Virus record (IMG/VR): IMGVR_UViG_3300036715_004481 | Coordinates: 1-62,882 of that record | DNA: 62,882 nt | Direction: 5' to 3' (one strand) | Origin: a virus | Shown here: piece by piece, positions 1-62,882 of the stretch | How positions within the stretch are numbered: the stretch's first letter is position 1 | Layout: each line of letters starts with the position of its first letter | Position numbers and translations under genes: made by a program | Notes under the pieces: generated by a model | Told to the model about the DNA's origin: nothing | The model's input: the letters and a program-made list of their open reading frames with translations, nothing else | Database searches by the model: none

Positions 1-711
1 TTATGATATAAACATCTGATACTCAGAGTTTCTTCTATCTATCAAACCAGAATAACCATCACGAAGTCCAGTAGTCTTTATTAATTCAGCAGCTTTTTCA
101 AAATCTTTATGTTTAAATGTTTGTATAAAATCCGAAGTTCTAAAAGATGATATACCCATATTAAATGCCAATGATACCATAGTATCAAACTGTTTTTGCG
201 TCATTCTTATATTTATACCCTTTTGCTTCCATTCAGAAAATATACGTTTTACACCATCAGAGGCTTTATTTATATCTTTTTCTAAAAGACTATTTGCTAA
301 ATCCTCAGATATAACTTGTCCAACTCTGAATGCAGATTTACCAATCGGTTCAGCGTGGCCGAACCCTACAGTAACTTTTCCATCGTGTAGATTGTAGGCT
401 TTTAATTTCAATTTTTCATATTTTTTAATATGCTGAATTCCATTTTCACTTATTGACATATTAAGAGGATCATTATATTTATGAACAGTTTCAATCAACA
501 CTTTTTTATCAATAGAATTCAAATCTGAACGATTATTAATAAAATTAACAGCCTGATTTATAGTAAAAACTGCTAATAAACTACCAACTATTAACTTAGA
601 AACACCTATCTTATTTATTGAATTTTTCAATTTATCTAAAAGAGGTTGAAGATTCAATTTCTCAACAATCAAATCATCGCTATACTGATTATAATCTTTA
701 ATATATTCCAT
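1..711 (-). CDS. GH24 (T4-type) lysozyme with N-terminal membrane segment
   Basis: This enzyme is predicted to cleave the peptidoglycan glycan chain. Residues about 88-236 form a phage lysozyme domain: the catalytic glutamate lies in KKYEKLKLKAY and is followed by the characteristic TVGFGH segment. The C-terminal part has the usual FNMG and RR-N-E motifs. About 85 extra residues precede the domain and include a hydrophobic stretch at about 36-59, which could be a signal anchor or a virion-association segment. The first residues, MEYIKDYNQY, resemble the MKYIKKFE start of the neighbouring small-gene family. The stop codon is at the window edge, so the gene is complete. The divergent array begins 42 bp away. 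Confidence 0.85.
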   Translation of the reverse strand: MEYIKDYNQYSDDLIVEKLNLQPLLDKLKNSINKIGVSKLIVGSLLAVFTINQAVNFINNRSDLNSIDKKVLIETVHKYNDPLNMSISENGIQHIKKYEKLKLKAYNLHDGKVTVGFGHAEPIGKSAFRVGQVISEDLANSLLEKDINKASDGVKRIFSEWKQKGINIRMTQKQFDTMVSLAFNMGISSFRTSDFIQTFKHKDFEKAAELIKTTGLRDGYSGLIDRRNSEYQMFIS

Positions 712-752
712 ATGATGTATATATTAAAATAAAATATTAATATATAGAAAAT

Positions 753-1250
753 ATGAAATATATTAAAAAATTTGAAACAATAATAAGTAACTCATCTAAT
801 GATGCACAAAATCATCCGTTATATGAACTAGCTAAACATATAGAAACTATTCTAAAAAAAATTAAAAATATAGATAAATTTGAAAAAAGTATCACTAGAA
901 TATATTTTTCAAAAAAACGAGAAAATATGAACATAACAATAAATTATAGTTGCGATGGATATAGGTTAGTTGATATAGAACTTATAAAATTTGAAAATAT
1001 GAACAATGTTGGCATGAGAGTTGAAACATATGAAAAATATCGAAATATAGATGATATGAGAAACACATCTGATGACTTTTTAAAAATACTTAAAGATATA
1101 CTAAAAAGTTACTATACAAGAACAAATAGAGAATCTATAAGATTTGATTTTAATCTTAATGACTTAAATGATATAATGTATAAATTAAATATTGAAGAAA
1201 TTGTAGAAGAACTAAAACTCAGAAAAGACGCAAATAAATACAATCTATGA
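753..1250 (+). CDS. MKYIK...NKYNL family protein, array member 1
   Basis: I do not recognise a function. The 165-aa protein starts MKYIKKFE and ends ANKYNL, the two signatures of a family repeated across this window. The middle (about residues 20-150) is mixed alpha/beta and is related to array members 3 and 5 positions downstream (1247 and 2387). Its stop overlaps the next start as ATGA, so translation is probably coupled. A TTAATATATA box ends 6 nt before the ATG. The N-terminus resembles T4 capsid-targeting peptides, so packaging inside the head is a possibility, not a demonstrated fact. Confidence 0.8.
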   Translation: MKYIKKFETIISNSSNDAQNHPLYELAKHIETILKKIKNIDKFEKSITRIYFSKKRENMNITINYSCDGYRLVDIELIKFENMNNVGMRVETYEKYRNIDDMRNTSDDFLKILKDILKSYYTRTNRESIRFDFNLNDLNDIMYKLNIEEIVEELKLRKDANKYNL

Positions 1251-1738
1251 AATATATTAAAACATTTGAAAAATTACTAAAACATACAGACGAATATGTG
1301 CTAGAACATAAGTTTAGAGCATTCGCTGAAAAATTAAAATCACTATTAATTCTACTTAAAAAGTGTGATGATTTAAAATATTCAACAGTTAGAATATATT
1401 ATGATAGCTATGGAGAAATTAAAATAATATATAATTATAAATATATAGATTTATATACATTTAGATTAATAACATATGATAGACCAACTGGACTAGAATT
1501 GTGTATAATATCAAATTATAGAAAATTTGGTAAAGATTTAATTAGTGTAAACGATACACTACATGAAATATTTGATAATATTGTTAAAAAATATGAGAAT
1601 GAAAGAAGCTTTTATTATCCAAATTCACATGACATTCCTATTACAGATATTAATAACTTGAGTATATTAGATAAAATCTATGACGAAGTCTCTGATGAAT
1701 TTGAATATATAGTAGCAGCAAATAAATACAATCTATGA
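1247..1738 (+). CDS. MKYIK...NKYNL family protein, array member 2
   Basis: This is a 163-aa paralogue of the preceding gene, with MKYIKTFE at the start and AANKYNL at the end. The middle keeps the pattern of a charged helix, a TVRIYY strand and an aromatic-rich beta region seen in member 1, but identity is low. It overlaps both neighbours by 4 bp. No enzymatic motif, signal peptide or membrane segment is visible. Function unknown. Confidence 0.8.
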   Translation: MKYIKTFEKLLKHTDEYVLEHKFRAFAEKLKSLLILLKKCDDLKYSTVRIYYDSYGEIKIIYNYKYIDLYTFRLITYDRPTGLELCIISNYRKFGKDLISVNDTLHEIFDNIVKKYENERSFYYPNSHDIPITDINNLSILDKIYDEVSDEFEYIVAANKYNL

Positions 1739-2028
1739 AATATATTAAAAAATTTGAAAATATAGAAGAAGAAAAATATATAATCTACACATATGGGTTT
1801 GGAGATTTAGTTTTTAATCTTAGACAACGTAGAGAAAGATTCTCATTGGATTTTGATACATTAGATAAAATTAATACTCATAATTACGAAATTGCAAAAT
1901 ATACAATTGAAGAAGCCGATAACGCTGTAAAATACTTTAATAAAAATTATAAAAATAGATTTGAATTTATAATTATTTCAGAATCTGAATTTGAATTAAT
2001 GAACGCAGCAAATAAATATAACATATGA
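1735..2028 (+). CDS. MKYIK...NKYNI family protein, array member 3 (duplicated copy A)
   Basis: This 97-aa protein starts MKYIKKFE and ends AANKYNI. It is almost identical to the gene at 2878: the two differ at only five residues (positions 10, 16, 21, 39 and 73). That points to a recent duplication inside the array. It contains a GFGDLVFNLRQRRERFSL segment but no motif I can assign. It overlaps its neighbours by ATGA. Function unknown. Confidence 0.8.
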   Translation: MKYIKKFENIEEEKYIIYTYGFGDLVFNLRQRRERFSLDFDTLDKINTHNYEIAKYTIEEADNAVKYFNKNYKNRFEFIIISESEFELMNAANKYNI

Positions 2029-2390
2029 AATATATTAAAACATTTGAAGATATAAACACTGCTGAACCTGAAATTGGTGATTATGTAATAGTATATGATC
2101 AATTTACATACACATCAAATATGATAGAATGGAAAGAATTTATGAATACTCATGTCGGGAGATTAATCAGAAAACGTGATAGTGATATAAATAATACCAA
2201 GAGATTATTATATGATGTAGAATATGAAAATATACCAGAAAATGTAAAAAGAATAATCTTTAAATATAAATTCGACCCAAAAACAAATAAAGCGGTAGAA
2301 AAAGGATTTAATATTGATGAAATTGTGTGTTGGAGTAAAAATAAAGAAGAACTAGAATTAAAATTAGCAGCAAATAAATATAATTTATGA
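2025..2390 (+). CDS. MKYIK...NKYNL family protein with GDYV domain, array member 4
   Basis: This 121-aa member starts MKYIKTFEDI and ends AANKYNL. Its middle contains IGDYVIVYD and a later HVGRLIR segment. This short beta-barrel-like (SH3/KOW-like) pattern is shared with the three genes at 21435-22417 and the gene at 62101. The fold assignment is an inference from the pattern only. It is coupled to its neighbours by 4-bp overlaps. Function unknown. Confidence 0.8.
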   Translation: MKYIKTFEDINTAEPEIGDYVIVYDQFTYTSNMIEWKEFMNTHVGRLIRKRDSDINNTKRLLYDVEYENIPENVKRIIFKYKFDPKTNKAVEKGFNIDEIVCWSKNKEELELKLAANKYNL

Positions 2391-2881
2391 AACACCTAAA
2401 GACATATGAAATGATAGTAAGTTTTAATACCACAACCAATGAAATATATCCGAAACGAAGTATATTCTATAATTTGTTTAAAAAAATAGAAGAAAATATA
2501 GAATTAACAAAAAATAACGATAATTTCAGAAACTCACTAATATCAAGAGAATATGATACAACTTCAGAAGAATTAAAAATTCAATATGTTGGCAAAAACG
2601 AAATACTTTTTAAATTTAGAATATTTGAAATGATTGAAGACGATGGAACAAATAAATGTAGAATAATAATTAAGAAAAATCCAGAATACATTAAAAGCGA
2701 TGTAAAATATCTATTCAATTTTATATCTGAAAAATTAGATATCTATAAACATAATGTTGAATTTCAAACTATAAAATCTTATGAATTCAATAGAGATAAT
2801 ATCGATGATATAATAAAAAAATTAGAAGGATTCGAAGAATATCTAGAAATAACTACGCAAACAGATAAATATAATCTATGA
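2387..2881 (+). CDS. MKHLK...DKYNL family protein, array member 5
   Basis: This 164-aa paralogue of members 1 and 2 starts MKHLKTYEMI and ends TDKYNL. The central region again has a long charged helix followed by a beta-rich segment. It overlaps the previous and next genes by ATGA. No catalytic motif is visible. Function unknown. Confidence 0.78.
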   Translation: MKHLKTYEMIVSFNTTTNEIYPKRSIFYNLFKKIEENIELTKNNDNFRNSLISREYDTTSEELKIQYVGKNEILFKFRIFEMIEDDGTNKCRIIIKKNPEYIKSDVKYLFNFISEKLDIYKHNVEFQTIKSYEFNRDNIDDIIKKLEGFEEYLEITTQTDKYNL

Positions 2882-3171
2882 AATATATTAAAAAATTTGA
2901 AAACACAGAAGAAGAAAAATACTTAATCTACACGTATGAGTTTGGAGATTTAGTTTTTAATCTTAGACAACGTAGAGAAAGATTCTCATTGAATTTTGAT
3001 ACATTAGATAAAATTAATACTCATAATTACGAAATTGCAAAATATACAATTGAAGAAGCCGATAACGCTGTAAAATACTTTAATAAAAATTATCAAAATA
3101 GATTTGAATTTATAATTATTTCAGAATCTGAATTTGAATTAATGAACGCAGCAAATAAATATAATATCTAA
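2878..3171 (+). CDS. MKYIK...NKYNI family protein, array member 6 (duplicated copy B)
   Basis: This is the last gene of the first array, 97 aa, and a near-identical copy of the gene at 1735. It ends AANKYNI and is followed directly by the minus-strand tRNA cluster. A hairpin at 3257-3284 can end transcription of the array. Function unknown. Confidence 0.8.
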   Translation: MKYIKKFENTEEEKYLIYTYEFGDLVFNLRQRRERFSLNFDTLDKINTHNYEIAKYTIEEADNAVKYFNKNYQNRFEFIIISESEFELMNAANKYNI

Positions 3172-3172
3172 G

Positions 3173-3249
3173 TACACCAGATGGGATTTGAACCCACATT
3201 TTCATCCATTATGCACATAAAGTTTAGGAAACTTCGCCAGTACTGGTGT
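3173..3249 (-). tRNA. tRNA-like gene without a canonical D arm, anticodon-like loop CCU (Arg-like)
   Basis: The 77-nt element has a perfect 7-bp acceptor stem (ACACCAG with CTGGTGT) and a good T arm (GTGGG, loop TTCAAAT, CCCAT). A 5-bp hairpin with loop TTCCTAA starts only about 7 nt after the acceptor stem, where a D arm should be. It is followed by a 21-nt region holding GCATAATGGATGA. The same layout is found at 4163-4239. Read normally, the loop gives anticodon CCU. It may be a true, unusual tRNA-Arg or another structured RNA. Confidence 0.55.
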
Positions 3250-3256
3250 ATATTAA

Positions 3257-3284
3257 AAAATCAATCATAATAATGATTGATTTT
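3257..3284. terminator. Bidirectional hairpin terminator between array and tRNAs
   Basis: Arms of 12 bp (3257-3268 and 3273-3284) enclose a 4-nt loop and are flanked by T-rich sequence on both strands. It can stop rightward transcription of the small-gene array and leftward transcription of the tRNA cluster. Confidence 0.7.
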
Positions 3285-3292
3285 AGTTTTTG

Positions 3293-3366
3293 TACGCCTG
3301 AAGGTATTCGAAACCCCGACCCTCAGATTAGAAATCTGATGCTCTATCCTGCTGAGCTACAAGCGC
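3293..3366 (-). tRNA. tRNA-Arg (UCU)
   Basis: This is a standard cloverleaf: acceptor GCGCTTG/CAGGCGT, D arm GCTC-GAGC with GG in the loop, anticodon stem TCAGA/TCTGA with loop TTTCTAA, and a T loop TTCGAAT. The anticodon UCU reads AGA, the likely main arginine codon in such AT-rich DNA. No CCA is encoded. Confidence 0.9.
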
Positions 3367-3422
3367 ATAATATATTTATATTCAAAAATAAATTAAAAGT
3401 TTATAAATAGTAAATATTTTGT

Positions 3423-3509
3423 TGGAGCTGCTAGAGGGATTCAAACCCCCGATGTTCTTTCGAATCTACATTACAAGTGTAGCGCACTCGGTCACTATGC
3501 GATAGCAGC
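3423..3509 (-). tRNA. tRNA with long variable arm, anticodon loop reads UGU (Thr)
   Basis: The acceptor stem GCTGCTA/TAGCAGC is perfect and a CCA end is encoded. The anticodon stem CTACA/TGTAG is perfect and the loop CTTGTAA gives UGU (Thr). The variable region is about 15 nt with a TTC-GAAA-GAA hairpin, which is typical of Leu, Ser or Tyr tRNAs, not Thr. Shifting the loop by one base gives GUA (Tyr), but breaks the stem. The identity is therefore uncertain. Confidence 0.75.
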
Positions 3510-3521
3510 ATTTATTATTTG

Positions 3522-3592
3522 AGCACCAATTCAGAATCAAACTGAAATTTCTTGGTTACGACGCAAGAGTAATATCATTATACGACAAGTGC
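3522..3592 (-). tRNA. Divergent tRNA, possible anticodon CGU (Thr)
   Basis: The element is 71 nt. The T arm TTCAG/CTGAA is perfect. The acceptor stem has one mismatch, and the D stem is only 3 bp. The anticodon stem has a C-C mismatch next to the loop GTCGTAA, which would give CGU. It may be a decaying or unusual tRNA; the isotype is weak. Confidence 0.5.
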
Positions 3593-3597
3593 AATTG

Positions 3598-3671
3598 TTG
3601 ACGGATTGAGAATCGAACTCAAGACTTTTTGCATGTCATACAAACACTCTAACCAACTGAGTTATCCATCA
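3598..3671 (-). tRNA. tRNA-Val (GAC)
   Basis: The cloverleaf is complete: acceptor TGATGGA/TCCGTCA, D arm ACTC-GAGT, anticodon stem TTTGT/GCAAA with loop ATGACAT, and T arm TTGAG/CTCAA with loop TTCGATT. The anticodon GAC reads valine GUC and GUU. Confidence 0.85.
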
Positions 3672-3678
3672 ATATTTG

Positions 3679-3749
3679 TGTCCCCAAGTAGAATCGAACT
3701 ACTTCCCTCTGCATGTAAAACAGATACGCTTCCGTTACGCCACAGGGAC
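3679..3749 (-). tRNA. tRNA-Val (UAC)
   Basis: Acceptor GTCCCTG/TGGGGAC, a short D arm with GG, anticodon stem TCTGT/GCAGA with loop TTTACAT, and T arm AGTAG/CTACT with loop TTCGATT make a normal 71-nt tRNA. The anticodon is UAC. Confidence 0.85.
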
Positions 3750-3783
3750 AATTTTTAGTTATTTACATAACTATCTGATTATG

Positions 3784-3855
3784 AGCGACATGAGAATTTT
3801 GAAATCTCGACCTAAAGTTTGGAAAACTTCCACTCTGCCTCTGAGCTAATGTCGC
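3784..3855 (-). tRNA. tRNA-Gly (UCC)
   Basis: The acceptor stem GCGACAT/ATGTCGC is perfect and the D arm is GCTC-GAGT. The anticodon arm GAAGT/ACTTT with loop TTTCCAA gives UCC. The T arm has one weak closing pair. Confidence 0.85.
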
Positions 3856-3868
3856 ATTTTTAATTTAT

Positions 3869-3944
3869 TGGAGCGATAGAAGGTAATCGAAACCTCATCC
3901 TCTGCTCGGCAAGCAAATGCACTAAACCGTTGTGCTACTATCGC
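3869..3944 (-). tRNA. tRNA-Gly (GCC), CCA encoded
   Basis: Acceptor GCGATAG/CTATCGC is followed by an encoded CCA. The D arm is GCAC-GTGC with GG in the loop. The anticodon arm TTTGC/GCAGA with loop TTGCCGA gives GCC. Confidence 0.87.
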
Positions 3945-3980
3945 ATTATTTATAATCATTTATATAACTATCTGATTATG

Positions 3981-4056
3981 TGGAGCTTATCGAGAACGAT
4001 TCGATCTGCTTTTCTCATTGCAAGTGAGATGACCACTCCAAGCAGTCCCAAGCCCC
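3981..4056 (-). tRNA. tRNA-Ala (UGC), unusual T loop
   Basis: Acceptor GGGGCTT/AAGCTCC and the perfect anticodon stem TCTCA/TGAGA with loop CTTGCAA give UGC. The T stem ATCGA/TCGAT is perfect, but its loop reads ATCGTTC instead of the usual TTCGANT form. The D arm is weak. It may be drifting from function. Confidence 0.65.
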
Positions 4057-4066
4057 ATTTTAATTG

Positions 4067-4153
4067 TAGAATAGGAGAGATTCGAACTCTCAGTGTCACT
4101 ATGACGCTTGCTTCCAGGGCAAGACCGCTACCTGATTACGGGCATACTACTCT
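4067..4153 (-). tRNA. Class II tRNA, Ser (GGA)-like or Pro (UGG)-like
   Basis: Acceptor AGAGTAG/CTATTCT, T arm GAGAG/CTCTC with loop TTCGAAT, and a 15-nt variable arm with a GTCA/TGAC hairpin make an 87-nt class II tRNA. The anticodon stem CTTGC/GCAAG frames the loop CCTGGAA: read strictly this is UGG with an odd C33; shifted by one base it is GGA (Ser) with the usual U33. The long variable arm favours Ser, and a normal tRNA-Pro (UGG) lies nearby. Confidence 0.65.
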
Positions 4154-4162
4154 ATATTTTTG

Positions 4163-4239
4163 AAGTCCTGACGGGATTCGAACCCGCATTCTCATCCGTT
4201 ATGCGCTTATTGTTTAGAAAACAATGTCATTACAGGACC
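4163..4239 (-). tRNA. tRNA-like gene without a canonical D arm, anticodon-like loop UCU (Arg-like)
   Basis: The 77-nt element has acceptor GGTCCTG/CAGGACT and T arm GCGGG/CCCGT with loop TTCGAAT. The anticodon-like hairpin ATTGT/ACAAT, loop TTTCTAA, begins 7 nt after the acceptor stem. It is followed by a 21-nt stretch containing GCATAACGGATGA, which looks like a D loop placed on the wrong side. The stem covaries with the element at 3173-3249. A normal tRNA-Arg (UCU) is already present at 3293. Confidence 0.55.
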
Positions 4240-4255
4240 ATAATTATATTTTTTG

Positions 4256-4328
4256 TATGGATGGGGATGCTCGAAATCCCGACCACTTGGTCCCAAACCA
4301 AGCATTCTACCTACTGAACTACATCCAT
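4256..4328 (-). tRNA. tRNA-Pro (UGG)
   Basis: Acceptor ATGGATG/CATCCAT, D arm GTTC-GAAT, anticodon stem CTTGG/CCAAG with loop TTTGGGA, and T arm GGGAT/ATCCC with loop TTCGAGC form a standard tRNA. The anticodon is UGG. Confidence 0.9.
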
Positions 4329-4347
4329 GTATTCAATTAAAATTTTG

Positions 4348-4411
4348 TCAGTTGAAGCGGATTCGAACCACTTTGTTACGGACGTCTCATCGCAACTATC
4401 CAACACAACTG
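4348..4411 (-). tRNA. Short (64-nt) tRNA-like element
   Basis: It has an acceptor-like stem (6 of 7 pairs, CAGTTGT/TCAACTG) and a good T arm (AGTGG/CCGCT with loop TTCGAAT). Only about 32 nt lie between them, too few for both a D arm and an anticodon arm. One hairpin, GTTGCG/CGTAAC with a 10-nt loop, is possible. It is the first element of the leftward cluster and may be a degenerate tRNA. Confidence 0.4.
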
Positions 4412-4429
4412 TTAATTTTTAAAAACAAA

Positions 4430-4459
4430 AAACCCGAAGATTTTTGTGTCTTCGGGTTT
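4430..4459 (-). terminator. Rho-independent terminator for leftward transcription
   Basis: An 11-bp GC-containing stem (4430-4440 with 4449-4459) is followed on the minus strand by a T-rich tail. It lies just downstream of the 43-aa gene at 4478-4609 and just before the tRNA cluster. Confidence 0.8.
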
Positions 4460-4477
4460 AATTTATATTTTATATTA

Positions 4478-4609
4478 TTATATTTTACCATAGAATAACA
4501 TTAGATACAATTTTCCCGAACACACAACTGGTCTGCCTCCTGCCACTGGAGTGACGGTTGCTGTTGTTGCAGTTGTGGGAACTATCATATTTGTATTAAT
4601 GTTTTTCAT
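4478..4609 (-). CDS. 43-aa protein of unknown function with its own promoter
   Basis: The reading frame runs from ATG at 4609 to TAA at 4478. The peptide is rich in Thr, Val and Ala, then has an AGGRPVVCSGK segment and a hydrophobic end. A host-type promoter lies directly upstream (4654-4686) and a strong terminator directly downstream (4430-4459). That packaging as a single-gene unit makes a real small gene plausible. The function is unknown; the transcript could also be a small RNA. Confidence 0.55.
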   Translation of the reverse strand: MKNINTNMIVPTTATTATVTPVAGGRPVVCSGKLYLMLFYGKI

Positions 4610-4653
4610 TGTGTTTAATTTTTATCTTATTATTTGTTATTTTTAATTATAGT

Positions 4654-4686
4654 GCAAAATTACAAAAAGTTTTTTAATCTACCAAA
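4654..4686 (-). promoter_or_regulatory. Bacteroidetes-type promoter (TTTG - 20 bp - TAATTTTG)
   Basis: On the minus strand TTTG (4683-4686) is separated by 20 bp from TAATTTTGC (4654-4662). This matches the -33/-7 consensus of the Bacteroidetes primary sigma factor, TTTG and TAnnTTTG. Confidence 0.7.
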
Positions 4687-4762
4687 CTTTTTATTATATA
4701 TATATTTAAAAAAATGTCGTTTTTTTCTATTTTTAACTATTTTGTATTGTTTTTAGTATAAC

Positions 4763-5017
4763 TTATACTGAAAGTTTAATTTTTTTCACAATTTTTTTCA
4801 ACCGCTTACTACCTTCATCATCTGATTTTTTAGGAATATTATCCTCATTTTCTAAAATTTTAGCACTTTCTGATATTTTATCACCTTTTAATGATGATAC
4901 AATATAATTGTAGCAAATTGGGCACAATCTTTTAGATCCAATTTTTCTAATATCTATCAAAGATGTATTACGATGGCATCCTTGACATTGAATGTTGAAT
5001 GTTGAGTTTTCTATCAT
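4763..5017 (-). CDS. Small zinc-ribbon-like protein
   Basis: The protein has two cysteine pairs (CQGC near residue 12 and CPIC near residue 34 of the 84-aa form), a spacing that suits one zinc knuckle, followed by a charged, lysine-rich tail. I chose ATG at 5017 because a TATATTTGC promoter box lies at 5045-5053, inside the longer reading frame that would start at 5056, so the longer start would precede the transcript. It could be a small transcription-related or DNA-binding factor, but this is a guess. Confidence 0.65.
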   Translation of the reverse strand: MIENSTFNIQCQGCHRNTSLIDIRKIGSKRLCPICYNYIVSSLKGDKISESAKILENEDNIPKKSDDEGSKRLKKIVKKIKLSV

Positions 5018-5044
5018 CTTGTTTATATTATTTTTATTTTTATT

Positions 5045-5053
5045 GCAAATATA
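5045..5053 (-). promoter_or_regulatory. TAnnTTTG promoter box
   Basis: TATATTTGC on the minus strand matches the Bacteroidetes -7 element and lies about 28 nt before the chosen start of the zinc-ribbon gene. No clear -33 box is visible. Confidence 0.45.
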
Positions 5054-5064
5054 CAAATAATTTT

Positions 5065-5439
5065 TTATAGATTATAACTTCTGATACTTTTTTTATAATT
5101 TTTAACTTGTTTTGTAATATCGGTATCTAAATTAACTTCTGGAACGAACTCTCCCATCTCTTTTTTTTCATCATCAAAATCTTGTGTACCAAATTCTATA
5201 CCCATATCAGACAAATCTAATTTTATAACTTTAAAATCAGGTTGTTTTGATTCATGATATTTATTCATATGTAAATATAGAATTTCATCATTCGGCGAAA
5301 AAACTGTTCCAACACATTCATATCCACAGATTTCACTATCTGCAAAAACATCAATAATTTCATCAATAAACTCTTTTCTATTTATTGCATCAAAATCTTT
5401 ACCATTATAAGTATACGCTTCAAATTTTTTAATCTCCAT
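5065..5439 (-). CDS. MEIKKFE...YNL family protein
   Basis: This 124-aa protein starts MEIKKFEAYTYNG and ends SIRSYNL, so it carries weak forms of both end signatures of the MKYIK/KYNL family. The middle is acidic with aromatic beta strands. It follows the scaffold-like gene at 5456 closely on the same strand. No known domain is recognisable. Confidence 0.7.
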   Translation of the reverse strand: MEIKKFEAYTYNGKDFDAINRKEFIDEIIDVFADSEICGYECVGTVFSPNDEILYLHMNKYHESKQPDFKVIKLDLSDMGIEFGTQDFDDEKKEMGEFVPEVNLDTDITKQVKNYKKSIRSYNL

Positions 5440-5455
5440 AATATGTCATTATTTT

Positions 5456-6340
5456 TTATAGTTTACCAATTTCTTCTTTTAATCCTAAAGCGTTTACTAG
5501 TTGTTCCAATTCATTTTTATCCATATTTAAGATTTTATTTAAAATCATTTTCTTAGCATTATCATTAGTTGTTCCTTTCATTTGTTTTGACAAATAATCA
5601 ATATCATTACTTGTATTTGCACCTAGAGTATTCAATAATTGCATTTTAGGTTTCAATAAATCAAATAATGTTGTATTAATCCAATTTATAGCAGATTTTT
5701 TATATGCAACTAAATCTGCGTCAGTATTTCCAGCAGGTGCTTCTGTTGTGTTAGTTGTAGTAACATTTGTCGCAGGATCATCAGCTTCCAAAATTTTACG
5801 AATATTATACATCACATTCTCTGTTGTTGGAGTTGTTGGAGTAGTAGATACCGTTGCTTGAGGCTTATCTAAACCAGCACCAGTTTTAACTTGTGGAACA
5901 ACAGCCTGTAAAACATACTCACTAACAGCATTAGAAAATTGATCTTCTGGATAGCTCATAAGTGTTTGTAATCTCTTATCTCTTGATGTTTTAAATATTT
6001 CTTGCATTGTAAATTCTTTATTTTGAAGTTTATTTACAATAGATAATAATGAAAAATAAAAATATTTTACAGAATCACTTAATATATTATTAACAGCGTC
6101 TATTGAATCTGCTTTATTTATTTCATTTTGTGTATTTGTTTGATTTGCTTTCAAAAAACTTTGATATAAATATGAAACATTTTTTTCAGTGTCAACTTTT
6201 TTAGTGAAGTTTGTAAATAAATTATTTAAATTCTGATTAGGATTTTTAAATATATTATTATATTGTGCTTTTAAAAAGTCACTAACAGAAGATAATACAC
6301 CTTCTGTTAAAAATTCACTATATTTAGTTATATTTTTCAT
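5456..6340 (-). CDS. Putative capsid-internal or scaffold-like protein with T4-type targeting peptide
   Basis: The 294-aa protein begins MKNITKYSEFLTEGVLSS. In T4, capsid-targeting peptides such as MKTYQEFIAEA are cut after LxE or IxE by the prohead protease gp21, and SEFLTE-G fits that rule. The rest is mostly helical, with a Thr/Pro-rich linker around residues 160-205 and an NMDKNELEQLVNALGL-type helix near the end. It may be a head core or internal protein. No enzyme motif is visible. Upstream lies the remnant at 6341-6480, whose stop overlaps this start. Confidence 0.65.
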   Translation of the reverse strand: MKNITKYSEFLTEGVLSSVSDFLKAQYNNIFKNPNQNLNNLFTNFTKKVDTEKNVSYLYQSFLKANQTNTQNEINKADSIDAVNNILSDSVKYFYFSLLSIVNKLQNKEFTMQEIFKTSRDKRLQTLMSYPEDQFSNAVSEYVLQAVVPQVKTGAGLDKPQATVSTTPTTPTTENVMYNIRKILEADDPATNVTTTNTTEAPAGNTDADLVAYKKSAINWINTTLFDLLKPKMQLLNTLGANTSNDIDYLSKQMKGTTNDNAKKMILNKILNMDKNELEQLVNALGLKEEIGKL

Positions 6341-6480
6341 ATTTCGTTTACATTTTTTTCAAAGTTTGCACTTTCCACACCATCTACATATAAATCATCA
6401 TTATCACCATCATAGTTGACTATTATGACACCAAAAGGATAATTCCGTACTATTTCACATCCAATTGATTCAAACTATTT
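6338..6480 (-). pseudogene. Remnant of a small gene, in-frame stop codon
   Basis: A minus-strand frame encodes about 43 protein-like residues (FESIGCEIVRNYPFGVIIVN and onward) ending in TGA that overlaps the ATG at 6340 as ATGA, just as intact genes of the MKYIK family do. Upstream in the same frame there is a TAG and, further on, several stops, and no start codon is seen. It appears to be the 3' end of a lost family member. The rest of the 6341-6607 gap holds nothing else I can support. Confidence 0.45.
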
Positions 6481-6607
6481 AATCGCTTTTTCTTTATCAA
6501 AATCTTTTTTATAACTATAATATAACTATTATTAACTATATTTTGATTCTCAAATAATTTTTTTAAACTTTTCAAACTCTTTATATTTTTAATATTTATC
6601 CTTTAGC

Positions 6608-7915
6608 TTATGTAGCAGGGTTAGTTTCTGATGTAGCAGCTGGTTTAACACCAGTTTTTGCTGTTTTAACTTTTTTTGTAGCTGTATTTGCTGCTGGTGT
6701 GGTTTCTCCTTGTGCTGCTGGTGTTACTTCACCTTGTACTGCTGGCGCTTCTTTTGACAAATTCATTAATGCACCTGCATAAACTTTAAATTTATTACCA
6801 TTTTCACCAATATGAACTTCAGCAAGTTGTTTATTTTCATCATAAGAATCAATCTTAACTTTAACTTCTTTTCCACCTTCTGCACTATAATAGTTATATT
6901 CTTTGCCAACTTCAGGTTTAAATGTAGTATCAACATTTTCAGCTCTAAAATCTTGTTCTTTATTAGCACTATCACCAAATGTATAATACGCTTTAATTTT
7001 ACCAGGTTCTTGTGATTTATTAGTGATTTTAATAATTTTTATTGTACCATCATCACGTTTATATCTATATGGCATACCGACTTTTAATTTTTTACCATCA
7101 ACATCAATTTCAACATATTGTGCTTTATCTAAACTATTCCACTTATTATTTAAATCTTTTGCAAGTTTATTTCTTTCAGCAGCAAGTTTAGTTGCAGATA
7201 CTTTATCTCCACCTTTTTCATATAAACTTATCTCAGCGTTCAAAAATGCGAGTTTGAATTCTTCTTTTTTATTATCTACAATAATAGCCAATTTTGGATT
7301 TTTTTCTCTACCACCCATGGATGTTATAACTCTTTCCATTTCATTCATAGCTTTATTTTGAAGTGACGTAAGTATATTTTGAAGAACTGTTTGTTTTTTC
7401 TTTAATGCATCAACTGTCATTTTTATATTATTTTGATCTTCTTGCTTTGCAGTATTATCTGGTTTTGGTTGTTCTGTTGCTTTTACCGCATTAGCCTCAG
7501 CTGTATCTTCATTTAATCTACTTTTAATATGAACCTTTACAGACTCTGATGTTTTTACTGCAGATGGTGCTACGGTTGTTGCTTCTGTTGTTGTTTTTGG
7601 TGCAACTGTTGTTGTTTCAGTTGTTGTAGTTTGATTTCCACCATCTTTTGCTTTCAAATTATTCAATTGTTCTTCTGATGTTAAGCTTAAATCTACCTGA
7701 GCTTTTCTTTTAAACTCATCTTCTATCAACTTAATATACTTATTATAAATATCTTCAATCTTTTGAGCACCGTTTATTTTTTTTATATATGTTTTTGCTT
7801 TATTGAACATATTTCCTAAAAAATTAAACAATCCTTCATTAATCAATTGCTCGTTTAATTTTTGATTCTTATTACGAAGATTTAAAAAGTCACTTTTAGA
7901 ATATAAATTTTTCAT
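6608..7915 (-). CDS. Putative head scaffold/core or internal protein with low-complexity linkers
   Basis: The 435-aa protein begins with a charged helix and then has EQLINEGLFNFL, which fits the T4 gp21-type cleavage rule (IxE followed by G). A Thr/Ala/Pro-rich linker occupies about residues 95-140, a lysine-rich helical part follows, then two beta-rich segments (about 270-390), and an Ala/Thr/Lys-rich tail resembling a histone-like tail. A TTAATATATA element lies 19 bp upstream of the start. Its size and composition fit a morphogenesis or internal head protein; identity with a known family is not established. Confidence 0.6.
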   Translation of the reverse strand: MKNLYSKSDFLNLRNKNQKLNEQLINEGLFNFLGNMFNKAKTYIKKINGAQKIEDIYNKYIKLIEDEFKRKAQVDLSLTSEEQLNNLKAKDGGNQTTTTETTTVAPKTTTEATTVAPSAVKTSESVKVHIKSRLNEDTAEANAVKATEQPKPDNTAKQEDQNNIKMTVDALKKKQTVLQNILTSLQNKAMNEMERVITSMGGREKNPKLAIIVDNKKEEFKLAFLNAEISLYEKGGDKVSATKLAAERNKLAKDLNNKWNSLDKAQYVEIDVDGKKLKVGMPYRYKRDDGTIKIIKITNKSQEPGKIKAYYTFGDSANKEQDFRAENVDTTFKPEVGKEYNYYSAEGGKEVKVKIDSYDENKQLAEVHIGENGNKFKVYAGALMNLSKEAPAVQGEVTPAAQGETTPAANTATKKVKTAKTGVKPAATSETNPAT

Positions 7916-7934
7916 GTTAAATATTTATTTTTTT

Positions 7935-7944
7935 TATATATTAA
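7935..7944 (-). promoter_or_regulatory. Putative late promoter element TTAATATATA
   Basis: The element lies 19 bp before the ATG of the 435-aa scaffold-like gene. The same sequence stands at similar distances before several tail genes. Confidence 0.4.
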
Positions 7945-8012
7945 TTTTCAAAAGTCATTTTATAGACTATTATTTTTTTATATATATTAAAAATTAAAAG
8001 AAGATATAATAT

Positions 8013-9692
8013 ATGTACGAATGGGAACTAAAAGTAACTGGACCAAAAAAGCAAGTCATAGTATATAAAGATGACACTCTATTGTACACTGGGCAACCAT
8101 CATTTTCAGCTACAGAAGAATCATTATTTGAAGCAGCTTTGTTAGATTTGCAAGATAATTATCCAGATATTAGAGCTAACATTGTCAGAAAAGGTATCAC
8201 ACCAAGTTCAAAAAGCTCAACAAGTGGAGCAATTTCAATTAGCTTAGATCCTAGCGCAACATTATTTGACATTGGACCATACAAGCAATTGACATATGAA
8301 CAAGTTAGGGAAATAGTATACTCAGCATTAAACACACTGGATCCAACTGGTACAAATAAAATATGGGACGATTTTAATAAATTATGTACGGCAGATTTCA
8401 ATTATTACAGCACATTACCAACGCCAACATGGGAATCTGGTGTTCAATTTAGACAGGCAGTAATAAATAAGGCCATTGAAATTGTAAATTTAGATTCATT
8501 AGCATCATACAATACACCTAAAACTAACACAGATAGTAGTACTTTACCAAGCTCTGCTGATGCATCTTCATCTTCAGCATCAACTGGTGTGACACTTAAA
8601 AGTGGTGCTAGTGATGCTCTTAAAACTGCAACAGATTCTGTAAATGAGAAAATAACCGAACTACAAGGAATAGGATTACCACCAATTAAAGATATTACTA
8701 AAAATCTTTGGGAAAAAGTCATAAAACCACAATTACTAACAGAAAGACAAATAGCAAAAAAAATAATATTACTTTCAAATCAATCATTTCCAATTCCTAT
8801 GAAAGAAGAAGATGCTCAATTATTGGTTTATGGTAAGCTATACTATAAAGATGGTGTGCTATATGATAATGACGATAAAGATCCAGCTTGTGTTGCACAT
8901 CCAGGTGATGTAGATTATCAACCACCTATTGATGAAACTCACCCGTTGTGGCAAAAAATTGTAAAATATATTAAAGACTTTAAAGATTCTCTGATACAAA
9001 TGGGTATAAAACTAGGGGAATTCTTATTTCTTATACCAGCAACAGTTGCTAATATTTCAGTAGGATTAACATCTCTTGTTGCATCAATTGTAATTATGCC
9101 TTTTGGTGCAGGTATACCAACAGCAATGAATGCGATACTATCAATGGTAAATTCTATAAAAATTTTGCAAGCAAAATTTGCTGAAATATTACCATTACTA
9201 GCTGGAATATCTATTATTGGATTATTATTACCAAAGGAACTACAAGATATTATAGCAAAAATAACTTCATTATTTGAGGTTATCGCTGGAATAATTGCAG
9301 CGATGCTATCTATACTAGGATTAATAGACATTATAATGAAATTGTTTCGTAAAACAGAAAAAAAAATGAAAAGTATTCCAGTGACAGTTAAAGCTAAAGC
9401 AAATCCAGTATCAGTTAAACAAAATGAAAAAACTATTTTAACAGTTGAAGTATCTGGTGGAGATTACGACTATATTTATGAATGGACAGATGCTAATGGT
9501 GTAGTTATAGCAAAAGATCCAAACTCAGGTGATGATGATGGAACAAGAGAAATTACTCCATTTGGTGCAATATCAACAATAACGATAAATGACATTAAAA
9601 ACTCTCTAATAAACACATATAAATGTAAAGTAACAGATCAAAAAGGTAAAGGAACAAGTGCAGAAGGAAAAATTACAGTTATAAGAGGATAA
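8013..9692 (+). CDS. Large putative virion protein with hydrophobic core and C-terminal Ig-like domain
   Basis: The 559-aa protein has a beta-rich N-terminus, a Ser/Thr-rich linker (about 175-205), and a long hydrophobic region (about 325-445) with at least three membrane-length stretches separated by helices. A C-terminal domain (about 452-559) has the EWTDANG, YKCKVTD and I-VIRG pattern of Ig/PKD-like folds. The start follows a purine-rich AAGAAG. Genes around it are virion genes. It could be a tail or injection-associated protein that meets a membrane, but that is inference. Confidence 0.65.
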   Translation: MYEWELKVTGPKKQVIVYKDDTLLYTGQPSFSATEESLFEAALLDLQDNYPDIRANIVRKGITPSSKSSTSGAISISLDPSATLFDIGPYKQLTYEQVREIVYSALNTLDPTGTNKIWDDFNKLCTADFNYYSTLPTPTWESGVQFRQAVINKAIEIVNLDSLASYNTPKTNTDSSTLPSSADASSSSASTGVTLKSGASDALKTATDSVNEKITELQGIGLPPIKDITKNLWEKVIKPQLLTERQIAKKIILLSNQSFPIPMKEEDAQLLVYGKLYYKDGVLYDNDDKDPACVAHPGDVDYQPPIDETHPLWQKIVKYIKDFKDSLIQMGIKLGEFLFLIPATVANISVGLTSLVASIVIMPFGAGIPTAMNAILSMVNSIKILQAKFAEILPLLAGISIIGLLLPKELQDIIAKITSLFEVIAGIIAAMLSILGLIDIIMKLFRKTEKKMKSIPVTVKAKANPVSVKQNEKTILTVEVSGGDYDYIYEWTDANGVVIAKDPNSGDDDGTREITPFGAISTITINDIKNSLINTYKCKVTDQKGKGTSAEGKITVIRG

Positions 9693-9693
9693 T

Positions 9694-10572
9694 TTAAAAA
9701 TTTTTAAAATTTTCAAATTTTACTGTAAGTTTATTATCAACAACTTTAATAGGATATTTAATAGCAGCTTTCAATAATATATTATTCGTTTCAAAAGGAT
9801 TCAATTGGTTATTCGTAACTAAATTATTTATAAGAGTCAACTTATAATTATTCAATCTATTTTGTATAAACTCAACACACTCATCATCACTATTTCTTAC
9901 AAGGAAATCAAAATAATCTTGTAAATTATTAGCATTCATGAAATTAGTTTTAAAATCATCATAAAAGTAAACTGTATCATAAGAATCTTTTTTGATAGTA
10001 ACAAAATGATCACCATCAATAGTTAATCCAACCAAATGTTCTAATAAAATTTTATTTTTATCATAGATGAAACTATCTTTCTGAGAATAACGAATTGATT
10101 CCGAAACAAAGTATATTTTATCAATTTCTAAACCATATTCTTTTAATTTTAATCTTAGTTTATTTAATAAATTTGCATGTTTCTTTCTATCACTTCTAGC
10201 TGTAAGCACACCAATCTCAACGTCTTTACCTATCAAATGTTTAATATTATCTAATAAAACTTGAACATTCTTGTTATTTAAAATATTTTCATCAAAATAT
10301 TCACTATAAGATATACCTAAATTTCCCAGTTTATTTTTATTATTTTTATGATAAACTCTATCAAACATATCTTTTGAAATAAAAAAAGTCTCACCATTAT
10401 AATCAATAGGTAAGTTATCTTTAACATAAACTCCACTTTTTATCAAAGCAAAATCTATTATAGATATTTTAATTATAGGAATAGATGGCTTATTTTTATT
10501 AATTAGCCATATATCACTCTTTATATACCATAAAGTGTTATCTAAATCAAAAAATGCAATTTGTTTGCTCAT
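9694..10572 (-). CDS. HAD-superfamily phosphatase-like protein
   Basis: The 292-aa protein starts with FFDLDNTLW, the DxDxT motif I of HAD phosphatases. Motif II is VLTARSDR near residue 125, and an acidic motif (FYDDFKTNF) near residue 218 fits motif IV, so the catalytic set looks complete. A basic helical tail follows. The substrate is unknown: nucleotide, sugar phosphate or nucleic acid ends are all possible. It ends convergently with the 559-aa gene and lies just downstream of the Nudix gene on the same strand. Confidence 0.75.
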   Translation of the reverse strand: MSKQIAFFDLDNTLWYIKSDIWLINKNKPSIPIIKISIIDFALIKSGVYVKDNLPIDYNGETFFISKDMFDRVYHKNNKNKLGNLGISYSEYFDENILNNKNVQVLLDNIKHLIGKDVEIGVLTARSDRKKHANLLNKLRLKLKEYGLEIDKIYFVSESIRYSQKDSFIYDKNKILLEHLVGLTIDGDHFVTIKKDSYDTVYFYDDFKTNFMNANNLQDYFDFLVRNSDDECVEFIQNRLNNYKLTLINNLVTNNQLNPFETNNILLKAAIKYPIKVVDNKLTVKFENFKNF

Positions 10573-10574
10573 AT

Positions 10575-11039
10575 TTATTCTAAAAATTTTAACAATTCTA
10601 ATTGGTACTTCTCAATTATTTTTACAGCATCTTTCATAGAAAAGAAGCCAGCTTCAACAGTTTCATCCTTTAAAAAATTACCTAATATCATATTATTAAA
10701 CAATTTAACATTAATATCATCTTTACCGATATTCACAGCATAGCATGTTAATTTTTTATTGACTTTTGATTTAACGTAATTTATAACTACTTTATTTGCA
10801 TCTTTCAACTGCTCTCTTGTCAACTTTATTCTAGACTCTTCTTTTAACTCTCTTAAAGCTGTATCTATTTCACTAACACCTGGTTCTACATGTCCCTTAG
10901 GAATGGACCATTTTTTCATTCTTTTTTTAAACTTCTTAGGTCTAACTAATAATATCTTATTATTATATATTAGAACAACTCCTGATAAATTATGATTTTC
11001 ATTAACAGATTCTCTCAAATATTCGTAAAAATTCATCAT
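10575..11039 (-). CDS. Nudix hydrolase with capsid-targeting-like N-terminus
   Basis: Nudix enzymes hydrolyse nucleoside diphosphates linked to another group. The box GHVEPGVSEIDTALRELKEE keeps the catalytic RELKEE core, but the first conserved Glu is Val and the last conserved Gly is Arg. A WSIPKGH lead-in is present. The 154-aa protein begins MMNFYEYLRESVNE, which resembles a T4 capsid-targeting peptide with an LRE-S cleavage site. The enzyme might therefore be packaged and injected. It sits between the HAD gene and the 70-aa gene with a much clearer targeting peptide. Confidence 0.85.
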   Translation of the reverse strand: MMNFYEYLRESVNENHNLSGVVLIYNNKILLVRPKKFKKRMKKWSIPKGHVEPGVSEIDTALRELKEESRIKLTREQLKDANKVVINYVKSKVNKKLTCYAVNIGKDDINVKLFNNMILGNFLKDETVEAGFFSMKDAVKIIEKYQLELLKFLE

Positions 11040-11056
11040 AAATAGTTTTTTATTAA

Positions 11057-11269
11057 TTATTCAATTTCTGGCACAATTTCACCAGATTCTGGTTGATTAT
11101 CAACAATATTAATAGGAATATTTTTTATGCCTTTAAAATCTATAAATGCATATTTTTCGCCCTCTCGCCAATGAATTTTATCAACAATATCACCAATACT
11201 TGGCAATTGATCTAATGTTATAGTAAATGATTCTTTTATAAACTCCTGATATGTTCTCATTTTACGCAT
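11057..11269 (-). CDS. Small putative internal head protein with T4-like capsid-targeting sequence
   Basis: The 70-aa protein contains MRTYQEFIKES at residues 4-14. The T4 internal-protein targeting peptide is MKTYQEFIAEA, so the match is close and ends in an IKE-S site suited to a gp21-type protease. The start may be ATG at 11269 or the internal ATG at 11260. After cleavage about 55 residues would remain, including a GDIVDKIHW segment. I expect it to be packaged in the head. The function after injection is unknown. Confidence 0.65.
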   Translation of the reverse strand: MRKMRTYQEFIKESFTITLDQLPSIGDIVDKIHWREGEKYAFIDFKGIKNIPINIVDNQPESGEIVPEIE

Positions 11270-11351
11270 ATTATAAAGACTTTTTCACTATATATATAAA
11301 TAAAAAATCAAAAAAATTCACATTACTGTATATTTTATTGATTTTTAAAAA

Positions 11352-11609
11352 TTAAGGTTTATATTTGTTCATAGAGTTCATTATAGAGTTCATATTTGGT
11401 ATCTTTTTTGAATAATCTGGAACAGATTGTTGAGCAACATTACCACTCTGATTTTCTTTTTGCTGCTTATTTTCACGTTCAATTTTATCATTTAGTCTTT
11501 GTACATATTCTTCATATTCCCACCAAGATAGTTTATCAATATAATATGGAGCAATATGCTCCAAATCCATAAAACCAAATTTATTATCCAAAATAGTCGT
11601 CAAGGGCAT
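11352..11609 (-). CDS. Small protein overlapping the hub-assembly gene
   Basis: This 85-aa protein starts inside the 3' end of the gene at 11584-12543 (26-bp overlap, +1 frame). It has a WWEYEEYVQRLNDKIE helix that resembles the C-terminal partner of tail assembly chaperone pairs, then a Gln/Asn-rich tail. I see no classic slippery heptamer in the overlap, so coupling by re-initiation is more likely than frameshifting. It may start at the later ATG (residue 14). A tail or baseplate assembly role fits the context. Confidence 0.65.
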   Translation of the reverse strand: MPLTTILDNKFGFMDLEHIAPYYIDKLSWWEYEEYVQRLNDKIERENKQQKENQSGNVAQQSVPDYSKKIPNMNSIMNSMNKYKP

Positions 11610-12543
11610 CTGGAATAACGAAAATATTTGATGCTCCTGAGGGAAAGCTCATATCAGTGTGGACCTCCTCGCCACACACTGGACACTCATATTTCATTTC
11701 TTTAATACCAAATATCATTTGATTAACAGCTTGATTTAAAATTTGGAATGTTTTCATACTCAATCTTTTAAATTCTTGCTCTTTTACTTTTATACCTTCT
11801 TCTGTAATTTTAGTTCTATCATGCAATAAAAATGATGCCAATTTTAAAAATGCAACATTAGGATTTTTATCAACCTGAATCTTATTTTTAATATCACCGA
11901 AAAATATTTCTTGAATTCCAATTGTTGGAGGAGCTAATTTATAATCAATATTATCAATATTGAAAACAAAAACTCTTTCAATAGGGTCAAAAAACTTAGC
12001 AAGTTTTTCTGGCATTTCATGATTTACAAATGATTTATGAACTTTATTAGAACTTGTTGCTCTCAATTCAATTTTAAATTCATTATTACATTTATGACAA
12101 GTTACATCCTTTGATAAATTTTTACCACCTGGGAAAGTTAGTTCTCTAATCATAAAAATTAAAAACAACCGATCTCCATCTCTCAAATCCTTATATGAAC
12201 CTTGACTACCTGTTGAATTTATAAATTTCACACAAGATGACAATATTTGATTCATCTTCTCTGTTATATCAAGATAATTTGAATCATCCACAACTGAATA
12301 TGCTTGTACTTCCTGCACTCTAGCTGCTCTAATGTTTATTTTTGTACCTTGCTTATAAAACATACCACACGGTAAAACTTCCAATGGTATAGATATATAC
12401 TCATTAGAAGGCACGTTATTATCCAAATATGACAAATCTGGCTTTCTTACAGATTCAATAACATCATCATTTTCAGACATAAAATTTTTTTCTAAATAAT
12501 TTAAAGCTTCTGCTTCTTTTTTATCTTTGAAATCATCTTTCAT
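11584..12543 (-). CDS. Baseplate hub assembly protein-like (T4 gp26/gp51-type family)
   Basis: The 319-aa protein has the core of the T4_baseplate family: a helix with DGDRLFLIFMIRELTF, then a zinc-knuckle CHKC, a beta region, and a second knuckle CPVCGEE near the end. Proteins of this family act in assembly of the baseplate hub and may not stay in the particle. A TTAATATATA element lies 20 bp before the ATG. The small gene at 11352 overlaps its end. The family call rests on motif memory, not on a search. Confidence 0.6.
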   Translation of the reverse strand: MKDDFKDKKEAEALNYLEKNFMSENDDVIESVRKPDLSYLDNNVPSNEYISIPLEVLPCGMFYKQGTKINIRAARVQEVQAYSVVDDSNYLDITEKMNQILSSCVKFINSTGSQGSYKDLRDGDRLFLIFMIRELTFPGGKNLSKDVTCHKCNNEFKIELRATSSNKVHKSFVNHEMPEKLAKFFDPIERVFVFNIDNIDYKLAPPTIGIQEIFFGDIKNKIQVDKNPNVAFLKLASFLLHDRTKITEEGIKVKEQEFKRLSMKTFQILNQAVNQMIFGIKEMKYECPVCGEEVHTDMSFPSGASNIFVIPDALDDYFG

Positions 12544-12563
12544 ATTTAATTATTATTTTTGAT

Positions 12564-12573
12564 TATATATTAA
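12564..12573 (-). promoter_or_regulatory. Putative late promoter element TTAATATATA
   Basis: The element lies 20 bp before the ATG of the hub-assembly gene, the same arrangement as at the sheath gene. Confidence 0.45.
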
Positions 12574-12664
12574 AAGATTTGTGTCCCATAAAAAAATAAT
12601 TAAAAAAAATTTACACACAATAAACTTGAACTTCAAAAATTTTTATATAAAGATAAAAAATCAT

Positions 12665-14363
12665 ATGATATTGACTAAAAATATAGAAATAAGAGTAAAT
12701 CCAAACAATATGAAATATTTAAAAGAATTTAACGAAAATATTATAAACAATGAGATTATCCAAATACCAATAGAAAAACTATCTAAAAATTCACATTTAA
12801 AAATAGATGTTAAGTGTGATTTGTGTGAATTTGAAAAGAGCATATCTTATCACTCTTACATTAGAAACATTAAAAACACAAACTTATATACTTGTCAAAA
12901 ATGTAGTGGAATAAAAAACAAGCAAACAAATTTAAAAAAATATGGTGTAGAATATCCAATACAACTAACAGAAATAAAAAAAAGAAGAAAGAAAAATAAT
13001 CTAGAAAAATATAATGTAGATGAACCATCAAAATTAGATTCAATAAAAGAAAAAATAAAAAACACAAAAAAACTAAAATATGGTAATGAAAACTATAATA
13101 ATATTGAAAAAACAAAAGAAACTAAAAAACTAAAATATAGTGATAAAAACTACAACAATAGAGAAAAGGCAAATAATACTTGCATTAAAAAATATGGAGT
13201 CGAAAATGTTTCACAATCAGAAAACATCAAAATTAAAAAGTGTGAAACGACAATGAAAAATTATAATTCAGATAATTATAGTAAATCGGAAACATATAAA
13301 ATGAATAGAATTGATATTCTAAAAGAAAAATACAAAGACATAAACATATTAGAAGTGTGTGATGATAAATTGACATTAGATTGTGATTGCAATAAGCATC
13401 ATATTTATAATATAGATGTGACAATTTTAAGAAATAGAATAATTTATAAAACAGTTCTATGCACAATATGTAATCCGATATCATCATATTCTAATAGCGG
13501 ATATGAAATAAATCTTCAAAATTTTATAAAAGAGAATTATAATGGTAAAATTTTATTTAATTCTAGAAACGTGATAAAGCCTTTAGAATTGGATATTTAT
13601 TTACCAGATTTAAAATTAGCATTTGAATTTAATGGTTTATATTGGCATAGTGAAGCAAACAAAGAAAATAATTATCATTTAAATAAAACGGAGGAATGTG
13701 AGAGCCAAGGAACACAATTAATTCATATATATGAAGATGATTGGCTATATAAACAAGATATTGTAAAATCTATTATATTAAACAAATTAGGTAAAAACAC
13801 AAAATAATATTTATGCCAGAAAATGTGAAATTAGAAAAATATCTGATAACAATTTAATTAGATTTTTCTTAGATAAAAATCATATACAAGGATTTGTTGG
13901 GTCAAAAATTAAAATCGGGTTATTTTATAATAATGAATTAGTAAGTCTGATGACTTTTGGTAATCGTAAAATTGCTATGGGTAAAAAGTCTACAAATGAA
14001 GGAGAATACGAATTGCTAAGATTCTGTAATAAACTCAACACTAATATTGTAGGTGGTGCTAGTAAGCTATTTAAATATTTTGTTAAAAACTATAATCCTA
14101 CAGAAATAATGACTTATGCTGATAGAAGTTTTAGCCAAGGCATATTGTATAAAAAATTAGGATTTAAAATACAAGGTAAAACGGAGCCAAATTACTACTA
14201 TATTATTGATAACATTAAGCATCATAGATTCAATTTTCGAAAAGATTTACTTATAAAACAAGGATATGATAAAAATAAAACAGAGCATGAAATTATGCTA
14301 GAAAGAAAAATATATCGTATTTATGATTCTGGCAATTTAAAATTTATATATACTCAAAATTAA
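12665..14363 (+). pseudogene. Frameshifted homing endonuclease (EDxHD/Vsr-like)
   Basis: An ATG at 12665 (preferred to GTG at 12581) opens a protein with an N-terminal cysteine-knuckle domain, KYGVE-type repeats (about residues 105-215), and a nuclease core with ELDIYLPDLKLAFEFNGLYW and IHIYEDDW. The frame closes at 13807. The rest of the same protein (IYARK..., MTFGNRK...) continues in another frame to 14363. The intact relative at 19902 shows that one single-base shift near 13800, in an A-rich stretch, separates the halves. It is either a decayed gene or a sequencing error. It lies between hub-assembly and virion genes. Confidence 0.75.
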
Positions 14364-14380
14364 AAATGTTCTTATTTATT

Positions 14381-14390
14381 TTAATATATA
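14381..14390 (+). promoter_or_regulatory. Putative late promoter element TTAATATATA
   Basis: The element lies 21 bp before the ATG of the 236-aa virion-like gene at 14412. Confidence 0.45.
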
Positions 14391-14411
14391 ATAAAAAATA
14401 AACATATAAAA

Positions 14412-15122
14412 ATGATAATTCCATTATATGATGAACACTTTAAAGTTGATGATAAAGGACTTGCACACTCATATCCTAATTTTCCTCCAAATTATTCTGA
14501 ACCACAAATAACATATTCATTTACATATGATGGATTTATGAACAATGTTTCTGTTCCATTATTATTTAACTGGTCAGTACAACCGCCATTTTATATATTA
14601 TCTGGTCAAAACACCAAAACAATTACACTTGAGCTTAAACCATCATTAACAAAAGATAGAGAAGGATTTATATCAGGTTCAAATGTTACATATAAAAAAT
14701 TAAAATATAGCGATTTAAATCTTGAAATAATATATGAGCCACCAACAACTAAACCTAGAATACTAAAAGATTCTATAAATATATATTATAGACAAGGCCC
14801 ACTTTGGAAAATTCAAGGTAATAAATTTCCAAAAATAAAATTAAACACTTCTGGAAAACCAGAAACAATAGAAACATATGAATTGATACCACAATATGAT
14901 CAAACTGGATTTCCACCTAAAAATATAACAGAGCACAATTCATACACTTTCGTAATTAAAGGTGGAACTGTTAAAAAATTTTATGGCGGTATACCACCTA
15001 CTGGAACACCTCTTGTTGATATATTGTGGCATACACCAGGCTCAGGATATTTAGCGTTCTATTCAACATGGACATCAGAATCTGTTAAATTTCCAAATGT
15101 TTTAGACATTTTCATATCTTAA
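14412..15122 (+). CDS. Putative virion protein, function unknown
   Basis: The 236-aa protein is rich in beta strands, Pro, Tyr and Thr, with no signal peptide, membrane segment or catalytic motif. The composition and the late-type element upstream suggest a structural protein of the tail or fibre. It is followed by a small membrane-protein gene. I do not recognise the family. Confidence 0.65.
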   Translation: MIIPLYDEHFKVDDKGLAHSYPNFPPNYSEPQITYSFTYDGFMNNVSVPLLFNWSVQPPFYILSGQNTKTITLELKPSLTKDREGFISGSNVTYKKLKYSDLNLEIIYEPPTTKPRILKDSINIYYRQGPLWKIQGNKFPKIKLNTSGKPETIETYELIPQYDQTGFPPKNITEHNSYTFVIKGGTVKKFYGGIPPTGTPLVDILWHTPGSGYLAFYSTWTSESVKFPNVLDIFIS

Positions 15123-15167
15123 TTAAAACATTTATATTTTTTTATTCTATATAAAAATAAAAATCAT

Positions 15168-15386
15168 ATGGGTATTTTAGAAATAATTTTGACAATTTTT
15201 GCATGGAGAAATGGATGGAAATGGCTATCTATTATTCCAGTTTGTACTGGGTTTGTTTTAGGATTCTTATTGGGTTTGTCAGGTGTTGCACCACTTCAGG
15301 CGATATGGCTAGATGTTATTGCAATCATTGTATTAATAATTATGTGCATAAAAAAACCAAACAAGATCGAATCAAAATCAGAATAA
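15168..15386 (+). CDS. Small membrane protein (two to three membrane segments)
   Basis: The 72-aa protein is mostly hydrophobic, with segments at about residues 3-20, 22-42 and 44-62, and a basic tail (KKPNK). It is followed by a terminator at 15400-15432. It could be a holin-like or other inner-membrane protein; no family is recognised and the lysozyme gene is far away. Confidence 0.65.
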   Translation: MGILEIILTIFAWRNGWKWLSIIPVCTGFVLGFLLGLSGVAPLQAIWLDVIAIIVLIIMCIKKPNKIESKSE

Positions 15387-15399
15387 ACTAAGTAAAATT

Positions 15400-15432
15400 G
15401 AAAAAGAGATTTATTATATAAGTCTCTTTTTC
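15400..15432 (+). terminator. Hairpin terminator
   Basis: GAAAAAGAGA (15400-15409) pairs with TCTCTTTTTC (15423-15432). The T-run closes the operon ending at 15386 and separates it from the receptor gene. Confidence 0.75.
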
Positions 15433-15505
15433 ATTTAAACACATCTAATTTTCCTTAAATTATATTTAAAAACAAAAAAAAAACACATAATTAATTTTTT
15501 TTAAT

Positions 15506-15514
15506 TATCTTTGC
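15506..15514 (+). promoter_or_regulatory. TAnnTTTG promoter box before the receptor gene
   Basis: TATCTTTGC matches the Bacteroidetes -7 element and lies 25 bp before the ATG of the TonB-dependent receptor. The -33 region is only T-rich. Confidence 0.55.
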
Positions 15515-15539
15515 ACAATATTTTTAAAAACAAATAAAA

Positions 15540-17492
15540 ATGAAAAAAATCTTTATTGCATTATGTTTTTTAATGTCAACTATGACATTGTTATCTCAAA
15601 ACGATAGTATTAAAAAAGATACTACTAAAAATATCAATTTAAATGATATTGTAGTTTCTGGTTATCGTCCAAACATCAACACACCAATTTCACAAAAAAC
15701 ACTAACCAGCAATGATATTAGTGAACAGTATTTCGGACAAGAAATGGTGTTTATCTTAGGTGACACACCATCTGTTAACACATCATCTGATGGTGGTCAT
15801 TTTAATGGCTATTCTTATTTTAGCATTCGTGGTATTGACCAAACTCGTGTTAATGTGACTCTTAATGGCTCACCATTAAATGAACCTGAAGATCAAGATA
15901 TATGTTTCAGCAATTATCCAGGTTTCGCAATGAACATAAATTCAGTTCAAATACAGCGTGGTGTTGGATCATCATCAAATGGTGTAGCATCATATGGTGG
16001 TAGCATTAATTTTGAAAGTAAAAACGGATTAGACAAAAGCATAAATGTAAACATGTCTGCAGGAAGTTTTAGTACTCAAACAACTAATGTAAGTTATAGC
16101 TCTGGACTAATCAAAAACAAATTTTCATTGTTTGCTAATATTTCTGAATATTCAAGTGAAGGATATAGATATCACTCTGGAGGTAGTGGTTATTCAGCAT
16201 TTATCTCTGGTAGATATTATACCGACAATAATGTTTTTAAATTAACTACATTTACTGGTAAATCATTAAATCAAATGGCACATTTAGCATCACCAGAAGA
16301 TTCAATTAAGATAGATAGTCGTAACAATCCAATAAAATCAGATAATGACAATTTCACACAAAGTTTTGTTCAACTACAAAATGTGCATAGCACTTCTAAG
16401 GATTTTGTTCTTACAAATACACTTTACTATAATAGATTAGATGGTAGATATGATATTTTTGGAGATTATATTCAATTAGGTTCTAATTTTATTGGCTTCA
16501 TGTCAAATTATCTTATTATTATAAATAAGTTAAAAATAAACACAGGATTTAATATAAACACATATGATCGTATACACTCTGGCGGAAAAAATGATAGTAT
16601 ATACTACACCAACACTGGAAATAAGAATGAATTTAGTGCATATACAAAATTCAACTATGATATTAAAAAATTTAAGTTATTCGCTGATTTACAATTAAGA
16701 AATTCTGATTTTAACTATCAAGGAAATAAACAAATGAGTAGAAAAAATTGGTTATTTCTTAACACGATGGGTGGAGTAACATATACTATATCAAAAAAAG
16801 AAAGTGCATACTTATCAATAGGTAACACACATCGTGAGCCAACAAGAACTAATATGTTTGGTGGATCAGATAACTTAGATAGCTTATATAATATAATTCC
16901 TGAATCTGTTGTAGACTACGAATTAGGATACAATCTAGAAAACGATAATTTTAAAATTCAAGCAAACCTATTTTATATGGATTTTAAAAATGAAATAACA
17001 CTAGCTGGTGGACCAACATTAAATGATCTTCCTTTAACAACAACAGTTGATCGTAGTTTTAGAACAGGACTAGAATCAGACTTGACATATAAAATAAGCG
17101 ACAATTTTTCAGTAGATAACACAACTGCACTGTTATATAGTAAGTTCTTTATGAATAATAATGAAGTTAGTCGTACACCTCTTTCTAGTCCATTGCTGAT
17201 GATGTCTCAAAATGTTGTATATACTAATGGTTCATTAATGGTTAATCTTTGTGGTCAAGTTTCTACTAATTACTATATTGACTTAACTAATAAAAATATT
17301 GTGCCAAGTTATTTTCTATTAAATTTAACTGTTAGATATCAATGCACTGAAAAAATATCATTAACTATTAGTGGAAACAATCTAACAAATAAAAGATATT
17401 TTAGTGGTGGTTATGTTGATGGTAATAATAATAATTGCTACTTCATTGGAGCACCAATTAATTTTTACACAACATTAAACATAAAATTCTAA
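15540..17492 (+). CDS. TonB-dependent outer-membrane receptor
   Basis: The 650-aa protein would be an outer-membrane beta-barrel that imports a bound ligand using TonB energy. It has a signal peptide (basic MKKIF, hydrophobic core, cut near residue 19), a TonB-box-like LNDIVVSG at about 33-40, and a plug domain with FSIRGIDQ, VTLNGSPLNEP and VQIQRGVGSS-SYGGSINFES. The long barrel ends in a terminal aromatic strand (LNIKF). It lacks the carboxypeptidase-like N-terminal extension of SusC proteins. It is intact, has its own terminator-isolated promoter, and overlaps the start of a pnuC-like remnant, which suggests nicotinamide riboside or a related ligand. Cobalamin is an alternative because the phage has a class II ribonucleotide reductase. 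Such a gene is very unusual in a phage. Confidence 0.9.
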   Translation: MKKIFIALCFLMSTMTLLSQNDSIKKDTTKNINLNDIVVSGYRPNINTPISQKTLTSNDISEQYFGQEMVFILGDTPSVNTSSDGGHFNGYSYFSIRGIDQTRVNVTLNGSPLNEPEDQDICFSNYPGFAMNINSVQIQRGVGSSSNGVASYGGSINFESKNGLDKSINVNMSAGSFSTQTTNVSYSSGLIKNKFSLFANISEYSSEGYRYHSGGSGYSAFISGRYYTDNNVFKLTTFTGKSLNQMAHLASPEDSIKIDSRNNPIKSDNDNFTQSFVQLQNVHSTSKDFVLTNTLYYNRLDGRYDIFGDYIQLGSNFIGFMSNYLIIINKLKINTGFNINTYDRIHSGGKNDSIYYTNTGNKNEFSAYTKFNYDIKKFKLFADLQLRNSDFNYQGNKQMSRKNWLFLNTMGGVTYTISKKESAYLSIGNTHREPTRTNMFGGSDNLDSLYNIIPESVVDYELGYNLENDNFKIQANLFYMDFKNEITLAGGPTLNDLPLTTTVDRSFRTGLESDLTYKISDNFSVDNTTALLYSKFFMNNNEVSRTPLSSPLLMMSQNVVYTNGSLMVNLCGQVSTNYYIDLTNKNIVPSYFLLNLTVRYQCTEKISLTISGNNLTNKRYFSGGYVDGNNNNCYFIGAPINFYTTLNIKF

Positions 17493-18368
17493 TGTAAACA
17501 ATTGAAATTCTTACAGTTATATTTGTCGGAATTAGTATATTCTTAACAATCAAACAAGATATTATTTGCTTGGTGTTCGGACTCATTAGCTATGTTCACA
17601 CAATAAAGAAGATATACCTGTCGAAGTTAGATACAATTGGCTATTAGAAGAATTTAAAGCTGTTTATAAAATTAAAATAACACATAAAGATACATCACAT
17701 ATAAAAAATACATCTGTATCAAGTGTAGATGTTTCAAGAGTATGCCAGTATATTTAAAAAAAAAACTTTTTCCTGATGTAAATATCATATTTACAAGTGA
17801 AAAGTATGGTGATTATGTGCAAAATTTATGAACATTGAACATATGCAATATGATAAAAAAAGAATAAATACATCAATATCATCAACTTTACTAAGAGAAA
17901 GAGCATTAACATATTGGGAATTTATACCAGAATCAGTTAAACCTTATCATAGTTCGGAAAAATCATATCATTTTATATGATTTTTCCGAACTATGATAAG
18001 CAAAATAATAACTTGGCAAGCAAAAGAAATTGAAAAAAAATCTTGGTGATAAGATATTATTCTCAGATACAGATTTATTAACAACTATTTGCTATAGTGA
18101 ATTTCTATTTAATAGTCATCCAGAAAATATAACAAAAGAAATAAAAAATTTAAATAAATTTGATTTATATCTATATCTTTGGAACGACGTACCATTTGTT
18201 GACGATGAAACTATAATGGACAAAACCAAACGTTCAGAATTTCATAATCTATTATTTGAAAAATTTAAATATAAAAATATCTTTGTAATTAAAGTCTCAG
18301 ATTTTAAAGAAAGATTCAACAAATATGTAGAGATTGTTGACAAATTTATTGGGGAAATTAAAAATTAG
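17492..18368 (+). pseudogene. pnuC-nadR remnant (NAD salvage genes)
   Basis: ATG at 17492 is followed at once by TAA, then by an open frame TIEILTVIFVGISIFLTIK that looks like the first helix of PnuC. After a deletion, another frame shows the adenylyltransferase part of NadR (VRYNWLLEEFK, FTSEKYGDYV, then INTSISSTLLRERALTYWEF and IPESVKP), broken by more shifts. The sequence ends with the kinase part (LGDKILFSDTDLLTT and LYLYLWNDVPFVDD). The HxGH nucleotide-binding site and the kinase P-loop are gone. The start overlaps the receptor stop, so the order was receptor-pnuC-nadR. No working enzyme is expected. Confidence 0.75.
17943..18000. repeat. Perfect 26-bp inverted repeat within the nadR remnant
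   Basis: Arms at 17943-17968 and 17975-18000 are exact reverse complements around a 6-nt spacer. The left arm continues the NadR reading frame (KPYHSSEKSY), so the right arm seems to be an inverted copy that replaced the kinase P-loop region. Confidence 0.9.
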
Positions 18369-19042
18369 AACTTAGAACGATTTAAATTTCCTTCATAAAT
18401 TATACCATCTATCACTCTAGTTGTTGCCCACAATGGTCTCAAATTAGATAACGCACAAACTTCTTTAACATCATCAGTATCAGAAAAATTTATAACTGGT
18501 CGCATATGATCGATGTGCCACTCACCATAATTATTCCAACTCATACCAGGCGTAAATAATTTCTCTATATGACACTTTAAGTCTAAAGCTGAATATCCTA
18601 ACATTTCAATTGTGTGAGATTGCTTAGTAGTTCCTAAACGATTTAAAGTAGAATGTAAAACTGAACGCCAAGCTATAATGTAGGGATTTCTTCTTCTGTA
18701 GTCATAAAACTTATCCTTACATTCAGTTCTATACACTTTTCCATATTCACTTGCTTTTTCTTTATTTTCAATATAATAATCTCTTTTTTGCTCTAATATT
18801 TTTTCTCTATTTTCTATATAATATTCTTTTTTTCTTTCTAAAACAGACTCTCTATTTTCAGAATATCTTTGTTTATCATATTCTTTTCTTTTTTCTTTAA
18901 AGTCTGATGCTTCTTTATATTTCTTTTGAATTTCTTTAATACATTCTTTACACTCACTTCTATGTCCATCAGATGTTCCAATTTTTTTATGAAATTCTGA
19001 TAAATCTTTAACATTTCCACATATTCTACATTTTTTATACAT
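18365..19042 (-). CDS. HNH homing endonuclease
   Basis: The 225-aa protein has an N-terminal zinc-finger-like part (CRICGNVKDLSEF and CKECIKEIQKKY), a charged helical repeat region (YYIENREKILEQK repeated three times, about residues 60-115), and a C-terminal HNH nuclease (WHIDHMRPVINF, then LSNLRPLWA). This is a typical free-standing phage homing endonuclease. It lies tail to tail with the nadR remnant and upstream of the tail tube gene's 3' end. Confidence 0.85.
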   Translation of the reverse strand: MYKKCRICGNVKDLSEFHKKIGTSDGHRSECKECIKEIQKKYKEASDFKEKRKEYDKQRYSENRESVLERKKEYYIENREKILEQKRDYYIENKEKASEYGKVYRTECKDKFYDYRRRNPYIIAWRSVLHSTLNRLGTTKQSHTIEMLGYSALDLKCHIEKLFTPGMSWNNYGEWHIDHMRPVINFSDTDDVKEVCALSNLRPLWATTRVIDGIIYEGNLNRSKF

Positions 19043-19143
19043 ATAAATTTAATTATTTTCTTTCCAATAGTCAAAAAATTTTAAAAAATTAGTAGGTTTT
19101 ATAAACCTACTAATTTTAAAGTTATTATTATCAACCAGTTAGC

Positions 19144-19707
19144 TTAGTAATAGAAGTCTTCCCAATAGTCTGCAACAAATTTGGCATTTAAACTCATAAT
19201 TTCAGTACCAGCTGACCAATCAACATCTTCCATACCATCAAATCCTACCATCATCGCATTATGATAAGTAACTCTACGGATAACTTTTCCTTCTTTATCA
19301 TGTAAGTGAATAATAATATCACCAACAAGATTTTTCTTGTAGTGAAGAGTTCCAGTTTCGTTATTCCAAGCTAAATCGTACCAGTCTTTCAAAATTTTAA
19401 AACAGAAGATTTGATAATCATCGTTTTGGTTAAGATTAAAAGATATAGTCAAATCGTCAACGTGAGTTTTATCTGGCATCATAACGAACACTCTTGTAGA
19501 GTATTTAAATCTTTGCTCTTTACTTGTAAGTGCAGGATAAGCTGGAAACTTAGCTGTTGTTGTGTTTTCCAATAGTAAATGAGTTGCGTTTGGATGAATT
19601 GACTGAAGTACAGTTGGTAAAATAATACTGACTTCATACAAATTTTTATGTATCGGTTCATTTTTTTGTTGTGCAGTATCAACTGCGGTAAAATGTGCTA
19701 ATGGCAT
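19144..19707 (-). CDS. Tail tube protein (T4 gp19-like)
   Basis: The 187-aa protein has the size and pattern of contractile-tail tube subunits: an N-terminal strand region with NLYEVSIILP, a central VDDLTISFNLNQNDDYQIF segment, then FKILKDWYDLAWN and a C-terminal GMEDVDWSAGTEIMSLNAKF. It forms the inner tube around which the sheath contracts. A TTGATATATA element lies 24 bp upstream. Homing endonuclease genes stand on both sides. Confidence 0.85.
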   Translation of the reverse strand: MPLAHFTAVDTAQQKNEPIHKNLYEVSIILPTVLQSIHPNATHLLLENTTTAKFPAYPALTSKEQRFKYSTRVFVMMPDKTHVDDLTISFNLNQNDDYQIFCFKILKDWYDLAWNNETGTLHYKKNLVGDIIIHLHDKEGKVIRRVTYHNAMMVGFDGMEDVDWSAGTEIMSLNAKFVADYWEDFYY

Positions 19708-19731
19708 AATTATTTATTATTATTTTTTAGT

Positions 19732-19741
19732 TATATATCAA
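19732..19741 (-). promoter_or_regulatory. Putative late promoter element (TTGATATATA)
   Basis: The element lies 24 bp before the tail tube ATG. It differs at one base from the element before the sheath gene. Confidence 0.4.
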
Positions 19742-19901
19742 TATATATATAAAACAAGCACCTACCTTACACAAAAAATTAAAAATAATTTTATTGTTCT
19801 AATTATAAACACTTTAACTTAAAATTTTCAAAAAATAACAAAAACCAGAAAAAAATATTTATATATACTATTAGAATAGAAAAAATAATTGTAACCTCAA
19901 C

Positions 19902-21440
19902 GTGAACATAGAAGAATTATTAAAAGAGAATGATAAATCTGGAAAGATGTTTAAAGAAAAATATTTAAAAAAATATTACGAACCAATTTATACTGAAATA
20001 ATTAAATATTCTATAGATTATAATTTAGAATCTTTAAAATTTGTAGAAAAAATGTATTACTTCTATCACAACATAAAAAATATTTTAGTATGTAAATGTG
20101 GAAATAAACTTAATATGATAAATTTCAATAAAGGATATAGCGCACACTGTAGTCAAAAATGCTCACACGAAGATGAACAAACATTAGAAAAAAGTAAAAT
20201 AAAATGTATCGAAAAATATGGTGTAGATAATCCTAAAAAAAATAAAGATGTTCAAGAAAAGGCTTACGCAACAAACTTAGTTAAATTTGGCTTTAAGCAT
20301 TCCTCACAAAACAAAGAAGTTCAGGAAAAAATGAAAAAAACAAATCTTGAAAGATTAGGTGTAGAATTCCCAGCACAAGATAAAAATGTTAGATCAAAAT
20401 ATTATAAAGCTATAATAGATAAAAATTTATTAAAATATGATAATTTAATAAATATAGATTATGAAAATAAAAATATGCTGTTTAAATGTGACTTCGGAGA
20501 AGAACACAATTTCAAAATATCAATAGATTTATTTCAAAATAGAAAAAGAACTAATATAAAATTATGCACAATTTGTAACACAAAATTTATGTCTCAATCT
20601 GAATCAGATTTTTTAAAAATATTTAATGATGGTATAATATTACACAGTAGAAGTATAATAACACCTTTAGAATTGGACGCATATATTCCAGAATTAAAAT
20701 TAGCATTTGAATTTAATGGTTTATATTGGCACAGTGAGGTAAATAAAGAAAACAATTATCATGTGAATAAAACTGAAGAATGCGAAAAGAAAGGTATACA
20801 ATTAATTCATATTTATGAAGATGATTGGTTATATAAACAAGATATAGTAAAATCTATAATATTAAACAAATTAGGCAAATCTGAAAGAATTTTTGCTCGT
20901 AAGACAGAATTGAAAGAGATTGATGATAACAAAATAGTTAGAGAGTTTTTAGAAAAAAATCACATTCAGGGATTTGTTGGTTCTAAAGTTAAAATTGGAT
21001 TATTTTATAATGATGAATTAGTAAGTCTGATGACTTTTGGTAATCGCAGAGTTGCTATGGGCAAAAAGTCCACAAAAGAAGGAGAATATGAATTATTAAG
21101 GTTTTGTAATAAACTTAACACCAATATTGTTGGTGGTGCGAGTAAATTATTTAAATACTTTATTAAAAATTATAAACCAACAAAAATTACAACTTACGCT
21201 GATAGAAGTATTAGTCAAGGTAAGCTATACGAAACATTAGGATTTGAATTTATTGGTAAAACTGATCCAAACTACTATTATATTATTAATGGAGTTAAAT
21301 ATCACAGATTCAATTTTAGAAAAGATTTACTAGTAAAGCAAGGATATGATAAAAATAAAACTGAACACGAAATAATGTTAGAAAGAAAGATATATAGACT
21401 TTATGATTCTGGAAATTTAAGATATATTTATAAATTATAA
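19902..21440 (+). CDS. Homing endonuclease (EDxHD/Vsr-like), intact
   Basis: The 512-aa protein has an N-terminal zinc-binding part (CKCGNKLNM, CSQKCSHED), KYGVDNP-type repeats (about 105-165), and the nuclease core ELDAYIPELKLAFEFNGLYW with IHIYEDDW. The C-terminal domain contains IQGFVGS, MTFGNRR and TYADRS segments. Over the nuclease and C-terminal domains it is closely similar to the broken copy at 12665-14363. Such enzymes cut a related phage genome and spread by repair. It sits next to the tail tube gene. Confidence 0.85.
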   Translation: MNIEELLKENDKSGKMFKEKYLKKYYEPIYTEIIKYSIDYNLESLKFVEKMYYFYHNIKNILVCKCGNKLNMINFNKGYSAHCSQKCSHEDEQTLEKSKIKCIEKYGVDNPKKNKDVQEKAYATNLVKFGFKHSSQNKEVQEKMKKTNLERLGVEFPAQDKNVRSKYYKAIIDKNLLKYDNLINIDYENKNMLFKCDFGEEHNFKISIDLFQNRKRTNIKLCTICNTKFMSQSESDFLKIFNDGIILHSRSIITPLELDAYIPELKLAFEFNGLYWHSEVNKENNYHVNKTEECEKKGIQLIHIYEDDWLYKQDIVKSIILNKLGKSERIFARKTELKEIDDNKIVREFLEKNHIQGFVGSKVKIGLFYNDELVSLMTFGNRRVAMGKKSTKEGEYELLRFCNKLNTNIVGGASKLFKYFIKNYKPTKITTYADRSISQGKLYETLGFEFIGKTDPNYYYIINGVKYHRFNFRKDLLVKQGYDKNKTEHEIMLERKIYRLYDSGNLRYIYKL

Positions 21441-21761
21441 ATTAAACTTATCCGCTTCATATTGCATCATAACATCTTCTATAGTTTTTCCTACATATTT
21501 TATATAATTAGAATGAATAATAATCATACCATCTTTATCAAAATATTGTTCAATATTAAAATCTATATTATGATATTTTATTTGAACATTCTTGTTAACT
21601 TTATTAACAACAACAATTTGTCCAATATTATTCTCTAAAAAATAAATATATTTATTTGGTGATACACCAGAAGCAAAAGCTTCGCTAACGTTTAGTAAAA
21701 CATAATCATTTACTTCAATTTCATTTGTATTAAAAAATTCATATATTTTCAAATGTTTCAT
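21435..21761 (-). CDS. MKHLK...DKFNL family protein with DYVLL domain
   Basis: This 108-aa member starts MKHLKIYEFF and ends ADKFNL. It has VNDYVLLN near residue 17 and NNIGQIVVV, the same short beta-barrel-like pattern as its two neighbours and the gene at 2025. It is the last of three genes read leftward. Function unknown. Confidence 0.75.
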   Translation of the reverse strand: MKHLKIYEFFNTNEIEVNDYVLLNVSEAFASGVSPNKYIYFLENNIGQIVVVNKVNKNVQIKYHNIDFNIEQYFDKDGMIIIHSNYIKYVGKTIEDVMMQYEADKFNL

Positions 21762-21762
21762 A

Positions 21763-22083
21763 TTACAAATTATAATTTTCCATTGATATCATAGCTTCAA
21801 CTTCTTCTTTTGTTTTTGCATGATATTTTATTTGAGTCAAAACAACCGTATAATATTTATTTTTATAGAGCCAAGTTTTCACATCTTTCGGAGCATTTTC
21901 ATATGATATTTTAGCAGTCAGATCATCTGCATAAATTTCTTCTATTTGACCAATAGTATCATTTAAAAAAATAGTTAACGGAGAAACTCTATTATATCTA
22001 TAATTATAATACAGCAAAACATGATCACCAACAGCAATATCACGCAAATAAACAACAAATTCAAATTTTTTCAAATGCGTCAT
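21763..22083 (-). CDS. MTHLK...ENYNL family protein with GDHVLL domain
   Basis: This 106-aa member starts MTHLKKFEFV and ends MENYNL. It has VGDHVLLYY, NDTIGQIEEI and a C-terminal AKTKEEVEAM helix. The pattern matches its neighbours on both sides, so the three look like tandem duplicates that have diverged. Function unknown. Confidence 0.75.
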   Translation of the reverse strand: MTHLKKFEFVVYLRDIAVGDHVLLYYNYRYNRVSPLTIFLNDTIGQIEEIYADDLTAKISYENAPKDVKTWLYKNKYYTVVLTQIKYHAKTKEEVEAMISMENYNL

Positions 22084-22084
22084 A

Positions 22085-22417
22085 TTAAATATTATATTTT
22101 GTAGATACGATTTTTAGTTCTAGTTCATCTATTGTTTTAGCATAATATTTTATATCACTAATATGTCTATCAATAGAATCATACATATCAAAAACATATC
22201 TAACATCTGATGGTATATTTTTATATTGAATAGTAACAATACTATTACGTATATTTGTTATTTTTCCGATATTATTATTCACAAACAAAAAAAATTTGTA
22301 CTTATTAGTTTTCGATAAGACATCAATATATAAAAAATCAATATCCAATAATACATAGTCACCGATTCTAATATCACCGATATTGTACATATGTTCAAAC
22401 TTTTTCAAATGTTTCAT
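22085..22417 (-). CDS. MKHLK...TKYNI family protein with GDYVLLD domain
   Basis: This 110-aa member starts MKHLKKFEHM and ends STKYNI. It has IGDYVLLDID, NNIGKITNI, a NIPSDVRY segment also found in the gene at 2025, and the helix AKTIDELELK. A TATATAGAAC box stands just before its ATG, as in other members of the family. It is the first of three genes read leftward. Confidence 0.75.
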   Translation of the reverse strand: MKHLKKFEHMYNIGDIRIGDYVLLDIDFLYIDVLSKTNKYKFFLFVNNNIGKITNIRNSIVTIQYKNIPSDVRYVFDMYDSIDRHISDIKYYAKTIDELELKIVSTKYNI

Positions 22418-22651
22418 AGTTCTATATATAAAAAAAAAAGAGTAGAATTAGAAGAATTACTACCGTTGATAATGAAAGCTAAAGGTGAGATTGAATTTAA
22501 TTGTATTGTAAATGGAAGATTTTTAAAATCCATAAACAATCTTAATCAAATAGATTTGTATGCAATAATGATAGAAGACTCTGTAAGAATTTTAGATATA
22601 CTAAAAAGAAGATATGCGGATGTTGTAAATAGTGTTAAATATAATTTATAA
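22409..22651 (+). CDS. Small family-like protein ending VKYNL
   Basis: An 80-aa reading frame begins at ATG 22409 (an earlier ATG at 22391 lies deeper in the divergent gene). It has a helix with ELEELLPLIMKAKGEIEF and ends NSVKYNL, the family end signature, but lacks the MKYIK start. It is followed by a strong terminator. It may be a real gene or the 3' part of one whose 5' end was replaced. Confidence 0.5.
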   Translation: MFHSSIYKKKRVELEELLPLIMKAKGEIEFNCIVNGRFLKSINNLNQIDLYAIMIEDSVRILDILKRRYADVVNSVKYNL

Positions 22652-22684
22652 AAAGAGTTGAAATTAAATTTCAACTCTTTTTTA
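22651..22684 (+). terminator. Rho-independent terminator
   Basis: AAAAGAGTTGAAA (from 22651) pairs with TTTCAACTCTTTT, followed by more T residues on the plus strand. It ends transcription of the small gene at 22409-22651. Confidence 0.75.
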
Positions 22685-22699
22685 TTGATAACTTTGTTA

Positions 22700-23108
22700 T
22701 CATAAATTATATTTTTTTGCAGCTCTAACACAGTCATCAACAACAATTTTTTGTGTATAAGAATCACCAAATCTATCGCCAGTAAATTCCTCATAATCTG
22801 GAACATTATTAAAAAATTTATCAATACTTTTTAATAATTTTTAAAAATATTCACTTTCAATATTAATTTCGACATCAGAATCATTATTAATTATTGTCAA
22901 TATATTATTATATAAATATATCTCAACACCTTCACTTATATAAGTGTTATATTTCCTACCTATTAATATCTCTTTAATAGAAGTTAAATCCTCTTGTACA
23001 AGTTATAAAACATAATCATCATTATCAATTTCAAATAATCCTGTATGACTCATAGGACTAACACCAAAATTCACATTTTTCACTTTCAAAATATTTCAAA
23101 TGTTTCAT
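22700..23108 (-). pseudogene. Decayed MKHLK...KKYNL family gene
   Basis: From ATG at 23108 the frame reads MKHLKYFESEKCEFW and then hits TAG after a frameshift. The following frame shows FEIDNDDYVL, two TAA codons, and finally DDCVRAAKKYNL with TGA. Both end signatures remain, so this is a full-length paralogue inactivated by one shift and two stops. It fills the gap between the terminator at 22651 and the endonuclease gene. Confidence 0.7.
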
Positions 23109-23119
23109 AGAACTATATA

Positions 23120-24880
23120 TTAATTATTTTTCCAAATAAATTTCAATTGTCCAGAATCATAAATTCTATAGATTTTTCGTTCTAGCATTATCTCTTTCTC
23201 AGTTTTTTCTGGATCAAAACCATCTTTTATAAGAGCATCCTTTCTAAAATTAAATCTATTTTTTCTAAGTCCATCAACAACATAATAGTAATTAGATTGA
23301 GATTTGTGAACAAAATCAAATCCTAATTTATAATACAAATCACCTTGACTCCAACTTCTATCTGCATATGTTATAATTTCTTTTGGACTATAATTATCAG
23401 TAAAATATTTAAACAACTTAGATGCACCACCAATAACATTCGTATTTAATTTATTACAAAATCTTAATAACTCATAACTTTCTGGTGAACTTTTTATTCC
23501 CATATTCTTTCTCTGCTTACCAAAAGTCATCATACTAACAAACTCTTCATTATAATATAATCCAAATTTAAATTGTGAGCCAATAAATCCTTGAATGTGA
23601 TTTTCTTCTAAGAATTCTCTAACTATTTTATTATCTGTTATTTCTTTTAATTCTGTTTTTCTAGCATATATTTTATTCGGTGTCAGGTTTAGAACATTTA
23701 AAATCCTAGAACGAACAATTTCATTTTTATATATCCAATCATCTTCATATATGTGAATAAGCTTTATACCATTAGACTCACACAATTCTGTTTTTTTTAA
23801 ATGATAATTTGAGTCTTTATGTAATTCATTGTGCCAATAAATTCCATTAAATTCAAATCCAATTTTTAATTCTGGTAAAAAAACATCCAATTCATAAGGA
23901 GATATAATCTTTTTGGAATTTTCAAGAATATCATTGAAATATTCACCTTTAACAAAGGATAAAAAATCATGCTCAGACATAGAAGTTTGATTAAAATGTT
24001 CTGGAAAACACTCATTACACATATATCTGGCAAATTGCTTTCTAGATTTATATAATTCAAAGCTAATTTTGAAAGTGTGTTCCTTACCTGCATCACATTT
24101 TATAGTATATTCTCTATTATCAGAATCTATATTAATTATATTTTCATCATTAGATATTTTATTATATATCCAGGTATTTTTTCTCTTCTCTTGAACATCA
24201 TTTACAATATCTACATTTTTATATGGGTTCAAAACACCATAGTTTTTAAATAATGTTTCTTTAGATTTTTGTAAAATTTCTGGAATTTGATATGGATATT
24301 CTACACCATATCTATCCATCATAGTTTTTAAATAATTTTCTTTATAATTACTCTTTTTAAAAGATTTTATTCTTTTTATTTTTAATTCTTCAGATTTATT
24401 TGGATTATCAACTCCATAATTTTTAAATAGTGTATCTTTTGATTTCTTTTGAACTTCATCATTCTGCAATGGACTATTACTACCATATCTTTCTTGATTA
24501 GTTTTTATCATTTTTTCTTTAATATCACTATTCATTCCTGGAGCTTTAGTGCCAAACTTCTGATAAGATTTATCTTCTTTTATTTTTTTTATATTTGGAT
24601 CACTACTCACACAGGCATTAGAACAATAATTATTATAACCTAATGTTGAATTTTTAAAATTTACTAAATTTTTACAATTTGGATTTGAACAATATACATT
24701 ATTTTTCAAATCATTAACATAATGATAAACTTTTTCTTTAAACGGCAAATCAATCAATTTATCATTACAAAATTCTATAACATCATTAAAAATTTCAGGA
24801 TAATTTTTTTTAACATATTTTTCTACATACATTCTACCAGATGCACCATTCTCTATTTTTATTGTTTCTATATTATTCAT
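23120..24880 (-). CDS. Homing endonuclease (EDxHD/Vsr-like), third family member
   Basis: The 586-aa protein has an N-terminal cysteine-rich part (CSNPNCKNLVNF, CSNACVSSD), several KYGV/RYGV repeats (about 110-225), the core ELDVFLPELKIGFEFNGIYW with IHIYEDDW, and the same C-terminal domain (IQGFIGS, MTFGKQR, TYADRS) as the other two copies. It is the longest copy because it has more repeats. It lies directly downstream of the tail sheath gene on the same strand. Confidence 0.85.
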   Translation of the reverse strand: MNNIETIKIENGASGRMYVEKYVKKNYPEIFNDVIEFCNDKLIDLPFKEKVYHYVNDLKNNVYCSNPNCKNLVNFKNSTLGYNNYCSNACVSSDPNIKKIKEDKSYQKFGTKAPGMNSDIKEKMIKTNQERYGSNSPLQNDEVQKKSKDTLFKNYGVDNPNKSEELKIKRIKSFKKSNYKENYLKTMMDRYGVEYPYQIPEILQKSKETLFKNYGVLNPYKNVDIVNDVQEKRKNTWIYNKISNDENIINIDSDNREYTIKCDAGKEHTFKISFELYKSRKQFARYMCNECFPEHFNQTSMSEHDFLSFVKGEYFNDILENSKKIISPYELDVFLPELKIGFEFNGIYWHNELHKDSNYHLKKTELCESNGIKLIHIYEDDWIYKNEIVRSRILNVLNLTPNKIYARKTELKEITDNKIVREFLEENHIQGFIGSQFKFGLYYNEEFVSMMTFGKQRKNMGIKSSPESYELLRFCNKLNTNVIGGASKLFKYFTDNYSPKEIITYADRSWSQGDLYYKLGFDFVHKSQSNYYYVVDGLRKNRFNFRKDALIKDGFDPEKTEKEIMLERKIYRIYDSGQLKFIWKNN

Positions 24881-24984
24881 ATTATATATGTTTCTATTTC
24901 TCCTATATATAATTATTTTAATAAAATTTATAAAAAAAGAGAAATAATTTCTTATTTCTCTTTTTATTTAATAATATTTTTTGA

Positions 24985-27900
24985 TTATTTGAATCCCATT
25001 GATTGAATATCACCTTTTTTAAGAATTGTAATATTGTTAACAATAATACCCATCCCCTTGATAATCTCGACATAAGTATCCAAAACGCCCATCTGTAAGT
25101 CAATCACATAATTTGTATTATTGGTATCATCGCAAACATTCCAGAAGTCATAAAATGCATCATTATCCAACATATCCTTACAAATTTTATCTGCACGATA
25201 TTTAATTTCTGCTCGTATTTCTGCAGTATTAAATGACCATTGATATCTTAATAACATATCATACAATCTATTTTCAAGTTCTATAAGAACTTCTCTTGAG
25301 TGTAATATACTTAAAGATGAATATGGAAACACTTGTGCTGTTGATTCACTATTTATACAGTAGCCATTATTTATCTTATAAGCAATTGGATTTGCATTCA
25401 TTTGATATAAGTTTTCTAAGTCAGTGTTAGTGAAGTCCATTTCAGTTTTAGTGATGCTTTGAACTCTACCGTTAGTTATACCAGCGCATATTGTCCATGG
25501 AACCATACCTGCAATATTTGATGTAAATTTTTGCATATAAGTTGTTGCTGCGAATGATGCTGGTGGAACCATTTTAGGTATACCATTATCATAAATTCTA
25601 ACATATGGGAAATAATAACCAACGCAACTTCTACCATCTACATTACCATGGGGTTTAGCAAATTGATAATAAAAATTTGGATTTTTAGATTCGTCTGCAC
25701 CAGTTTTAACATATTCAAGATTAAGTGATCCGTCAACATTAACAAATGATGGATTCGTAGATTCTTTGAATATTTTAGCACTTGGCATATTAATAAATCC
25801 TAAACAGTTCAATTTTAAACCGCAAAGATCGGCAAGTTGTTGCTTTGAACCATAACCGTCCATTGGAATAAGTCCCAATCCAAAAGAGTCAACAAGATAT
25901 CTCCAAGATATTTTATTTTTATTTGCTAATGCTTGTGCAAGATTGGTATCTTTAGCTATAACATCCAATATTAAATTTTGTCTTGCATCAGTACCATCAG
26001 GTATAGAATCATTATTTATAATAAACGGAGTTAGAACTAATGCTTTATATTCATCAACATAAGCATCAACTGATGGATATGAGAATGTTTGATAGCTCAC
26101 TTCTGTTGTACCTGTTGCTGAATCATAATCTTGTATTTTTATTGGAGCATCAGTATAAATAATTTTCAAATTAACATTGTTTGGATCGTTTTTAACATTT
26201 ATAACTCTTGTCATTGTTCTAGGAACAGAGCCTTCTAAATAACCAGCGCCGTTAGGTGCTTGCCAATTAACTTCATCATAATAAGCAGCTAAGAAACTAC
26301 CATTTGTTATTTCAGAATATCTATTTTTATCAATCCAAATTTGTTGAATAGTTGTTAGGTCGTTACCATACCAGTCTACAATTTGAATAGATTGTTCCCA
26401 ATTGGATCTATTTGAATGTATTATTAATTTTTCAGAATAATTTGACAACCAATCACCATAAACTACTTCACATGAAGAATCAGGATTAATAGATGTTAAA
26501 AAATTAACAGTCAACAAACTATCTTGATCTATAAACATTTTTAAGAATATTTTGTTTGTTGTTCCACTATTATTATTAACATAGAAATAATCTAAATTGT
26601 TAATAACACCATTATAATAATCTTGATACAATGCTGAATATGTTGCAACGATACCAGTTTTACTTGTTGTACCAAGAACATTAAATCTAGTTTTAAGAGA
26701 ATTTGTGTTTATGCTATTTTTATGTAACAAGAATTCGTTGTCTATATAATATAGTAAGAATGATGTTCCACTGTAGCAAAATTGCGGATCATCTACATAT
26801 ATCTTAATACTTGCATCTGTTGTTGTTGTCGCATCTAATGTAACAGTTGAAGCAACTGGCACTTTATCACCAGATGTAACACCATAAGTTGTTTTAACTA
26901 AAACACTTTTTGTACTTATTTTATCATATATTTCATAGAAAGAATGTATTGTTCTAAGATAATTGTAATCATTATATATACCAGTTTTTCCAGCAGTATT
27001 TGTAAATTTAATATTCATATAATCGCCTAAACTATCAGAGCTATCAGATATAGAAATACCGTAACCTGATATATAATTAAGAGGTACATAACCATTATTA
27101 TCTACGCTAACAGGATAATATGTTAAAGTAGATGTTGAACCAGAATTAACAGTAAGAGTATAACCTAAAATTAAAGTGCTATCCAAACTAAGAGTATATT
27201 GTGGTTTAACAGCACCATTATATGTGTTGGATGTTGTACCATATAAAACATTAATGGTATTATCTGGTGTAAGATATAATACATCATATCTTGAACCAAT
27301 TTGTGTTGTAATACCACTTAATGTAACACTATCTTGTGTAATACCACTAATTAATGTTCCACCGATAACATAATAAGCGTGTGCATCTATATTAAATACA
27401 ACTTTTAATGTTTGTCCAGTAATATTAGTAATAGTATCTGTAAGAACCTTCACATTATAAACATTACCATTTGTGAAAGCACCAGTTCTATCATCAGCAC
27501 CTAAAGCTAAATAATCAACTTCATAACTATTAGGAAAAGTAGTAATAACATTATTACTAGAATCTAAATATTTTTGAGTATACACCAATTCTTCTTTTAA
27601 ATTTGTTTCATACGACATAAATTTAATAGAACTAATATCATGATCAACAATTGTATCACCTAATATGTCAAGATTACCCAATTTGAAATCGGCTTCCAAA
27701 AGTGAATCTTCATTATATGTGCAGAATAATCCAGTTTTATCAGTATTATTGTTTATAACTGTTTTAATATACATATCTCTATTATTTAAATCTACAAAAT
27801 AAGGTAATAATGAAACATCATAACTTGCTAAAATGGTAACATTTCTTTCATTTAAGAAATTGCTAACTTGCGTTTTCATCAAACCATTTTTATTAAAATA

Positions 27901-28605
27901 TTTACCAAATGTTAAATCATTAGATAATGTTGTATAATCTGACCAATTACCAGCAACTACAATAACACTAATAATATAATCAGACATCCAATCTCTATGA
28001 TCTATATATGATGGTACTTTAGTTTTATCACCATACCAATCTAATGCTGTGACATCAAATCCAGTAATATTTGATTTAAACATAAATACTGTAATATCTT
28101 TATCACTCATATTGGTGATATGAAACAATCTATCAGCATCTTGAACTCCATAGTTTGCAGCTTTTACAACATTAAGAAACGCATCAGTATCTCTTTCCCA
28201 GAAATCTTGTCTATTATAGAATGATTCATAAGCAGCTCTATTAACTGCACCATTTGTATTTTTTGCTGACACAGATATTGATTGCCAGTCTACTTTATCT
28301 CTATTAGGATTTGTTGCTAATAGATTTAGTGCCCAAACTGGACCACTTTTCAACATTTGTTTCACAGTCTTGTGAAAAAATGATCCCTTATTTTCTAATC
28401 TTCTATCGTCATCACCATATATAGCTGTGAAATCAACAGGATTAGTTACGTATATAGGAGTATTAATTGGACCTTTCTTTGAAAAACCAGGCACAAGATT
28501 GATAAGTACATCTTGTACTGGAAGTTGGACAATACTACTATCAATTTCTTCAATGAAAATACCAGGTCTTTTGTATTTCCCAAAATCTTTGTCTTTGATT
28601 GGCAT
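24985..28605 (-). CDS. Tail sheath protein (T4 gp18-like), very large
   Basis: Sheath subunits wrap the tail tube and contract during infection. The N-terminus (RPGIFIEEIDSS, VLINLVPGFSKKGP, VTNPVDFTAIYG) and the C-terminal domain (SCVGYYFPYVRI, VPPASFAA, VPWTICAGI, INNGYCINSES, ELENRLYDMLLRYQWSFN) are typical of contractile-phage sheaths. At 1206 aa it is nearly twice T4 gp18; the extra mass is a Ser/Thr/Asn-rich beta region (about 330-750) that may form outward domains. A TTAATATATA element lies 22 bp upstream. Confidence 0.9.
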   Translation of the reverse strand: MPIKDKDFGKYKRPGIFIEEIDSSIVQLPVQDVLINLVPGFSKKGPINTPIYVTNPVDFTAIYGDDDRRLENKGSFFHKTVKQMLKSGPVWALNLLATNPNRDKVDWQSISVSAKNTNGAVNRAAYESFYNRQDFWERDTDAFLNVVKAANYGVQDADRLFHITNMSDKDITVFMFKSNITGFDVTALDWYGDKTKVPSYIDHRDWMSDYIISVIVVAGNWSDYTTLSNDLTFGKYFNKNGLMKTQVSNFLNERNVTILASYDVSLLPYFVDLNNRDMYIKTVINNNTDKTGLFCTYNEDSLLEADFKLGNLDILGDTIVDHDISSIKFMSYETNLKEELVYTQKYLDSSNNVITTFPNSYEVDYLALGADDRTGAFTNGNVYNVKVLTDTITNITGQTLKVVFNIDAHAYYVIGGTLISGITQDSVTLSGITTQIGSRYDVLYLTPDNTINVLYGTTSNTYNGAVKPQYTLSLDSTLILGYTLTVNSGSTSTLTYYPVSVDNNGYVPLNYISGYGISISDSSDSLGDYMNIKFTNTAGKTGIYNDYNYLRTIHSFYEIYDKISTKSVLVKTTYGVTSGDKVPVASTVTLDATTTTDASIKIYVDDPQFCYSGTSFLLYYIDNEFLLHKNSINTNSLKTRFNVLGTTSKTGIVATYSALYQDYYNGVINNLDYFYVNNNSGTTNKIFLKMFIDQDSLLTVNFLTSINPDSSCEVVYGDWLSNYSEKLIIHSNRSNWEQSIQIVDWYGNDLTTIQQIWIDKNRYSEITNGSFLAAYYDEVNWQAPNGAGYLEGSVPRTMTRVINVKNDPNNVNLKIIYTDAPIKIQDYDSATGTTEVSYQTFSYPSVDAYVDEYKALVLTPFIINNDSIPDGTDARQNLILDVIAKDTNLAQALANKNKISWRYLVDSFGLGLIPMDGYGSKQQLADLCGLKLNCLGFINMPSAKIFKESTNPSFVNVDGSLNLEYVKTGADESKNPNFYYQFAKPHGNVDGRSCVGYYFPYVRIYDNGIPKMVPPASFAATTYMQKFTSNIAGMVPWTICAGITNGRVQSITKTEMDFTNTDLENLYQMNANPIAYKINNGYCINSESTAQVFPYSSLSILHSREVLIELENRLYDMLLRYQWSFNTAEIRAEIKYRADKICKDMLDNDAFYDFWNVCDDTNNTNYVIDLQMGVLDTYVEIIKGMGIIVNNITILKKGDIQSMGFK

Positions 28606-28627
28606 AATTTAAAAATTATTTTTTATG

Positions 28628-28637
28628 TATATATTAA
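28628..28637 (-). promoter_or_regulatory. Putative late promoter element TTAATATATA
   Basis: The element lies 22 bp before the sheath ATG. Confidence 0.45.
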
Positions 28638-28976
28638 TATATTTTTTGTAAAAAAATCATATTTTAATATTTTACTCAACATTATATATTAAATCTATTT
28701 TATGAAAAAAAATCAAAAAAACATGCAAGATTAATTCAAAAACATTTGGATAATTGAGTTATTTTTATTATTTTTGTTAAAGGTGAAAATAAAAAAAACA
28801 ACTAATTATTTAATATAGTTAAAGTATTGATTATCAGATTTTAACATTTTTTTTACAAAATAAATAAGAATTTAACTAAAAATGTCAAATATTTTTATTA
28901 AATTTGTAGAAGGAGATAAATATTAAAAAAATGTATTAAATAATTAAAAAAAAATATAAACAAAGAACAACTTTTA
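28638..28976. other. AT-rich intergenic region
   Basis: This is the non-coding stretch between the divergent sheath and sigma genes. I see only very short open frames with poor coding character, A/T runs and a TAAATTTG box near 28899. No RNA gene is evident. Confidence 0.5.
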
Positions 28977-28986
28977 TAATATATAA
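28977..28986 (+). promoter_or_regulatory. Putative late-type element (TAATATATAA) before the sigma gene
   Basis: The element ends 17 bp before the ATG of the sigma factor, similar to those before the sheath and tube genes. If it is read by this sigma factor, the gene would be self-activating. Confidence 0.35.
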
Positions 28987-29003
28987 TAAATTAAACTATA
29001 AAT

Positions 29004-29627
29004 ATGGGGAAAAACAATAATGAACTTGAGGTTCAATTCGAAGAAAGAACAGGAGTAAACTTTCAATTTTTTTACAAAAATCACAAACCAAAATTAATGT
29101 GGTATATCACAAAGTTCACAAAAGATGTTGAGATAGCCGAAGATCATGTAGAAGATGCTTTTATTCAGGCACTATTAAACATTAGTACTTATAAAAGACC
29201 AGATGAAGGTGGTGCACAAGTAAACACTTGGGTTTACAAGATTGCGGAGAACATCGTAAAAAAATCACACAAAGATAGTGAAAGATTACCAACAGATTCT
29301 TTAGATAAAGATATGGCAATAAATTTCAATCTATCCAATGTAGTACCGTATGAAGATGATAGAAAAGAAGCTGAGGAATATAATATATTCGTCAAAAAAG
29401 CAAACATTATTAAAGAAACAATATATGGCTTACCTGACAAAGACTCAAAATATAAAAAGGTTTTAATAATGAGGGAAATTGAGGGAATGGCATACAAAGA
29501 AATTTCAGATGAATTAAATATTAATCTTTCTACAATAAAATCACAAATCAAAAAAGGTAGAAACATAGTTAAAAAGAAAGTTTTAAAGAAATTTCAAGAA
29601 ATTGATTACAACGACACAGAAGAATGA
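29004..29627 (+). CDS. ECF-type sigma-70 family factor
   Basis: The 207-aa protein has region 2 (FYKNHKPKLMWYITKF, DVEIAEDHVEDAFIQAL, then VNTWVYKIAENIV) and region 4 (YKKVLIMREIEGMAYKEISD and LNLSTIKSQ-like helix-turn-helix), separated by an acidic linker. This is the two-domain layout of ECF sigma factors. It should redirect host RNA polymerase to phage promoters, the role gp55 has in T4. Its stop overlaps the next start as ATGA. It is the best candidate reader of the TTAATATATA elements. Confidence 0.85.
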   Translation: MGKNNNELEVQFEERTGVNFQFFYKNHKPKLMWYITKFTKDVEIAEDHVEDAFIQALLNISTYKRPDEGGAQVNTWVYKIAENIVKKSHKDSERLPTDSLDKDMAINFNLSNVVPYEDDRKEAEEYNIFVKKANIIKETIYGLPDKDSKYKKVLIMREIEGMAYKEISDELNINLSTIKSQIKKGRNIVKKKVLKKFQEIDYNDTEE

Positions 29628-29866
29628 TATCCTACGAATCATCAAAATGGTACACAAAAATGTGGAGAAACAGATGGTATTTATATGCCATGTTTCTTCA
29701 CATAAAAAACTTTGTTGATATTCAGCTATGGTTAGACTATATTATACACAATCAACTTGAAGATCAAGATAAAAAAATTCTAAAAAATAAATGGAAAGAA
29801 ATAAAAAAACATGTTGAACTAAGTAAAATGTACAAATTCTCATCAAAAAACTATAGAGAAGATTAA
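29624..29866 (+). CDS. Small protein coupled to the sigma factor
   Basis: The 80-aa protein is rich in Trp, Tyr and Lys (SSKWYTKMWRNRWYLY, then a charged helix). The 4-bp overlap with the sigma gene suggests joint translation and perhaps a joint role, for example as a sigma partner, but no family is recognised. Confidence 0.65.
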   Translation: MISYESSKWYTKMWRNRWYLYAMFLHIKNFVDIQLWLDYIIHNQLEDQDKKILKNKWKEIKKHVELSKMYKFSSKNYRED

Positions 29867-29914
29867 AAAACCTTAAATATTTTCATATTTATTTTTTTAT
29901 TAAAAATAATATTA

Positions 29915-29922
29915 TACTTTTG
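29915..29922 (+). promoter_or_regulatory. TAnnTTTG promoter box before the rhomboid gene
   Basis: TACTTTTG fits the Bacteroidetes -7 element and lies 31 bp before the ATG at 29954. The -33 region is only T-rich. Confidence 0.5.
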
Positions 29923-29953
29923 TATCAGATATTTATTTATAAAAAATAAAAAT

Positions 29954-30691
29954 ATGACTAACAAAAATTCAAACTACAGTTTCTCATCAAAAACTAAAAA
30001 CATCAAAAATATTTTCAACTCACCAGACTATAAAGATTATAAAGAAAAAAAAGTAAAAACACAAAAACGTAAAGAAACTATTTACAAAATCACGTCTATT
30101 AATAGTTCTACAGAAAGTGTAAAGTATTTAATAATAGCAAATGTTATTATATTTATAGTAAGTTTTTATTTAATACCAAACAGCATTAATGATTTTGCGC
30201 TATATAATATTACTAATAATAGTTTTCAACCTTGGCAAATTATAACATCCATGTTTCTACATGGAAGTATAATGCACATATTATTCAATATGCTTGCATT
30301 ATATTCAATAGGAAACGCTGTTGTTCAAACCATAGGTGATAAGAAATTTTTACAATTATATTTTCTCAGTGGAATTATAGGAGGAATATTATGTATGTTA
30401 TTCTGTTATAGTCCAGTTGTTGGTGCATCAGGCGCAATCTGTGGAGTATTATCAGCAATGGCTATTTTAGCACCAGACACAAAAATATATTTATTCTTTG
30501 TTATACCGTTAAATTTGAGAAAATTTACATATGGTTTTATGATATTCTCACTAATATTTGGTGTATTATCTATGATAAATCCAGCATATGGATTTGGTGT
30601 AGCACACTTCGGGCACTTAGGCGGATTAATTGGTGGATATGCTCTTACTTATTATTGGAAAAAGAAACATAATTATACATTATACAAATAA
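29954..30691 (+). CDS. Rhomboid-family intramembrane serine protease
   Basis: The 245-aa protein has a basic cytoplasmic N-terminus (about 1-55) and six likely membrane helices. The key rhomboid motifs are present: FLHGSIMHILFNM, the catalytic serine in VVGASGAICGV (GxSG), and the catalytic histidine in GVAHFGHLGGLIGGY. It should cleave a membrane-spanning protein within the bilayer. The neighbouring 99-aa membrane protein is a possible substrate. Rhomboid proteases are uncommon in phages. Confidence 0.88.
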   Translation: MTNKNSNYSFSSKTKNIKNIFNSPDYKDYKEKKVKTQKRKETIYKITSINSSTESVKYLIIANVIIFIVSFYLIPNSINDFALYNITNNSFQPWQIITSMFLHGSIMHILFNMLALYSIGNAVVQTIGDKKFLQLYFLSGIIGGILCMLFCYSPVVGASGAICGVLSAMAILAPDTKIYLFFVIPLNLRKFTYGFMIFSLIFGVLSMINPAYGFGVAHFGHLGGLIGGYALTYYWKKKHNYTLYK

Positions 30692-30762
30692 TTAGAAAAT
30701 AAATATCAAATAAAAAATAGATAGATAAAGAAAAAAGAAGCATTAAATTATAAAGAAAAATT

Positions 30763-31062
30763 ATGAAAAAAATATTTTTTATATTATTACTGATAACAGC
30801 GCCATTATTTTGTATAAACAACGTTTCTACAATTTATGCTAAGCAGCAAACAAATACCGAAAAATTTATAAATGATATTGACACAATACAAAATAAAGTA
30901 GATACATCATATATTATAGTTAAAAAAATAGGTAAAATATTATCACAGGAAACAAAAACATATGGTTTAAAAAAAACAATACAAATAAATAGTCCGATAT
31001 TTGCACCAGCTTTCGTTTTTTTAGTATTATTTCTACTTTATTTGAAAGGAAGAAAAAAATAA
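30763..31062 (+). CDS. Small exported protein with C-terminal membrane segment
   Basis: The 99-aa protein has an N-terminal signal peptide or anchor (MKKIFFILLLITAPLF), a helical periplasmic middle with DTIQNKVDTSY, and a C-terminal membrane segment (AFVFLVLFLLYL) followed by GRKK. This single-pass layout suits a rhomboid substrate or membrane regulator; this is inference from position. Confidence 0.6.
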   Translation: MKKIFFILLLITAPLFCINNVSTIYAKQQTNTEKFINDIDTIQNKVDTSYIIVKKIGKILSQETKTYGLKKTIQINSPIFAPAFVFLVLFLLYLKGRKK

Positions 31063-31094
31063 TTTGGTGGTTTAATAAATAAATAGTATATTTG
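31063..31094 (+). promoter_or_regulatory. Bacteroidetes-type promoter (TTTG - 20 bp - TATATTTG)
   Basis: TTTG at 31063-31066 and TATATTTG at 31087-31094 are 20 bp apart, matching the -33/-7 consensus. The vWA gene starts 24 bp downstream. Confidence 0.7.
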
Positions 31095-31118
31095 CACAAT
31101 AATTAAAAACAAAAAAAT

Positions 31119-32663
31119 ATGACAGATTTTTATAAACATGTAATCCCTGGACAAATGCACGAAAAGCTAACCGAAGCTGTCGTAGCAATGATGGCAACTG
31201 GTAATTTACCATACTATGGCGAATTTGCATTATTCATGAATTTTTATGAGACAAAAAACAATCCATATGTTCCTACAGCAGGTGTTAATGTTACATCAGC
31301 AGGTATGAACTTCTATTGGGATAGAAAGTTTATTGATAGCTTACCACAGTCAGAAATTAACTTCCTTTTATTACACGAAGAATTTCACTTATTATTTGAT
31401 CACATCAAACGTAGTGTTGGTTATGACCACCGCTCAGCAAACATTGTACAAGATATGATTATCAATCAAATTATATTTGATGATATCATGAAAAAGCAAG
31501 GACTTGGTTCTGGCTCAAAACCTTTTATTAGTATACCTAAAAATATGTTTGGTAAAAACAGTGCTCTTTTTATTCCAAAAGAATATAAAGGTGAAGAAAT
31601 CTTTGAAGATTTATACGAATGGTATGTAAACAAGAAAAGAGAATGGGAAGAAAAAAATAAGGAGAAAGTTCAGCAAATGAAAAAAGAAGCTGGAAAATGT
31701 CCTAAATGTGGTTCATCTATGGAACAAGGCGAACCTGATCAAAACCAAAAAGGAAATCAAAAAGGTAAAGGAAAAGGTGAAGAAGGTGAAGAAGGTGAAG
31801 GACAAGAATCTGAACAAGAAGGACAAGGTAATGGTAACAAATGTCCTAACTGCGGACACGAACACAACAATAACAAATCTCGTCAAGGACAGAAAGATAC
31901 TGCTGGAAATGACAGATATGGTAAGAACGGTAAAAATGATGCAGAATGCTATTCACTTGATACTATTTTTGAAGGTGAAGAAAGAGAAGAACAAAATACT
32001 CTTGATGTTCACTTAGGTGATGATATACCTCAAGAACTTAAACGTGAAATCGTTGAATCGGCTATGACAAGACTTAAAAATCGTGGATTGACTGCAGGTG
32101 ATGTAGAAGCTATTCTTAATAAACTTCGAAAAACTAAAAAAGATTATCTGAAAGAAATCAAACGTGCAATGAGTAGTCATGTTTTTGGTTCTAAAAAACA
32201 AAAAACAATTGTTCGTCCAAATCGTAGAGGTATTGCTGGATTAAAAGGTAACAAAAAATACAAAAACGAAATTAATGTTCTTCTTGATACATCTGGTAGT
32301 ATGAGCGGAAGTTTTGAAAAAGTTTTATCATATATTTTTCAGAATGACATCACAATTAACTTAATTCAAGTTGATGCGAAAGTTCAACAAGTTGTGAAAA
32401 TTCAAAACAAAAAAGAGCTTGAAAAGATGCGCATAATGGGTCTCGGCGGGACTTCATTAATGCCAGGTATAGACTTCATAACAGATAAAAAGAACAAGTT
32501 GTACATGTTTGCAAATGTGATTTTAACTGACGGATATACTGACAGTTTAAATTTTAAAGATGTGAAAACCAAGACTTTAATATTATCTACTTCAGAAAAA
32601 TGTCCAATAGAATTTGATAATGGTAGAGTCAAGCAAATCACAAATATTGATAAGCAAGATTAA
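31119..32663 (+). CDS. vWA-like / metallopeptidase-like protein (DUF2201 type)
   Basis: The 514-aa protein has an N-terminal metallopeptidase-like domain with the HEEFHLLFDH zinc motif (about residues 87-96), a low-complexity Gly/Glu/Lys/Gln linker (about 200-290) flanked by two cysteine knuckles (CPKCGSS and CPNCGHE), and a C-terminal von Willebrand A-like domain with the MIDAS motif DTSGSMSGS and a later GLGGTSLMPG and LTDGYTD. Such proteins pair with MoxR-type AAA ATPases, and one is encoded at 34323. They are thought to act as chaperone or metal-insertion systems. Confidence 0.8.
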   Translation: MTDFYKHVIPGQMHEKLTEAVVAMMATGNLPYYGEFALFMNFYETKNNPYVPTAGVNVTSAGMNFYWDRKFIDSLPQSEINFLLLHEEFHLLFDHIKRSVGYDHRSANIVQDMIINQIIFDDIMKKQGLGSGSKPFISIPKNMFGKNSALFIPKEYKGEEIFEDLYEWYVNKKREWEEKNKEKVQQMKKEAGKCPKCGSSMEQGEPDQNQKGNQKGKGKGEEGEEGEGQESEQEGQGNGNKCPNCGHEHNNNKSRQGQKDTAGNDRYGKNGKNDAECYSLDTIFEGEEREEQNTLDVHLGDDIPQELKREIVESAMTRLKNRGLTAGDVEAILNKLRKTKKDYLKEIKRAMSSHVFGSKKQKTIVRPNRRGIAGLKGNKKYKNEINVLLDTSGSMSGSFEKVLSYIFQNDITINLIQVDAKVQQVVKIQNKKELEKMRIMGLGGTSLMPGIDFITDKKNKLYMFANVILTDGYTDSLNFKDVKTKTLILSTSEKCPIEFDNGRVKQITNIDKQD

Positions 32664-32668
32664 AAAAC

Positions 32669-32705
32669 AAATAAAATCCAAATTTTTTAAATTTGGATTT
32701 TATTT
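32669..32705 (+). terminator. Strong hairpin terminator
   Basis: Arms of 17 bp (32669-32685 and 32689-32705) around a 3-nt loop end the vWA transcript. The stem also overlaps the 3' end of the minus-strand remnant at 32687-32958. Confidence 0.75.
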
Positions 32706-32958
32706 TTATATTTATTCTCAGTTAAACGTACTTTTTGACAATTTATTGTATTTTTAATAAAACACAAATTTTCAATACTATCAATTTCATAAACCGAATT
32801 ATTATTAAAAAACCATAATAACAGCTAATTTTATGATCCATAGTAGGATAGTTTTTATCGTTTGAATACAAACAAAAATTATCCTTAATATATTCACCAT
32901 CATAATAATCATATCCATCCCAATTTTCAAGCAAATCTTTTTTTATAAATAATTTCAT
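32687..32958 (-). pseudogene. Small unknown gene with a T-run frameshift
   Basis: ATG at 32958 opens MKLFIKKDLLENWDGYDYYD and continues to a run of T residues near 32808. After one base is added the frame continues with good coding character (SVYEIDSIENLCFIKNT, then CQKVRLTENKYKN) to TAA at 32687. Without the shift it ends with an atypical hydrophobic tail at 32743. A homopolymer indel, real or a sequencing error, explains it. Function unknown. Confidence 0.5.
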
Positions 32959-32964
32959 TATTTC

Positions 32965-32995
32965 TTGTACAATCAAAAAAATAGTAGTATATTTG
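32965..32995 (+). promoter_or_regulatory. Bacteroidetes-type promoter (TTG - 20 bp - TATATTTG)
   Basis: TTG at 32965-32967 and TATATTTG at 32988-32995 are separated by 20 bp. The next gene starts at 33203, so the leader is about 200 nt. It holds a possible hydrophobic reading frame without ATG (about 33050-33170) and nothing else I can support. Confidence 0.6.
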
Positions 32996-33202
32996 CAATC
33001 TAATTAAAAATAAAATTTATTAAACTATTTAATTATTTTTGAAAAAGCACAACAGTTATAATATTTAATAAATCTGTTATAGAATTTGGTGTATTCATTC
33101 TAACTATATTATTATTTGTTAGAATATTAATTAAACTTGATTATTTCAATATAATATCATTAAATCACAATTAAAAAATTAAAAAACAAAAAATTTTAAA
33201 AT

Positions 33203-34207
33203 ATGAACAAGAAAAAAAATATTCTAAATTTATTCACTCAAGACACTCAGTACAACTATCATGTTGTTAAAACAACTGAACCTGATGGACATTTGGTTTA
33301 TTTAATGAGAAACGGTTTAGAACTAAACACAGACTCATTAGAATTCAAACCGACATCTATTGCTGAAGAACTTGTTAAAGAATGCGATGTAAAAATTGAA
33401 AAATTTGCACCATCGATATTCTTCACAGAAGAAACAGATACTGATGAATTGAAAATAAAACTCAATTTTAAACTTTACGACTCAAAAGATTTTTCAAATT
33501 TTATTGAAGAAGTTAAAGATGAATATAGAATTCTAGAAGTTAAAGACTCTATGTTGTATAAGAATGATCCTGAGTCTTATAAAGCGTCTAAACAGAAAGA
33601 GCATGATGAACATCAAAAAGAACTTTTTGGTAATTATATTAAGCAACTTGAAGAAAAAAAGAAAAAGAGAGAAGATTATCTTATAGCATACAATAACGAT
33701 TTGACAAAATTACTTAAAGAGCATTTTGAAAGTGTTATTGAATATGAAAAGAGAGACTTCAATTTTCATTCTGAACTTGAAAAATTATTAGGTAATCTTG
33801 TAGACGATGAAACGTGGATTAAAGTTGATGATAAACCATTTTCGTGTAATGTAAAAGTTTGTTCAATAGAACAAGATAAAATGAATGTTTTCTTAACAGA
33901 TAAAAATGAGTATTCATTTACTGCAACATTAAGGTTTGATAAAACTTTACTTTTAACAGAAAATATTGTTAAAATAAATAAAGGTGATAGTCTACCAAAA
34001 ATTATGCAAGATTTTGAAGTGTTATCGCAAATATATGATATTAATACTAGTTCAGTTAATGATTGGGAATTTAAAAATGATACTGATAAAATTGAATATA
34101 TTATAGACTATCTGGTTCCAATTTTTAAATTGGAAAAAGACAGAAAACAAGAAGAATATCTCAAATCTTTTGATGAAGATGAAGATGAAGATTTAGAAAA
34201 AGAATAA
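33203..34207 (+). CDS. Protein of unknown function between vWA and AAA genes
   Basis: The 334-aa protein is charged and helical, with a coiled-coil-like stretch (about 125-180, KQLEEKKKKREDYL) and an acidic tail (DEDEDEDLEKE). The N-terminal part has short beta strands. No motif is recognised. Its position between the vWA protein and its AAA partner suggests an adaptor or target of that system. Confidence 0.7.
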   Translation: MNKKKNILNLFTQDTQYNYHVVKTTEPDGHLVYLMRNGLELNTDSLEFKPTSIAEELVKECDVKIEKFAPSIFFTEETDTDELKIKLNFKLYDSKDFSNFIEEVKDEYRILEVKDSMLYKNDPESYKASKQKEHDEHQKELFGNYIKQLEEKKKKREDYLIAYNNDLTKLLKEHFESVIEYEKRDFNFHSELEKLLGNLVDDETWIKVDDKPFSCNVKVCSIEQDKMNVFLTDKNEYSFTATLRFDKTLLLTENIVKINKGDSLPKIMQDFEVLSQIYDINTSSVNDWEFKNDTDKIEYIIDYLVPIFKLEKDRKQEEYLKSFDEDEDEDLEKE

Positions 34208-34243
34208 TAATAGTTAAAAAACAAAAAAATAATAAGAATATAT

Positions 34244-34274
34244 TTTGATATATGGAAAAAAAGATATATCTTTG
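34244..34274 (+). promoter_or_regulatory. Bacteroidetes-type promoter (TTTG - 19 bp - TATCTTTG)
   Basis: TTTG at 34244-34247 and TATCTTTG at 34267-34274 are 19 bp apart. The AAA gene starts 49 bp downstream. Confidence 0.65.
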
Positions 34275-34322
34275 TATTATAATTAAAGCAAATAAAAAAT
34301 CGTAAAATTAAAACAAGTAATT

Positions 34323-35585
34323 ATGACAGAAAAAAATGGCAAATTTGGAAACGCTATCAAATTTGAAGAAGCAAACAATTTCCCAGAAGGTTTCAGTTCT
34401 CTATCTGATAGAGAAAAACGATACTTCAAAATTATGAATGCAAAGAGTGGTGTTCTTTATATTACATCGGCACCAGGCTATGCGAAATCAGCAATTATTA
34501 GAAATATCGCTAGAAAATTAGGATGCCAGTATTTTGATATTCGGTTATCAATGGTTGATGAAACTGACGTTGGTTTGTTTCCTGATATTGATAAAGTTGA
34601 AATCAATGGTCAAACAAAAAAGATGTTAGCACACGTTGCACCTAAATGGGCATATATGGCAAACGAAAAACCAACTATCATTCACTTTGAAGAGTTGAAC
34701 CGTTCTACACTTGCTGTACGAAATGCCGCTTTACAGATGCTTCTTGAACGAGAAATCGGTACATTTTTCAAATTTAATGATAATGTTATGATGTGTTCTT
34801 CTGGTAACTTAGGTGAAGAAGACGGCACTGACGTTGAAGAATTTGACCAGGCGCTTAATAACCGTTTGATTCATATTGAACATCAACTTCCTTATCCAGA
34901 ATGGGTAGAAAATTATGCAGATCAAAATGTTTGTCCAGTAATCGTTCAGTTTTTGAAAACACATACTGAACATTATTACAAGAAACCAGATCAGCAAAAT
35001 CAACGAAACAAAGCTTACGCTACACCTCGTTCTTGGACTTTCCTTTCTGATTACATTTTCGCAAACTTTGGTGAGTATACTGAAAGACTTGACAGCTCTG
35101 GTAACACAATCACCAATCTTGATGGAACAAATAAGAAATTCAAAAAATTTCCAAATGTTCGTACTTGGATTAATGATATCAAAGAAATCGGGCACGGTTA
35201 TGTTGGAGCTTCAAATGCAAGATTTATAAGATATTGTGAAGATACTCTTAAAATCACACTTGATGATATTCTTAACAGATATGATGAAATTGAAGATGAT
35301 ATTAAAAACTTCAACAGAGATAAGAAATCTGAATTGCTTACCAACATGAAAGAACGTAAAATCTCTCAGTTGAAAGTAAAAGAAGTTGAAAACCTTGTAA
35401 AATTCCTTCAAATCATCTCTGATGATGAAGTTATTGGTTATTTGCTTCACGTACTTGATGCTGAATATACATTATCTGAAGATAATAAGGATAATAGAGC
35501 AGCTGAAAAGTTCCTTGCTGATAAACGCTTCAACAAATTTAGAGAAGCTATGATGAAGCACGTTGATGATGATGATGAAAAATAA
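34323..35585 (+). CDS. MoxR-like AAA+ ATPase
   Basis: The 420-aa protein has an AAA core: a P-loop SAPGYAKSAI (about 50-59) lacking two of the usual glycines, then IRLSMVDETDVGLFP, which is typical of vWA-paired MoxR ATPases, Walker B IIHFEELNR, and a sensor segment MMCSSGNLG. A long helical C-terminal part follows. Together with the vWA protein at 31119 it should form a two-component ATP-driven remodelling system. The altered P-loop may slow nucleotide turnover. A terminator follows. Confidence 0.82.
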   Translation: MTEKNGKFGNAIKFEEANNFPEGFSSLSDREKRYFKIMNAKSGVLYITSAPGYAKSAIIRNIARKLGCQYFDIRLSMVDETDVGLFPDIDKVEINGQTKKMLAHVAPKWAYMANEKPTIIHFEELNRSTLAVRNAALQMLLEREIGTFFKFNDNVMMCSSGNLGEEDGTDVEEFDQALNNRLIHIEHQLPYPEWVENYADQNVCPVIVQFLKTHTEHYYKKPDQQNQRNKAYATPRSWTFLSDYIFANFGEYTERLDSSGNTITNLDGTNKKFKKFPNVRTWINDIKEIGHGYVGASNARFIRYCEDTLKITLDDILNRYDEIEDDIKNFNRDKKSELLTNMKERKISQLKVKEVENLVKFLQIISDDEVIGYLLHVLDAEYTLSEDNKDNRAAEKFLADKRFNKFREAMMKHVDDDDEK

Positions 35586-35602
35586 TCATCAACAAAATAA
35601 AG

Positions 35603-35640
35603 ATTATAGCCGTTCATTTTGAATGGCTATAATTTTTTTA
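35603..35640 (+). terminator. Rho-independent terminator
   Basis: ATTATAGCCGTTCA (35603-35616) pairs with TGAATGGCTATAAT (35620-35633) with one wobble, followed by a T-run. It ends the AAA transcript. Confidence 0.8.
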
Positions 35641-35655
35641 AAATTAAAAAAAAAT

Positions 35656-35691
35656 AAAAAAGCTAACTTAAATTAATCAGTTAGCTTTTTT
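35656..35691 (-). terminator. Terminator for the leftward glycosyltransferase operon
   Basis: AAAAAAGCTAACT (35656-35668) pairs with its complement at 35679-35691. The stop codon of the heptosyltransferase gene lies in the loop, and a long T-rich tail follows on the minus strand. Confidence 0.75.
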
Positions 35692-36869
35692 ATTTCTATT
35701 ACTTTTTTAATAGCATCTGTAACATCTTTAGGCTGAATAGCTTTAGAACAAACATAATCATTATTCTTAGGACAAAATTTCCAATCAAAAGGATTATATG
35801 TTATGTTAGAATCATGCCAGCAGCCATTACAAACAGAAGAATTAAAAACTCTGAAATTATTGCGTTTAAACTCATTAAAAGGTTTTGTGAATCCACTTAT
35901 CATAACAACTGGAGTACCAACACCCCAACAAACCCAAGCCAATCCTGAGCTAATTGTTATCATCATATCTGCATATTTCATATCAACTATTCTATCTTCT
36001 AAAGGATAATTGCCAGTTTTATCTATAACGTATTTTGATTTTGGTGCTTGATTATAACTACCTTGAACACCAAAATTTTTATTTTTATCTATCAACACAA
36101 CTTTATAACCATTTCTACCAAGAAAATCAAAAACTCTTTCCCAACCAAAAGGATTGTTCCAATATTTTAATTGAGCTGTAGATTGCATTGCAACAACAAC
36201 ATATTTACCTTTAATTTTAGGTGCTGAATTTTCTGGAATATTAATTTTTGGTACAACTTCTTCATCAGGTAATCCTAATATCATAGGTGCAATACTCTGA
36301 AGTGATTTTGTTCTATAATCAAAATAGCCAACACAGTTATTGTATTTTTTGTTCTCTATATACCATGAGTCTGGAGACAAAACACCATTTAAAATATATA
36401 ATTCAGGTCCATAGTCTATTTTAAATTTTTTATCAACATCAGTTATATAATCTGAATTTGAAATATCTGTAAATATGACATCTGGATATACTTTATCAAA
36501 CAATTTATTATGTGAAGTATGAACAATAACTTTTACATTATTAATTTTTCTATATTCATCAACATAAGGAATCCAAGCAACAGTATCACCTATAGAATCA
36601 GAACCAAACAAAATATAAACACTATTAAACTTGTTATTTTTATTTCTATCAAAAACGACAACATTATTTGATGTTACTTTTATAGATATATTTTTATCAT
36701 CAATATCATTCAACTTTGACCAATGATTAACTCGTAAAATAGAAGAATATTCAACATAATTTGTATCTAAATCTATAAAATCAACAGTATATTCATTCAT
36801 ATCAGATTCATCACCTAATATTTCTAAAAATGCGGAATTGTCATTAAAGTTCGTTAGAAATTTTGTCAT
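35673..36869 (-). CDS. Protein O-heptosyltransferase-like glycosyltransferase (TibC/AAH family)
   Basis: The 398-aa protein resembles the bacterial autotransporter heptosyltransferases, which move heptose from ADP-heptose to Ser residues of proteins. It has the GSDSIGDTVAWIPYVDEY donor-side motif, VVAMQSTAQLKYWNNPFGWE, SSGLAWVCWGVGTPVVMISG, and the four-cysteine iron site in SSVCNGCWHDS, FCPKN and YVCSK. The N-terminal beta region (about 1-85) is normal for the family. Its start overlaps the stop of the thioredoxin-like gene. A heptose kinase is encoded at 53089. Confidence 0.8.
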   Translation of the reverse strand: MTKFLTNFNDNSAFLEILGDESDMNEYTVDFIDLDTNYVEYSSILRVNHWSKLNDIDDKNISIKVTSNNVVVFDRNKNNKFNSVYILFGSDSIGDTVAWIPYVDEYRKINNVKVIVHTSHNKLFDKVYPDVIFTDISNSDYITDVDKKFKIDYGPELYILNGVLSPDSWYIENKKYNNCVGYFDYRTKSLQSIAPMILGLPDEEVVPKINIPENSAPKIKGKYVVVAMQSTAQLKYWNNPFGWERVFDFLGRNGYKVVLIDKNKNFGVQGSYNQAPKSKYVIDKTGNYPLEDRIVDMKYADMMITISSGLAWVCWGVGTPVVMISGFTKPFNEFKRNNFRVFNSSVCNGCWHDSNITYNPFDWKFCPKNNDYVCSKAIQPKDVTDAIKKVIEIKKLTD

Positions 36870-37114
36870 TATGAAATATCAATTTTATCTATAAATGTCT
36901 TTATATCATCTACTTTTAATCTTTTACCAGAAGAAACAACATTATCATTAATCACTAATGCTGGAAGGTTCATAACTCTATATTTTACAATTTCTTGGAT
37001 ATCTTCTTCCTTAATAACTTCAGCATCAATATTAAATTTATTTAAAGTAAACCTAACAGTGTTTTCTAATGCTTTGCAATTTGAACATCCAGTTCCTAAT
37101 ATTTTTATAATCAT
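36869..37114 (-). CDS. Small thioredoxin-like protein (CSNC motif)
   Basis: The 81-aa protein has a thioredoxin fold pattern with IKILGTGCSNCKALE, the redox-active CxxC near residues 9-12, and the cis-proline VMNLPALVIND. It resembles the small redox-active disulfide proteins of bacteria and phages. Just upstream on the same strand lies the ribonucleotide reductase gene, so it may be the reductant for that enzyme. Confidence 0.82.
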   Translation of the reverse strand: MIIKILGTGCSNCKALENTVRFTLNKFNIDAEVIKEEDIQEIVKYRVMNLPALVINDNVVSSGKRLKVDDIKTFIDKIDIS

Positions 37115-37136
37115 ATTAATTTATAATTTATTATAC

Positions 37137-37270
37137 TGCTTATACCTTTCGATAAAGGTTAAAAAGGACAACAGTCATTATTTCAATGAATTATCTTCGA
37201 TTTCGTCATTTTTATAAATGCTTGAAATATATGCTATTAGCAAAAACACTTAACCGAAGTGAATAAGCAG
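37137..37270 (-). ncRNA. Candidate structured RNA between RNR and thioredoxin-like genes
   Basis: The two ends pair perfectly over 8 bp (37137-37144 with 37263-37270). Inside, ACCTTT pairs with AAAGGT around a 4-nt loop (37145-37160 region), CACTT pairs with AAGTG (37247-37261 region), TATTTCAA pairs with TTGAAATA, and CATTT pairs with AAATG within that. This nested multi-helix layout fills the whole gap and contains no gene. It could be a leader element or a processed spacer RNA. Confidence 0.4.
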
Positions 37271-37312
37271 TTTTATTATTTTAAAAAATGAGGATATTAT
37301 ATTGATTATCAA

Positions 37313-40300
37313 CTAGTCACATTTTGACCAAGAACAATCCAAACACGACTTGCACCCATTTTCATATTTTAATGCGTGTGAACCACAATCTGGGCAAACT
37401 TCACCAGATACTGTAGAATTAATATATTTCTTTATAATTCTTTTTACACCGCTTTTCCATGTTCCAAATGCAGCATTATCAGATAATTGTAAACTATCAA
37501 TAAGGGCAATAACGCTTGGTAAATGTATTCTATGTCTTAAAAAGGCAGATAAAAGTTTACTTGTGTTCCAGAATTCTCTATCAAAGGCTCTATTAAGTCC
37601 TTCCATAGTTATATTATAGCCATCTTTATCTTTATAAATAAAGTCATATCTACTCTTACCGTCTTCATCTTTAAATTTTACAATTTCTCCTTTTTCAATA
37701 TTCTGAGGAATAAAGAATGCATCAGATAATCCTGTAAATAATTCATATGGATATTTTTGTCCTTTTTCATCTAACATTAAACCTAAAAATCCAATCCATT
37801 TTTCTTTGTTGTTAGTGAATCTAACAACTTCACATTCCAATCTTTTTGGTCTAGGTTTAGCGTTATTTTCTTGTACTTCTTGTACAGCATTTTTAGTTGT
37901 TCCTTCATTTGACATAATAACGCCTTGTCTTGAACCATCACGATAAACTGTTATACCTTTACATCCACTTTTCCATCCAGTTTCATATACCTTTGAAACT
38001 AGTTCTTCAGTTGCAGAATTTGGTAAATTTACAGTTACTGATATTGAATGATCAACATATTTTTGAACGCTACCTTGCATTTTAACTTTCTCAACCCAAT
38101 CAACATCGTTCGCTGTTGCTTTAAAATATGGAGATTTTTCTATAATTGATTTCAATTCAGAATCTTTCATAGATTTAACTAAATTAACATCATAATTATT
38201 AACATTAAGCCAAGTTTCAAACTTATGATGAAAAACATTATATTCTTCCCATTTTACACCTTCAGCATCAATATAGTCAACTTTTCCATTTTTATCACTA
38301 GGATTTATTTTTCTACGTCTCTTATAAGAAACCATATATGCTGGTTCTATACCTGATGTTGTTTGAGATAAAATTGAAACTGAACCAGTAGGAGCGATAG
38401 TAAGTAATGCAATATTTCGTCTGCCATATTCTTTCAACATTCTATCCAATTCTGGATCATCATTTTTTAATCTTGAAATAAAAGGATTATTAAGTTCTTT
38501 ATTATAATCATAGATAGGAAAAGAACCTCTTTCTTTTGCCATAATAGCAGAAGATTTGTATGCGCCAATAGCTAATTTTTTATGAACTTCAGTTGAAAAA
38601 TTTGTAGCATCTTTTGTACCATAAATTAATCCAAGAGCAGCTAACATATCACCTTCAGCTGTTATACCTAAGCCTGTTCTACGACCAGTTATTGCCATAT
38701 TTTTTATTTTAATCCAAGTGTCTCTCTCAACTCTTTTAGTGTGTTCATTTTCTGGATCCAATTCAATCTTTTCAAGTATTTTTTCAATTTTTTCTAATTC
38801 AAGATCAACAATATCATCCATAAATCTTTCAGCATATATAACATGCTCATTAAATAAATTCCAATCAAAATATGCATCTGGTGTAAACGGATTAACAACA
38901 TAACTATAAAGATTAATAGCCAATAACCTACAAGAATCATATGGGGATAAAGTTATTTCGCCACAATTTTTCACACATATGCCACCAGATGTAATATATT
39001 TATCATCCTCTGTTTTTGTAATAACATTATAATTGTGATTATCATCAACCGTAATATTATAAACATCTTCATATCCATAAAAATTAACACTAACAACTTT
39101 ATGATTAGTAACAACTTGATTTTTGAAATTTGCAAAATTTTCAAATCTAAAATCATTCCATAATGATTGAGGTAAATTATTTTCCTTAGCATATTTTATC
39201 CAACTTCTTGATGTAAAATTTCCATCTTTTTCAAAAAGATTTCTAGCGTGTTTTAATATTTCATTGTTTGATATGTTTATATTTTTTGTATTTTTTTCGC
39301 CAGGATGAGAAGCAAATTTAAATTTTTGTTCCTTAGTTAAACTAAAATATGGATTATTTTTTCCTCTGATTCTATCTGAATGTAAATTTTGATGTTCATC
39401 TCTTGTCATAAGTTTCAAATTATCTATATTATCATTCTGATTATCAAAGTCAGAGTGATGAATATTATATAATTTATAATCTATTCCTAAACCTTTATAA
39501 AATTCATTAATTAATCTATATTGTCTTCTATTTCTAAATCTACCTCCTGACATTTTTTCTCCAGTTTGCGCAATTTGTCTATATCCTTTATTAGAATTAA
39601 AAGAATAAAATGATGAAATAGAATCATTTGGTAATAAATCTTTCAATTCTTTATATGTATTATCTTTTAAATATATTTTATGATCAGGTGTTGCAATAAA
39701 TTCTGAATCATCATCAAGAATTAATTTCCAAACTTCTTTTTTAACTCCTGTTAATCTAGGATTTCTACCCATCTTTATTTCAATTTTACCTTCTTTATTA
39801 GTAGAATATACTGGCACATCTTTACCTTCTTCTACTAATTGTCTAATACTAACCGCATTTCTACCATCAGCAACTGCAATCAATGAATCACCAACTATAC
39901 ACGGATTCGTTGAAACAGTTTTAAACCCATGTTCTTGATAGCAATCTGGCACAGAATCTCTCATGATAGTGTCCCAAAAAAGGACACCTGGTTCAGCAGA
40001 TTTCCAAGCATTATGTATAATTTTCTTCCACAATTTTTGAGCATCAATTTCTTTTGTTACATAAGGATCAATAGAATCTATAGGATACAATTGTGTAAAC
40101 ATTTTAGCATTCATAGCAGCTTCCATAAAACTATCAGAAATTTTAATTGATATGTTAGCACCAGTTACTTTACCATCTTCCAATTTAGCATCAATAAAAC
40201 TTTCTGAATCAGGATGTTGTATTGAGCAAGTTAACATCAATGCTCCCCTTCTTCCGCCTTGTGCAACCTCATTTGTAGAATTAGAATATCTGCTCATAAA

Positions 40301-40786
40301 CGGAACCAAACCTGTAGATGTTAATGCAGAATTTTTAACTGTTGATCCTAATGGTCTAATATGAGACAAATCATGACCAACACCACCTCTTCGTTTCATC
40401 AATTGTATTTGTTCCTCATCAATTTGCATAATAGAGCCATAAGAATCAGCATCATTTCCAATAACGAAGCAATTTGACAACGAAACAACTTGATTATCAT
40501 TACCAATACCTGACATTGGAGATCCTTGTGGAATAATATATTTAAAATCTTTAATCAATTCAAAGATAAAATCTTCAGATAGAGGATTTTCGTATTTTGC
40601 TTCTATTCTATAAATTTCTCTAGCAATTCTTCTGTGCATATCATTTGGTGTCAACTCACTATAGACTGTTTGACCATCTTTTGTTTTTTTTAATGCATAT
40701 TTATTAACCCAAACGTCTGATGCCAACACATCACCTTTAAAATATTTTAGCGTTTCATTGTACGCTTCTTCTCTTTTAAAATCCAT
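37313..40786 (-). CDS. nrdJ: Class II (adenosylcobalamin-dependent) ribonucleotide reductase with intein
   Basis: The enzyme reduces ribonucleotides to deoxyribonucleotides. The 1157-aa precursor has the reductase parts LSNCFVIGN, KRRGGVGHDLSHIRP, NEVAQGGRRGALMLTC, then the conserved NPCGEI motif split by an intein at residues 296-607. After it come RRTGLGITAEGDMLAALGL, LLTIAPTGSVSILSQTTSGI and KSGCKGITVYRDGSRQG. The C-terminal zinc ribbon (CPDCGS and CKSCLDC) is typical of class II enzymes and no small subunit gene is seen. Cobalamin must come from the host. The stop is TAG, rare in this window. Confidence 0.88.
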   Translation of the reverse strand: MDFKREEAYNETLKYFKGDVLASDVWVNKYALKKTKDGQTVYSELTPNDMHRRIAREIYRIEAKYENPLSEDFIFELIKDFKYIIPQGSPMSGIGNDNQVVSLSNCFVIGNDADSYGSIMQIDEEQIQLMKRRGGVGHDLSHIRPLGSTVKNSALTSTGLVPFMSRYSNSTNEVAQGGRRGALMLTCSIQHPDSESFIDAKLEDGKVTGANISIKISDSFMEAAMNAKMFTQLYPIDSIDPYVTKEIDAQKLWKKIIHNAWKSAEPGVLFWDTIMRDSVPDCYQEHGFKTVSTNPCIVGDSLIAVADGRNAVSIRQLVEEGKDVPVYSTNKEGKIEIKMGRNPRLTGVKKEVWKLILDDDSEFIATPDHKIYLKDNTYKELKDLLPNDSISSFYSFNSNKGYRQIAQTGEKMSGGRFRNRRQYRLINEFYKGLGIDYKLYNIHHSDFDNQNDNIDNLKLMTRDEHQNLHSDRIRGKNNPYFSLTKEQKFKFASHPGEKNTKNINISNNEILKHARNLFEKDGNFTSRSWIKYAKENNLPQSLWNDFRFENFANFKNQVVTNHKVVSVNFYGYEDVYNITVDDNHNYNVITKTEDDKYITSGGICVKNCGEITLSPYDSCRLLAINLYSYVVNPFTPDAYFDWNLFNEHVIYAERFMDDIVDLELEKIEKILEKIELDPENEHTKRVERDTWIKIKNMAITGRRTGLGITAEGDMLAALGLIYGTKDATNFSTEVHKKLAIGAYKSSAIMAKERGSFPIYDYNKELNNPFISRLKNDDPELDRMLKEYGRRNIALLTIAPTGSVSILSQTTSGIEPAYMVSYKRRRKINPSDKNGKVDYIDAEGVKWEEYNVFHHKFETWLNVNNYDVNLVKSMKDSELKSIIEKSPYFKATANDVDWVEKVKMQGSVQKYVDHSISVTVNLPNSATEELVSKVYETGWKSGCKGITVYRDGSRQGVIMSNEGTTKNAVQEVQENNAKPRPKRLECEVVRFTNNKEKWIGFLGLMLDEKGQKYPYELFTGLSDAFFIPQNIEKGEIVKFKDEDGKSRYDFIYKDKDGYNITMEGLNRAFDREFWNTSKLLSAFLRHRIHLPSVIALIDSLQLSDNAAFGTWKSGVKRIIKKYINSTVSGEVCPDCGSHALKYENGCKSCLDCSWSKCD
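38966..39901 (-). mobile_element. Intein with HNH homing endonuclease inside the reductase
   Basis: The 312-aa intein begins CIVGDSLIAV (block A), has block B around ATPDHKIYL, a central HNH domain (NIHHSDFDNQNDNIDNLKLM, then EHQNL), block F DVYNITVDDNHNYNV, and ends CVKN before Cys. It interrupts the conserved NP-CGEI motif. The terminal His is replaced by Lys, which some active inteins tolerate. Splicing would restore the enzyme. Confidence 0.88.
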
Positions 40787-40801
40787 ATTATTATTTTTTT
40801 T

Positions 40802-41491
40802 TTATATAAAATTTATATTATTAAGGTTATTTAAATAACCACTCTGTTTTAACTCAACTATTAAATGTGTCGCATATTCTTTATCTAACAATTTAAACAT
40901 ATTGAAAATATTATCTGTAAAATAGTAAGAAAGCTCTACAAAAATTTCAGATTTTGTATATTCTTTACCAACATTATCTATAAGCATTCTATAATAATCA
41001 TTAAATGCTTGTCTATTAGGTTTTCTTCTATTCGCTGAAAAATCCAAATCAGTTTTTTCTTGTAATAATTCATATACATCTCTCTGTAAATTAAGTCTAT
41101 CTACATAATCTTCGTTAAATTTACTCTCAAACTCATAAATTGAGCCTGATTCAATCGGCAAACCATCGGAAAAATTAAAATCCTCTTGATGTAAAATATA
41201 TTCTGATTCTTCAACATTCTCATCCACTTTTCCTTTAAATATAGTATCTCTTGATAATGAGTGCTTACCTTCAAGCTTATGATTATTAGTATTAAACTTA
41301 ACCATTATATCAATATCACTCAAATCATCATCGTCGTCATCTGCATGTATTGTAGCATCTTCTGATTCAGCTTCTAAACTTTCGTCATCTAGCATATTCA
41401 AGTCTTCAATAAAATCCTCTATGTCCTCATCTATATTTTCATCTAAATCGTTCAACTCATTCAATTCTTCAAACTCTTCATTTTTTTTCAT
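40802..41491 (-). CDS. Acidic protein of unknown function
   Basis: The 229-aa protein has a very acidic N-terminal third (about 1-62, rich in Asp and Glu) and a more structured C-terminal part with RRKPNRQAFNDYYRML and a helical end. It lies between the helicase and reductase genes on the same strand, so a replication-linked role is possible. No family is recognised. Confidence 0.65.
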   Translation of the reverse strand: MKKNEEFEELNELNDLDENIDEDIEDFIEDLNMLDDESLEAESEDATIHADDDDDDLSDIDIMVKFNTNNHKLEGKHSLSRDTIFKGKVDENVEESEYILHQEDFNFSDGLPIESGSIYEFESKFNEDYVDRLNLQRDVYELLQEKTDLDFSANRRKPNRQAFNDYYRMLIDNVGKEYTKSEIFVELSYYFTDNIFNMFKLLDKEYATHLIVELKQSGYLNNLNNINFI

Positions 41492-41516
41492 TCATTTTTA
41501 TTAATTTTTTTAATTG

Positions 41517-42596
41517 TCATTTTGCGCCTACAAGCACGTCATTTTCCATAGTCAAAAACTTAGTATTAAAATCAAACCTAACTTGTTCTTCATGATGTTC
41601 ACCATCTCGTAATTTTAATATCTTTAATCTATAGATATTATTTTTCTTCATTTCAGGATTTCTAATAATACCCCAAACTGAATCCGCAGTATCAGCAATG
41701 GCTTTACTTTCTGGAATATCACCCAATTTAATATCTGAAGCACCCCAAACAGCTTTATCAATCTGAGTAGCGGTAATTAATACGCACTCATATTTATCTG
41801 CAATCATTCTCAATCCTTCTGCTAAATGTTTACCTTTCAAATATAACATATTTGCAATTTCAAATCCTTTTTCAATAGACATAATATTTATATAATCCAC
41901 AATAACCATATCAACCTTTAATCTCTTAACTTCCTCAAATTTCTTAATATAATTATCAATATCTGTAACAGTACAATCACTAGTGCTATATTTTTTAACA
42001 AATATTTTACCTGGTTTCGCATCAAATAAACTACCAACAGTTGATTGTGATTTAAGATTATTAAGTTTTTGCTTCATAAAAATAGGATCCTTTGATTTTT
42101 CATCATACTCATCAGAGTTAATTTTAAGCCTCATAGATCCTAATCTTTTCATAACCTTTCTATTTGCCATCTCTAATGTTATAATTAAAACATTAGAGCC
42201 AGCATTTGCACCATTTACAGCAATATTGTGTAACCACATACTATTATGACTTAAAATATCATTACTATAAAATCTATGATTCTCATCTTCCAATTGTAAA
42301 TCATACATATTTGAAGATAAGTCTGTTTTATAACAAGAAATTATAGACTCCAAACCATTCTTAGTTATAATCTTATCGTTAGGTTTTAAGTCTTTAACAA
42401 AAACTTCTTTGAAATTTTCATCAAAAACTATGTGAGTATCAGCACAAAATAATTCCAAATTGTCTGTTTTTAATAACCACTCATCATACTCTATAGTTTT
42501 ACCAATAGCTTTAATGTCAGACCAACCTGTATCAGTTTCAACTTCCCACTCATCTATTTCTATCGTATCTATAAATTTTCTATCAAAATTCATCAT
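41517..42596 (-). CDS. gp41-like helicase, C-terminal part, led by C-terminal half of a split intein
   Basis: The first 118 residues are an intein C-half: a block-B-like CADTHIVFD and the ending YSNDILSHN. The helicase continues from Ser119 (SMWLHNIAVNGANAG), completing the Walker A motif begun by the gene at 42722. It includes the DnaB/gp41 motor motifs MVIVDYINIM (Walker B) and LITATQIDKAVW. Trans-splicing with the product of 42722-43444 would yield one full helicase. Confidence 0.85.
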   Translation of the reverse strand: MMNFDRKFIDTIEIDEWEVETDTGWSDIKAIGKTIEYDEWLLKTDNLELFCADTHIVFDENFKEVFVKDLKPNDKIITKNGLESIISCYKTDLSSNMYDLQLEDENHRFYSNDILSHNSMWLHNIAVNGANAGSNVLIITLEMANRKVMKRLGSMRLKINSDEYDEKSKDPIFMKQKLNNLKSQSTVGSLFDAKPGKIFVKKYSTSDCTVTDIDNYIKKFEEVKRLKVDMVIVDYINIMSIEKGFEIANMLYLKGKHLAEGLRMIADKYECVLITATQIDKAVWGASDIKLGDIPESKAIADTADSVWGIIRNPEMKKNNIYRLKILKLRDGEHHEEQVRFDFNTKFLTMENDVLVGAK

Positions 42597-42599
42597 ATT

Positions 42600-42722
42600 C
42601 TATTTATTTATAAAATCTATACATTGCTGTATAACTTCTTTTTTATTTTTATTATAATTATACTCCCAAATTACTAATGTTTCAAAACCAATATTCTCAA
42701 ATGATATTTTTGGAGAATCCAT
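42600..42722 (-). pseudogene. Remnant of an endonuclease gene between the two split-intein halves
   Basis: A 40-codon frame from ATG at 42722 to TAG at 42600 encodes IGFETLVIWEYNYNKNKKEV and similar residues. This matches the C-terminal end of EDxHD/Vsr-like homing endonucleases (LVIWE...K...EVI). Both ends touch the neighbouring genes. The catalytic core is missing. Confidence 0.6.
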
Positions 42723-43444
42723 TATTGTACTACACCTTTAATAGAATCATAGAACTCACCTATACCAATTTCTTCTATTCTACCAGTTTTTTTATTCTTA
42801 ATTTTTATAAGTGTCTGATAATTAGTACATTTTCCAACATTTGTTTCTCCCATTATAACATTTAGTGTGGATTTACTCCATCCGCCACCTAAAATATTAT
42901 CAATATTTGACCATCCTGTAGGAATACAATTCTTTGTTATATTTTGTTTGTGAGACTCAGGATCATCAAAATCATCACCCAAATCATTATCATCATCATC
43001 AACTAAAAAAACATTTCCAAACATCCCTTTAACTTTCTGTGCAATATCTGTAACACTTTCATAGTCAACAGTTTCAATATTACGAACCATATCAATAGCT
43101 TTTAGCATATCACCTTTTAGCTCGTTTTGTATTTTCCAAGCTTTAAATCTTGGTAGTAACCATTCTTCACTAATATCACTATTATCCGATTGAAGAAGAA
43201 GTTTTAAAACTTTATCGTTAATTTTTTTATCTTGATCAGCTAATGTTACCATTGAGTATATTTGCTGTACACTCGGCACAATGTGACTTTCGCTTCTCAG
43301 ATATTCTTCTCTAATAACAGTATATACAAATTGTATATCCGAATTTCTAAAGAAAAACGGCTCAACTTTGGAAAACTGATCAGAATTATCTAAAATGTAG
43401 ATAAAATAATGTTTTTCCATATTTGTGTTCATAACTTCTGCCAT
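42722..43444 (-). CDS. gp41-like (DnaB-type) replicative helicase, N-terminal part, ending in N-terminal half of a split intein
   Basis: The 240-aa protein has the helical N-domain of T4 gp41-type helicases, a linker (IPTGWSNIDNILGGGWSKST), and the start of Walker A, MGETNVGK. At residue 206 it switches to an intein N-half of only 35 residues, beginning CTNYQTLIKI and ending GVVQ. The missing Ser of the GKS motif is Ser119 of the gene at 41517. Without trans-splicing the helicase has no complete ATP site. Confidence 0.85.
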   Translation of the reverse strand: MAEVMNTNMEKHYFIYILDNSDQFSKVEPFFFRNSDIQFVYTVIREEYLRSESHIVPSVQQIYSMVTLADQDKKINDKVLKLLLQSDNSDISEEWLLPRFKAWKIQNELKGDMLKAIDMVRNIETVDYESVTDIAQKVKGMFGNVFLVDDDDNDLGDDFDDPESHKQNITKNCIPTGWSNIDNILGGGWSKSTLNVIMGETNVGKCTNYQTLIKIKNKKTGRIEEIGIGEFYDSIKGVVQ

Positions 43445-43479
43445 GTTGCGTATATTTTATATTTATTTTAAATTTTTTA

Positions 43480-44727
43480 TTAATTAAATAGTGTATCATC
43501 ATTATCAAGGTTGAATTCATCAGATGATAACATATCTTTATCTTCAATTTCATTCAATCTTTCATCTATATCTTCCAACTCTCTTAAACATTCATCATAT
43601 GATGGATATTTAAAATAATCGAAAATGATTGGCTCCATTGCTTTCAAAACATCTTCAGTGAAAACCTTTCTATTAAATAACTGTTTTTCTGAAATAGTTT
43701 TATCTAAATGTTTAACATACCATCTATTTGATGGTTTGAATGTGATTTCACCAGTAGCTTTATCAACATCTTTTTTAACTTGAGCTATACCAATTTTTGG
43801 AAAATTTTCAAATGTGCAGAACAAATCTAATCCTTTAAATGGGTTTATACCTTTGCTATAATCAATTTCAAATTTAACTTTTTTAGGCTTAGCTAATCTA
43901 TTTTTTGCAGATCTTGCTGTAATAATAGAACCAGATCTACCAAGATCCATCTCATCTTCTTCACCAGTTTTCAATTTAGAATCACTCAATATTAAAATTG
44001 TACTTGCAGCATAATACAAGCCTTCACCACCGCTCATAATAGTTTGTGGAAACATATCTTGACTTAAGTATACATGATTTGTTGCCACAAGAGGTATGTT
44101 TAGATAACCCAAATCGTTTGTAATAAGTCTAACAAGAGATTTAATTTGTTTAGCTCTTGTCATATCTTGTTTAACGTTCAATTTAAGTGTATCTTCTTTT
44201 TCCTTTTCGGATGACAACATGCCAATAGAGTCAATAAAGAATATTGTTTTAGAAACATCGGTTCCAGCATCTTTTAATTTTTGGAGTCCATCTAAAATTG
44301 TCATCATAAACATTTTTATTTTTTCTACAATATTGGTTCTTATTAACATAAAATTATCCGAATTTGATGTATCAATTCCATACATATCAAAATCAGTTTT
44401 TTCAATAGAATATTCTGTATCAATCCACACAATATTGTATCCATTTTTTTGAGCATTTCTTGCGATACTCAATGATATGAAAGATTTTCCTGTTTGCTTA
44501 GGCCCAGCAATAATTGTAATCTTATTGTTAGATATACCACCTTTAAGTATACTTTTAGATAAAAGTGCATCTATAACGTATACACCAGTAGATATGAATG
44601 CTTTCTCTTTGTCAAAATCTTCAATTGAAATAATATCTTTCTTAGAAATACTATCTATTAAATTAGATATATTAGAAAAATTAAAATCATTATATTTTTT
44701 TTGTGAGGTTTGGTTTTTTTTAGCCAT
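43480..44727 (-). CDS. UvsX/RecA-like recombinase
   Basis: The protein should form filaments on single-stranded DNA and promote strand exchange in recombination-dependent replication. I chose ATG at 44727 (MAKKNQTS, 415 aa) because the 36 residues before it in the longer frame are atypical and hydrophobic. It has STGVYVIDALLS, Walker A AGPKQTGKSF, NIVWIDTEYS, Walker B FFIDSIG, and LVATNHVYLSQDMF. The C-terminal tail is very acidic, as in UvsX. The helicase genes follow on the same strand. Confidence 0.85.
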   Translation of the reverse strand: MAKKNQTSQKKYNDFNFSNISNLIDSISKKDIISIEDFDKEKAFISTGVYVIDALLSKSILKGGISNNKITIIAGPKQTGKSFISLSIARNAQKNGYNIVWIDTEYSIEKTDFDMYGIDTSNSDNFMLIRTNIVEKIKMFMMTILDGLQKLKDAGTDVSKTIFFIDSIGMLSSEKEKEDTLKLNVKQDMTRAKQIKSLVRLITNDLGYLNIPLVATNHVYLSQDMFPQTIMSGGEGLYYAASTILILSDSKLKTGEEDEMDLGRSGSIITARSAKNRLAKPKKVKFEIDYSKGINPFKGLDLFCTFENFPKIGIAQVKKDVDKATGEITFKPSNRWYVKHLDKTISEKQLFNRKVFTEDVLKAMEPIIFDYFKYPSYDECLRELEDIDERLNEIEDKDMLSSDEFNLDNDDTLFN

Positions 44728-44957
44728 ATTGTTGAAATTATTTTTTAAAAACAAGTATTTCTTATTTATACAAAAAAGACGTTTAAAAGTTTTAATAATC
44801 GTAAAAAATATTAAAAATAAGTTAAAGTATTTCACGGTTATAGAATTATCAGTTTATATACTTAAAAATATGAGTAAAGTTTTAATATATCTGAATAATA
44901 TTTTTAAATTGAACCCAACTCAAAATATATATAAGCTAAAATACAACAATATAATTT

Positions 44958-45359
44958 ATGGAATTCTACATAGTATTCGTAAAAAATAAAAAGAAACTTG
45001 ATAAATATATTAAAATCAATAAGATTCGGAGTAAAACAATAATAGATATCAAGCAGCAATTGGAAGATCATGGTTTAGATGATGTTAATGAATGGAGAGA
45101 ATATTTTAATCTTATAATATACACTAAAATCACACAATCTATAAGAAAAAACAAAGATGTATACTATATTCCAAATATGCAAAAAATTCAAAATTTAGAA
45201 ATAGATGACATTTTTCAAATTAAAGACAATTTATCTGAAAAAGTAAAATTTAATCTTTTATTATTTTTTGAAGACTTTAAAGACAATCAAAAGCTTAATG
45301 ATGATATTTTATCAAATATTTCATATTTTGATTCCATACAAATTATTAGAGATTATTAA
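44958..45359 (+). CDS. Protein of unknown function
   Basis: The 133-aa protein is charged and helical with FYIVFVKNKKKLDKYI near the start and a C-terminal FDSIQIIRDY. It has no P-loop or zinc motif. It lies just upstream of the baseplate operon and divergent from the recombinase gene. I do not recognise it. Confidence 0.6.
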   Translation: MEFYIVFVKNKKKLDKYIKINKIRSKTIIDIKQQLEDHGLDDVNEWREYFNLIIYTKITQSIRKNKDVYYIPNMQKIQNLEIDDIFQIKDNLSEKVKFNLLLFFEDFKDNQKLNDDILSNISYFDSIQIIRDY

Positions 45360-45408
45360 TATTCAGCGGATATGTTTTTTTATATATAAAGAAAAATAAT
45401 ATAAATAA

Positions 45409-47463
45409 ATGTCTCATTATTCTGAAATGGAGTTTCTATTTAGTGATATAAATAATAATCAAAACATATCAAAACAACTAAATACTACAAGCAACAGTAA
45501 CACCTTTAATGTGCTTAAAGAACCTTCACTATCAGGTTCAAGACCTGGATACGTTTTGTTTAAAAGTAAAGATGGCGTCGATTCAGATGGTATTAAAAAT
45601 TATATACAAAGTACAGTATATAAGAAAGAAAATAAATCAACAAATCCATATGTAAATTTGATTAATGATTTTAATGCAACTGATGGATCACATGGCGCTG
45701 GATTAAGATTAAAAGCATCTGATTTTGCGTATCTACATCAATTAGGTGTATATCCTATGAACAGAATGGCTATTCTAAGAAGATTTCCAGATGGCGTTTT
45801 TGTGCCAGAGAATTTAGAAAATATGAAAATAGAGCCAATATCAACTATTGTTGGCTGGATTCCATTAGATAAAAATTTCAGTAGTGTTAGTTTTAATGAA
45901 ACTTGGACTCAAACCAACGAAAGATTTGATGTTGCATTATCAGAAATAATTAAAAAGAACACAGGTGGAAAATTGGATATTGCAGCAATAGTTCCAATTC
46001 CAGATTTTGCACAAGGTATATTGTTTGAATTTTATAAAAAAGCTGGTATAACAAAAAGTAGTAATCTAAATGATAGTGTAGATGAAGTTTATGAACACTA
46101 TGATCCAAATAGTGTAACTAAAGAAGGTAGAAAAATAGTAAAAAATAATACTTGGGGACTTAACAATATACCAGTAGGGGATCCAAATGTTTTAAATGAA
46201 GCGCCATTTAGAAATCCTGAAGGTCAAAATATAAAATCATCTTTTTCTTTTGAACTTGAAGCTACATATGAACAAAAATTATTGGGTGATGTTGATCCTG
46301 GATCTGCTATGTTAGACATATTAGATAACATATATGCTATGGGAACATCTAACATGGTATTTTATTGGGGTGATGGCTCAAATGTAATACAAGATGCAAA
46401 AAATACAGCATCTGGTAAAGGAAACAATTTACACGCATGGTGGGAATTCGTATATGATATAACAAAATCTTTTTGGGATACTATGATTGAAATTCTTTCT
46501 TCAGCATTAAAAAAAGTTGAAGATGCAGCAATATCAGTAATTGATGCAGGGCAAACCACTGATCAAGCAAATCAAAACACAGCAAAACTTAAATCAGATC
46601 AACAAAATATAATAAACGCAAATCAACCTATTGTAGACAAATCAATTAAGGACAATAAAGTTACACCAGAATCCATCACAGCACAGAAAAAAATAGATGC
46701 TGCGAAAAAAGAAATTGAAAAATTGAACACACAAGGTATTAGTAATTCTGTTGACGCTAAAAAAAATGCTGCAAAAAAAATAACAACAGATATGCTAAGT
46801 GGCTTAGGTACACTTGCGCAAACAATATTAACAAGTACTATAGCTATACATCGTTTTAGATTAAGAGGTTCAATAGAGTTGATGGTTGGAGGTGCAGACA
46901 GTTCAACGCCTTGGCATTTAACAATAGGTAATCCATATTCACCTTGGCTAAACACCAGTCATATAGTAATAGAATCTGCAACTGTTGAAACAAGCAACGA
47001 AATGGGATTCAATGATATGCCACAAAGATTAACAGCTAAATTTACATGTAGATTATCAAGATCTTTGGGTAAACAGGAGTTGATGAGAATGTTTAACAAC
47101 ACATATAGAAGAACATATTCTTCACCAGTTCGTGTATCATCATCTGGTACTATAACGCCTGGTGTCGCACCAGCAACATCTTTGAATATGAATTCTAATC
47201 AGTTCAAAGATGGAACGACATCATCTACAGTTGATAGTACTGGAAAAGCCGTTGGAGTTGTAAATCCAGCACAAACTAATCCAGGGATGAATGGAAACTC
47301 CAATGATCCATCAATTGTAAATTATTTAAATTCTAAAAACCAAAACTCATCTTATAGTTCAAGAGCACAAATGGCGGCGAATATGGGTATTCAAAATTAT
47401 AGAGGTACAGCAGAACAAAACACACAAATGTTAAACATATTAAGAAATCAAAGCAATGCTTAA
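45409..47463 (+). CDS. Putative baseplate or tail structural protein (first gene of baseplate operon)
   Basis: The 684-aa protein has a structured N-terminal part, a segment SFSFELEATYEQKLLGDVDP followed by AMGTSNMVFYWG, a Gln/Lys/Ala-rich helical linker (about 385-470), and a C-terminal domain with PYSPWLNTSHIVIESATVE and FTCRLSRSLGKQELM. Such segments are seen in tube-like baseplate proteins. The tail is Ser/Asn-rich. It precedes LysM-like, hub and spike genes in one operon with short gaps. Confidence 0.6.
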   Translation: MSHYSEMEFLFSDINNNQNISKQLNTTSNSNTFNVLKEPSLSGSRPGYVLFKSKDGVDSDGIKNYIQSTVYKKENKSTNPYVNLINDFNATDGSHGAGLRLKASDFAYLHQLGVYPMNRMAILRRFPDGVFVPENLENMKIEPISTIVGWIPLDKNFSSVSFNETWTQTNERFDVALSEIIKKNTGGKLDIAAIVPIPDFAQGILFEFYKKAGITKSSNLNDSVDEVYEHYDPNSVTKEGRKIVKNNTWGLNNIPVGDPNVLNEAPFRNPEGQNIKSSFSFELEATYEQKLLGDVDPGSAMLDILDNIYAMGTSNMVFYWGDGSNVIQDAKNTASGKGNNLHAWWEFVYDITKSFWDTMIEILSSALKKVEDAAISVIDAGQTTDQANQNTAKLKSDQQNIINANQPIVDKSIKDNKVTPESITAQKKIDAAKKEIEKLNTQGISNSVDAKKNAAKKITTDMLSGLGTLAQTILTSTIAIHRFRLRGSIELMVGGADSSTPWHLTIGNPYSPWLNTSHIVIESATVETSNEMGFNDMPQRLTAKFTCRLSRSLGKQELMRMFNNTYRRTYSSPVRVSSSGTITPGVAPATSLNMNSNQFKDGTTSSTVDSTGKAVGVVNPAQTNPGMNGNSNDPSIVNYLNSKNQNSSYSSRAQMAANMGIQNYRGTAEQNTQMLNILRNQSNA

Positions 47464-47481
47464 AAAATAAATTTAAAAAAA

Positions 47482-47961
47482 ATGAATATAATATCATTTG
47501 ATGGCAATACAAACAATATAATTAATAGAGATGTTAATCAAGGTGGACTTTTTAATTTATTTCAAAAAAACATAGTTTACAATAATGAAATACCGCTAAG
47601 CATATATATTGTACCTAGAGAATATGAAATGAGATTAGATAGAATATCAAATCACATTTATGGCTCAGATTCTTATGTTGAAGAGATAATGGTATTAAAT
47701 GATATAATTAATCCATATTCAGTCAAAGAAGGTCAATATATCTATTTTTGTGATGTGAGTTATTTACAAAATTTATATACAAAAGATGAGATATCAACTC
47801 AATTAGATCAAACAAGAATTTCACTTATAAATGCAGCACAACCAAATAAAAACTTACAGAATGCTGAACAAGGACTATCAACAACTATTAAACCAGCTGC
47901 ACTAAAGCAAGTTAAAGTTAGTAATAATAATAACATTCAAATAATAAATTCGTTCAATTAA
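47482..47961 (+). CDS. LysM-like baseplate wedge protein (gp53-like)
   Basis: The 159-aa protein contains a LysM-like segment: MRLDRISNHIYGSDSYVEEI, then NDIINPYSVKEGQYIYF. T4 gp53 and related baseplate proteins have the same kind of domain near the hub. The C-terminal part is Asn/Gln-rich. The gene lies between two baseplate genes. The gp53 match is by pattern, not by search. Confidence 0.6.
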   Translation: MNIISFDGNTNNIINRDVNQGGLFNLFQKNIVYNNEIPLSIYIVPREYEMRLDRISNHIYGSDSYVEEIMVLNDIINPYSVKEGQYIYFCDVSYLQNLYTKDEISTQLDQTRISLINAAQPNKNLQNAEQGLSTTIKPAALKQVKVSNNNNIQIINSFN

Positions 47962-47970
47962 TAATATATT

Positions 47971-49386
47971 ATGATAAAAGTTTTAGAAAATGCAACAATA
48001 AAAACCAAAGAATTATCATTTCAATTAAATGATGATAGATCTTCAAAAATATTTGTAGAATCTCTTGATTATACACCTCTTGTATTTATAAGCAAAGTAA
48101 ATGATCCTACAAATCCATCTATAAATGGTACTACAGTTCCTTATACTGATATAATTTATATAAAATTACACAACAGTAAATTTATACCAGAGATTGAATT
48201 ATATTGTGAAGATTCAAAAGGTATATTATTCACGGAATTATATCCTTTTGATCATGATACTATTGTAAGTATATTTATTAAAGCTCAGTCTGAAATGGTT
48301 ATGCCAATAAGAATGGACTTTAGAGTAGCAGAATTTGAAACAGTTAGAAGTGATGATAACGGTGGACTTAAATTCCTAATCAAAGGATTATTAGATGTTG
48401 ATGAGTTACATTTTTCTAACTATGAAGTAAGAAAAGGAACTAGTTATAATGTAATAAAAAATCTTGCAACTCAGATTGGATTAGGATTTGCATCAAATAT
48501 TGATAATAGTAATGATGATATGAAATGGATAAACCCAGGCGATACATATAAAGAATTTATAAAAGATGTTACCAGGTATTCTTACATATCTGATGAATCT
48601 TTTGTGTGGACATTCATTGATTTCTATTATAACATAAATTATGTTGATGTTCAATTAGAATTAAACAGTTTTATTAAAAACGAAACTCATCCAGTTGCAA
48701 ACAAACAAATTGAAAAAGATGATAAAGAAAATTTGTCACTACTATATTTAACAAGCAACAAAGCATTTAAAGGAACCAATCAATATATTAGCAAATTTAA
48801 TATTGATAACCAAGCTTTCAAAGTAAATTTAGAGATATTCTACAGAATGGAAGCAACTTGGTATGATAAAAACACAAATACAATAACTAAACAATATATC
48901 AAGGAGTTTGAAGCTGACCAAGAAAAACTAGGCAGTCCATTACAAGGTTTGCTTGATAAAAACTCAAAACTATATGAAGAAAACGTTAATGATGAATACT
49001 TTATTGGTAAAGTGGATTCTGTTGACAATGTTCATAAAAACTATGTTTTAGCAAAAGTTACAAATAAATATAATTTGGATGGACTTGAAAAAATGAAAAT
49101 GATTATAACATTAGATCAAATAAATTTTTCAATAAAAAGATTTCAAAACATAAGAGTTGAAATATTCAATGTAAACAATTTTTATAGTAGTGATGCTGAT
49201 AAAGTTAGCGAATTAAACAATGTGAATAAAAAATTATCTGGTTTTTGGTTTGTTACAGGAATAAATTACTTATATAAAAGAACAGGAGGTGCTGAACAGG
49301 AAGTTACATTAATGAGAAGAGATTTAAATATAAATTATGGCTCAAATTCTGATGAAAAACACGATTTATCTGCAACACAAAATTAA
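47971..49386 (+). CDS. Baseplate hub protein (gp27 / late control D-like)
   Basis: The 471-aa protein has the order typical of hub proteins: beta domain at the start, NPGDTYKEFIKDVTRYSYIS helix region, FVWTFIDFYYNINYV, and a C-terminal beta domain with FWFVTGINYLYKR and VTLMRRDLNINYG. It would form the trimeric base that carries the spike encoded at 50950. Confidence 0.7.
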   Translation: MIKVLENATIKTKELSFQLNDDRSSKIFVESLDYTPLVFISKVNDPTNPSINGTTVPYTDIIYIKLHNSKFIPEIELYCEDSKGILFTELYPFDHDTIVSIFIKAQSEMVMPIRMDFRVAEFETVRSDDNGGLKFLIKGLLDVDELHFSNYEVRKGTSYNVIKNLATQIGLGFASNIDNSNDDMKWINPGDTYKEFIKDVTRYSYISDESFVWTFIDFYYNINYVDVQLELNSFIKNETHPVANKQIEKDDKENLSLLYLTSNKAFKGTNQYISKFNIDNQAFKVNLEIFYRMEATWYDKNTNTITKQYIKEFEADQEKLGSPLQGLLDKNSKLYEENVNDEYFIGKVDSVDNVHKNYVLAKVTNKYNLDGLEKMKMIITLDQINFSIKRFQNIRVEIFNVNNFYSSDADKVSELNNVNKKLSGFWFVTGINYLYKRTGGAEQEVTLMRRDLNINYGSNSDEKHDLSATQN

Positions 49387-49418
49387 AAATAAATATATAC
49401 TAAAAAACAATAAAAAAA

Positions 49419-50936
49419 ATGCCACTAAGTTTCAGAAATATTATAGATGGAAACGAATTATCAAACGCTATATCAACTGGTGATTATTCTAAAGTTATAA
49501 AAAAACCAAAATCTAATAGTGTTAGATACATTAAAGGATATGCTAAAGAAAGTGCAGCTGAAGCTTTATCTAATTCATTGGGTATAAACAAAGGTTTGTT
49601 TAAACAAGCATTTGGTTTAGAAGATAAAAAGTTAGATGCATATGATCCATATCACACACAAGATGCAAAAAGAGAAGAATTTTGGTATGATGATCAACAA
49701 AATAAAATGGATGGGAAGGCTATACAGAAAGAATATGATATAGATACAGATACATTTAAAAGATCACTATACTCAGAATTTGGTTTCAGAAGTAGCGATT
49801 TCTGGTATGAAGATCCATTTATACCATCTTTTGAGTTATATTTTGATGAAGATTCTCCATTTTTTACAGATTCTTTAAATAAATATAATAGTCTTTATTA
49901 TTTTTATGATAAATATCAAATAATTGATAGTACATATAATGATAGAATTGAACTTTGGAAAGAATTTAAAAATGTATTTTTTAAAATATTTGAAAATACA
50001 TTACAACAAAACTCAAACACTAGACAAAAAAGCAAATCGTATTATATTACAAAAATAGCAGGACTTGAAAACCTGAATAAGAAAATAATTAAATATGGTG
50101 AAGATAAAATAACAATAACATTAAACGAAGATGTTTCAATGATATCATATTATCTTTCAGAATTATATAATAACATTATTTATAGTTATAAGAATCAGAG
50201 ATATATGTTTCCTGACAATGTTCTAAGATTTGATATGATCATTAAAATTAATGATATGAGACAATTTCAAACACCACAATCAGATAACAATTTACCAGAT
50301 GGCTACGAAAATACAATTTCTCCAAAGTCAAAAATATTATATACTTTACATGATTGTAATTTTAATTTTTTTGAAAGTAGAAATTATCCTAGTGAATTAG
50401 AAATAGGTGGATATGGCGCATCAGTAAGTAATTCACCACAAACCATGACATTTGACATAATATATAAGTCAATAACAAGAACAAGTGATTTTCCCTTGAT
50501 ACAAACAATGCAAGACACAAACAGTTATTCTTTGCATCCATGGGAAGATAGTTTATATTCTGAGTATGGAGTATCTCAAGATATTGGTAGCGTTCAGGAC
50601 TATTTTAATGATATAGAAAGAACAAAAATAACAGCACCTAAACCAACAAAAGGATATCTAAATCAATTATTAACAACAGCTGGCCAAACAGTTTCTAATA
50701 TTGGGTTGAGTTATATGGATAATCTTGAATCAAAATTAAGAGAAGTTAGAGGAAGCGCAGTCAACAGTCTACTAACTCAATTTAGAAGAGCCACAGGTTT
50801 TAACAAAATAGAGCCAGATAATATATATTTATCAAATTTTAATGATAGAGCAAGTATGGCTAACTTTGGTAAACAATTAGCATCTGGACTATTGAATGAT
50901 TTGGAAAATAGCGCCAGACAAGCTACAAATTTTTAA
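49419..50936 (+). CDS. Putative baseplate tube / tail-tube junction protein
   Basis: The 505-aa protein ends the tube-like series of this operon. It has an aromatic-rich N-terminal part (about 85-180, WYDDQQN, FWYEDPFIPSFEL) and a tube-like core (VLRFDMIIKINDMRQF, LHDCNFNFFESRNYPSE, MTFDIIYKSITRTS). T4 gp48 and gp54 have tail-tube-like cores of this sort. The C-terminal tail is helical and basic. The exact equivalent is uncertain. Confidence 0.55.
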   Translation: MPLSFRNIIDGNELSNAISTGDYSKVIKKPKSNSVRYIKGYAKESAAEALSNSLGINKGLFKQAFGLEDKKLDAYDPYHTQDAKREEFWYDDQQNKMDGKAIQKEYDIDTDTFKRSLYSEFGFRSSDFWYEDPFIPSFELYFDEDSPFFTDSLNKYNSLYYFYDKYQIIDSTYNDRIELWKEFKNVFFKIFENTLQQNSNTRQKSKSYYITKIAGLENLNKKIIKYGEDKITITLNEDVSMISYYLSELYNNIIYSYKNQRYMFPDNVLRFDMIIKINDMRQFQTPQSDNNLPDGYENTISPKSKILYTLHDCNFNFFESRNYPSELEIGGYGASVSNSPQTMTFDIIYKSITRTSDFPLIQTMQDTNSYSLHPWEDSLYSEYGVSQDIGSVQDYFNDIERTKITAPKPTKGYLNQLLTTAGQTVSNIGLSYMDNLESKLREVRGSAVNSLLTQFRRATGFNKIEPDNIYLSNFNDRASMANFGKQLASGLLNDLENSARQATNF

Positions 50937-50949
50937 ATAAATATAATAT

Positions 50950-53019
50950 ATGGAATTAGCAAGAGATTTTTACGTTGGGGTAGTTGAAGATAATAAAGAT
51001 CCTAACAGAAAAGGTAGAATAAAAGTAAGAATACAAACACTTTATCATGGTTTATTAACAGAAGATATTCCATATGCATATCCATTGGGTAGTTTGGCTG
51101 GTAAAGAGTTTCAAGTGCCAGCAATTGGTAAATTAGTTAACATATTATTCTTTTCTGATGATTTATATTCACCATATTATATATATTCAGAAAATTATAA
51201 CGTAAATTTACAAAATAAACTAACAAGTTTAAGTGATGATGAATATACAAATTTTAACGCATTAACATTTGATGATAAAACACAAATTTTTTCAGACGAC
51301 ACAGAGCTAACATTAGATTATTATTTTAACAAAGTTACAGTAAGTAAATCTGCTATAAATTTGGAACTTAAAGATAATAAGCAATTATTAAATTTAGGTA
51401 GTAAATCGGCCGATCAAGACGCCGTTCTAGGTACAAGATTTTTTGAATGGATGGATGATTTTATAGATGAACTATCTAAACCATTCTCACTTGTTGATAG
51501 TAACGGTATGAGTGTTATGAAGCCAAAAATACAAAGTCTATGCTCACAATACAAATCACTTAGACCTGATTTTTTATCTAAACATGTCAAAATAGTAGAC
51601 AACAGAAACGTAGACACTCTTAGTCGGGAAGCATCACCATATCAACATGATGCAGATTTGACAATACCAGAAGCAGACATTTCACCTGAATTACAAAAAT
51701 CTATAGATGCACAATCTTCTGCGGCTTGTGGTAAAATTTCAGATACTCTACCAACAGGTGGTATTGGATCAATACCAGACGAAAGTGACATTCCAGAACA
51801 AACAGATAAACATTCAATTTTTAAAGTTATAAGATATAAATTTTTAAAAGATAGAACTATTGGTAAATTATATGTTAATGATGTGTTTTTTTGTGACACA
51901 TTGGAAGATGTTGTTAGAGATTTGAAAAAAGATAAGAAAATATTTGGACAAACTGCAATACCTTATGGTATATATCCATTAACAATTGGTCCAACAAGTC
52001 TTAGAAGGCAAGTTGCACCAACTGGAAGATTACCATTAGTTAATAATGTACCATTTTTCGCTGGAATAAGAATACATCTTGGTGGAAAACCAGAAAACAC
52101 AGAAGGTTGCTTGCTAGTTGGAACATTAGATAAAAGTACAAACACACTAAAAAATAGTGGTGCGGCATCTATTAGAGTCACACAACTATGTGAAAAATAC
52201 AATAATAATAATATAAAGATGACAATTGTATACACAACAGAAGATAATGCAAATCTAGATACAACAGCAGCAAAAAACAGTTACAATGGTTCAAACTACA
52301 CATCAAAAAATGATGGAAATCCTACTGCTGATGGTAATTCTGATTGTACAGTTGGAACAACAGATAGTTCATGGACAACTAATTTAGAAATGTCTGATAT
52401 GAAAATAAACGGAGAAGAAATTAAATTTGACGGTAAATATATTATAACACCAGAGCAATTATATAAAATTATACCAAGAGCATCGAAAAGTAATATTCAG
52501 AAATTTATTGTTCCACTAAATGTAACTATGAAAAAATTTAATATTACATCACCGTTACAAATAAGTGCATTTATATCACAAATTGCTATTGAAAGTGGAT
52601 ATTTGAAATATACAAAAGAATTAGGAGCCACATCATATTTTAATAAATATGAACCAACAACAAAAATAGGTAAAGGTTTAGGTAACACACAAACCGGTGA
52701 TGGTGCTAAATATCGTGGTAGAGGATTAATTCAAACCACAGGTAGATCAAATTATATGGACTTATCTAAAAGTTTAGGAACAGATTTTATAAATACACCA
52801 GAACTTTTAGAAACACCTATGTGGGCATCATTATCTGCTGGCTATTGGTGGTTTAAAAATCAAAAGAAAAAGACATCAAAAATGAATGCAAATCTAGCTG
52901 GATGCATAAATAACAAAGATATAAGTGGAATCACACGTGCAGTAAATGGTGGACAAAATGCATTAACAGAAAGAGCACAAGCATATAAATCAGCATTAAA
53001 TATTCTTGGTGTAGCATAA
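50950..53019 (+). CDS. Baseplate central spike with DUF5675 and GH19 lytic domains (gp5-like)
   Basis: The 689-aa protein punctures the envelope. Residues about 1-115 form a gp5-type OB-fold (FYVGVVEDNKDPNRKGRIKV, then YAYPLGSLAGKEFQVPAIGK). Residues about 285-430 match the DUF5675 pattern (FFCDTLEDVVRDL, GQTAIPYGIY, IRIHLGGKPENTEGCLLVG), whose conserved His and Cys suggest a cell-wall enzyme. Residues about 490-689 are a GH19 chitinase-type lysozyme (AFISQIAIESGYL, AKYRGRGLIQTTGRSNY, SAGYWWFKN). A Thr/Asn/Ser linker joins them. A terminator follows. Confidence 0.82.
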   Translation: MELARDFYVGVVEDNKDPNRKGRIKVRIQTLYHGLLTEDIPYAYPLGSLAGKEFQVPAIGKLVNILFFSDDLYSPYYIYSENYNVNLQNKLTSLSDDEYTNFNALTFDDKTQIFSDDTELTLDYYFNKVTVSKSAINLELKDNKQLLNLGSKSADQDAVLGTRFFEWMDDFIDELSKPFSLVDSNGMSVMKPKIQSLCSQYKSLRPDFLSKHVKIVDNRNVDTLSREASPYQHDADLTIPEADISPELQKSIDAQSSAACGKISDTLPTGGIGSIPDESDIPEQTDKHSIFKVIRYKFLKDRTIGKLYVNDVFFCDTLEDVVRDLKKDKKIFGQTAIPYGIYPLTIGPTSLRRQVAPTGRLPLVNNVPFFAGIRIHLGGKPENTEGCLLVGTLDKSTNTLKNSGAASIRVTQLCEKYNNNNIKMTIVYTTEDNANLDTTAAKNSYNGSNYTSKNDGNPTADGNSDCTVGTTDSSWTTNLEMSDMKINGEEIKFDGKYIITPEQLYKIIPRASKSNIQKFIVPLNVTMKKFNITSPLQISAFISQIAIESGYLKYTKELGATSYFNKYEPTTKIGKGLGNTQTGDGAKYRGRGLIQTTGRSNYMDLSKSLGTDFINTPELLETPMWASLSAGYWWFKNQKKKTSKMNANLAGCINNKDISGITRAVNGGQNALTERAQAYKSALNILGVA

Positions 53020-53040
53020 CTTTCAATATGTTATTAATAT

Positions 53041-53085
53041 AAACTTTTATTTTCATTTATAATATAAATTGAAAATAAAAGTTTT
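53041..53085 (+). terminator. Terminator of the baseplate operon
   Basis: AAACTTTTATTTTCA (from 53041) pairs with its complement ending near 53084, followed by seven T residues. It directly precedes the heptose kinase start at 53089. Confidence 0.75.
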
Positions 53086-53088
53086 TTT

Positions 53089-54054
53089 ATGGATTTATTT
53101 AAAAACAAAAAAATATTAATTATAGGGGATGTGATGTTAGATTCATATCTATTTGGGAATGTTGAAAGAATATCACCAGAAGCACCTGTGCCTATTGTAG
53201 ATATCACAAATAAACAAAACAAACTAGGTGGTGCCGCAAATGTGGCAACAAATATAAAAAATCTTGGTGGAACACCTATATTATGTTCAATAGTCGGAAA
53301 AGACATTAAAGGTGACATTTTTATATCATTACTAAAAGAAATGGAAATATCATCTGATTATATTTATCAATCAGAAAATAGATTAACGACAGATAAAACA
53401 AGAATTATCGGAAACAATCATCAAATGCTACGCATTGATGATGAAATAAAATCAGAATTAGGTAAAGACGAAAAAAAGTTTTTGAATAGTATTGAAAATA
53501 TATTAGATAATGATGATATTGATTGCGTTTTATTTCAAGATTATGATAAAGGATTATTAAATGAATATGTCATTGATATTGTAACAAGCAAAGCAAACTA
53601 TTTAAACATTCCTATAATAGTAGATCCAAAGAAAAATAATTTTCATTCTTATCATAATGCTACATTATTTAAACCAAATCTAAAAGAATTTAAAGAAAGT
53701 ATGAAAATTGAATCATGTGATCGTGATGAACTACTTAAAAATGGTGCAAAAATATTACATAAAAGAGGAATAGAAATAGTTTTTGTAACTCTTTCAGAAG
53801 ATGGCATTTTTATTTCTTATAAGAAAGGTAGCAAAACTATCAATAAAATAGTTTCAACAACAACAAGAGATATTGTGGATGTTGCTGGTGCTGGTGACTC
53901 GGTTATTTCTGTTATTAGTATGCTTATAAATGATGTGAACATAGAAGAAATAGCAAAGATATCAAATTTAGCTGGTGGTATTGTTTGTGAAGAAATTGGA
54001 GTTATACCAATAGATAAGGATAAGTTATTAAGTGAATATTATACAAAAAAGTAA
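53089..54054 (+). CDS. Heptose-7-phosphate kinase (HldE kinase-domain-like, PfkB family)
   Basis: The 321-aa protein matches the kinase domain of HldE/RfaE, which makes heptose 1,7-bisphosphate on the way to ADP-heptose. Motifs: ILIIGDVMLDSYLFGNVERI, SPEAPVPIVD, GGAANVATNIKNLGG, and DIVDVAGAGDSVISV with the catalytic Asp of PfkB kinases. The nucleotidyltransferase domain of HldE is absent from this gene. With the TibC-like heptosyltransferase at 35673 it suggests phage-directed heptosylation. Confidence 0.85.
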   Translation: MDLFKNKKILIIGDVMLDSYLFGNVERISPEAPVPIVDITNKQNKLGGAANVATNIKNLGGTPILCSIVGKDIKGDIFISLLKEMEISSDYIYQSENRLTTDKTRIIGNNHQMLRIDDEIKSELGKDEKKFLNSIENILDNDDIDCVLFQDYDKGLLNEYVIDIVTSKANYLNIPIIVDPKKNNFHSYHNATLFKPNLKEFKESMKIESCDRDELLKNGAKILHKRGIEIVFVTLSEDGIFISYKKGSKTINKIVSTTTRDIVDVAGAGDSVISVISMLINDVNIEEIAKISNLAGGIVCEEIGVIPIDKDKLLSEYYTKK

Positions 54055-54059
54055 ATAAT

Positions 54060-54284
54060 ATGAAGAAAGTAATGGAGTTTTTAGATAAATATCTAATTAG
54101 GAGTGTTGAAGATAAACATTATAATTTTGAGTTAAACGATAATATACACTATAAAGTTTTTGTGCATTGAGATTACTCTAGAAGTACTGAAGAAGAAGTT
54201 ATAAAATATATAAATTCATATTTAGCATTATTACAAAGAAAAGAAAAATTAAATATATTAAATGAAAAAAGACAAAAAATATGA
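54060..54284 (+). pseudogene. 74-codon gene with one in-frame TGA
   Basis: ATG at 54060 opens MKKVMEFLDKYLIRSVEDKH and continues past a TGA at 54168-54170 in the same frame (DYSRSTEEEVIKYINSYLAL) to TGA at 54282. Only that codon, which could come from TGG by one change, breaks the frame. It overlaps the next gene. Function unknown. Confidence 0.5.
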
Positions 54285-54528
54285 TGAAGAATTTAATCCA
54301 TTAGAAGATTGTATTGAAAGATTAAGTCTTTGTAGAGTAGATTATCATAAACTTTATCAAAAGAACTTTAAAGTTGCATCTATACGACTTAGGCAAGATT
54401 TAGAATATATCATACAAACAGCAAAACAAATGAAAAAAGATGCACTTGCTCATCGAAAAAAGATAGAAGAAAACAAACAATTAGAAAGAGACTATCAAGA
54501 AAAACTAAAAAATGAAGGAATCGAATAA
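54262..54528 (+). CDS. Histone H1/Hc1-like small basic protein
   Basis: The 88-aa protein has the helical pattern of the Bacteroidetes Hc1-like family: VDYHKLYQKNFKVASIRLRQ, then TAKQMKKDALAHRKK. Such proteins bind DNA non-specifically or act in nucleoid structure. A Lys/Glu-rich coiled tail follows. Its stop overlaps the next start (TAATG). The match is by pattern. Confidence 0.5.
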   Translation: MKKDKKYDEEFNPLEDCIERLSLCRVDYHKLYQKNFKVASIRLRQDLEYIIQTAKQMKKDALAHRKKIEENKQLERDYQEKLKNEGIE

Positions 54529-55037
54529 TGATAAACGATTGGTTAAAATTAAAAATAATTAGAGATACTAAGAAACTAAAAAAATTTATATATCCAGGTG
54601 TAGAATATAATAGATTCAAATCAAATCTATCTCAGGAATATAAAAATATAATATCTTTATCCAGAAACACAATAAATTTACAACATTTTAATAATATATT
54701 ACCAAGTTATGATATATCAATTTCAAATTTAAATAAAATAGACTTTGATTTTTTATTAAAAATATCAAAACTTGAAAATGTTATAATAGTAGACACACCA
54801 TCTTTTATGGATTTTGAAATAATTGATGATAATCTACACACAATACAAAGATGTGTAAATGAAACAAATCAATACAACACATATGAATTTATAAACAAAT
54901 ATGATAAATATATATTCTATATTTATATAATTGATAATAATTATGTAAGATGGTATATGAAAGAAGATAGATGCTACTATAAAAGACTACAAATGAAGAG
55001 AAGAGAGAAACTTCAAAAAATAGAAAGAGAAATATAG
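54528..55037 (+). CDS. Protein of unknown function
   Basis: The 169-aa protein has a basic start (WLKLKIIRDTKKLKKF), a middle with strand-like NVIIVDTPSFMDFEI, and a basic tail (KRLQMKRREKLQKIEREI). It ends in TAG, one of the few in the window, directly in a hairpin. No family is recognised. Confidence 0.65.
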   Translation: MINDWLKLKIIRDTKKLKKFIYPGVEYNRFKSNLSQEYKNIISLSRNTINLQHFNNILPSYDISISNLNKIDFDFLLKISKLENVIIVDTPSFMDFEIIDDNLHTIQRCVNETNQYNTYEFINKYDKYIFYIYIIDNNYVRWYMKEDRCYYKRLQMKRREKLQKIEREI

Positions 55038-55051
55038 AATATTTCTCTTTC
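55023..55051. terminator. Bidirectional hairpin between convergent genes
   Basis: GAAAGAGAAATAT (55023-55035) pairs with ATATTTCTCTTTC (55039-55051). It lies exactly between convergent genes, but the following T-runs are short. Confidence 0.5.
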
Positions 55052-55052
55052 T

Positions 55053-55502
55053 TCAATCTAAAGTTTTTGTTTCTAATAACTTATCATAATAATTAGTACT
55101 AAACAAATCCTTACCATCTAATATATAACTCAAATATTTTTTATCTGGTTTAATATTTTCTCTTATCATAGCAGAATTTGCTACATAAACAACTGCTGAA
55201 ATTTTAGAATCACCGCATAAAACATCAATATTTTGCCTATAATAGTGAATAGGATATCCTTCTTTTTTATCAATTTTCATTAAATCAAAATCATTTATTT
55301 CATATAATGCGCCTTCAACACAATCACCTGGTGATTCTACAATATTTGCAAATCCCAAATAACAATCATTTTTAGAAACTTTATTAAACATCAGTTTATA
55401 ATTTTCTAAAACTGCAAATTTTCTACTCTTAAACTTTATATCTCTTTCAGTTTTCATACGATACTCCGAAATATTTGATCCATATGCAAAATAATAAACC
55501 AT
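55053..55502 (-). CDS. Gamma-glutamylcyclotransferase-family (AIG2-like) protein
   Basis: The 149-aa protein starts VYYFAYGSNISEYRM, the substrate-binding loop of this family, and has the catalytic Glu in KIDKKEGYPIHY. Family members convert gamma-glutamyl amino acids to 5-oxoproline or act on related amines. Length fits a single domain. A TTAATATATA element lies 17 bp upstream. The substrate is unknown. Confidence 0.8.
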   Translation of the reverse strand: MVYYFAYGSNISEYRMKTERDIKFKSRKFAVLENYKLMFNKVSKNDCYLGFANIVESPGDCVEGALYEINDFDLMKIDKKEGYPIHYYRQNIDVLCGDSKISAVVYVANSAMIRENIKPDKKYLSYILDGKDLFSTNYYDKLLETKTLD

Positions 55503-55519
55503 ATTATATTTTTTTTATC

Positions 55520-55529
55520 TATATATTAA
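55520..55529 (-). promoter_or_regulatory. Putative late promoter element TTAATATATA
   Basis: The element lies 17 bp before the ATG of the GGCT-family gene. Confidence 0.35.
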
Positions 55530-55577
55530 AAAACATTCTTATAAAATTTTTATATAACATATAAACTAAATTTTTAT

Positions 55578-56003
55578 ATGGCAATAGCACAGGCAACAAA
55601 AAAAATGAATATAAGTGTAATAATTGAAGGTATAAAATTTGATATCGTAGATATTTCACAAGATTTACGACATCAACAAATAACATTTAATCACTTACCA
55701 ATGTATATTCCAACTCATACAGATATAAAAATAACTGCAAAAACATCAACATCAAATTATACACTGTTAGAAAAATGGATGTATGGTAGTATGAGTTTAA
55801 GACCAATATCAAATTGCAAAAAAGATATATTTATTGGAAGTTTAAAGATATTCGGCGTTTTTCCAATAGATATCACTTTCAATAATAATTATATTGACGT
55901 AACATTATCAGCAGATCATATTATTGGAGATTTGAATCAAACATATTTACAATTTCAAAGAAAAGAAAAATTAAAAAAATTAGAAGATATATGTCAGAAA
56001 TAA
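55578..56003 (+). CDS. Protein of unknown function, possibly virion-associated
   Basis: The 141-aa protein is beta-rich (NISVIIEGIKFDIVDIS, then LLEKWMYGSMSL and KIFGVFPIDITF) with a basic C-terminal helix. The LLEKWMYG pattern recalls small tube-like proteins, but this is weak. It begins a short operon of overlapping genes to 57619. Confidence 0.6.
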   Translation: MAIAQATKKMNISVIIEGIKFDIVDISQDLRHQQITFNHLPMYIPTHTDIKITAKTSTSNYTLLEKWMYGSMSLRPISNCKKDIFIGSLKIFGVFPIDITFNNNYIDVTLSADHIIGDLNQTYLQFQRKEKLKKLEDICQK

Positions 56004-56368
56004 AAATTGATGAAAATTTCATATGTAGTGATAATTTTTTTAGATTTGGTGAAGAATACACACCAAAGATATTAAAAAAACTCAAAATTGAAATATACGA
56101 AAGATCAATAATTGATGGTGGTGTATTGTTAGATTTAGATGCAAAAAATTATATGCAAAGAAATTGGTTGGATATGTTTTTTAACTATCAACGATGTCCA
56201 ATCTTAGATGATTATATGCCAAATTATAAATGTGAAATTGCTGAACCATTTTTTACACCAAATGGAAATAAATACGTCTTAAAAATTGTAGATTTTTCAA
56301 ATGATGGTTGGAGAAATTATTTAAAAATTATAAGAAAGAAAAAATTTATATTATTAAATAATGGATGA
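55991..56368 (+). CDS. Protein of unknown function
   Basis: The 125-aa protein overlaps the genes on both sides. It has WLDMFFNYQRCPILDDYMP and a short beta-rich end. No recognisable motif. The ATGA-like overlap suggests coupled translation in this operon. Confidence 0.6.
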   Translation: MSEIKIDENFICSDNFFRFGEEYTPKILKKLKIEIYERSIIDGGVLLDLDAKNYMQRNWLDMFFNYQRCPILDDYMPNYKCEIAEPFFTPNGNKYVLKIVDFSNDGWRNYLKIIRKKKFILLNNG

Positions 56369-56660
56369 ATATAAAAAATGGTTGAAAGAAAGTAGATACG
56401 TTATAATTGAAAAAAGCATAAGAGAAGATGCTTGTTTATCAGTAACTAAATCAGATATATGCTCGTATGCATCAGATACTGGATGTTACGGAATTACAGA
56501 TCCAGCTATAAATTTGCACAAATTTTATATAGATATTATAAAGTGTAGATATATGACTAAGCTTTTAAAAGAAGCATATATGTTTGATGCATATAACTTT
56601 TCACGTAGATGTAGAAAGAAAAAATTAATTAAAATAGAAGAATGTCAAAAATATTTATAA
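56361..56660 (+). CDS. Protein of unknown function
   Basis: The 99-aa protein has several cysteines (ACLSV, DICSYASDTGCYG, IIKCRY, RCRKKK) and is basic at its end. The cysteines are not spaced as a standard zinc finger. It overlaps the Mre11-like gene by 19 bp. Confidence 0.6.
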   Translation: MDEYKKWLKESRYVIIEKSIREDACLSVTKSDICSYASDTGCYGITDPAINLHKFYIDIIKCRYMTKLLKEAYMFDAYNFSRRCRKKKLIKIEECQKYL

Positions 56661-57619
56661 TAAGCAACACAAATTTTAACTTATCTAAAAACTTATCAAA
56701 TAAAGATTGGTTAAAAAATATGTACAACTATTATTATAATGAGTTCGTACCGTATCTTAAAGATAATGTAAAACCAAACGATATACTGATACATTTGGGT
56801 AACTTATTATGTAAAACAAAATCAATTGATCTAAATGTTTTAAAATTCGTTCAGACTCTATTTGAAAAAATATCAGAGATATTACCAATATATATTATTT
56901 CAGGAGAAAATGATAGCTTATCTTTAAATATACTAAAAAACTTCAAAAATATTGAACTAATAACAGAATCAAAAGAAATTGAAATTTTAGTTGAACAAAA
57001 ATTTGCAATGTTACCATTTAATACATCAATAGATGATATTTATAAATTTGATTCTGATTATTGCTTTTTAAATTTTGATTATTTGAACTCACCGAAAAAA
57101 GATATGATTGTAAGCAAATTAAAAACTTTCAAAAAATGTTATAACGGCTTTTATGATAAAAATAGTATAACAGCAAACATTAAAAATCTTGGTGCGCCAT
57201 ATAATATTGATAGTGATGATAAAAAAGGCTTTATTGTTCTTGACACATATCATGATAAAGATAAATTTATACAGAATAAATTAAGTCCTAATTTTAAAAA
57301 AATATATATTAACAATGAAGATGATTTAAAAATATCAAAAGATATACTTAAAAATAACTACATCAGTTTAAATATAAATAAAAGACTTCTTGTTGATAAT
57401 AAGCTGAAGATTGAAATGATAATGTCTGAATTTGATATAATTAATGTTACATATTCTGATGATGATAATATTAAAGACAAAATTGACATATTAGAATTAA
57501 ACGAAAATTCGCTATCTTTAAATGAAATGATTGTTGACTATATTAATCAATCGCAATCAGAAAATAAAGAACAAATTCTTAAAGAGTTTAAAATGATAGT
57601 TGAGTTAAACAAAAAATGA
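56642..57619 (+). CDS. Mre11/gp47-like protein lacking metal-binding residues
   Basis: The 325-aa protein follows the layout of SbcD/Mre11/T4 gp47 nucleases, but key ligands are changed: the usual D-x-H strand reads ISNTNFN, the usual GD reads HLGNLLC, and the usual GNHD reads SGENDSL. The surrounding pattern (WLKNMYNYYYNEFVPYLKDN, NDILIHLG, ISEILPIYIISGEND) is kept. It is probably not an active nuclease; it could be a structural partner or antagonist of the recombination nuclease. Confidence 0.6.
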   Translation: MSKIFIISNTNFNLSKNLSNKDWLKNMYNYYYNEFVPYLKDNVKPNDILIHLGNLLCKTKSIDLNVLKFVQTLFEKISEILPIYIISGENDSLSLNILKNFKNIELITESKEIEILVEQKFAMLPFNTSIDDIYKFDSDYCFLNFDYLNSPKKDMIVSKLKTFKKCYNGFYDKNSITANIKNLGAPYNIDSDDKKGFIVLDTYHDKDKFIQNKLSPNFKKIYINNEDDLKISKDILKNNYISLNINKRLLVDNKLKIEMIMSEFDIINVTYSDDDNIKDKIDILELNENSLSLNEMIVDYINQSQSENKEQILKEFKMIVELNKK

Positions 57620-57645
57620 TATCACACTGTGATATAATTTTTTAA
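57619..57645 (+). terminator. Hairpin terminator
   Basis: ATATCACA and TGTGATAT (57619-57635) form a short stem followed by a T-run. It closes the operon at 57619. Confidence 0.55.
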
Positions 57646-57870
57646 TATTTGAATATTTTGTCTTTTATTATTTTACATTTCAAATAATTTTCATTATTCA
57701 AATTATCAACATAATCTTTAAAATCTAAATATATATCAGGATTTTTAACAGACACCACATTCCATCAATTCTATCATATCTTCAGATTTCTTATCAGCAT
57801 CATATCTATCAGATAAAATTTTATCTCTATTTTTAAACACATCTACAATCTTATCAAAAAAACTTCTTAT
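57646..57870 (-). pseudogene. Remnant of a small gene
   Basis: On the minus strand a frame reads SFFDKIVDVFKNRDKILSDR and DADKKSEDMIELMEC, then after one shift VKNPDIYLDFKDYVDNLN to a stop. There is no ATG at the start. It looks like a decayed small gene downstream of the AAA gene at 57883. Nothing else is seen in this gap. Confidence 0.4.
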
Positions 57871-57882
57871 GTTATAATATTT

Positions 57883-59025
57883 TTAATTAAATCCTATTTT
57901 TTTAGTCTGCTCATCGCTTTCTATCAATTGTTTACTAACTTTTTCTTCATAAATTTCAGCAAGGGTTTTAGGTTCAGTATAAGTTTTATTTAAGCCAATA
58001 TGTTTTGATAATTTTGTTGATTGTTCGGCGTTTAATTTTTTAAATTTATAATCAACCATCAATCTACCCTTTCTCAACAATGCACTATCTATAACTTTTC
58101 TACTAGTATTAAATGTTGCAATAATTTGCATATCCATATTATCATTTAATAAACCATCACTAATGTTCAAAATATTACTCACGGCTTGATTTCTTTCTCC
58201 ATCTGTAGATGTCAATATACTCTCAGCATCTTCTAACAATAAAACAGAATTTTTAAATTTTGAAATAAAAGAAATCAATTCTGGATTTGCAATATCAAAC
58301 ATAAAATAAGATGGAACATATATAATAGTCTTATCATCAGATAGTTCTGAAACCAACTTACGAAGTAGCATTGTTTTACCGCATCCTGGATCACCATGAA
58401 ATAAAAATAAACCATGTTTATTATTTTTCAATTTGTCAACAATATCAGCATATTTTTCAATGAAAGATTCTCCATAATTTAAATCTAATTGTATATCAAA
58501 CTCTTTAATAGATGCTGGCTGCAAATCATAACCCATTGAGGATGATGATATCACGAAAAAAGTCTTACTAAGTTTAGGTTGATATGTAATCTTTCTAATT
58601 TTTTCTGAAAGTTCATCAACAAAATATAAAGCATCAGAATCAAAATAAATCATAAGATTTGATATTTTGTTTCTTTGTTCTTCCTCTGTTTCGTATATTT
58701 TTTTATCAATAACTTTTTCTTCATCATAAAAAGTAAAAATTATTTTATATGGCTTATCAACTCTAACGACATAATTATATATTTTCTCAACTCTATTTTT
58801 AGAATCAGTATTAATATTACAAGAAACTGTTATGTTTTCTTTTTTTATAGAAAAATTTTCTTTCAATAGTGCCCAAAATTCATCTGAATATATCTGATCA
58901 GTTATAGAATATTTATTAGTTATTTTACCAAACTCAATAAGAGCATGAATATCTTCTCTGCTATCTAATAATTGCTCCGATAATGTAAATTGCGAAAACA
59001 TACTTATTTGTGATTTATCTGTCAT
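57883..59025 (-). CDS. AAA+ ATPase
   Basis: The 380-aa protein has an N-terminal domain without motif (about 1-185) and an AAA core: Walker A HGDPGCGKTML, Walker B SVLLLEDAES, sensor 1 IIATFNTS, and an arginine-finger region ALLRKGRLM. The family pattern is that of BCS1/FtsH-type AAA proteins, without protease or membrane parts. It should remodel a protein complex using ATP; the target is unknown. Confidence 0.82.
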   Translation of the reverse strand: MTDKSQISMFSQFTLSEQLLDSREDIHALIEFGKITNKYSITDQIYSDEFWALLKENFSIKKENITVSCNINTDSKNRVEKIYNYVVRVDKPYKIIFTFYDEEKVIDKKIYETEEEQRNKISNLMIYFDSDALYFVDELSEKIRKITYQPKLSKTFFVISSSSMGYDLQPASIKEFDIQLDLNYGESFIEKYADIVDKLKNNKHGLFLFHGDPGCGKTMLLRKLVSELSDDKTIIYVPSYFMFDIANPELISFISKFKNSVLLLEDAESILTSTDGERNQAVSNILNISDGLLNDNMDMQIIATFNTSRKVIDSALLRKGRLMVDYKFKKLNAEQSTKLSKHIGLNKTYTEPKTLAEIYEEKVSKQLIESDEQTKKIGFN

Positions 59026-59027
59026 TA

Positions 59028-59666
59028 TTATTTTATATTATTTTTATATCTTTCCTCAATAAAAGAATAATCAACAAATGTGTGTTCTATATCTGAAAAA
59101 GAATTAATTTGAGTCGTCATCATAGGATTAACCATTAGACAAACACCCTTTTCTTGATAATTTTGAGCTAAAAAAACATCCATAATATCACCATGTTGTC
59201 TAATCTCCTTCAATGTATCATATTTATCAATAAAAGAATCATATGCTAATTTACTATATGCTATTGAATGTGACGCAAAAGCAGCTTTTAATATTATTAA
59301 ATTTGGTTTAAATTTTATCAATTTTTGATGAGTGTTTGCGCCCAAATAAAAAAGATGCCAATCTATACCTTTTGATTGATCAATAGATTTTTGTAAAACT
59401 TCTAAAGGATTATCTATCAAGAATTCAAAATCATCTTCAAAAATTAAAACATTTTTTAATTTTCTTTCTTTTGCTTTTTTAAGTATATCTAGATTAGATT
59501 TTATTAAACCTATTCTACCATCTTTGTGCTCTATTGCAGAGTATCTTTGAACTCTATCAGCAATACCAACCTTTTCAAATTCTAACATCGCATGCTCTAA
59601 TCTATCTTTTCTACGATCTAAATTTATAACATAAATTTCATCAAAATAATCAAATGCGTTACTCAT
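59028..59666 (-). CDS. Glycosyltransferase family 25-like protein
   Basis: The protein matches LPS-type GT25 enzymes: FDEIYVINLDRRKDRLEHAM at the start, VLIFEDDFEFL (the EDD metal and sugar-nucleotide motif), and HSIAYSKLAYDSF. I chose ATG at 59666 (MSNAFDYFDEI) because GT25 proteins begin just before this strand; a longer start at 59756 adds 30 charged residues and cannot be ruled out. It may decorate a phage or host surface molecule. Two glycosyltransferases and a sugar kinase occur in this window. Confidence 0.8.
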   Translation of the reverse strand: MSNAFDYFDEIYVINLDRRKDRLEHAMLEFEKVGIADRVQRYSAIEHKDGRIGLIKSNLDILKKAKERKLKNVLIFEDDFEFLIDNPLEVLQKSIDQSKGIDWHLFYLGANTHQKLIKFKPNLIILKAAFASHSIAYSKLAYDSFIDKYDTLKEIRQHGDIMDVFLAQNYQEKGVCLMVNPMMTTQINSFSDIEHTFVDYSFIEERYKNNIK

Positions 59667-59859
59667 ATTTATTTTATTTTTTATTCTAACAAACTTACAA
59701 TTAAGTAAATTAATTATTTCAGATTGCCTAAATTTGTCTTTATCTCTATTCACCATTTTTAAAATGGCATTTCATCAAATTCATATACGATATTATTAAC
59801 TTTATAATATCAGTCTTAATCATCATATCATTATATATAATTTTAATTATGATTTGTTT

Positions 59860-60037
59860 TTAATATTTTATTTTTAATATATAGAATATACAATACTTAA
59901 AAAATATATAACTTATGATAAAAAAGACTACAAAAAATATATAACAGAGAAATTGTTAACAGATGATTATGATGACGCTTATAGAGGAATAGAAACAAAT
60001 ATTATAAAAATAAACGCACAAATATATAATTATAACT
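59860..60037 (+). pseudogene. Degenerate upstream member of the small-gene array
   Basis: A frame without ATG shows YTILKKYITYDKKDYKKYIT and LLTDDYDDAYRG, and reaches the junction before the ATG at 60038, where degenerate KYNL-like codons with stops can be seen. It is probably the 3' end of a lost family gene. The rest of 59757-59860 is AT-rich with no feature I can support. Confidence 0.35.
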
Positions 60038-60553
60038 ATGATAAAAAATTTTAAATTATTTAACGAAAAATATATACATACATCACAAGATAAAATTGAT
60101 GATATGAACATTATGCAGGAATTTGCCAAAAAATTTGAAGATATATTTGAATATCGTTTAAATCTTAATATAGATAATGACTCAAAATTTAGAACATATT
60201 TAGGACATGGTGCAAATAAGAGTTATACAGGAACAGTAGAAATATATAATCAAGAATACTATAAAACAAAAAGAAAAATAAGATACTCTATCAACATAAT
60301 CACAGATATAAATCCTGCAGGTATAAGCGGACCTGATGATATAGGTAGAACATTTACAATAGACTTTGATATCAAACAAGAAAATAGGCTAACTAATAAA
60401 ATCCCAGATTTCTATAGCTATGAAAGAACTATGGATGAAATTATAGAAAAATTTAATAATTATGTATATTCAACACTAAATATAAAATACTTATCAGAAA
60501 AAGATCTAGAACAAAAAAAGATTGAAAAATCAGCAAACAAATATAATTTATAA
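60038..60553 (+). CDS. MIKNFKLF...NKYNL family protein
   Basis: This 171-aa protein starts MIKNFKLFNEKY and ends KSANKYNL. The middle (ELNI-like helix with MQEFAKKFEDIFEYRL, then beta strands) is like array members at 753, 1247 and 2387. It heads the second array. Function unknown. Confidence 0.78.
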   Translation: MIKNFKLFNEKYIHTSQDKIDDMNIMQEFAKKFEDIFEYRLNLNIDNDSKFRTYLGHGANKSYTGTVEIYNQEYYKTKRKIRYSINIITDINPAGISGPDDIGRTFTIDFDIKQENRLTNKIPDFYSYERTMDEIIEKFNNYVYSTLNIKYLSEKDLEQKKIEKSANKYNL

Positions 60554-60554
60554 A

Positions 60555-60814
60555 ATGAAAAAATTAAAAACATTCGAAAGTTTTTGGAAAACACTTAAAT
60601 CTAAAACTGAAAATTTTGGTGATAGAATGACACAAATTAAAAGAAACAAAAACAATAGTTATAATATTGGCGATTATAATAATTAAAAAAGATCTTTCAA
60701 AATAAACAAACAAATATAGTATATTTACATGGTGATAATTTTGTTAGAGAAGCAAGCATTAACGAAATAGAAGAATTTGAAATAATAAAAATCACAACAA
60801 AATATAATTTATAA
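60555..60814 (+). pseudogene. Frameshifted MKKLK...TKYNL family gene
   Basis: ATG at 60555 reads MKKLKTFESFWKTLKSK and SYNIGDYNN to a stop. Other frames continue with IIKKDLSKINKQ and LHGDNFVREASINEIEEF to ITTKYNL and TAA at 60814. Both family ends and a GDY motif remain, but two shifts break the gene. Confidence 0.65.
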
Positions 60815-60816
60815 AA

Positions 60817-61398
60817 ATGATAAAAAAATACTTGCAGTATATTAAAGAATCTATTACAACCGATGTAGATGGTTTATTAGATAGCATTAGAGAAGAAAAG
60901 ACAGACTTCTACGCTTTACATCTATCTAATGATAACTATATCAACAAAACAATTGATACGGTTTATGATGAAGCAGAATTTAATAAACAGTTATTTAAAG
61001 AAAATTTAAAGAAAGGCGAATTAGACTCCACTATGTATATTGAGAACTTTTTGAGAAAGGATATAGATATGAAATTTTTCTTTCTTTATAGTAGAAATGA
61101 AACAGTTTTAGATAATCCAAATTTTTTAATATTACAATACTACAAAGATGATAAATGGCATCCGATTGAAATATATAAAATTAAAGGTAAAGTCGAAAAC
61201 TTCTACGAAAAATTAACCGCAAAAACTATCAAATTAACATTTGATAATGTAACTTACATTTACACAACTTCAAATTCTGGTAACAATTGGATATTAAAGG
61301 AAACAGATAAAAAAACAGAAAAATTCAAAGAGAATTTGGAAACAGAAGATATTAAAACTCTCATCAGAGATGGCGCAAAATTAAATATAATTGAATGA
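60817..61398 (+). CDS. Putative capsid-targeted protein of unknown function
   Basis: The 193-aa protein begins MIKKYLQYIKESITTDVDG. The YIKE-S segment fits a T4-type capsid-targeting peptide and prohead protease site. The rest is mixed alpha/beta, without the KYNL ending. Its stop overlaps the next start as ATGA. Function unknown. Confidence 0.7.
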   Translation: MIKKYLQYIKESITTDVDGLLDSIREEKTDFYALHLSNDNYINKTIDTVYDEAEFNKQLFKENLKKGELDSTMYIENFLRKDIDMKFFFLYSRNETVLDNPNFLILQYYKDDKWHPIEIYKIKGKVENFYEKLTAKTIKLTFDNVTYIYTTSNSGNNWILKETDKKTEKFKENLETEDIKTLIRDGAKLNIIE

Positions 61399-61739
61399 AG
61401 CACTTAAAGTCATTTGAATCAGCACTATAAAAAGATATAGATTTTGATAAAGTTTATAGATATGGTAATAGTGGCTATATTACTATTGGTAAAATTAAAC
61501 CATATAAATATCAACACTTAGAACCTAAAAATAAATATTGTCTATATGATATGTTTGATAATGATTATGATGACAATTATCGTAAACATAGAAAATACTT
61601 AGATGAAGTTGATTTTAATCACAAATCAAGATTCATAAAAATCTTAACTTCAGAAGAACTTTTATATGTAAGAGAAGCCAATCCAGAAGAAACAGAAAAA
61701 TACAACTTTGCAATAGCCATAAATAATTATAATTTATGA
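61395..61739 (+). pseudogene. MKHLK...NNYNL family gene with one in-frame TAA
   Basis: From ATG at 61395 the frame reads MKHLKSFESAL, then TAA at 61428-61430, then continues without a break (KDIDFDKVYRYGNSGYITIG and onward) to NNYNL and TGA at 61739. The family start, end and both ATGA overlaps are kept. A restart at the ATG at 61551 could make a 62-aa fragment. Confidence 0.65.
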
Positions 61740-62104
61740 AATACTTAAAAAATTTTGAAAATAATAATACATCTTATTTTTATAGAATAGATGGACGAGA
61801 TTTTTTAATCTGTGATATAGACACTTGTGGGGAAAGTGAACACACATTTGATATAAAATTCTTTGATTTTGCAGAAAATATAGAATTGTAGAGAGTTTTA
61901 AGAACTTGTGCGATACCTGATATAGAAGATTGTGCAAGATGCTTAGCTTCATTTGGACATAAAGATGAATCTAAAAAATTCAACAAACTGATGATGAACC
62001 CAACACTAAGAATATTAGTAGAGAATGAAAAATTGTTTATTTAGGTTTTAAGAATATTTAATCCTGATGATATCAGAGTAAAAACAAATGATTATAATTT
62101 ATGA
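61736..62104 (+). pseudogene. MKYLK...NDYNL family gene with two in-frame TAG codons
   Basis: ATG at 61736 opens MKYLKNFENNNTSYFYRIDG. The same frame runs 122 codons to NDYNL and TGA at 62104, interrupted only by TAG at 61889-61891 and TAG at 62042-62044. No frameshift is present. It is either an early-stage pseudogene or a readthrough gene. Confidence 0.55.
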
Positions 62105-62403
62105 AATACTTGAAAAAATTTGAAGATAATAATTTAAAATATAGAGTTGGTGATTGGGTAAAAATAAAAATCATACCCGACTTTGTTCACGGTATTGAAA
62201 GAATTGATGATAACCTATTTGTTAAAATTGAAAATATACAACATGATAAAAATTATGGACAATATGATTCGTTATACGAATTTAAAACACTACTAACAAA
62301 TCAAATGATTTTTGGCAATCAATATTACATTAGAAGAAAAATGACAAAAAAAGAAATAAAAGATTTTAAAATTAAAATTGAAGCACAAAAATATAACATA
62401 TAA
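62101..62403 (+). CDS. MKYLK...QKYNI family protein with GDWV domain
   Basis: This 100-aa member starts MKYLKKFEDNN, has YRVGDWVKIKI, the short beta-barrel-like pattern of the GDYV subgroup, and ends EAQKYNI. It is the last gene of the second array and is followed by a terminator. Function unknown. Confidence 0.78.
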   Translation: MKYLKKFEDNNLKYRVGDWVKIKIIPDFVHGIERIDDNLFVKIENIQHDKNYGQYDSLYEFKTLLTNQMIFGNQYYIRRKMTKKEIKDFKIKIEAQKYNI

Positions 62404-62404
62404 A

Positions 62405-62432
62405 AAAAAGCCTTTATTAAAGGTTTTTTTCA
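62405..62432 (+). terminator. Rho-independent terminator
   Basis: GCCTTT pairs with AAAGG-type sequence around a short ATTA loop (62410-62423), with A residues before and a run of T residues after. It closes the second small-gene array and could also stop the converging gene. Confidence 0.7.
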
Positions 62433-62882
62433 TTTAAAATATTTTCTAATTTTTGTTTTCTAACTATTCTTTTATATTCAGTTTCTGAATATTTGCTATA
62501 ATAATCTTTCTGAACAAACTCTAAAAATTCAGGTAATGTATACAATAGTTTATAACCATAAGCACTTGCTGATGTTTGTTGTTTATAGTAGAAATCTATA
62601 TAAATCTTCTTCAACTCATCTAATGTTGAATTTCCCCCAACAATAATAACATGTTGCAAAAACATGTGTAAATTTATCAGTTGCTATTGATTTTTCTTTA
62701 CAATGTTTCCAAGTTAAGTCACATTTTTTACAAACATCATATGCTGGACTAAACAATTTAAATATTTGATGTATTGGTTTCACTCTCTTTATAAAGTTTA
62801 AATTTTTATCTCTTTTAGAAATAAACCGAATATATAGAGTTATTAACTTTAAAAAATCTTTTTTTATTTTTTCTTCAACCAT
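62417..62882 (-). pseudogene. Zinc-ribbon protein gene split by a shift in a G-run
   Basis: ATG at 62882 (window edge) opens a basic protein with CKKCDLTWKHC and CYYCWGKF, a four-cysteine ribbon, ending at 62616. Removing one G from the GGGGG run near 62633 joins it in frame to STLDELKKIYIDFYYKQQ and the rest, ending at 62417. A homopolymer indel, real or technical, or phase variation would explain this. Function unknown. Confidence 0.55.

Follow-up and report, generated by a model that had tools for sequence, protein, structure and literature searches.

The window analysed here, a stretch of 62,882 nucleotides from an IMG/VR record, is a 62.9-kb piece of a large T4-like virus. The tail sheath encoded in it shares 47% identity with that of LR756501, a 735-kb phage. 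At positions 753-3171, all six head-to-tail genes with common ends that an earlier note had described were found, each overlapping its neighbor by 4 bp (ATGA). The start motif of the six genes is MK[YH][IL]K[KT][FY]E and the end motif [ND]KYN[LI], referred to below as N-tag and C-tag. Starts read MKYIKKFE or MKYIKTFE and ends ANKYNL or ANKYNI, apart from the fifth gene, which deviates at both termini (Table 1). The blocks noted at the junctions do recur: a query comprising positions 1200-1300 matched 1718-1760 (98%), 2008-2048 (93%) and 2862-2903 (93%), and more weakly 739-786 (83%) and 2345-2411 (76%).

Table 1. Tagged genes, targeting-like starts and neighboring features of the window (the arrow marks the putative cleavage point)
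Position	Strand	Feature	Remarks
1..711	-	phage lysozyme (PF00959)	N-tag-like start MEYIKDYNQY; divergent from array at 753-3171
718..727	-	late-type promoter motif TTAATATATA	6 nt before lysozyme gene
737..746	+	late-type promoter motif TTAATATATA	6 nt before gene 1
753..1250	+	tagged gene 1, 165 aa	MKYIKKFE...ANKYNL; late-type promoter motif 6 nt upstream
1247..1738	+	tagged gene 2, 163 aa	ATGA overlap; MKYIKTFE...ANKYNL; G004 ortholog 1088-1585, 44%
1735..2028	+	tagged gene 3, 97 aa, duplicate of gene 6	middles 97% identical in DNA; homology stops within tags
2025..2390	+	tagged gene 4, 121 aa	GDYV SH3/KOW-like barrel family (family alignment)
2387..2881	+	tagged gene 5, 164 aa	variant tags MKHLKTYE and TDKYNL
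2878..3171	+	tagged gene 6, 97 aa, last of array	C-tag kept, TAA stop, no overlapping gene
3292..4328	-	tRNA cluster	adjoins array at 753-3171
5065..5439	-	tagged gene MEIKKFEAY...SYNL	G004 ortholog ends NKFNI
5456..6340	-	conserved protein	targeting-sequence-like start MKNITKYSEFLTE↓G
6608..7915	-	conserved protein	MKNLYSKSDFL...LINE↓G; late-type promoter motif 19 nt upstream
10575..11039	-	NUDIX protein	start MMNFYEYLRE↓S
11057..11260	-	core protein	start MRTYQEFIKE↓S, near-identical to T4 ipII/ipIII MKTYQEFIAE↓A
21435..21761	-	tagged barrel gene b3	ends ADKFNL; no tagged gene after b3
21763..22083	-	tagged barrel gene b2	
22085..22417	-	tagged barrel gene b1	promoter TTTATATATA at 22423-22432, 5 nt away; AlphaFold model
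22700..23108	-	decayed tagged gene	MKHLKYFE start and AAKKYNL end intact, frames differ
29004..29627	+	sigma-70 family factor, phage-encoded	candidate late sigma
60038..60553	+	tagged gene	MIKNFKLFNE...ANKYNL
60555..60815	+	decayed tagged gene	MKKLKTFE start; TTKYNL end in other frame
60817..61398	+	conserved protein	MIKKYLQYIKE↓S; G004 version MIKKYLQYITE↓S
61395..62104	+	two tagged genes with in-frame stops	61395-61739, 61736-62104; ends NNYNL, NDYNL
62101..62403	+	tagged gene, last of array	MKYLKKFE...AQKYNI

The further copies proposed at 21435-22417, 22700-23108 and 60038-62403 are real, some of them decayed. The three minus-strand tagged genes at 21435-22417 are separated by 1-bp gaps in place of ATGA overlaps, and at 60038-62403 intact tagged genes are mixed with remnants. 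By a strict rule, both motifs are present in nine window genes, the strict C-tag alone giving 11. The window is collinear with the relative G004 over about 55 kb, yet the tagged genes at matching loci differ.

Elsewhere, the window encodes a TonB-dependent receptor with plug and barrel domains (15540-17492; Pfam matches above cut-off), an unusual cargo that is perhaps receptor-related or involved in superinfection exclusion, and a ribonucleotide reductase large chain carrying an intein splicing domain (37313-40786). Related genes lie beside tagged loci at 12581-14363, 19902-21440 and 23120-24880, and at 150228-151868 in the relative G001. This repeated family gave one DUF7487 match, looks homing-endonuclease-like by inspection and includes one copy that is apparently split.

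Extent of the tagged family and diversity of the middles

Relatives were picked via the junction pattern and their genes called with a simple custom caller; as approximate counts and no unbiased survey, a C-terminal K[YF]N[LI] was detected in 101 of 563 genes of G001 (330 kb), 38 of 392 of G004 (235 kb), 77 of 390 of G005 (168 kb) and in 72 genes of G009 (222 kb). From the internal frequency of the motif, 0.13 (G001), 0.07 (G004) and 0.08 (G005) such ends were expected. The N-motif occurred at 55, 15 and 51 starts of G001, G004 and G005 and internally once, never and never, respectively; odds ratios for the co-occurrence of both motifs in these contigs ranged from 28 to 102, and a control with the reversed pattern gave 0 in all genomes. 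Tagging at both ends is far beyond chance, and the family is larger than the earlier note had reported. Tagged genes account for 20% of the G005 contig and 13% of the G001 contig and form runs of at most 10 genes, with ATGA at 41 of 58 and 49 of 69 junctions, respectively. C-tagged genes missing the strict N-tag mostly have variants of it such as MITKFKIYE, MKTYQQFNE or MKKYDQFINES.

Searching IMG/VR with the back-translated junction yielded 100 stretches; when the pattern was widened in a second search, at least 118 were obtained in viral contigs. The only match of the junction pattern in 84,980 cellular genomes (L157) lies in a chromosomal region without a tagged ORF and is a chance match. 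No homologs of the genes at 2025-2390 and 22085-22417 were found in cultured phages by tblastn, and a literature text search for the commonest N-tag strings gave no match. N-tag-like starts were also seen at L131:15015-15656 and in L109 near 32970, on proteins with an LIVVDVQ motif that are isochorismatase/nicotinamidase-like in appearance; the L131 protein had no Pfam match. Another relative, G011, harbors long tandem repeats with a period of about 66 bp (141104-143575).

That the middles differ was borne out by 115 tagged proteins of G001 and G004, which could be aligned only at MKxxKxFE...KFNL (mean column identity 6%). Domain matches among the tagged middles comprised 12 ankyrin, two LRR, one ExoX-like_C and one DUF4240 match, and the biggest group is a small SH3/KOW-like barrel. 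Pfam and PHROG matches for single middles of the window were all sub-threshold or weak. AlphaFold models the protein encoded at 22085-22417 (mean pLDDT 86) with residues 1-8 disordered (pLDDT < 50), a beta barrel after them and a C-terminal helix that extends into the C-tag; Foldseek with this model gave weak KOW/SH3-like matches alone (best E 0.05). None of 299 tagged proteins revealed a membrane-like segment, and the Cys content of this set was halved. The middles are slightly acidic (about -0.04 per residue), and no likeness to known inhibitors was found among them by Pfam/PHROG and domain-model searches.

Selection on the tags

The junction blocks had been proposed to be conserved as DNA, beyond the requirements of the encoded protein. 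Codon changes were analysed across 66 pairs of orthologs from G001 and G005. Synonymous change was scored at two-fold codons whose amino acid is conserved. Amino acid changes affected 12-13% of the C-tag codons, 17% of the N-tag codons and 31% of those in the middles, while synonymous differences amounted to 25-32% in C-tags, 18% in N-tags and 14% in middles. Genes located last in both arrays, with nothing downstream, showed the same pattern as other tagged genes. Since the tag residues are kept while their synonymous codons vary at least as much as those of the middles, even without a downstream gene, selection acts on the protein and not on a DNA block. Thus, there is no excess over protein conservation, and the junction as a conserved DNA element was rejected. 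The tags are conserved as protein, link unrelated folds and are restricted to phages.

Resemblance to T4 internal proteins and possible role of the tags

The internal proteins of T4 are highly diverse, their sole conserved part being an N-terminal targeting sequence, and their lysines contact DNA (PMC3012670); they are injected inhibitors that have been identified by their N-terminal signal (PMC12373910). T4 was used as a yardstick by scoring a matrix made from tagged N-termini on 374 T4 ORFs. With this matrix, which is Lys-rich, ipI (MKTFKEF) ranked first of 374 at all widths tried when the filtered set was used, and first or second with the whole tagged set. The ipII/ipIII start (MKTYQEFIAEA) occupied ranks 6-10 (filtered set, widths 7-10) and dropped to 42-98 at width 12. 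A targeting-plus-cleavage motif, [YF]xx[FY][ILV]xE, was present at 21 starts versus 2.1 expected. Five of these belong to C-tagged genes (e.g. MKKYDQFINES), and the window core proteins MRTYQEFIKE↓S and MKNITKYSEFLTE↓G and the NUDIX protein MMNFYEYLRE↓S are also among them. The L025 homolog of the 60817..61398 protein starts with MKYLKQYEQYIKE↓T, bridging both start types.

N-tag pattern matches were also detected in the huge published phages LR745206 and LR756500 (18 and 8, respectively), but none in LR756501, MaF61 and PTm1. In LR756500, N-tags are fused to T4-like cleavage motifs (MKYIKEYEEFILE↓A, MKYIKEYEDFINE↓A and MKYIQTYKDFLIE↓S), and the starts MKYIKEYEEFILEA and MKYIKEYEDFINEA of the huge phages resemble T4 ipIII MKTYQEFIAEA. 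The (L/I)xE cleavage site is thus present in LR756500 members, the five C-tagged starts and the core proteins, but absent in most array genes, which have the short MKYIKKFE form. A short N-terminal sequence resembling the T4 capsid-targeting sequence is conserved on unrelated proteins, as it is in the T4 type.

What the arrays have in common with T4 IPI, IPII and IPIII (and Alt) is a very short conserved N-terminus on small unrelated proteins and a variable locus near lysozyme and tRNAs. T4 has the order ipII-ipIII-e-nudE...tRNAs-ipI, the window array sits between lysozyme and tRNA cluster, and here a late-type promoter motif is present. What separates them is the number of genes, three in T4 versus tens to about a hundred per contig here, the long coupled arrays, the second, C-terminal tag, the lack of the (L/I)xE site in most members, and slightly acidic middles with ankyrin, LRR and SH3/KOW-like folds. 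The statement that no system of this kind has been described was too strong, since T4 internal proteins have been (PMC3012670); the C-tag has no counterpart in T4. The giant Salmonella phage SPN3US also packages many head proteins, some of them cleaved by the prohead protease, and ejects them; as far as the parts of these descriptions compared here go, a shared two-ended tag is not described for its ejection-protein bolus (PMC5694885, PMC10052503).

The C-tag itself varies between phages. Twelve N-tagged proteins of LR756500, which fall into seven unrelated groups, have a different common C-terminus, NADDFGFFDN and variants (L266, L110, L268, L271), while the N-tagged proteins examined in LR745206 have no common C-tag. 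Thus, the two tags can be separated, and the C-tag is specific to the lineage.

The promoter motif TTWATATATA, an A/T-only sequence within an A/T-rich genome, was found upstream of 27 of 43 array-first tagged genes and of 8 of 43 in the reverse-strand control. Further window genes with this motif upstream are those for sheath, tube, hub, Hoc-like and tail proteins, the lysozyme gene and one GGACT gene, while the VWA and AAA genes are preceded by a host-like TTG-N17-21-TAnnTTTG form. TTWATATATA usually lies 4-8 nt from the ATG in array genes (15 of 27) and about 20 nt away in genes of other kinds, of which seven of 99, mostly N-tagged, have it within 8 nt. By likeness to T4 late promoters, the array mRNAs would be nearly leaderless. 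Judging from these motifs, the tagged proteins are probably expressed late, together with the virion genes.

It is probable that the shared ends serve as tags for protein sorting, the N-tag being a T4-type capsid-targeting sequence of cargo that is packaged and injected, and the C-tag a second label. The simplest interpretation of the sequences is an internal-protein system that has been greatly expanded and supplied with an additional tag at the C-terminus, and that would work like the T4 internal proteins. Packaging, cleavage and injection are steps that we infer, as are the targets in the host and the function of the C-tag. The N-tag (MK[YH][LI]Kx[FY]E and variants) would recruit late-made accessory proteins into the prohead, where a phage protease may clip it, clear (L/I/V)xE↓ sites being present in some members. 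Having been packaged along with the DNA, the tagged proteins would be injected during infection and then disarm or re-program the host. As the front tag resembles the T4 head-loading label, the proteins are probably host-manipulating cargo delivered with the DNA. A T4 internal protein is known to inhibit a GmrSD-type host defence. The C-tag (K[YF]N[LI]-COOH, or NADDFGFFDN in LR756500) may be a second, lineage-specific address or an integrity label for cargo. A more specific version, which we regard as tentative, is that in huge phages of this group 13-20% of a contig forms an exchangeable arsenal of proteins, with a tag for head entry at the N-terminus and a C-tag that differs between phages (K[YF]N[LI] or NADDFGFFDN) and would be read by a second, putative receptor; the latter might act as loading checkpoint, in ejection or as post-injection address.

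Counting against head cargo are the short N-tags without cleavage site in most array genes, the acidic middles, and the fact that T4 lacks a C-tag and has three such proteins rather than about a hundred. Neither an S77/S78 prohead protease nor a Gp23-type capsid protein was recognized in these contigs, which are possibly fragments, and the S77 and Gp23 controls failed as well. It is conceivable, albeit unlikely, that the tags sort proteins to another phage structure such as a replication compartment, the membrane or the tail: protein-level tags on unrelated folds would suit any address label, the C-tag lacks a T4 counterpart, and the ankyrin and LRR repeats suggest interaction scaffolds, but the match to T4 internal proteins including the cleavage motif, the late-type promoter motif shared with virion genes and the lack of membrane segments argue for the head. 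If head cargo is the correct reading, a short tag directly reads out the proteins that huge phages, including uncultured ones, may inject, hundreds of candidate effectors and anti-defence proteins could be listed from sequence alone, and the C-tag would be a new sorting signal without T4 precedent.

Gene exchange and expression signals

According to the earlier note, the array is cassette-like, and its conserved junction blocks of about 40 bp would enable homologous recombination to swap, duplicate or delete whole genes. Part of this idea stands, namely the fixed ends, the differing middles and the gain or loss of whole genes with coupled junctions intact. Comparison of G005 with the collinear G001 revealed the insertion of genes 240, 269 and 237 and the replacement of one slot, all with undamaged junctions; an LRR gene occupies different arrays in these two relatives, and both recent duplicates found (the window genes at 1735 and 2878; L036) lose homology at the tags. 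By contrast, recombination as the proposed cause fails in the codon test, the tag codons not being conserved beyond protein need, and many tagged genes are solitary or located at array ends. Adjacency was kept for 39 of 45 tagged versus 73 of 90 untagged genes, and orthologs were present for 83% versus 73%, 57% versus 58% and 59% versus 61% of tagged and untagged genes. No array change had occurred in the same-strain pairs G005/G012 (113 kb, 99.999%) and G009/G011 (208 kb, 99.994%). Median ortholog identity was lower in tagged genes (67.8% versus 76.5% in untagged ones).

High-rate shuffling and raised copy-number change were thus rejected, as order and content of the tagged genes are as stable as those of untagged genes and same-strain contigs are unchanged. 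As to the prediction that breakpoints fall in the junction block, the homology of the two recent duplicates does end at the tags, but tagged genes rearrange no faster than untagged ones. Since the duplicates end there, occasional recombination between tag-coding stretches may take place, without explaining the conservation of the tags. Recombination as the reason for this conservation is largely refuted, and the cassette explanation as a whole is quite unlikely. Integron-type gene cassettes are likewise small head-to-tail genes with conserved ends and variable middles; here, however, the conserved ends encode protein and are selected as such, and conservation of a DNA site was not found.

It is highly improbable that the ends are expression signals, with C-tag DNA providing the next gene with a hidden promoter or a reinitiation element, and N-tag DNA tuning (leaderless) translation: the array genes are coupled by ATGA, and AATAAATA, one base from the promoter core AATATATA, lies 6 nt before most internal ATGs of the window at equal spacing, but the commoner K-F-N form breaks this core, the C-tag is kept where nothing lies downstream and synonymous sites are free. 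C-tag DNA as the promoter of the next gene was rejected on these grounds, despite the near fit in the window. What would suit an expression signal is a DNA-level oddity, the strong enrichment of AAC as Asn codon of the C-tag before ATGA, which reaches 58-70% in G001 and G005 compared to 10-13% in bulk.

Follow-up and report, generated by a model that had tools for sequence, protein, structure and literature searches.

An intact TonB-dependent receptor gene beside broken pnuC and nadR in a phage genome fragment, probably the remainder of a phage cassette for import of an NAD precursor

The window, meaning the whole stretch of DNA analysed here, is virus record G000, 62,882 bases long and a fragment of a larger phage genome. 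An intact ORF of 650 aa at 15540-17492, on the plus strand and with 0 internal stops, is the gene of a TonB-dependent receptor (TBDT). It lies among tail and homing-endonuclease genes and is followed directly by the remains of two more genes. The features of the locus are these:

11584..12543, minus strand: T4-type baseplate protein, left flank of the cargo (PF12322, 1e-5; 58% identical in LR756501)
12581-13807 and 13950-14363, plus strand: homing-endonuclease pieces, broken into two ORFs
15399..15433, plus strand: AT-rich hairpin with a 16-bp stem, probable terminator of the upstream gene (folding -16.8 kcal/mol, z -6.7)
15506..15514, plus strand: Bacteroidota -7-like box TANNTTTGC / TATCTTTGC, a weak possible receptor promoter whose last base is 25 bases before the ATG
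15540..17492, plus strand: TonB-dependent outer-membrane receptor, putatively for nicotinamide riboside (ORF, Pfam, tree, conserved columns, model, fold matches)
17492..17605, plus strand: pnuC remnant (phage PnuC queries in tblastn, best 8e-8; sequence)
17590..17959, plus strand: remains of the adenylyltransferase half of nadR, spread over three frames and lacking the N-terminus (L007 NadR as tblastn query, E = 3e-19)
17943..18000, no strand: perfect 26-bp inverted repeat with a 6-base loop, at the site of the missing NadR P-loop region, the nadR deletion junction (repeat search)
18030..18368, plus strand: remains of nadR from the C-terminal portion of its ribosylnicotinamide-kinase domain (AAA_28 2e-9, phrog_3462 7e-17, TIGR01526 7e-11, tblastn 1e-17)
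19144..19707, minus strand: tail-tube protein, right flank of the cargo (phrog_32623 2e-16, phrog_45 tail tube 1e-7; 47% identical in LR756501)
24985-28605, minus strand: tail sheath (PHROG sheath families)

Pfam places the receptor plug, PF07715, on residues 46-154 (E = 7e-11, 43 bits against a curated cut-off of 23.9) and the barrel, PF00593, on residues 224-615 (E = 8e-21, 75.9 bits against a curated cut-off of 27). The AlphaFold model, for which the window protein was aligned with homologues from IMG/VR and from bacteria, has a mean pLDDT of 82.8 and a pTM of 0.83, and displays a helix at the N-terminus, the plug, and some 22 strands, with the first 49 residues mostly of low confidence. 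By eye, the N-terminus MKKIFIALCFLMSTMTLLSQ, which falls in that low-confidence region, resembles a Sec signal; also visible are the segment LNDIVVSG, which looks like a TonB box, and a Phe at the C-terminus. The top matches of the model in a PDB fold search are all TBDTs, the first being the PQQ receptor PqqU with a TM score of 0.84 at 16% identity. An earlier note on this DNA had described a complete 650-aa TBDT with plug and barrel, and the open ORF, the Pfam domains, the model, and the PDB matches bear this out: the product of 15540-17492 is a TonB-dependent outer-membrane receptor, real and complete.

The same note placed the receptor between virion and homing-endonuclease genes, which the baseplate, tail-tube, and endonuclease pieces on the flanks confirm, and it raised the worry that the contig might be a chimera. 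The sheath is recognized by PHROG families, although the tail-sheath Pfam model has no match in the window. In LR756501, which with LR745206 and LR756502 belongs to a set of complete, circular, manually curated phage genomes (735, 634, and 642 kb, respectively; PMC7162821), the homologues of sheath (596429-600274), tube (600424-601014), and baseplate (602589-603368) stand in the order found in the window. The sheath-tube and tube-baseplate gaps are 0.15 and 1.6 kb in LR756501 versus 5.3 and 6.6 kb in the window, where the wider gaps contain the homing-endonuclease genes and the receptor cargo. A common order with wider gaps in the window argues that the receptor was inserted between tail genes, and not that the contig is a chimera. 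With both flanks syntenic to a curated 735-kb phage, and with receptor homologues in complete circular curated phage genomes, an assembly chimera or host contamination is hardly credible as the explanation of the locus, and the receptor is genuine phage cargo. Its position is not conserved, since the receptors of the three complete genomes sit elsewhere in the genome. Intact relatives of the broken homing endonuclease are encoded at 19902-21440 and 23120-24880, and for the window gene at 14412-15122 the phage collection yields no relative. The tail genes have their closest cultured relatives among phages that infect, for the most part, Flavobacterium, Tenacibaculum, and Chryseobacterium, which suggests a Bacteroidota host.

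Elsewhere in the window there are several features of separate interest. About a dozen short ORFs at 753-3171, 21435-22417, 60038-60553, and 62101-62403 share a MKYIKKFE-like N-terminus ahead of differing middles and mostly an ANKYNL-like C-terminus; the N-terminal motif is found in 10 ORFs versus 0.01 expected in shuffles, and is possibly a targeting tag. The proteins of 11057-11269, 10575-11039, and 5456-6340 have N-termini such as MRKMRTYQEFIKES, which we take to resemble the sequence that directs T4 internal proteins into the capsid; one such N-terminus is carried by a Nudix-like protein, and the count of a loose version of this pattern, 8 versus 4.9, is not above shuffles. A DnaB-like helicase is split at its Walker A motif into 41517-42596 and 42722-43444 (minus strand), both halves having intein-like ends, so that it looks like a split intein. 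The ribonucleotide reductase at 37313-40786 (minus) also has an intein-like insert, and the homologue in LR745206 aligns to it as two segments, one on either side of that insert. By eye, sigma-factor-like and rhomboid-protease-like proteins, unusual in phages, are encoded at 29004-29627 and 29954-30691 (plus), and glycosyltransferase-like and HldE-type sugar-kinase-like genes at 35673-36869 (minus), 53089-54054 (plus), and 59028-59756 (minus), the latter group suggesting changes to the host envelope or glycans.

Upstream of the receptor, the strong hairpin at 15399-15433 agrees with the terminator that had been proposed there. The host-type promoter proposed along with it fares differently, as the Bacteroidota -7-like pattern occurs at 21 sites in the window versus 19 expected and sigma-70-like sites are at background level; with both patterns at about chance frequency we have dropped that claim as unproven.

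The pnuC and nadR remnants at 17492-18368 were absent from the earlier note. The ATG of pnuC overlaps the receptor stop by one base (TAATG), a junction common to the window, LR745206, LR756502, and L015; codon 2 is TAA, and about 35 of about 182 codons are left. Aligned with the NadR of LR756501, the window nadR is missing residues ~1-34 and 154-216, the N-terminal loss amounting to the first ~35 residues. The tblastn matches to these remnants rule out treating 17493-18030 as intergenic. Neither an intact pnuC nor an intact bifunctional nadR stands beside the receptor, and none of NadR, PnuC, NAPRT, NadE, or PncA is found intact elsewhere in the 62.9-kb window. Judged from the remnants, the receptor is the first gene of what would have been a three-gene operon with pnuC and nadR, both partners now being broken.

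The intact form of this arrangement is found in relatives. A tblastn search of 50,697 phage records with the receptor matches LR745206 at 44%, LR756502 at 37%, and LR756501 and LR756503 at 36.5%, as well as 15 of 15 Lak genomes at 27-29%. LR745206, LR756502, and LR756501 each contain an intact TBDT-pnuC-nadR cassette, whose partners Pfam and NCBIfam assign as PnuC and NadR, the NadR matches falling below the full-length equivalog cut-off; NAPRT, NadE, and PncA surround the LR756501 cassette. In the 3 Lak loci examined, nadR and pnuC lie 5-6 kb downstream of the receptor. A single-sequence scan of IMG/VR with the receptor gave no match, and profile scans located it on 38 contigs (32 at 95% protein identity). 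On 33 of the 38, nadR is within a few kb of it; two have only pnuC nearby, and one of these stops just past that gene; another contig carries NadE-like and PncA-like genes in place of nadR and pnuC; and in two the receptor is truncated. One contig, L135, with a truncated receptor (152-181 aa) and neither nadR nor pnuC nearby, is itself another decaying cassette. Two gene orders occur, TBDT-pnuC-nadR and TBDT-nadR-pnuC, and NAPRT, NadE, or PncA also adjoins the receptor in several relatives. As nadR is expected about once per genome of 200 kb or more, by a rough estimate, its linkage to the receptor would not be due to chance. The receptors of LR745206 and L016 differ with a dN/dS of about 0.09, indicating purifying selection on phage receptors. 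The earlier view that TBDTs are hardly ever phage cargo is untrue for this phage group, with 38 IMG/VR contigs, three huge phages, and all 15 Lak genomes to the contrary. By these homologies, the window locus represents, in broken form, a cassette widespread among huge phages for what appears to be NAD-precursor import.

The question of what the receptor imports brings in its bacterial relatives. Its profile matches 142 of 396 Bacteroidota genomes at E<=1e-80, and in 34 of the 65 genomes having both, a TBDT and a NadR-like match lie within 4 kb on one strand. Nearly all of these clusters hold the NadR kinase half alone and several adjoin Thiamine_BP or ThiE-like genes; of 10 host thiamine-type loci scanned, 5 have a TPP riboswitch ahead of the receptor. 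Because of the lone kinase half, the neighbors, and the riboswitches in half of those scanned, we reject these TBDT-pnuC-NadR-like-kinase clusters as nicotinamide riboside (NR) operons and regard them as thiamine-type. The only host case found with TBDT, pnuC, and full-length nadR in phage order is G201, a 980-kb bacterial contig, whose receptor is by far the best host match in the 396-genome sample, at 4e-225 versus ~1e-170 for the next; the G201 genome also carries a second, thiamine-type receptor. In the tree, the window receptor falls within a starred clade of 9 phage rows, of which the other 8 all adjoin nadR, with L015 as its sister. A larger group with support of 92 takes in every phage row, those of Lak included, together with the NR operon of G201 and a set of Flavobacteriales receptors encoded next to mnmE, and leaves the thiamine-type receptors outside. 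The Flavobacteriales receptors of that clade (L002, L003, L092-L095) occupy a conserved site beside mnmE, without pnuC or nadR.

From this context, the ligand is most likely NR or a close NAD precursor. That favors half of the earlier guess, NAD precursors, to which the broken pnuC and nadR next door and their intact counterparts in relatives point; nothing points to its other half, cobalamin. Thiamine, named there as well, belongs to other branches of the tree. A thiamine receptor of the OMthi type does have some standing as an alternative, in that the wider family contains thiamine-linked receptors beside PnuC-like transporters, and since PnuC-family transporters and NadR-like kinases accompany these too, their presence counts against the NR reading. 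The phage cassettes, however, have a bifunctional NadR, often with NAPRT, NadE, or PncA, and lack a thiamine pyrophosphokinase; a TPP riboswitch is found neither in the window nor at any of 7 phage loci scanned; and with the thiamine-type rows apart from the phage rows, we consider thiamine improbable. The wider receptor family would appear to serve thiamine and, by context, NR. Less probable still is a carbohydrate receptor, which is the published view: the TBDT of Mar_Mega_1 and LR745206 has been called 'TonB-dependent receptor (SusC)' and read as sugar uptake (PMC9723777). Against it, Pfam finds no CarboxypepD_reg or STN domain in the receptor or nine neighboring ORFs, there is no SusD-like gene among the neighbors scanned, the only full-length match in a viral fold library is a phage 'SusC' of 805 aa at 13% identity, and the genes linked to the receptor are NAD genes.

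The remaining point is the state of the orphan receptor. Host PnuC or NadR may take over and keep it in use, it may serve some second purpose, or decay may just not have reached it yet. Lesions of three kinds (a nonsense codon, deletions, and several changes of frame) have destroyed pnuC and nadR, the end branch of the window receptor is 0.85 versus 0.36 for L015, and L135 has lost both partners along with part of its receptor, all of which suits a relic that is intact merely because the operon decayed recently and has no function in this phage; the long branch would also fit a recent relaxation. On the other side, 650 codons are free of stops while the next 870 bases carry several lesions, and of 80 near-invariant columns, 62 of them invariant and 18 with a single exception, the window receptor is odd at 2, a count no higher than in copies from intact cassettes. 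A relic is unlikely on this balance, yet deserves to be taken seriously. Another thought is that the orphan was kept for a different job, blocking or decoying phages that use the host's receptor of the same family, or altering the infected cell surface. TBDTs such as FhuA are phage receptors, T5 pb5-FhuA and the exclusion lipoprotein complex Llp-FhuA are among the PDB fold matches, and this phage has retained the receptor with its transport partners gone. We think this quite unlikely, since linkage to NAD genes in almost all relatives, pnuC and nadR among them, argues that transport is the ancestral job.

Our preferred reading, which we hold to be probable, is that the receptor was gene 1 of a phage NR-to-NAD cassette and is now orphaned; its ligand, expression, and benefit are what we infer. 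Such a cassette would comprise the TBDT in the outer membrane, PnuC in the inner membrane, and a bifunctional NadR that is both kinase and adenylyltransferase. Once made in the infected cell, the phage receptor would insert in the host outer membrane and, with host TonB-ExbBD, pass NR or a close NAD precursor to the periplasm; PnuC would move NR on to the cytoplasm, where NadR would convert it to NMN and then NAD, and the resulting NAD would supply replication and offset host NAD-depleting defenses. With pnuC and nadR dead, the cassette as such cannot work in the window phage, which would be left with the outer-membrane step alone, feeding host PnuC and NadR if present, or else with a young relic. 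Tentatively, and with more doubt than conviction, we extend this to a picture in which huge phages of Bacteroidota encode a full NAD-precursor route over both membranes (TBDT, PnuC, NadR, often NAPRT, NadE, and PncA) and, in one lineage that has lost the inner steps, selection maintains the receptor for another use, either to feed host enzymes or to shield the cell against other phages.

Many of the largest known phages carry this receptor, and on the preferred reading an infecting virus would remodel the host surface for vitamin import. The cassette linkage supplies a ligand guess for a bacterial and viral TBDT subfamily of no known substrate, would correct the published sugar-uptake reading, and makes a tie to NAD-depleting anti-phage defenses.

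Phage NAD salvage is known, NadR and NadV being well described (PMC9503650, PMC7824862) and NadR-like matches occurring in 760 phage records, but the systems in the papers found act from the inner membrane inwards, whereas the cassette here includes the outer-membrane receptor too. Vibrio phage KVP40, whose salvage is reported to be functional as cited in PMC9723777, and its relatives (NadV, NadR, PnuC) likewise encode the salvage of NAD precursors in the phage genome, by NadR and in some cases PnuC; the KVP40-type reports and reviews found name no outer-membrane receptor, whereas the window locus has a TBDT as gene 1, followed by dead pnuC and nadR. In mostly open literature and main texts, we found one mention of a phage TBDT, the 'SusC' of PMC9723777, and none of the cassette; TonB is absent from the main text of huge- and Lak-phage papers and a 2026 jumbo-phage review (PMC7162821, PMC8346664, PMC11165621, PMC12363816, PMC13282480). 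The nearest likeness is to the huge-phage cassettes of LR745206, LR756502, LR756501, and the IMG/VR contigs, which have the receptor subfamily and gene order of the window and in several cases the TAATG junction, and from which the window copy differs by its broken pnuC and nadR. In LR745206, our closest complete-genome relative, the receptor homologue precedes pnuC and nadR, unlike the 'SusC' sugar reading. The closest solved fold, E. coli PqqU/YncD (9c4o, 6v81), has another ligand. The closest tested mechanistic analogue is Bacteroidota thiamine uptake by OMthi-PnuT-Tnr3 (BT2390, BT2396-2397; PMC5613172), similar in design in that a TBDT of the family works with a PnuC-family inner-membrane transporter and a cytoplasmic trapping enzyme; that system has a TPP riboswitch and thiamine enzymes, whereas the phage loci checked have bifunctional NadR, no riboswitch, and separate branches in the tree.
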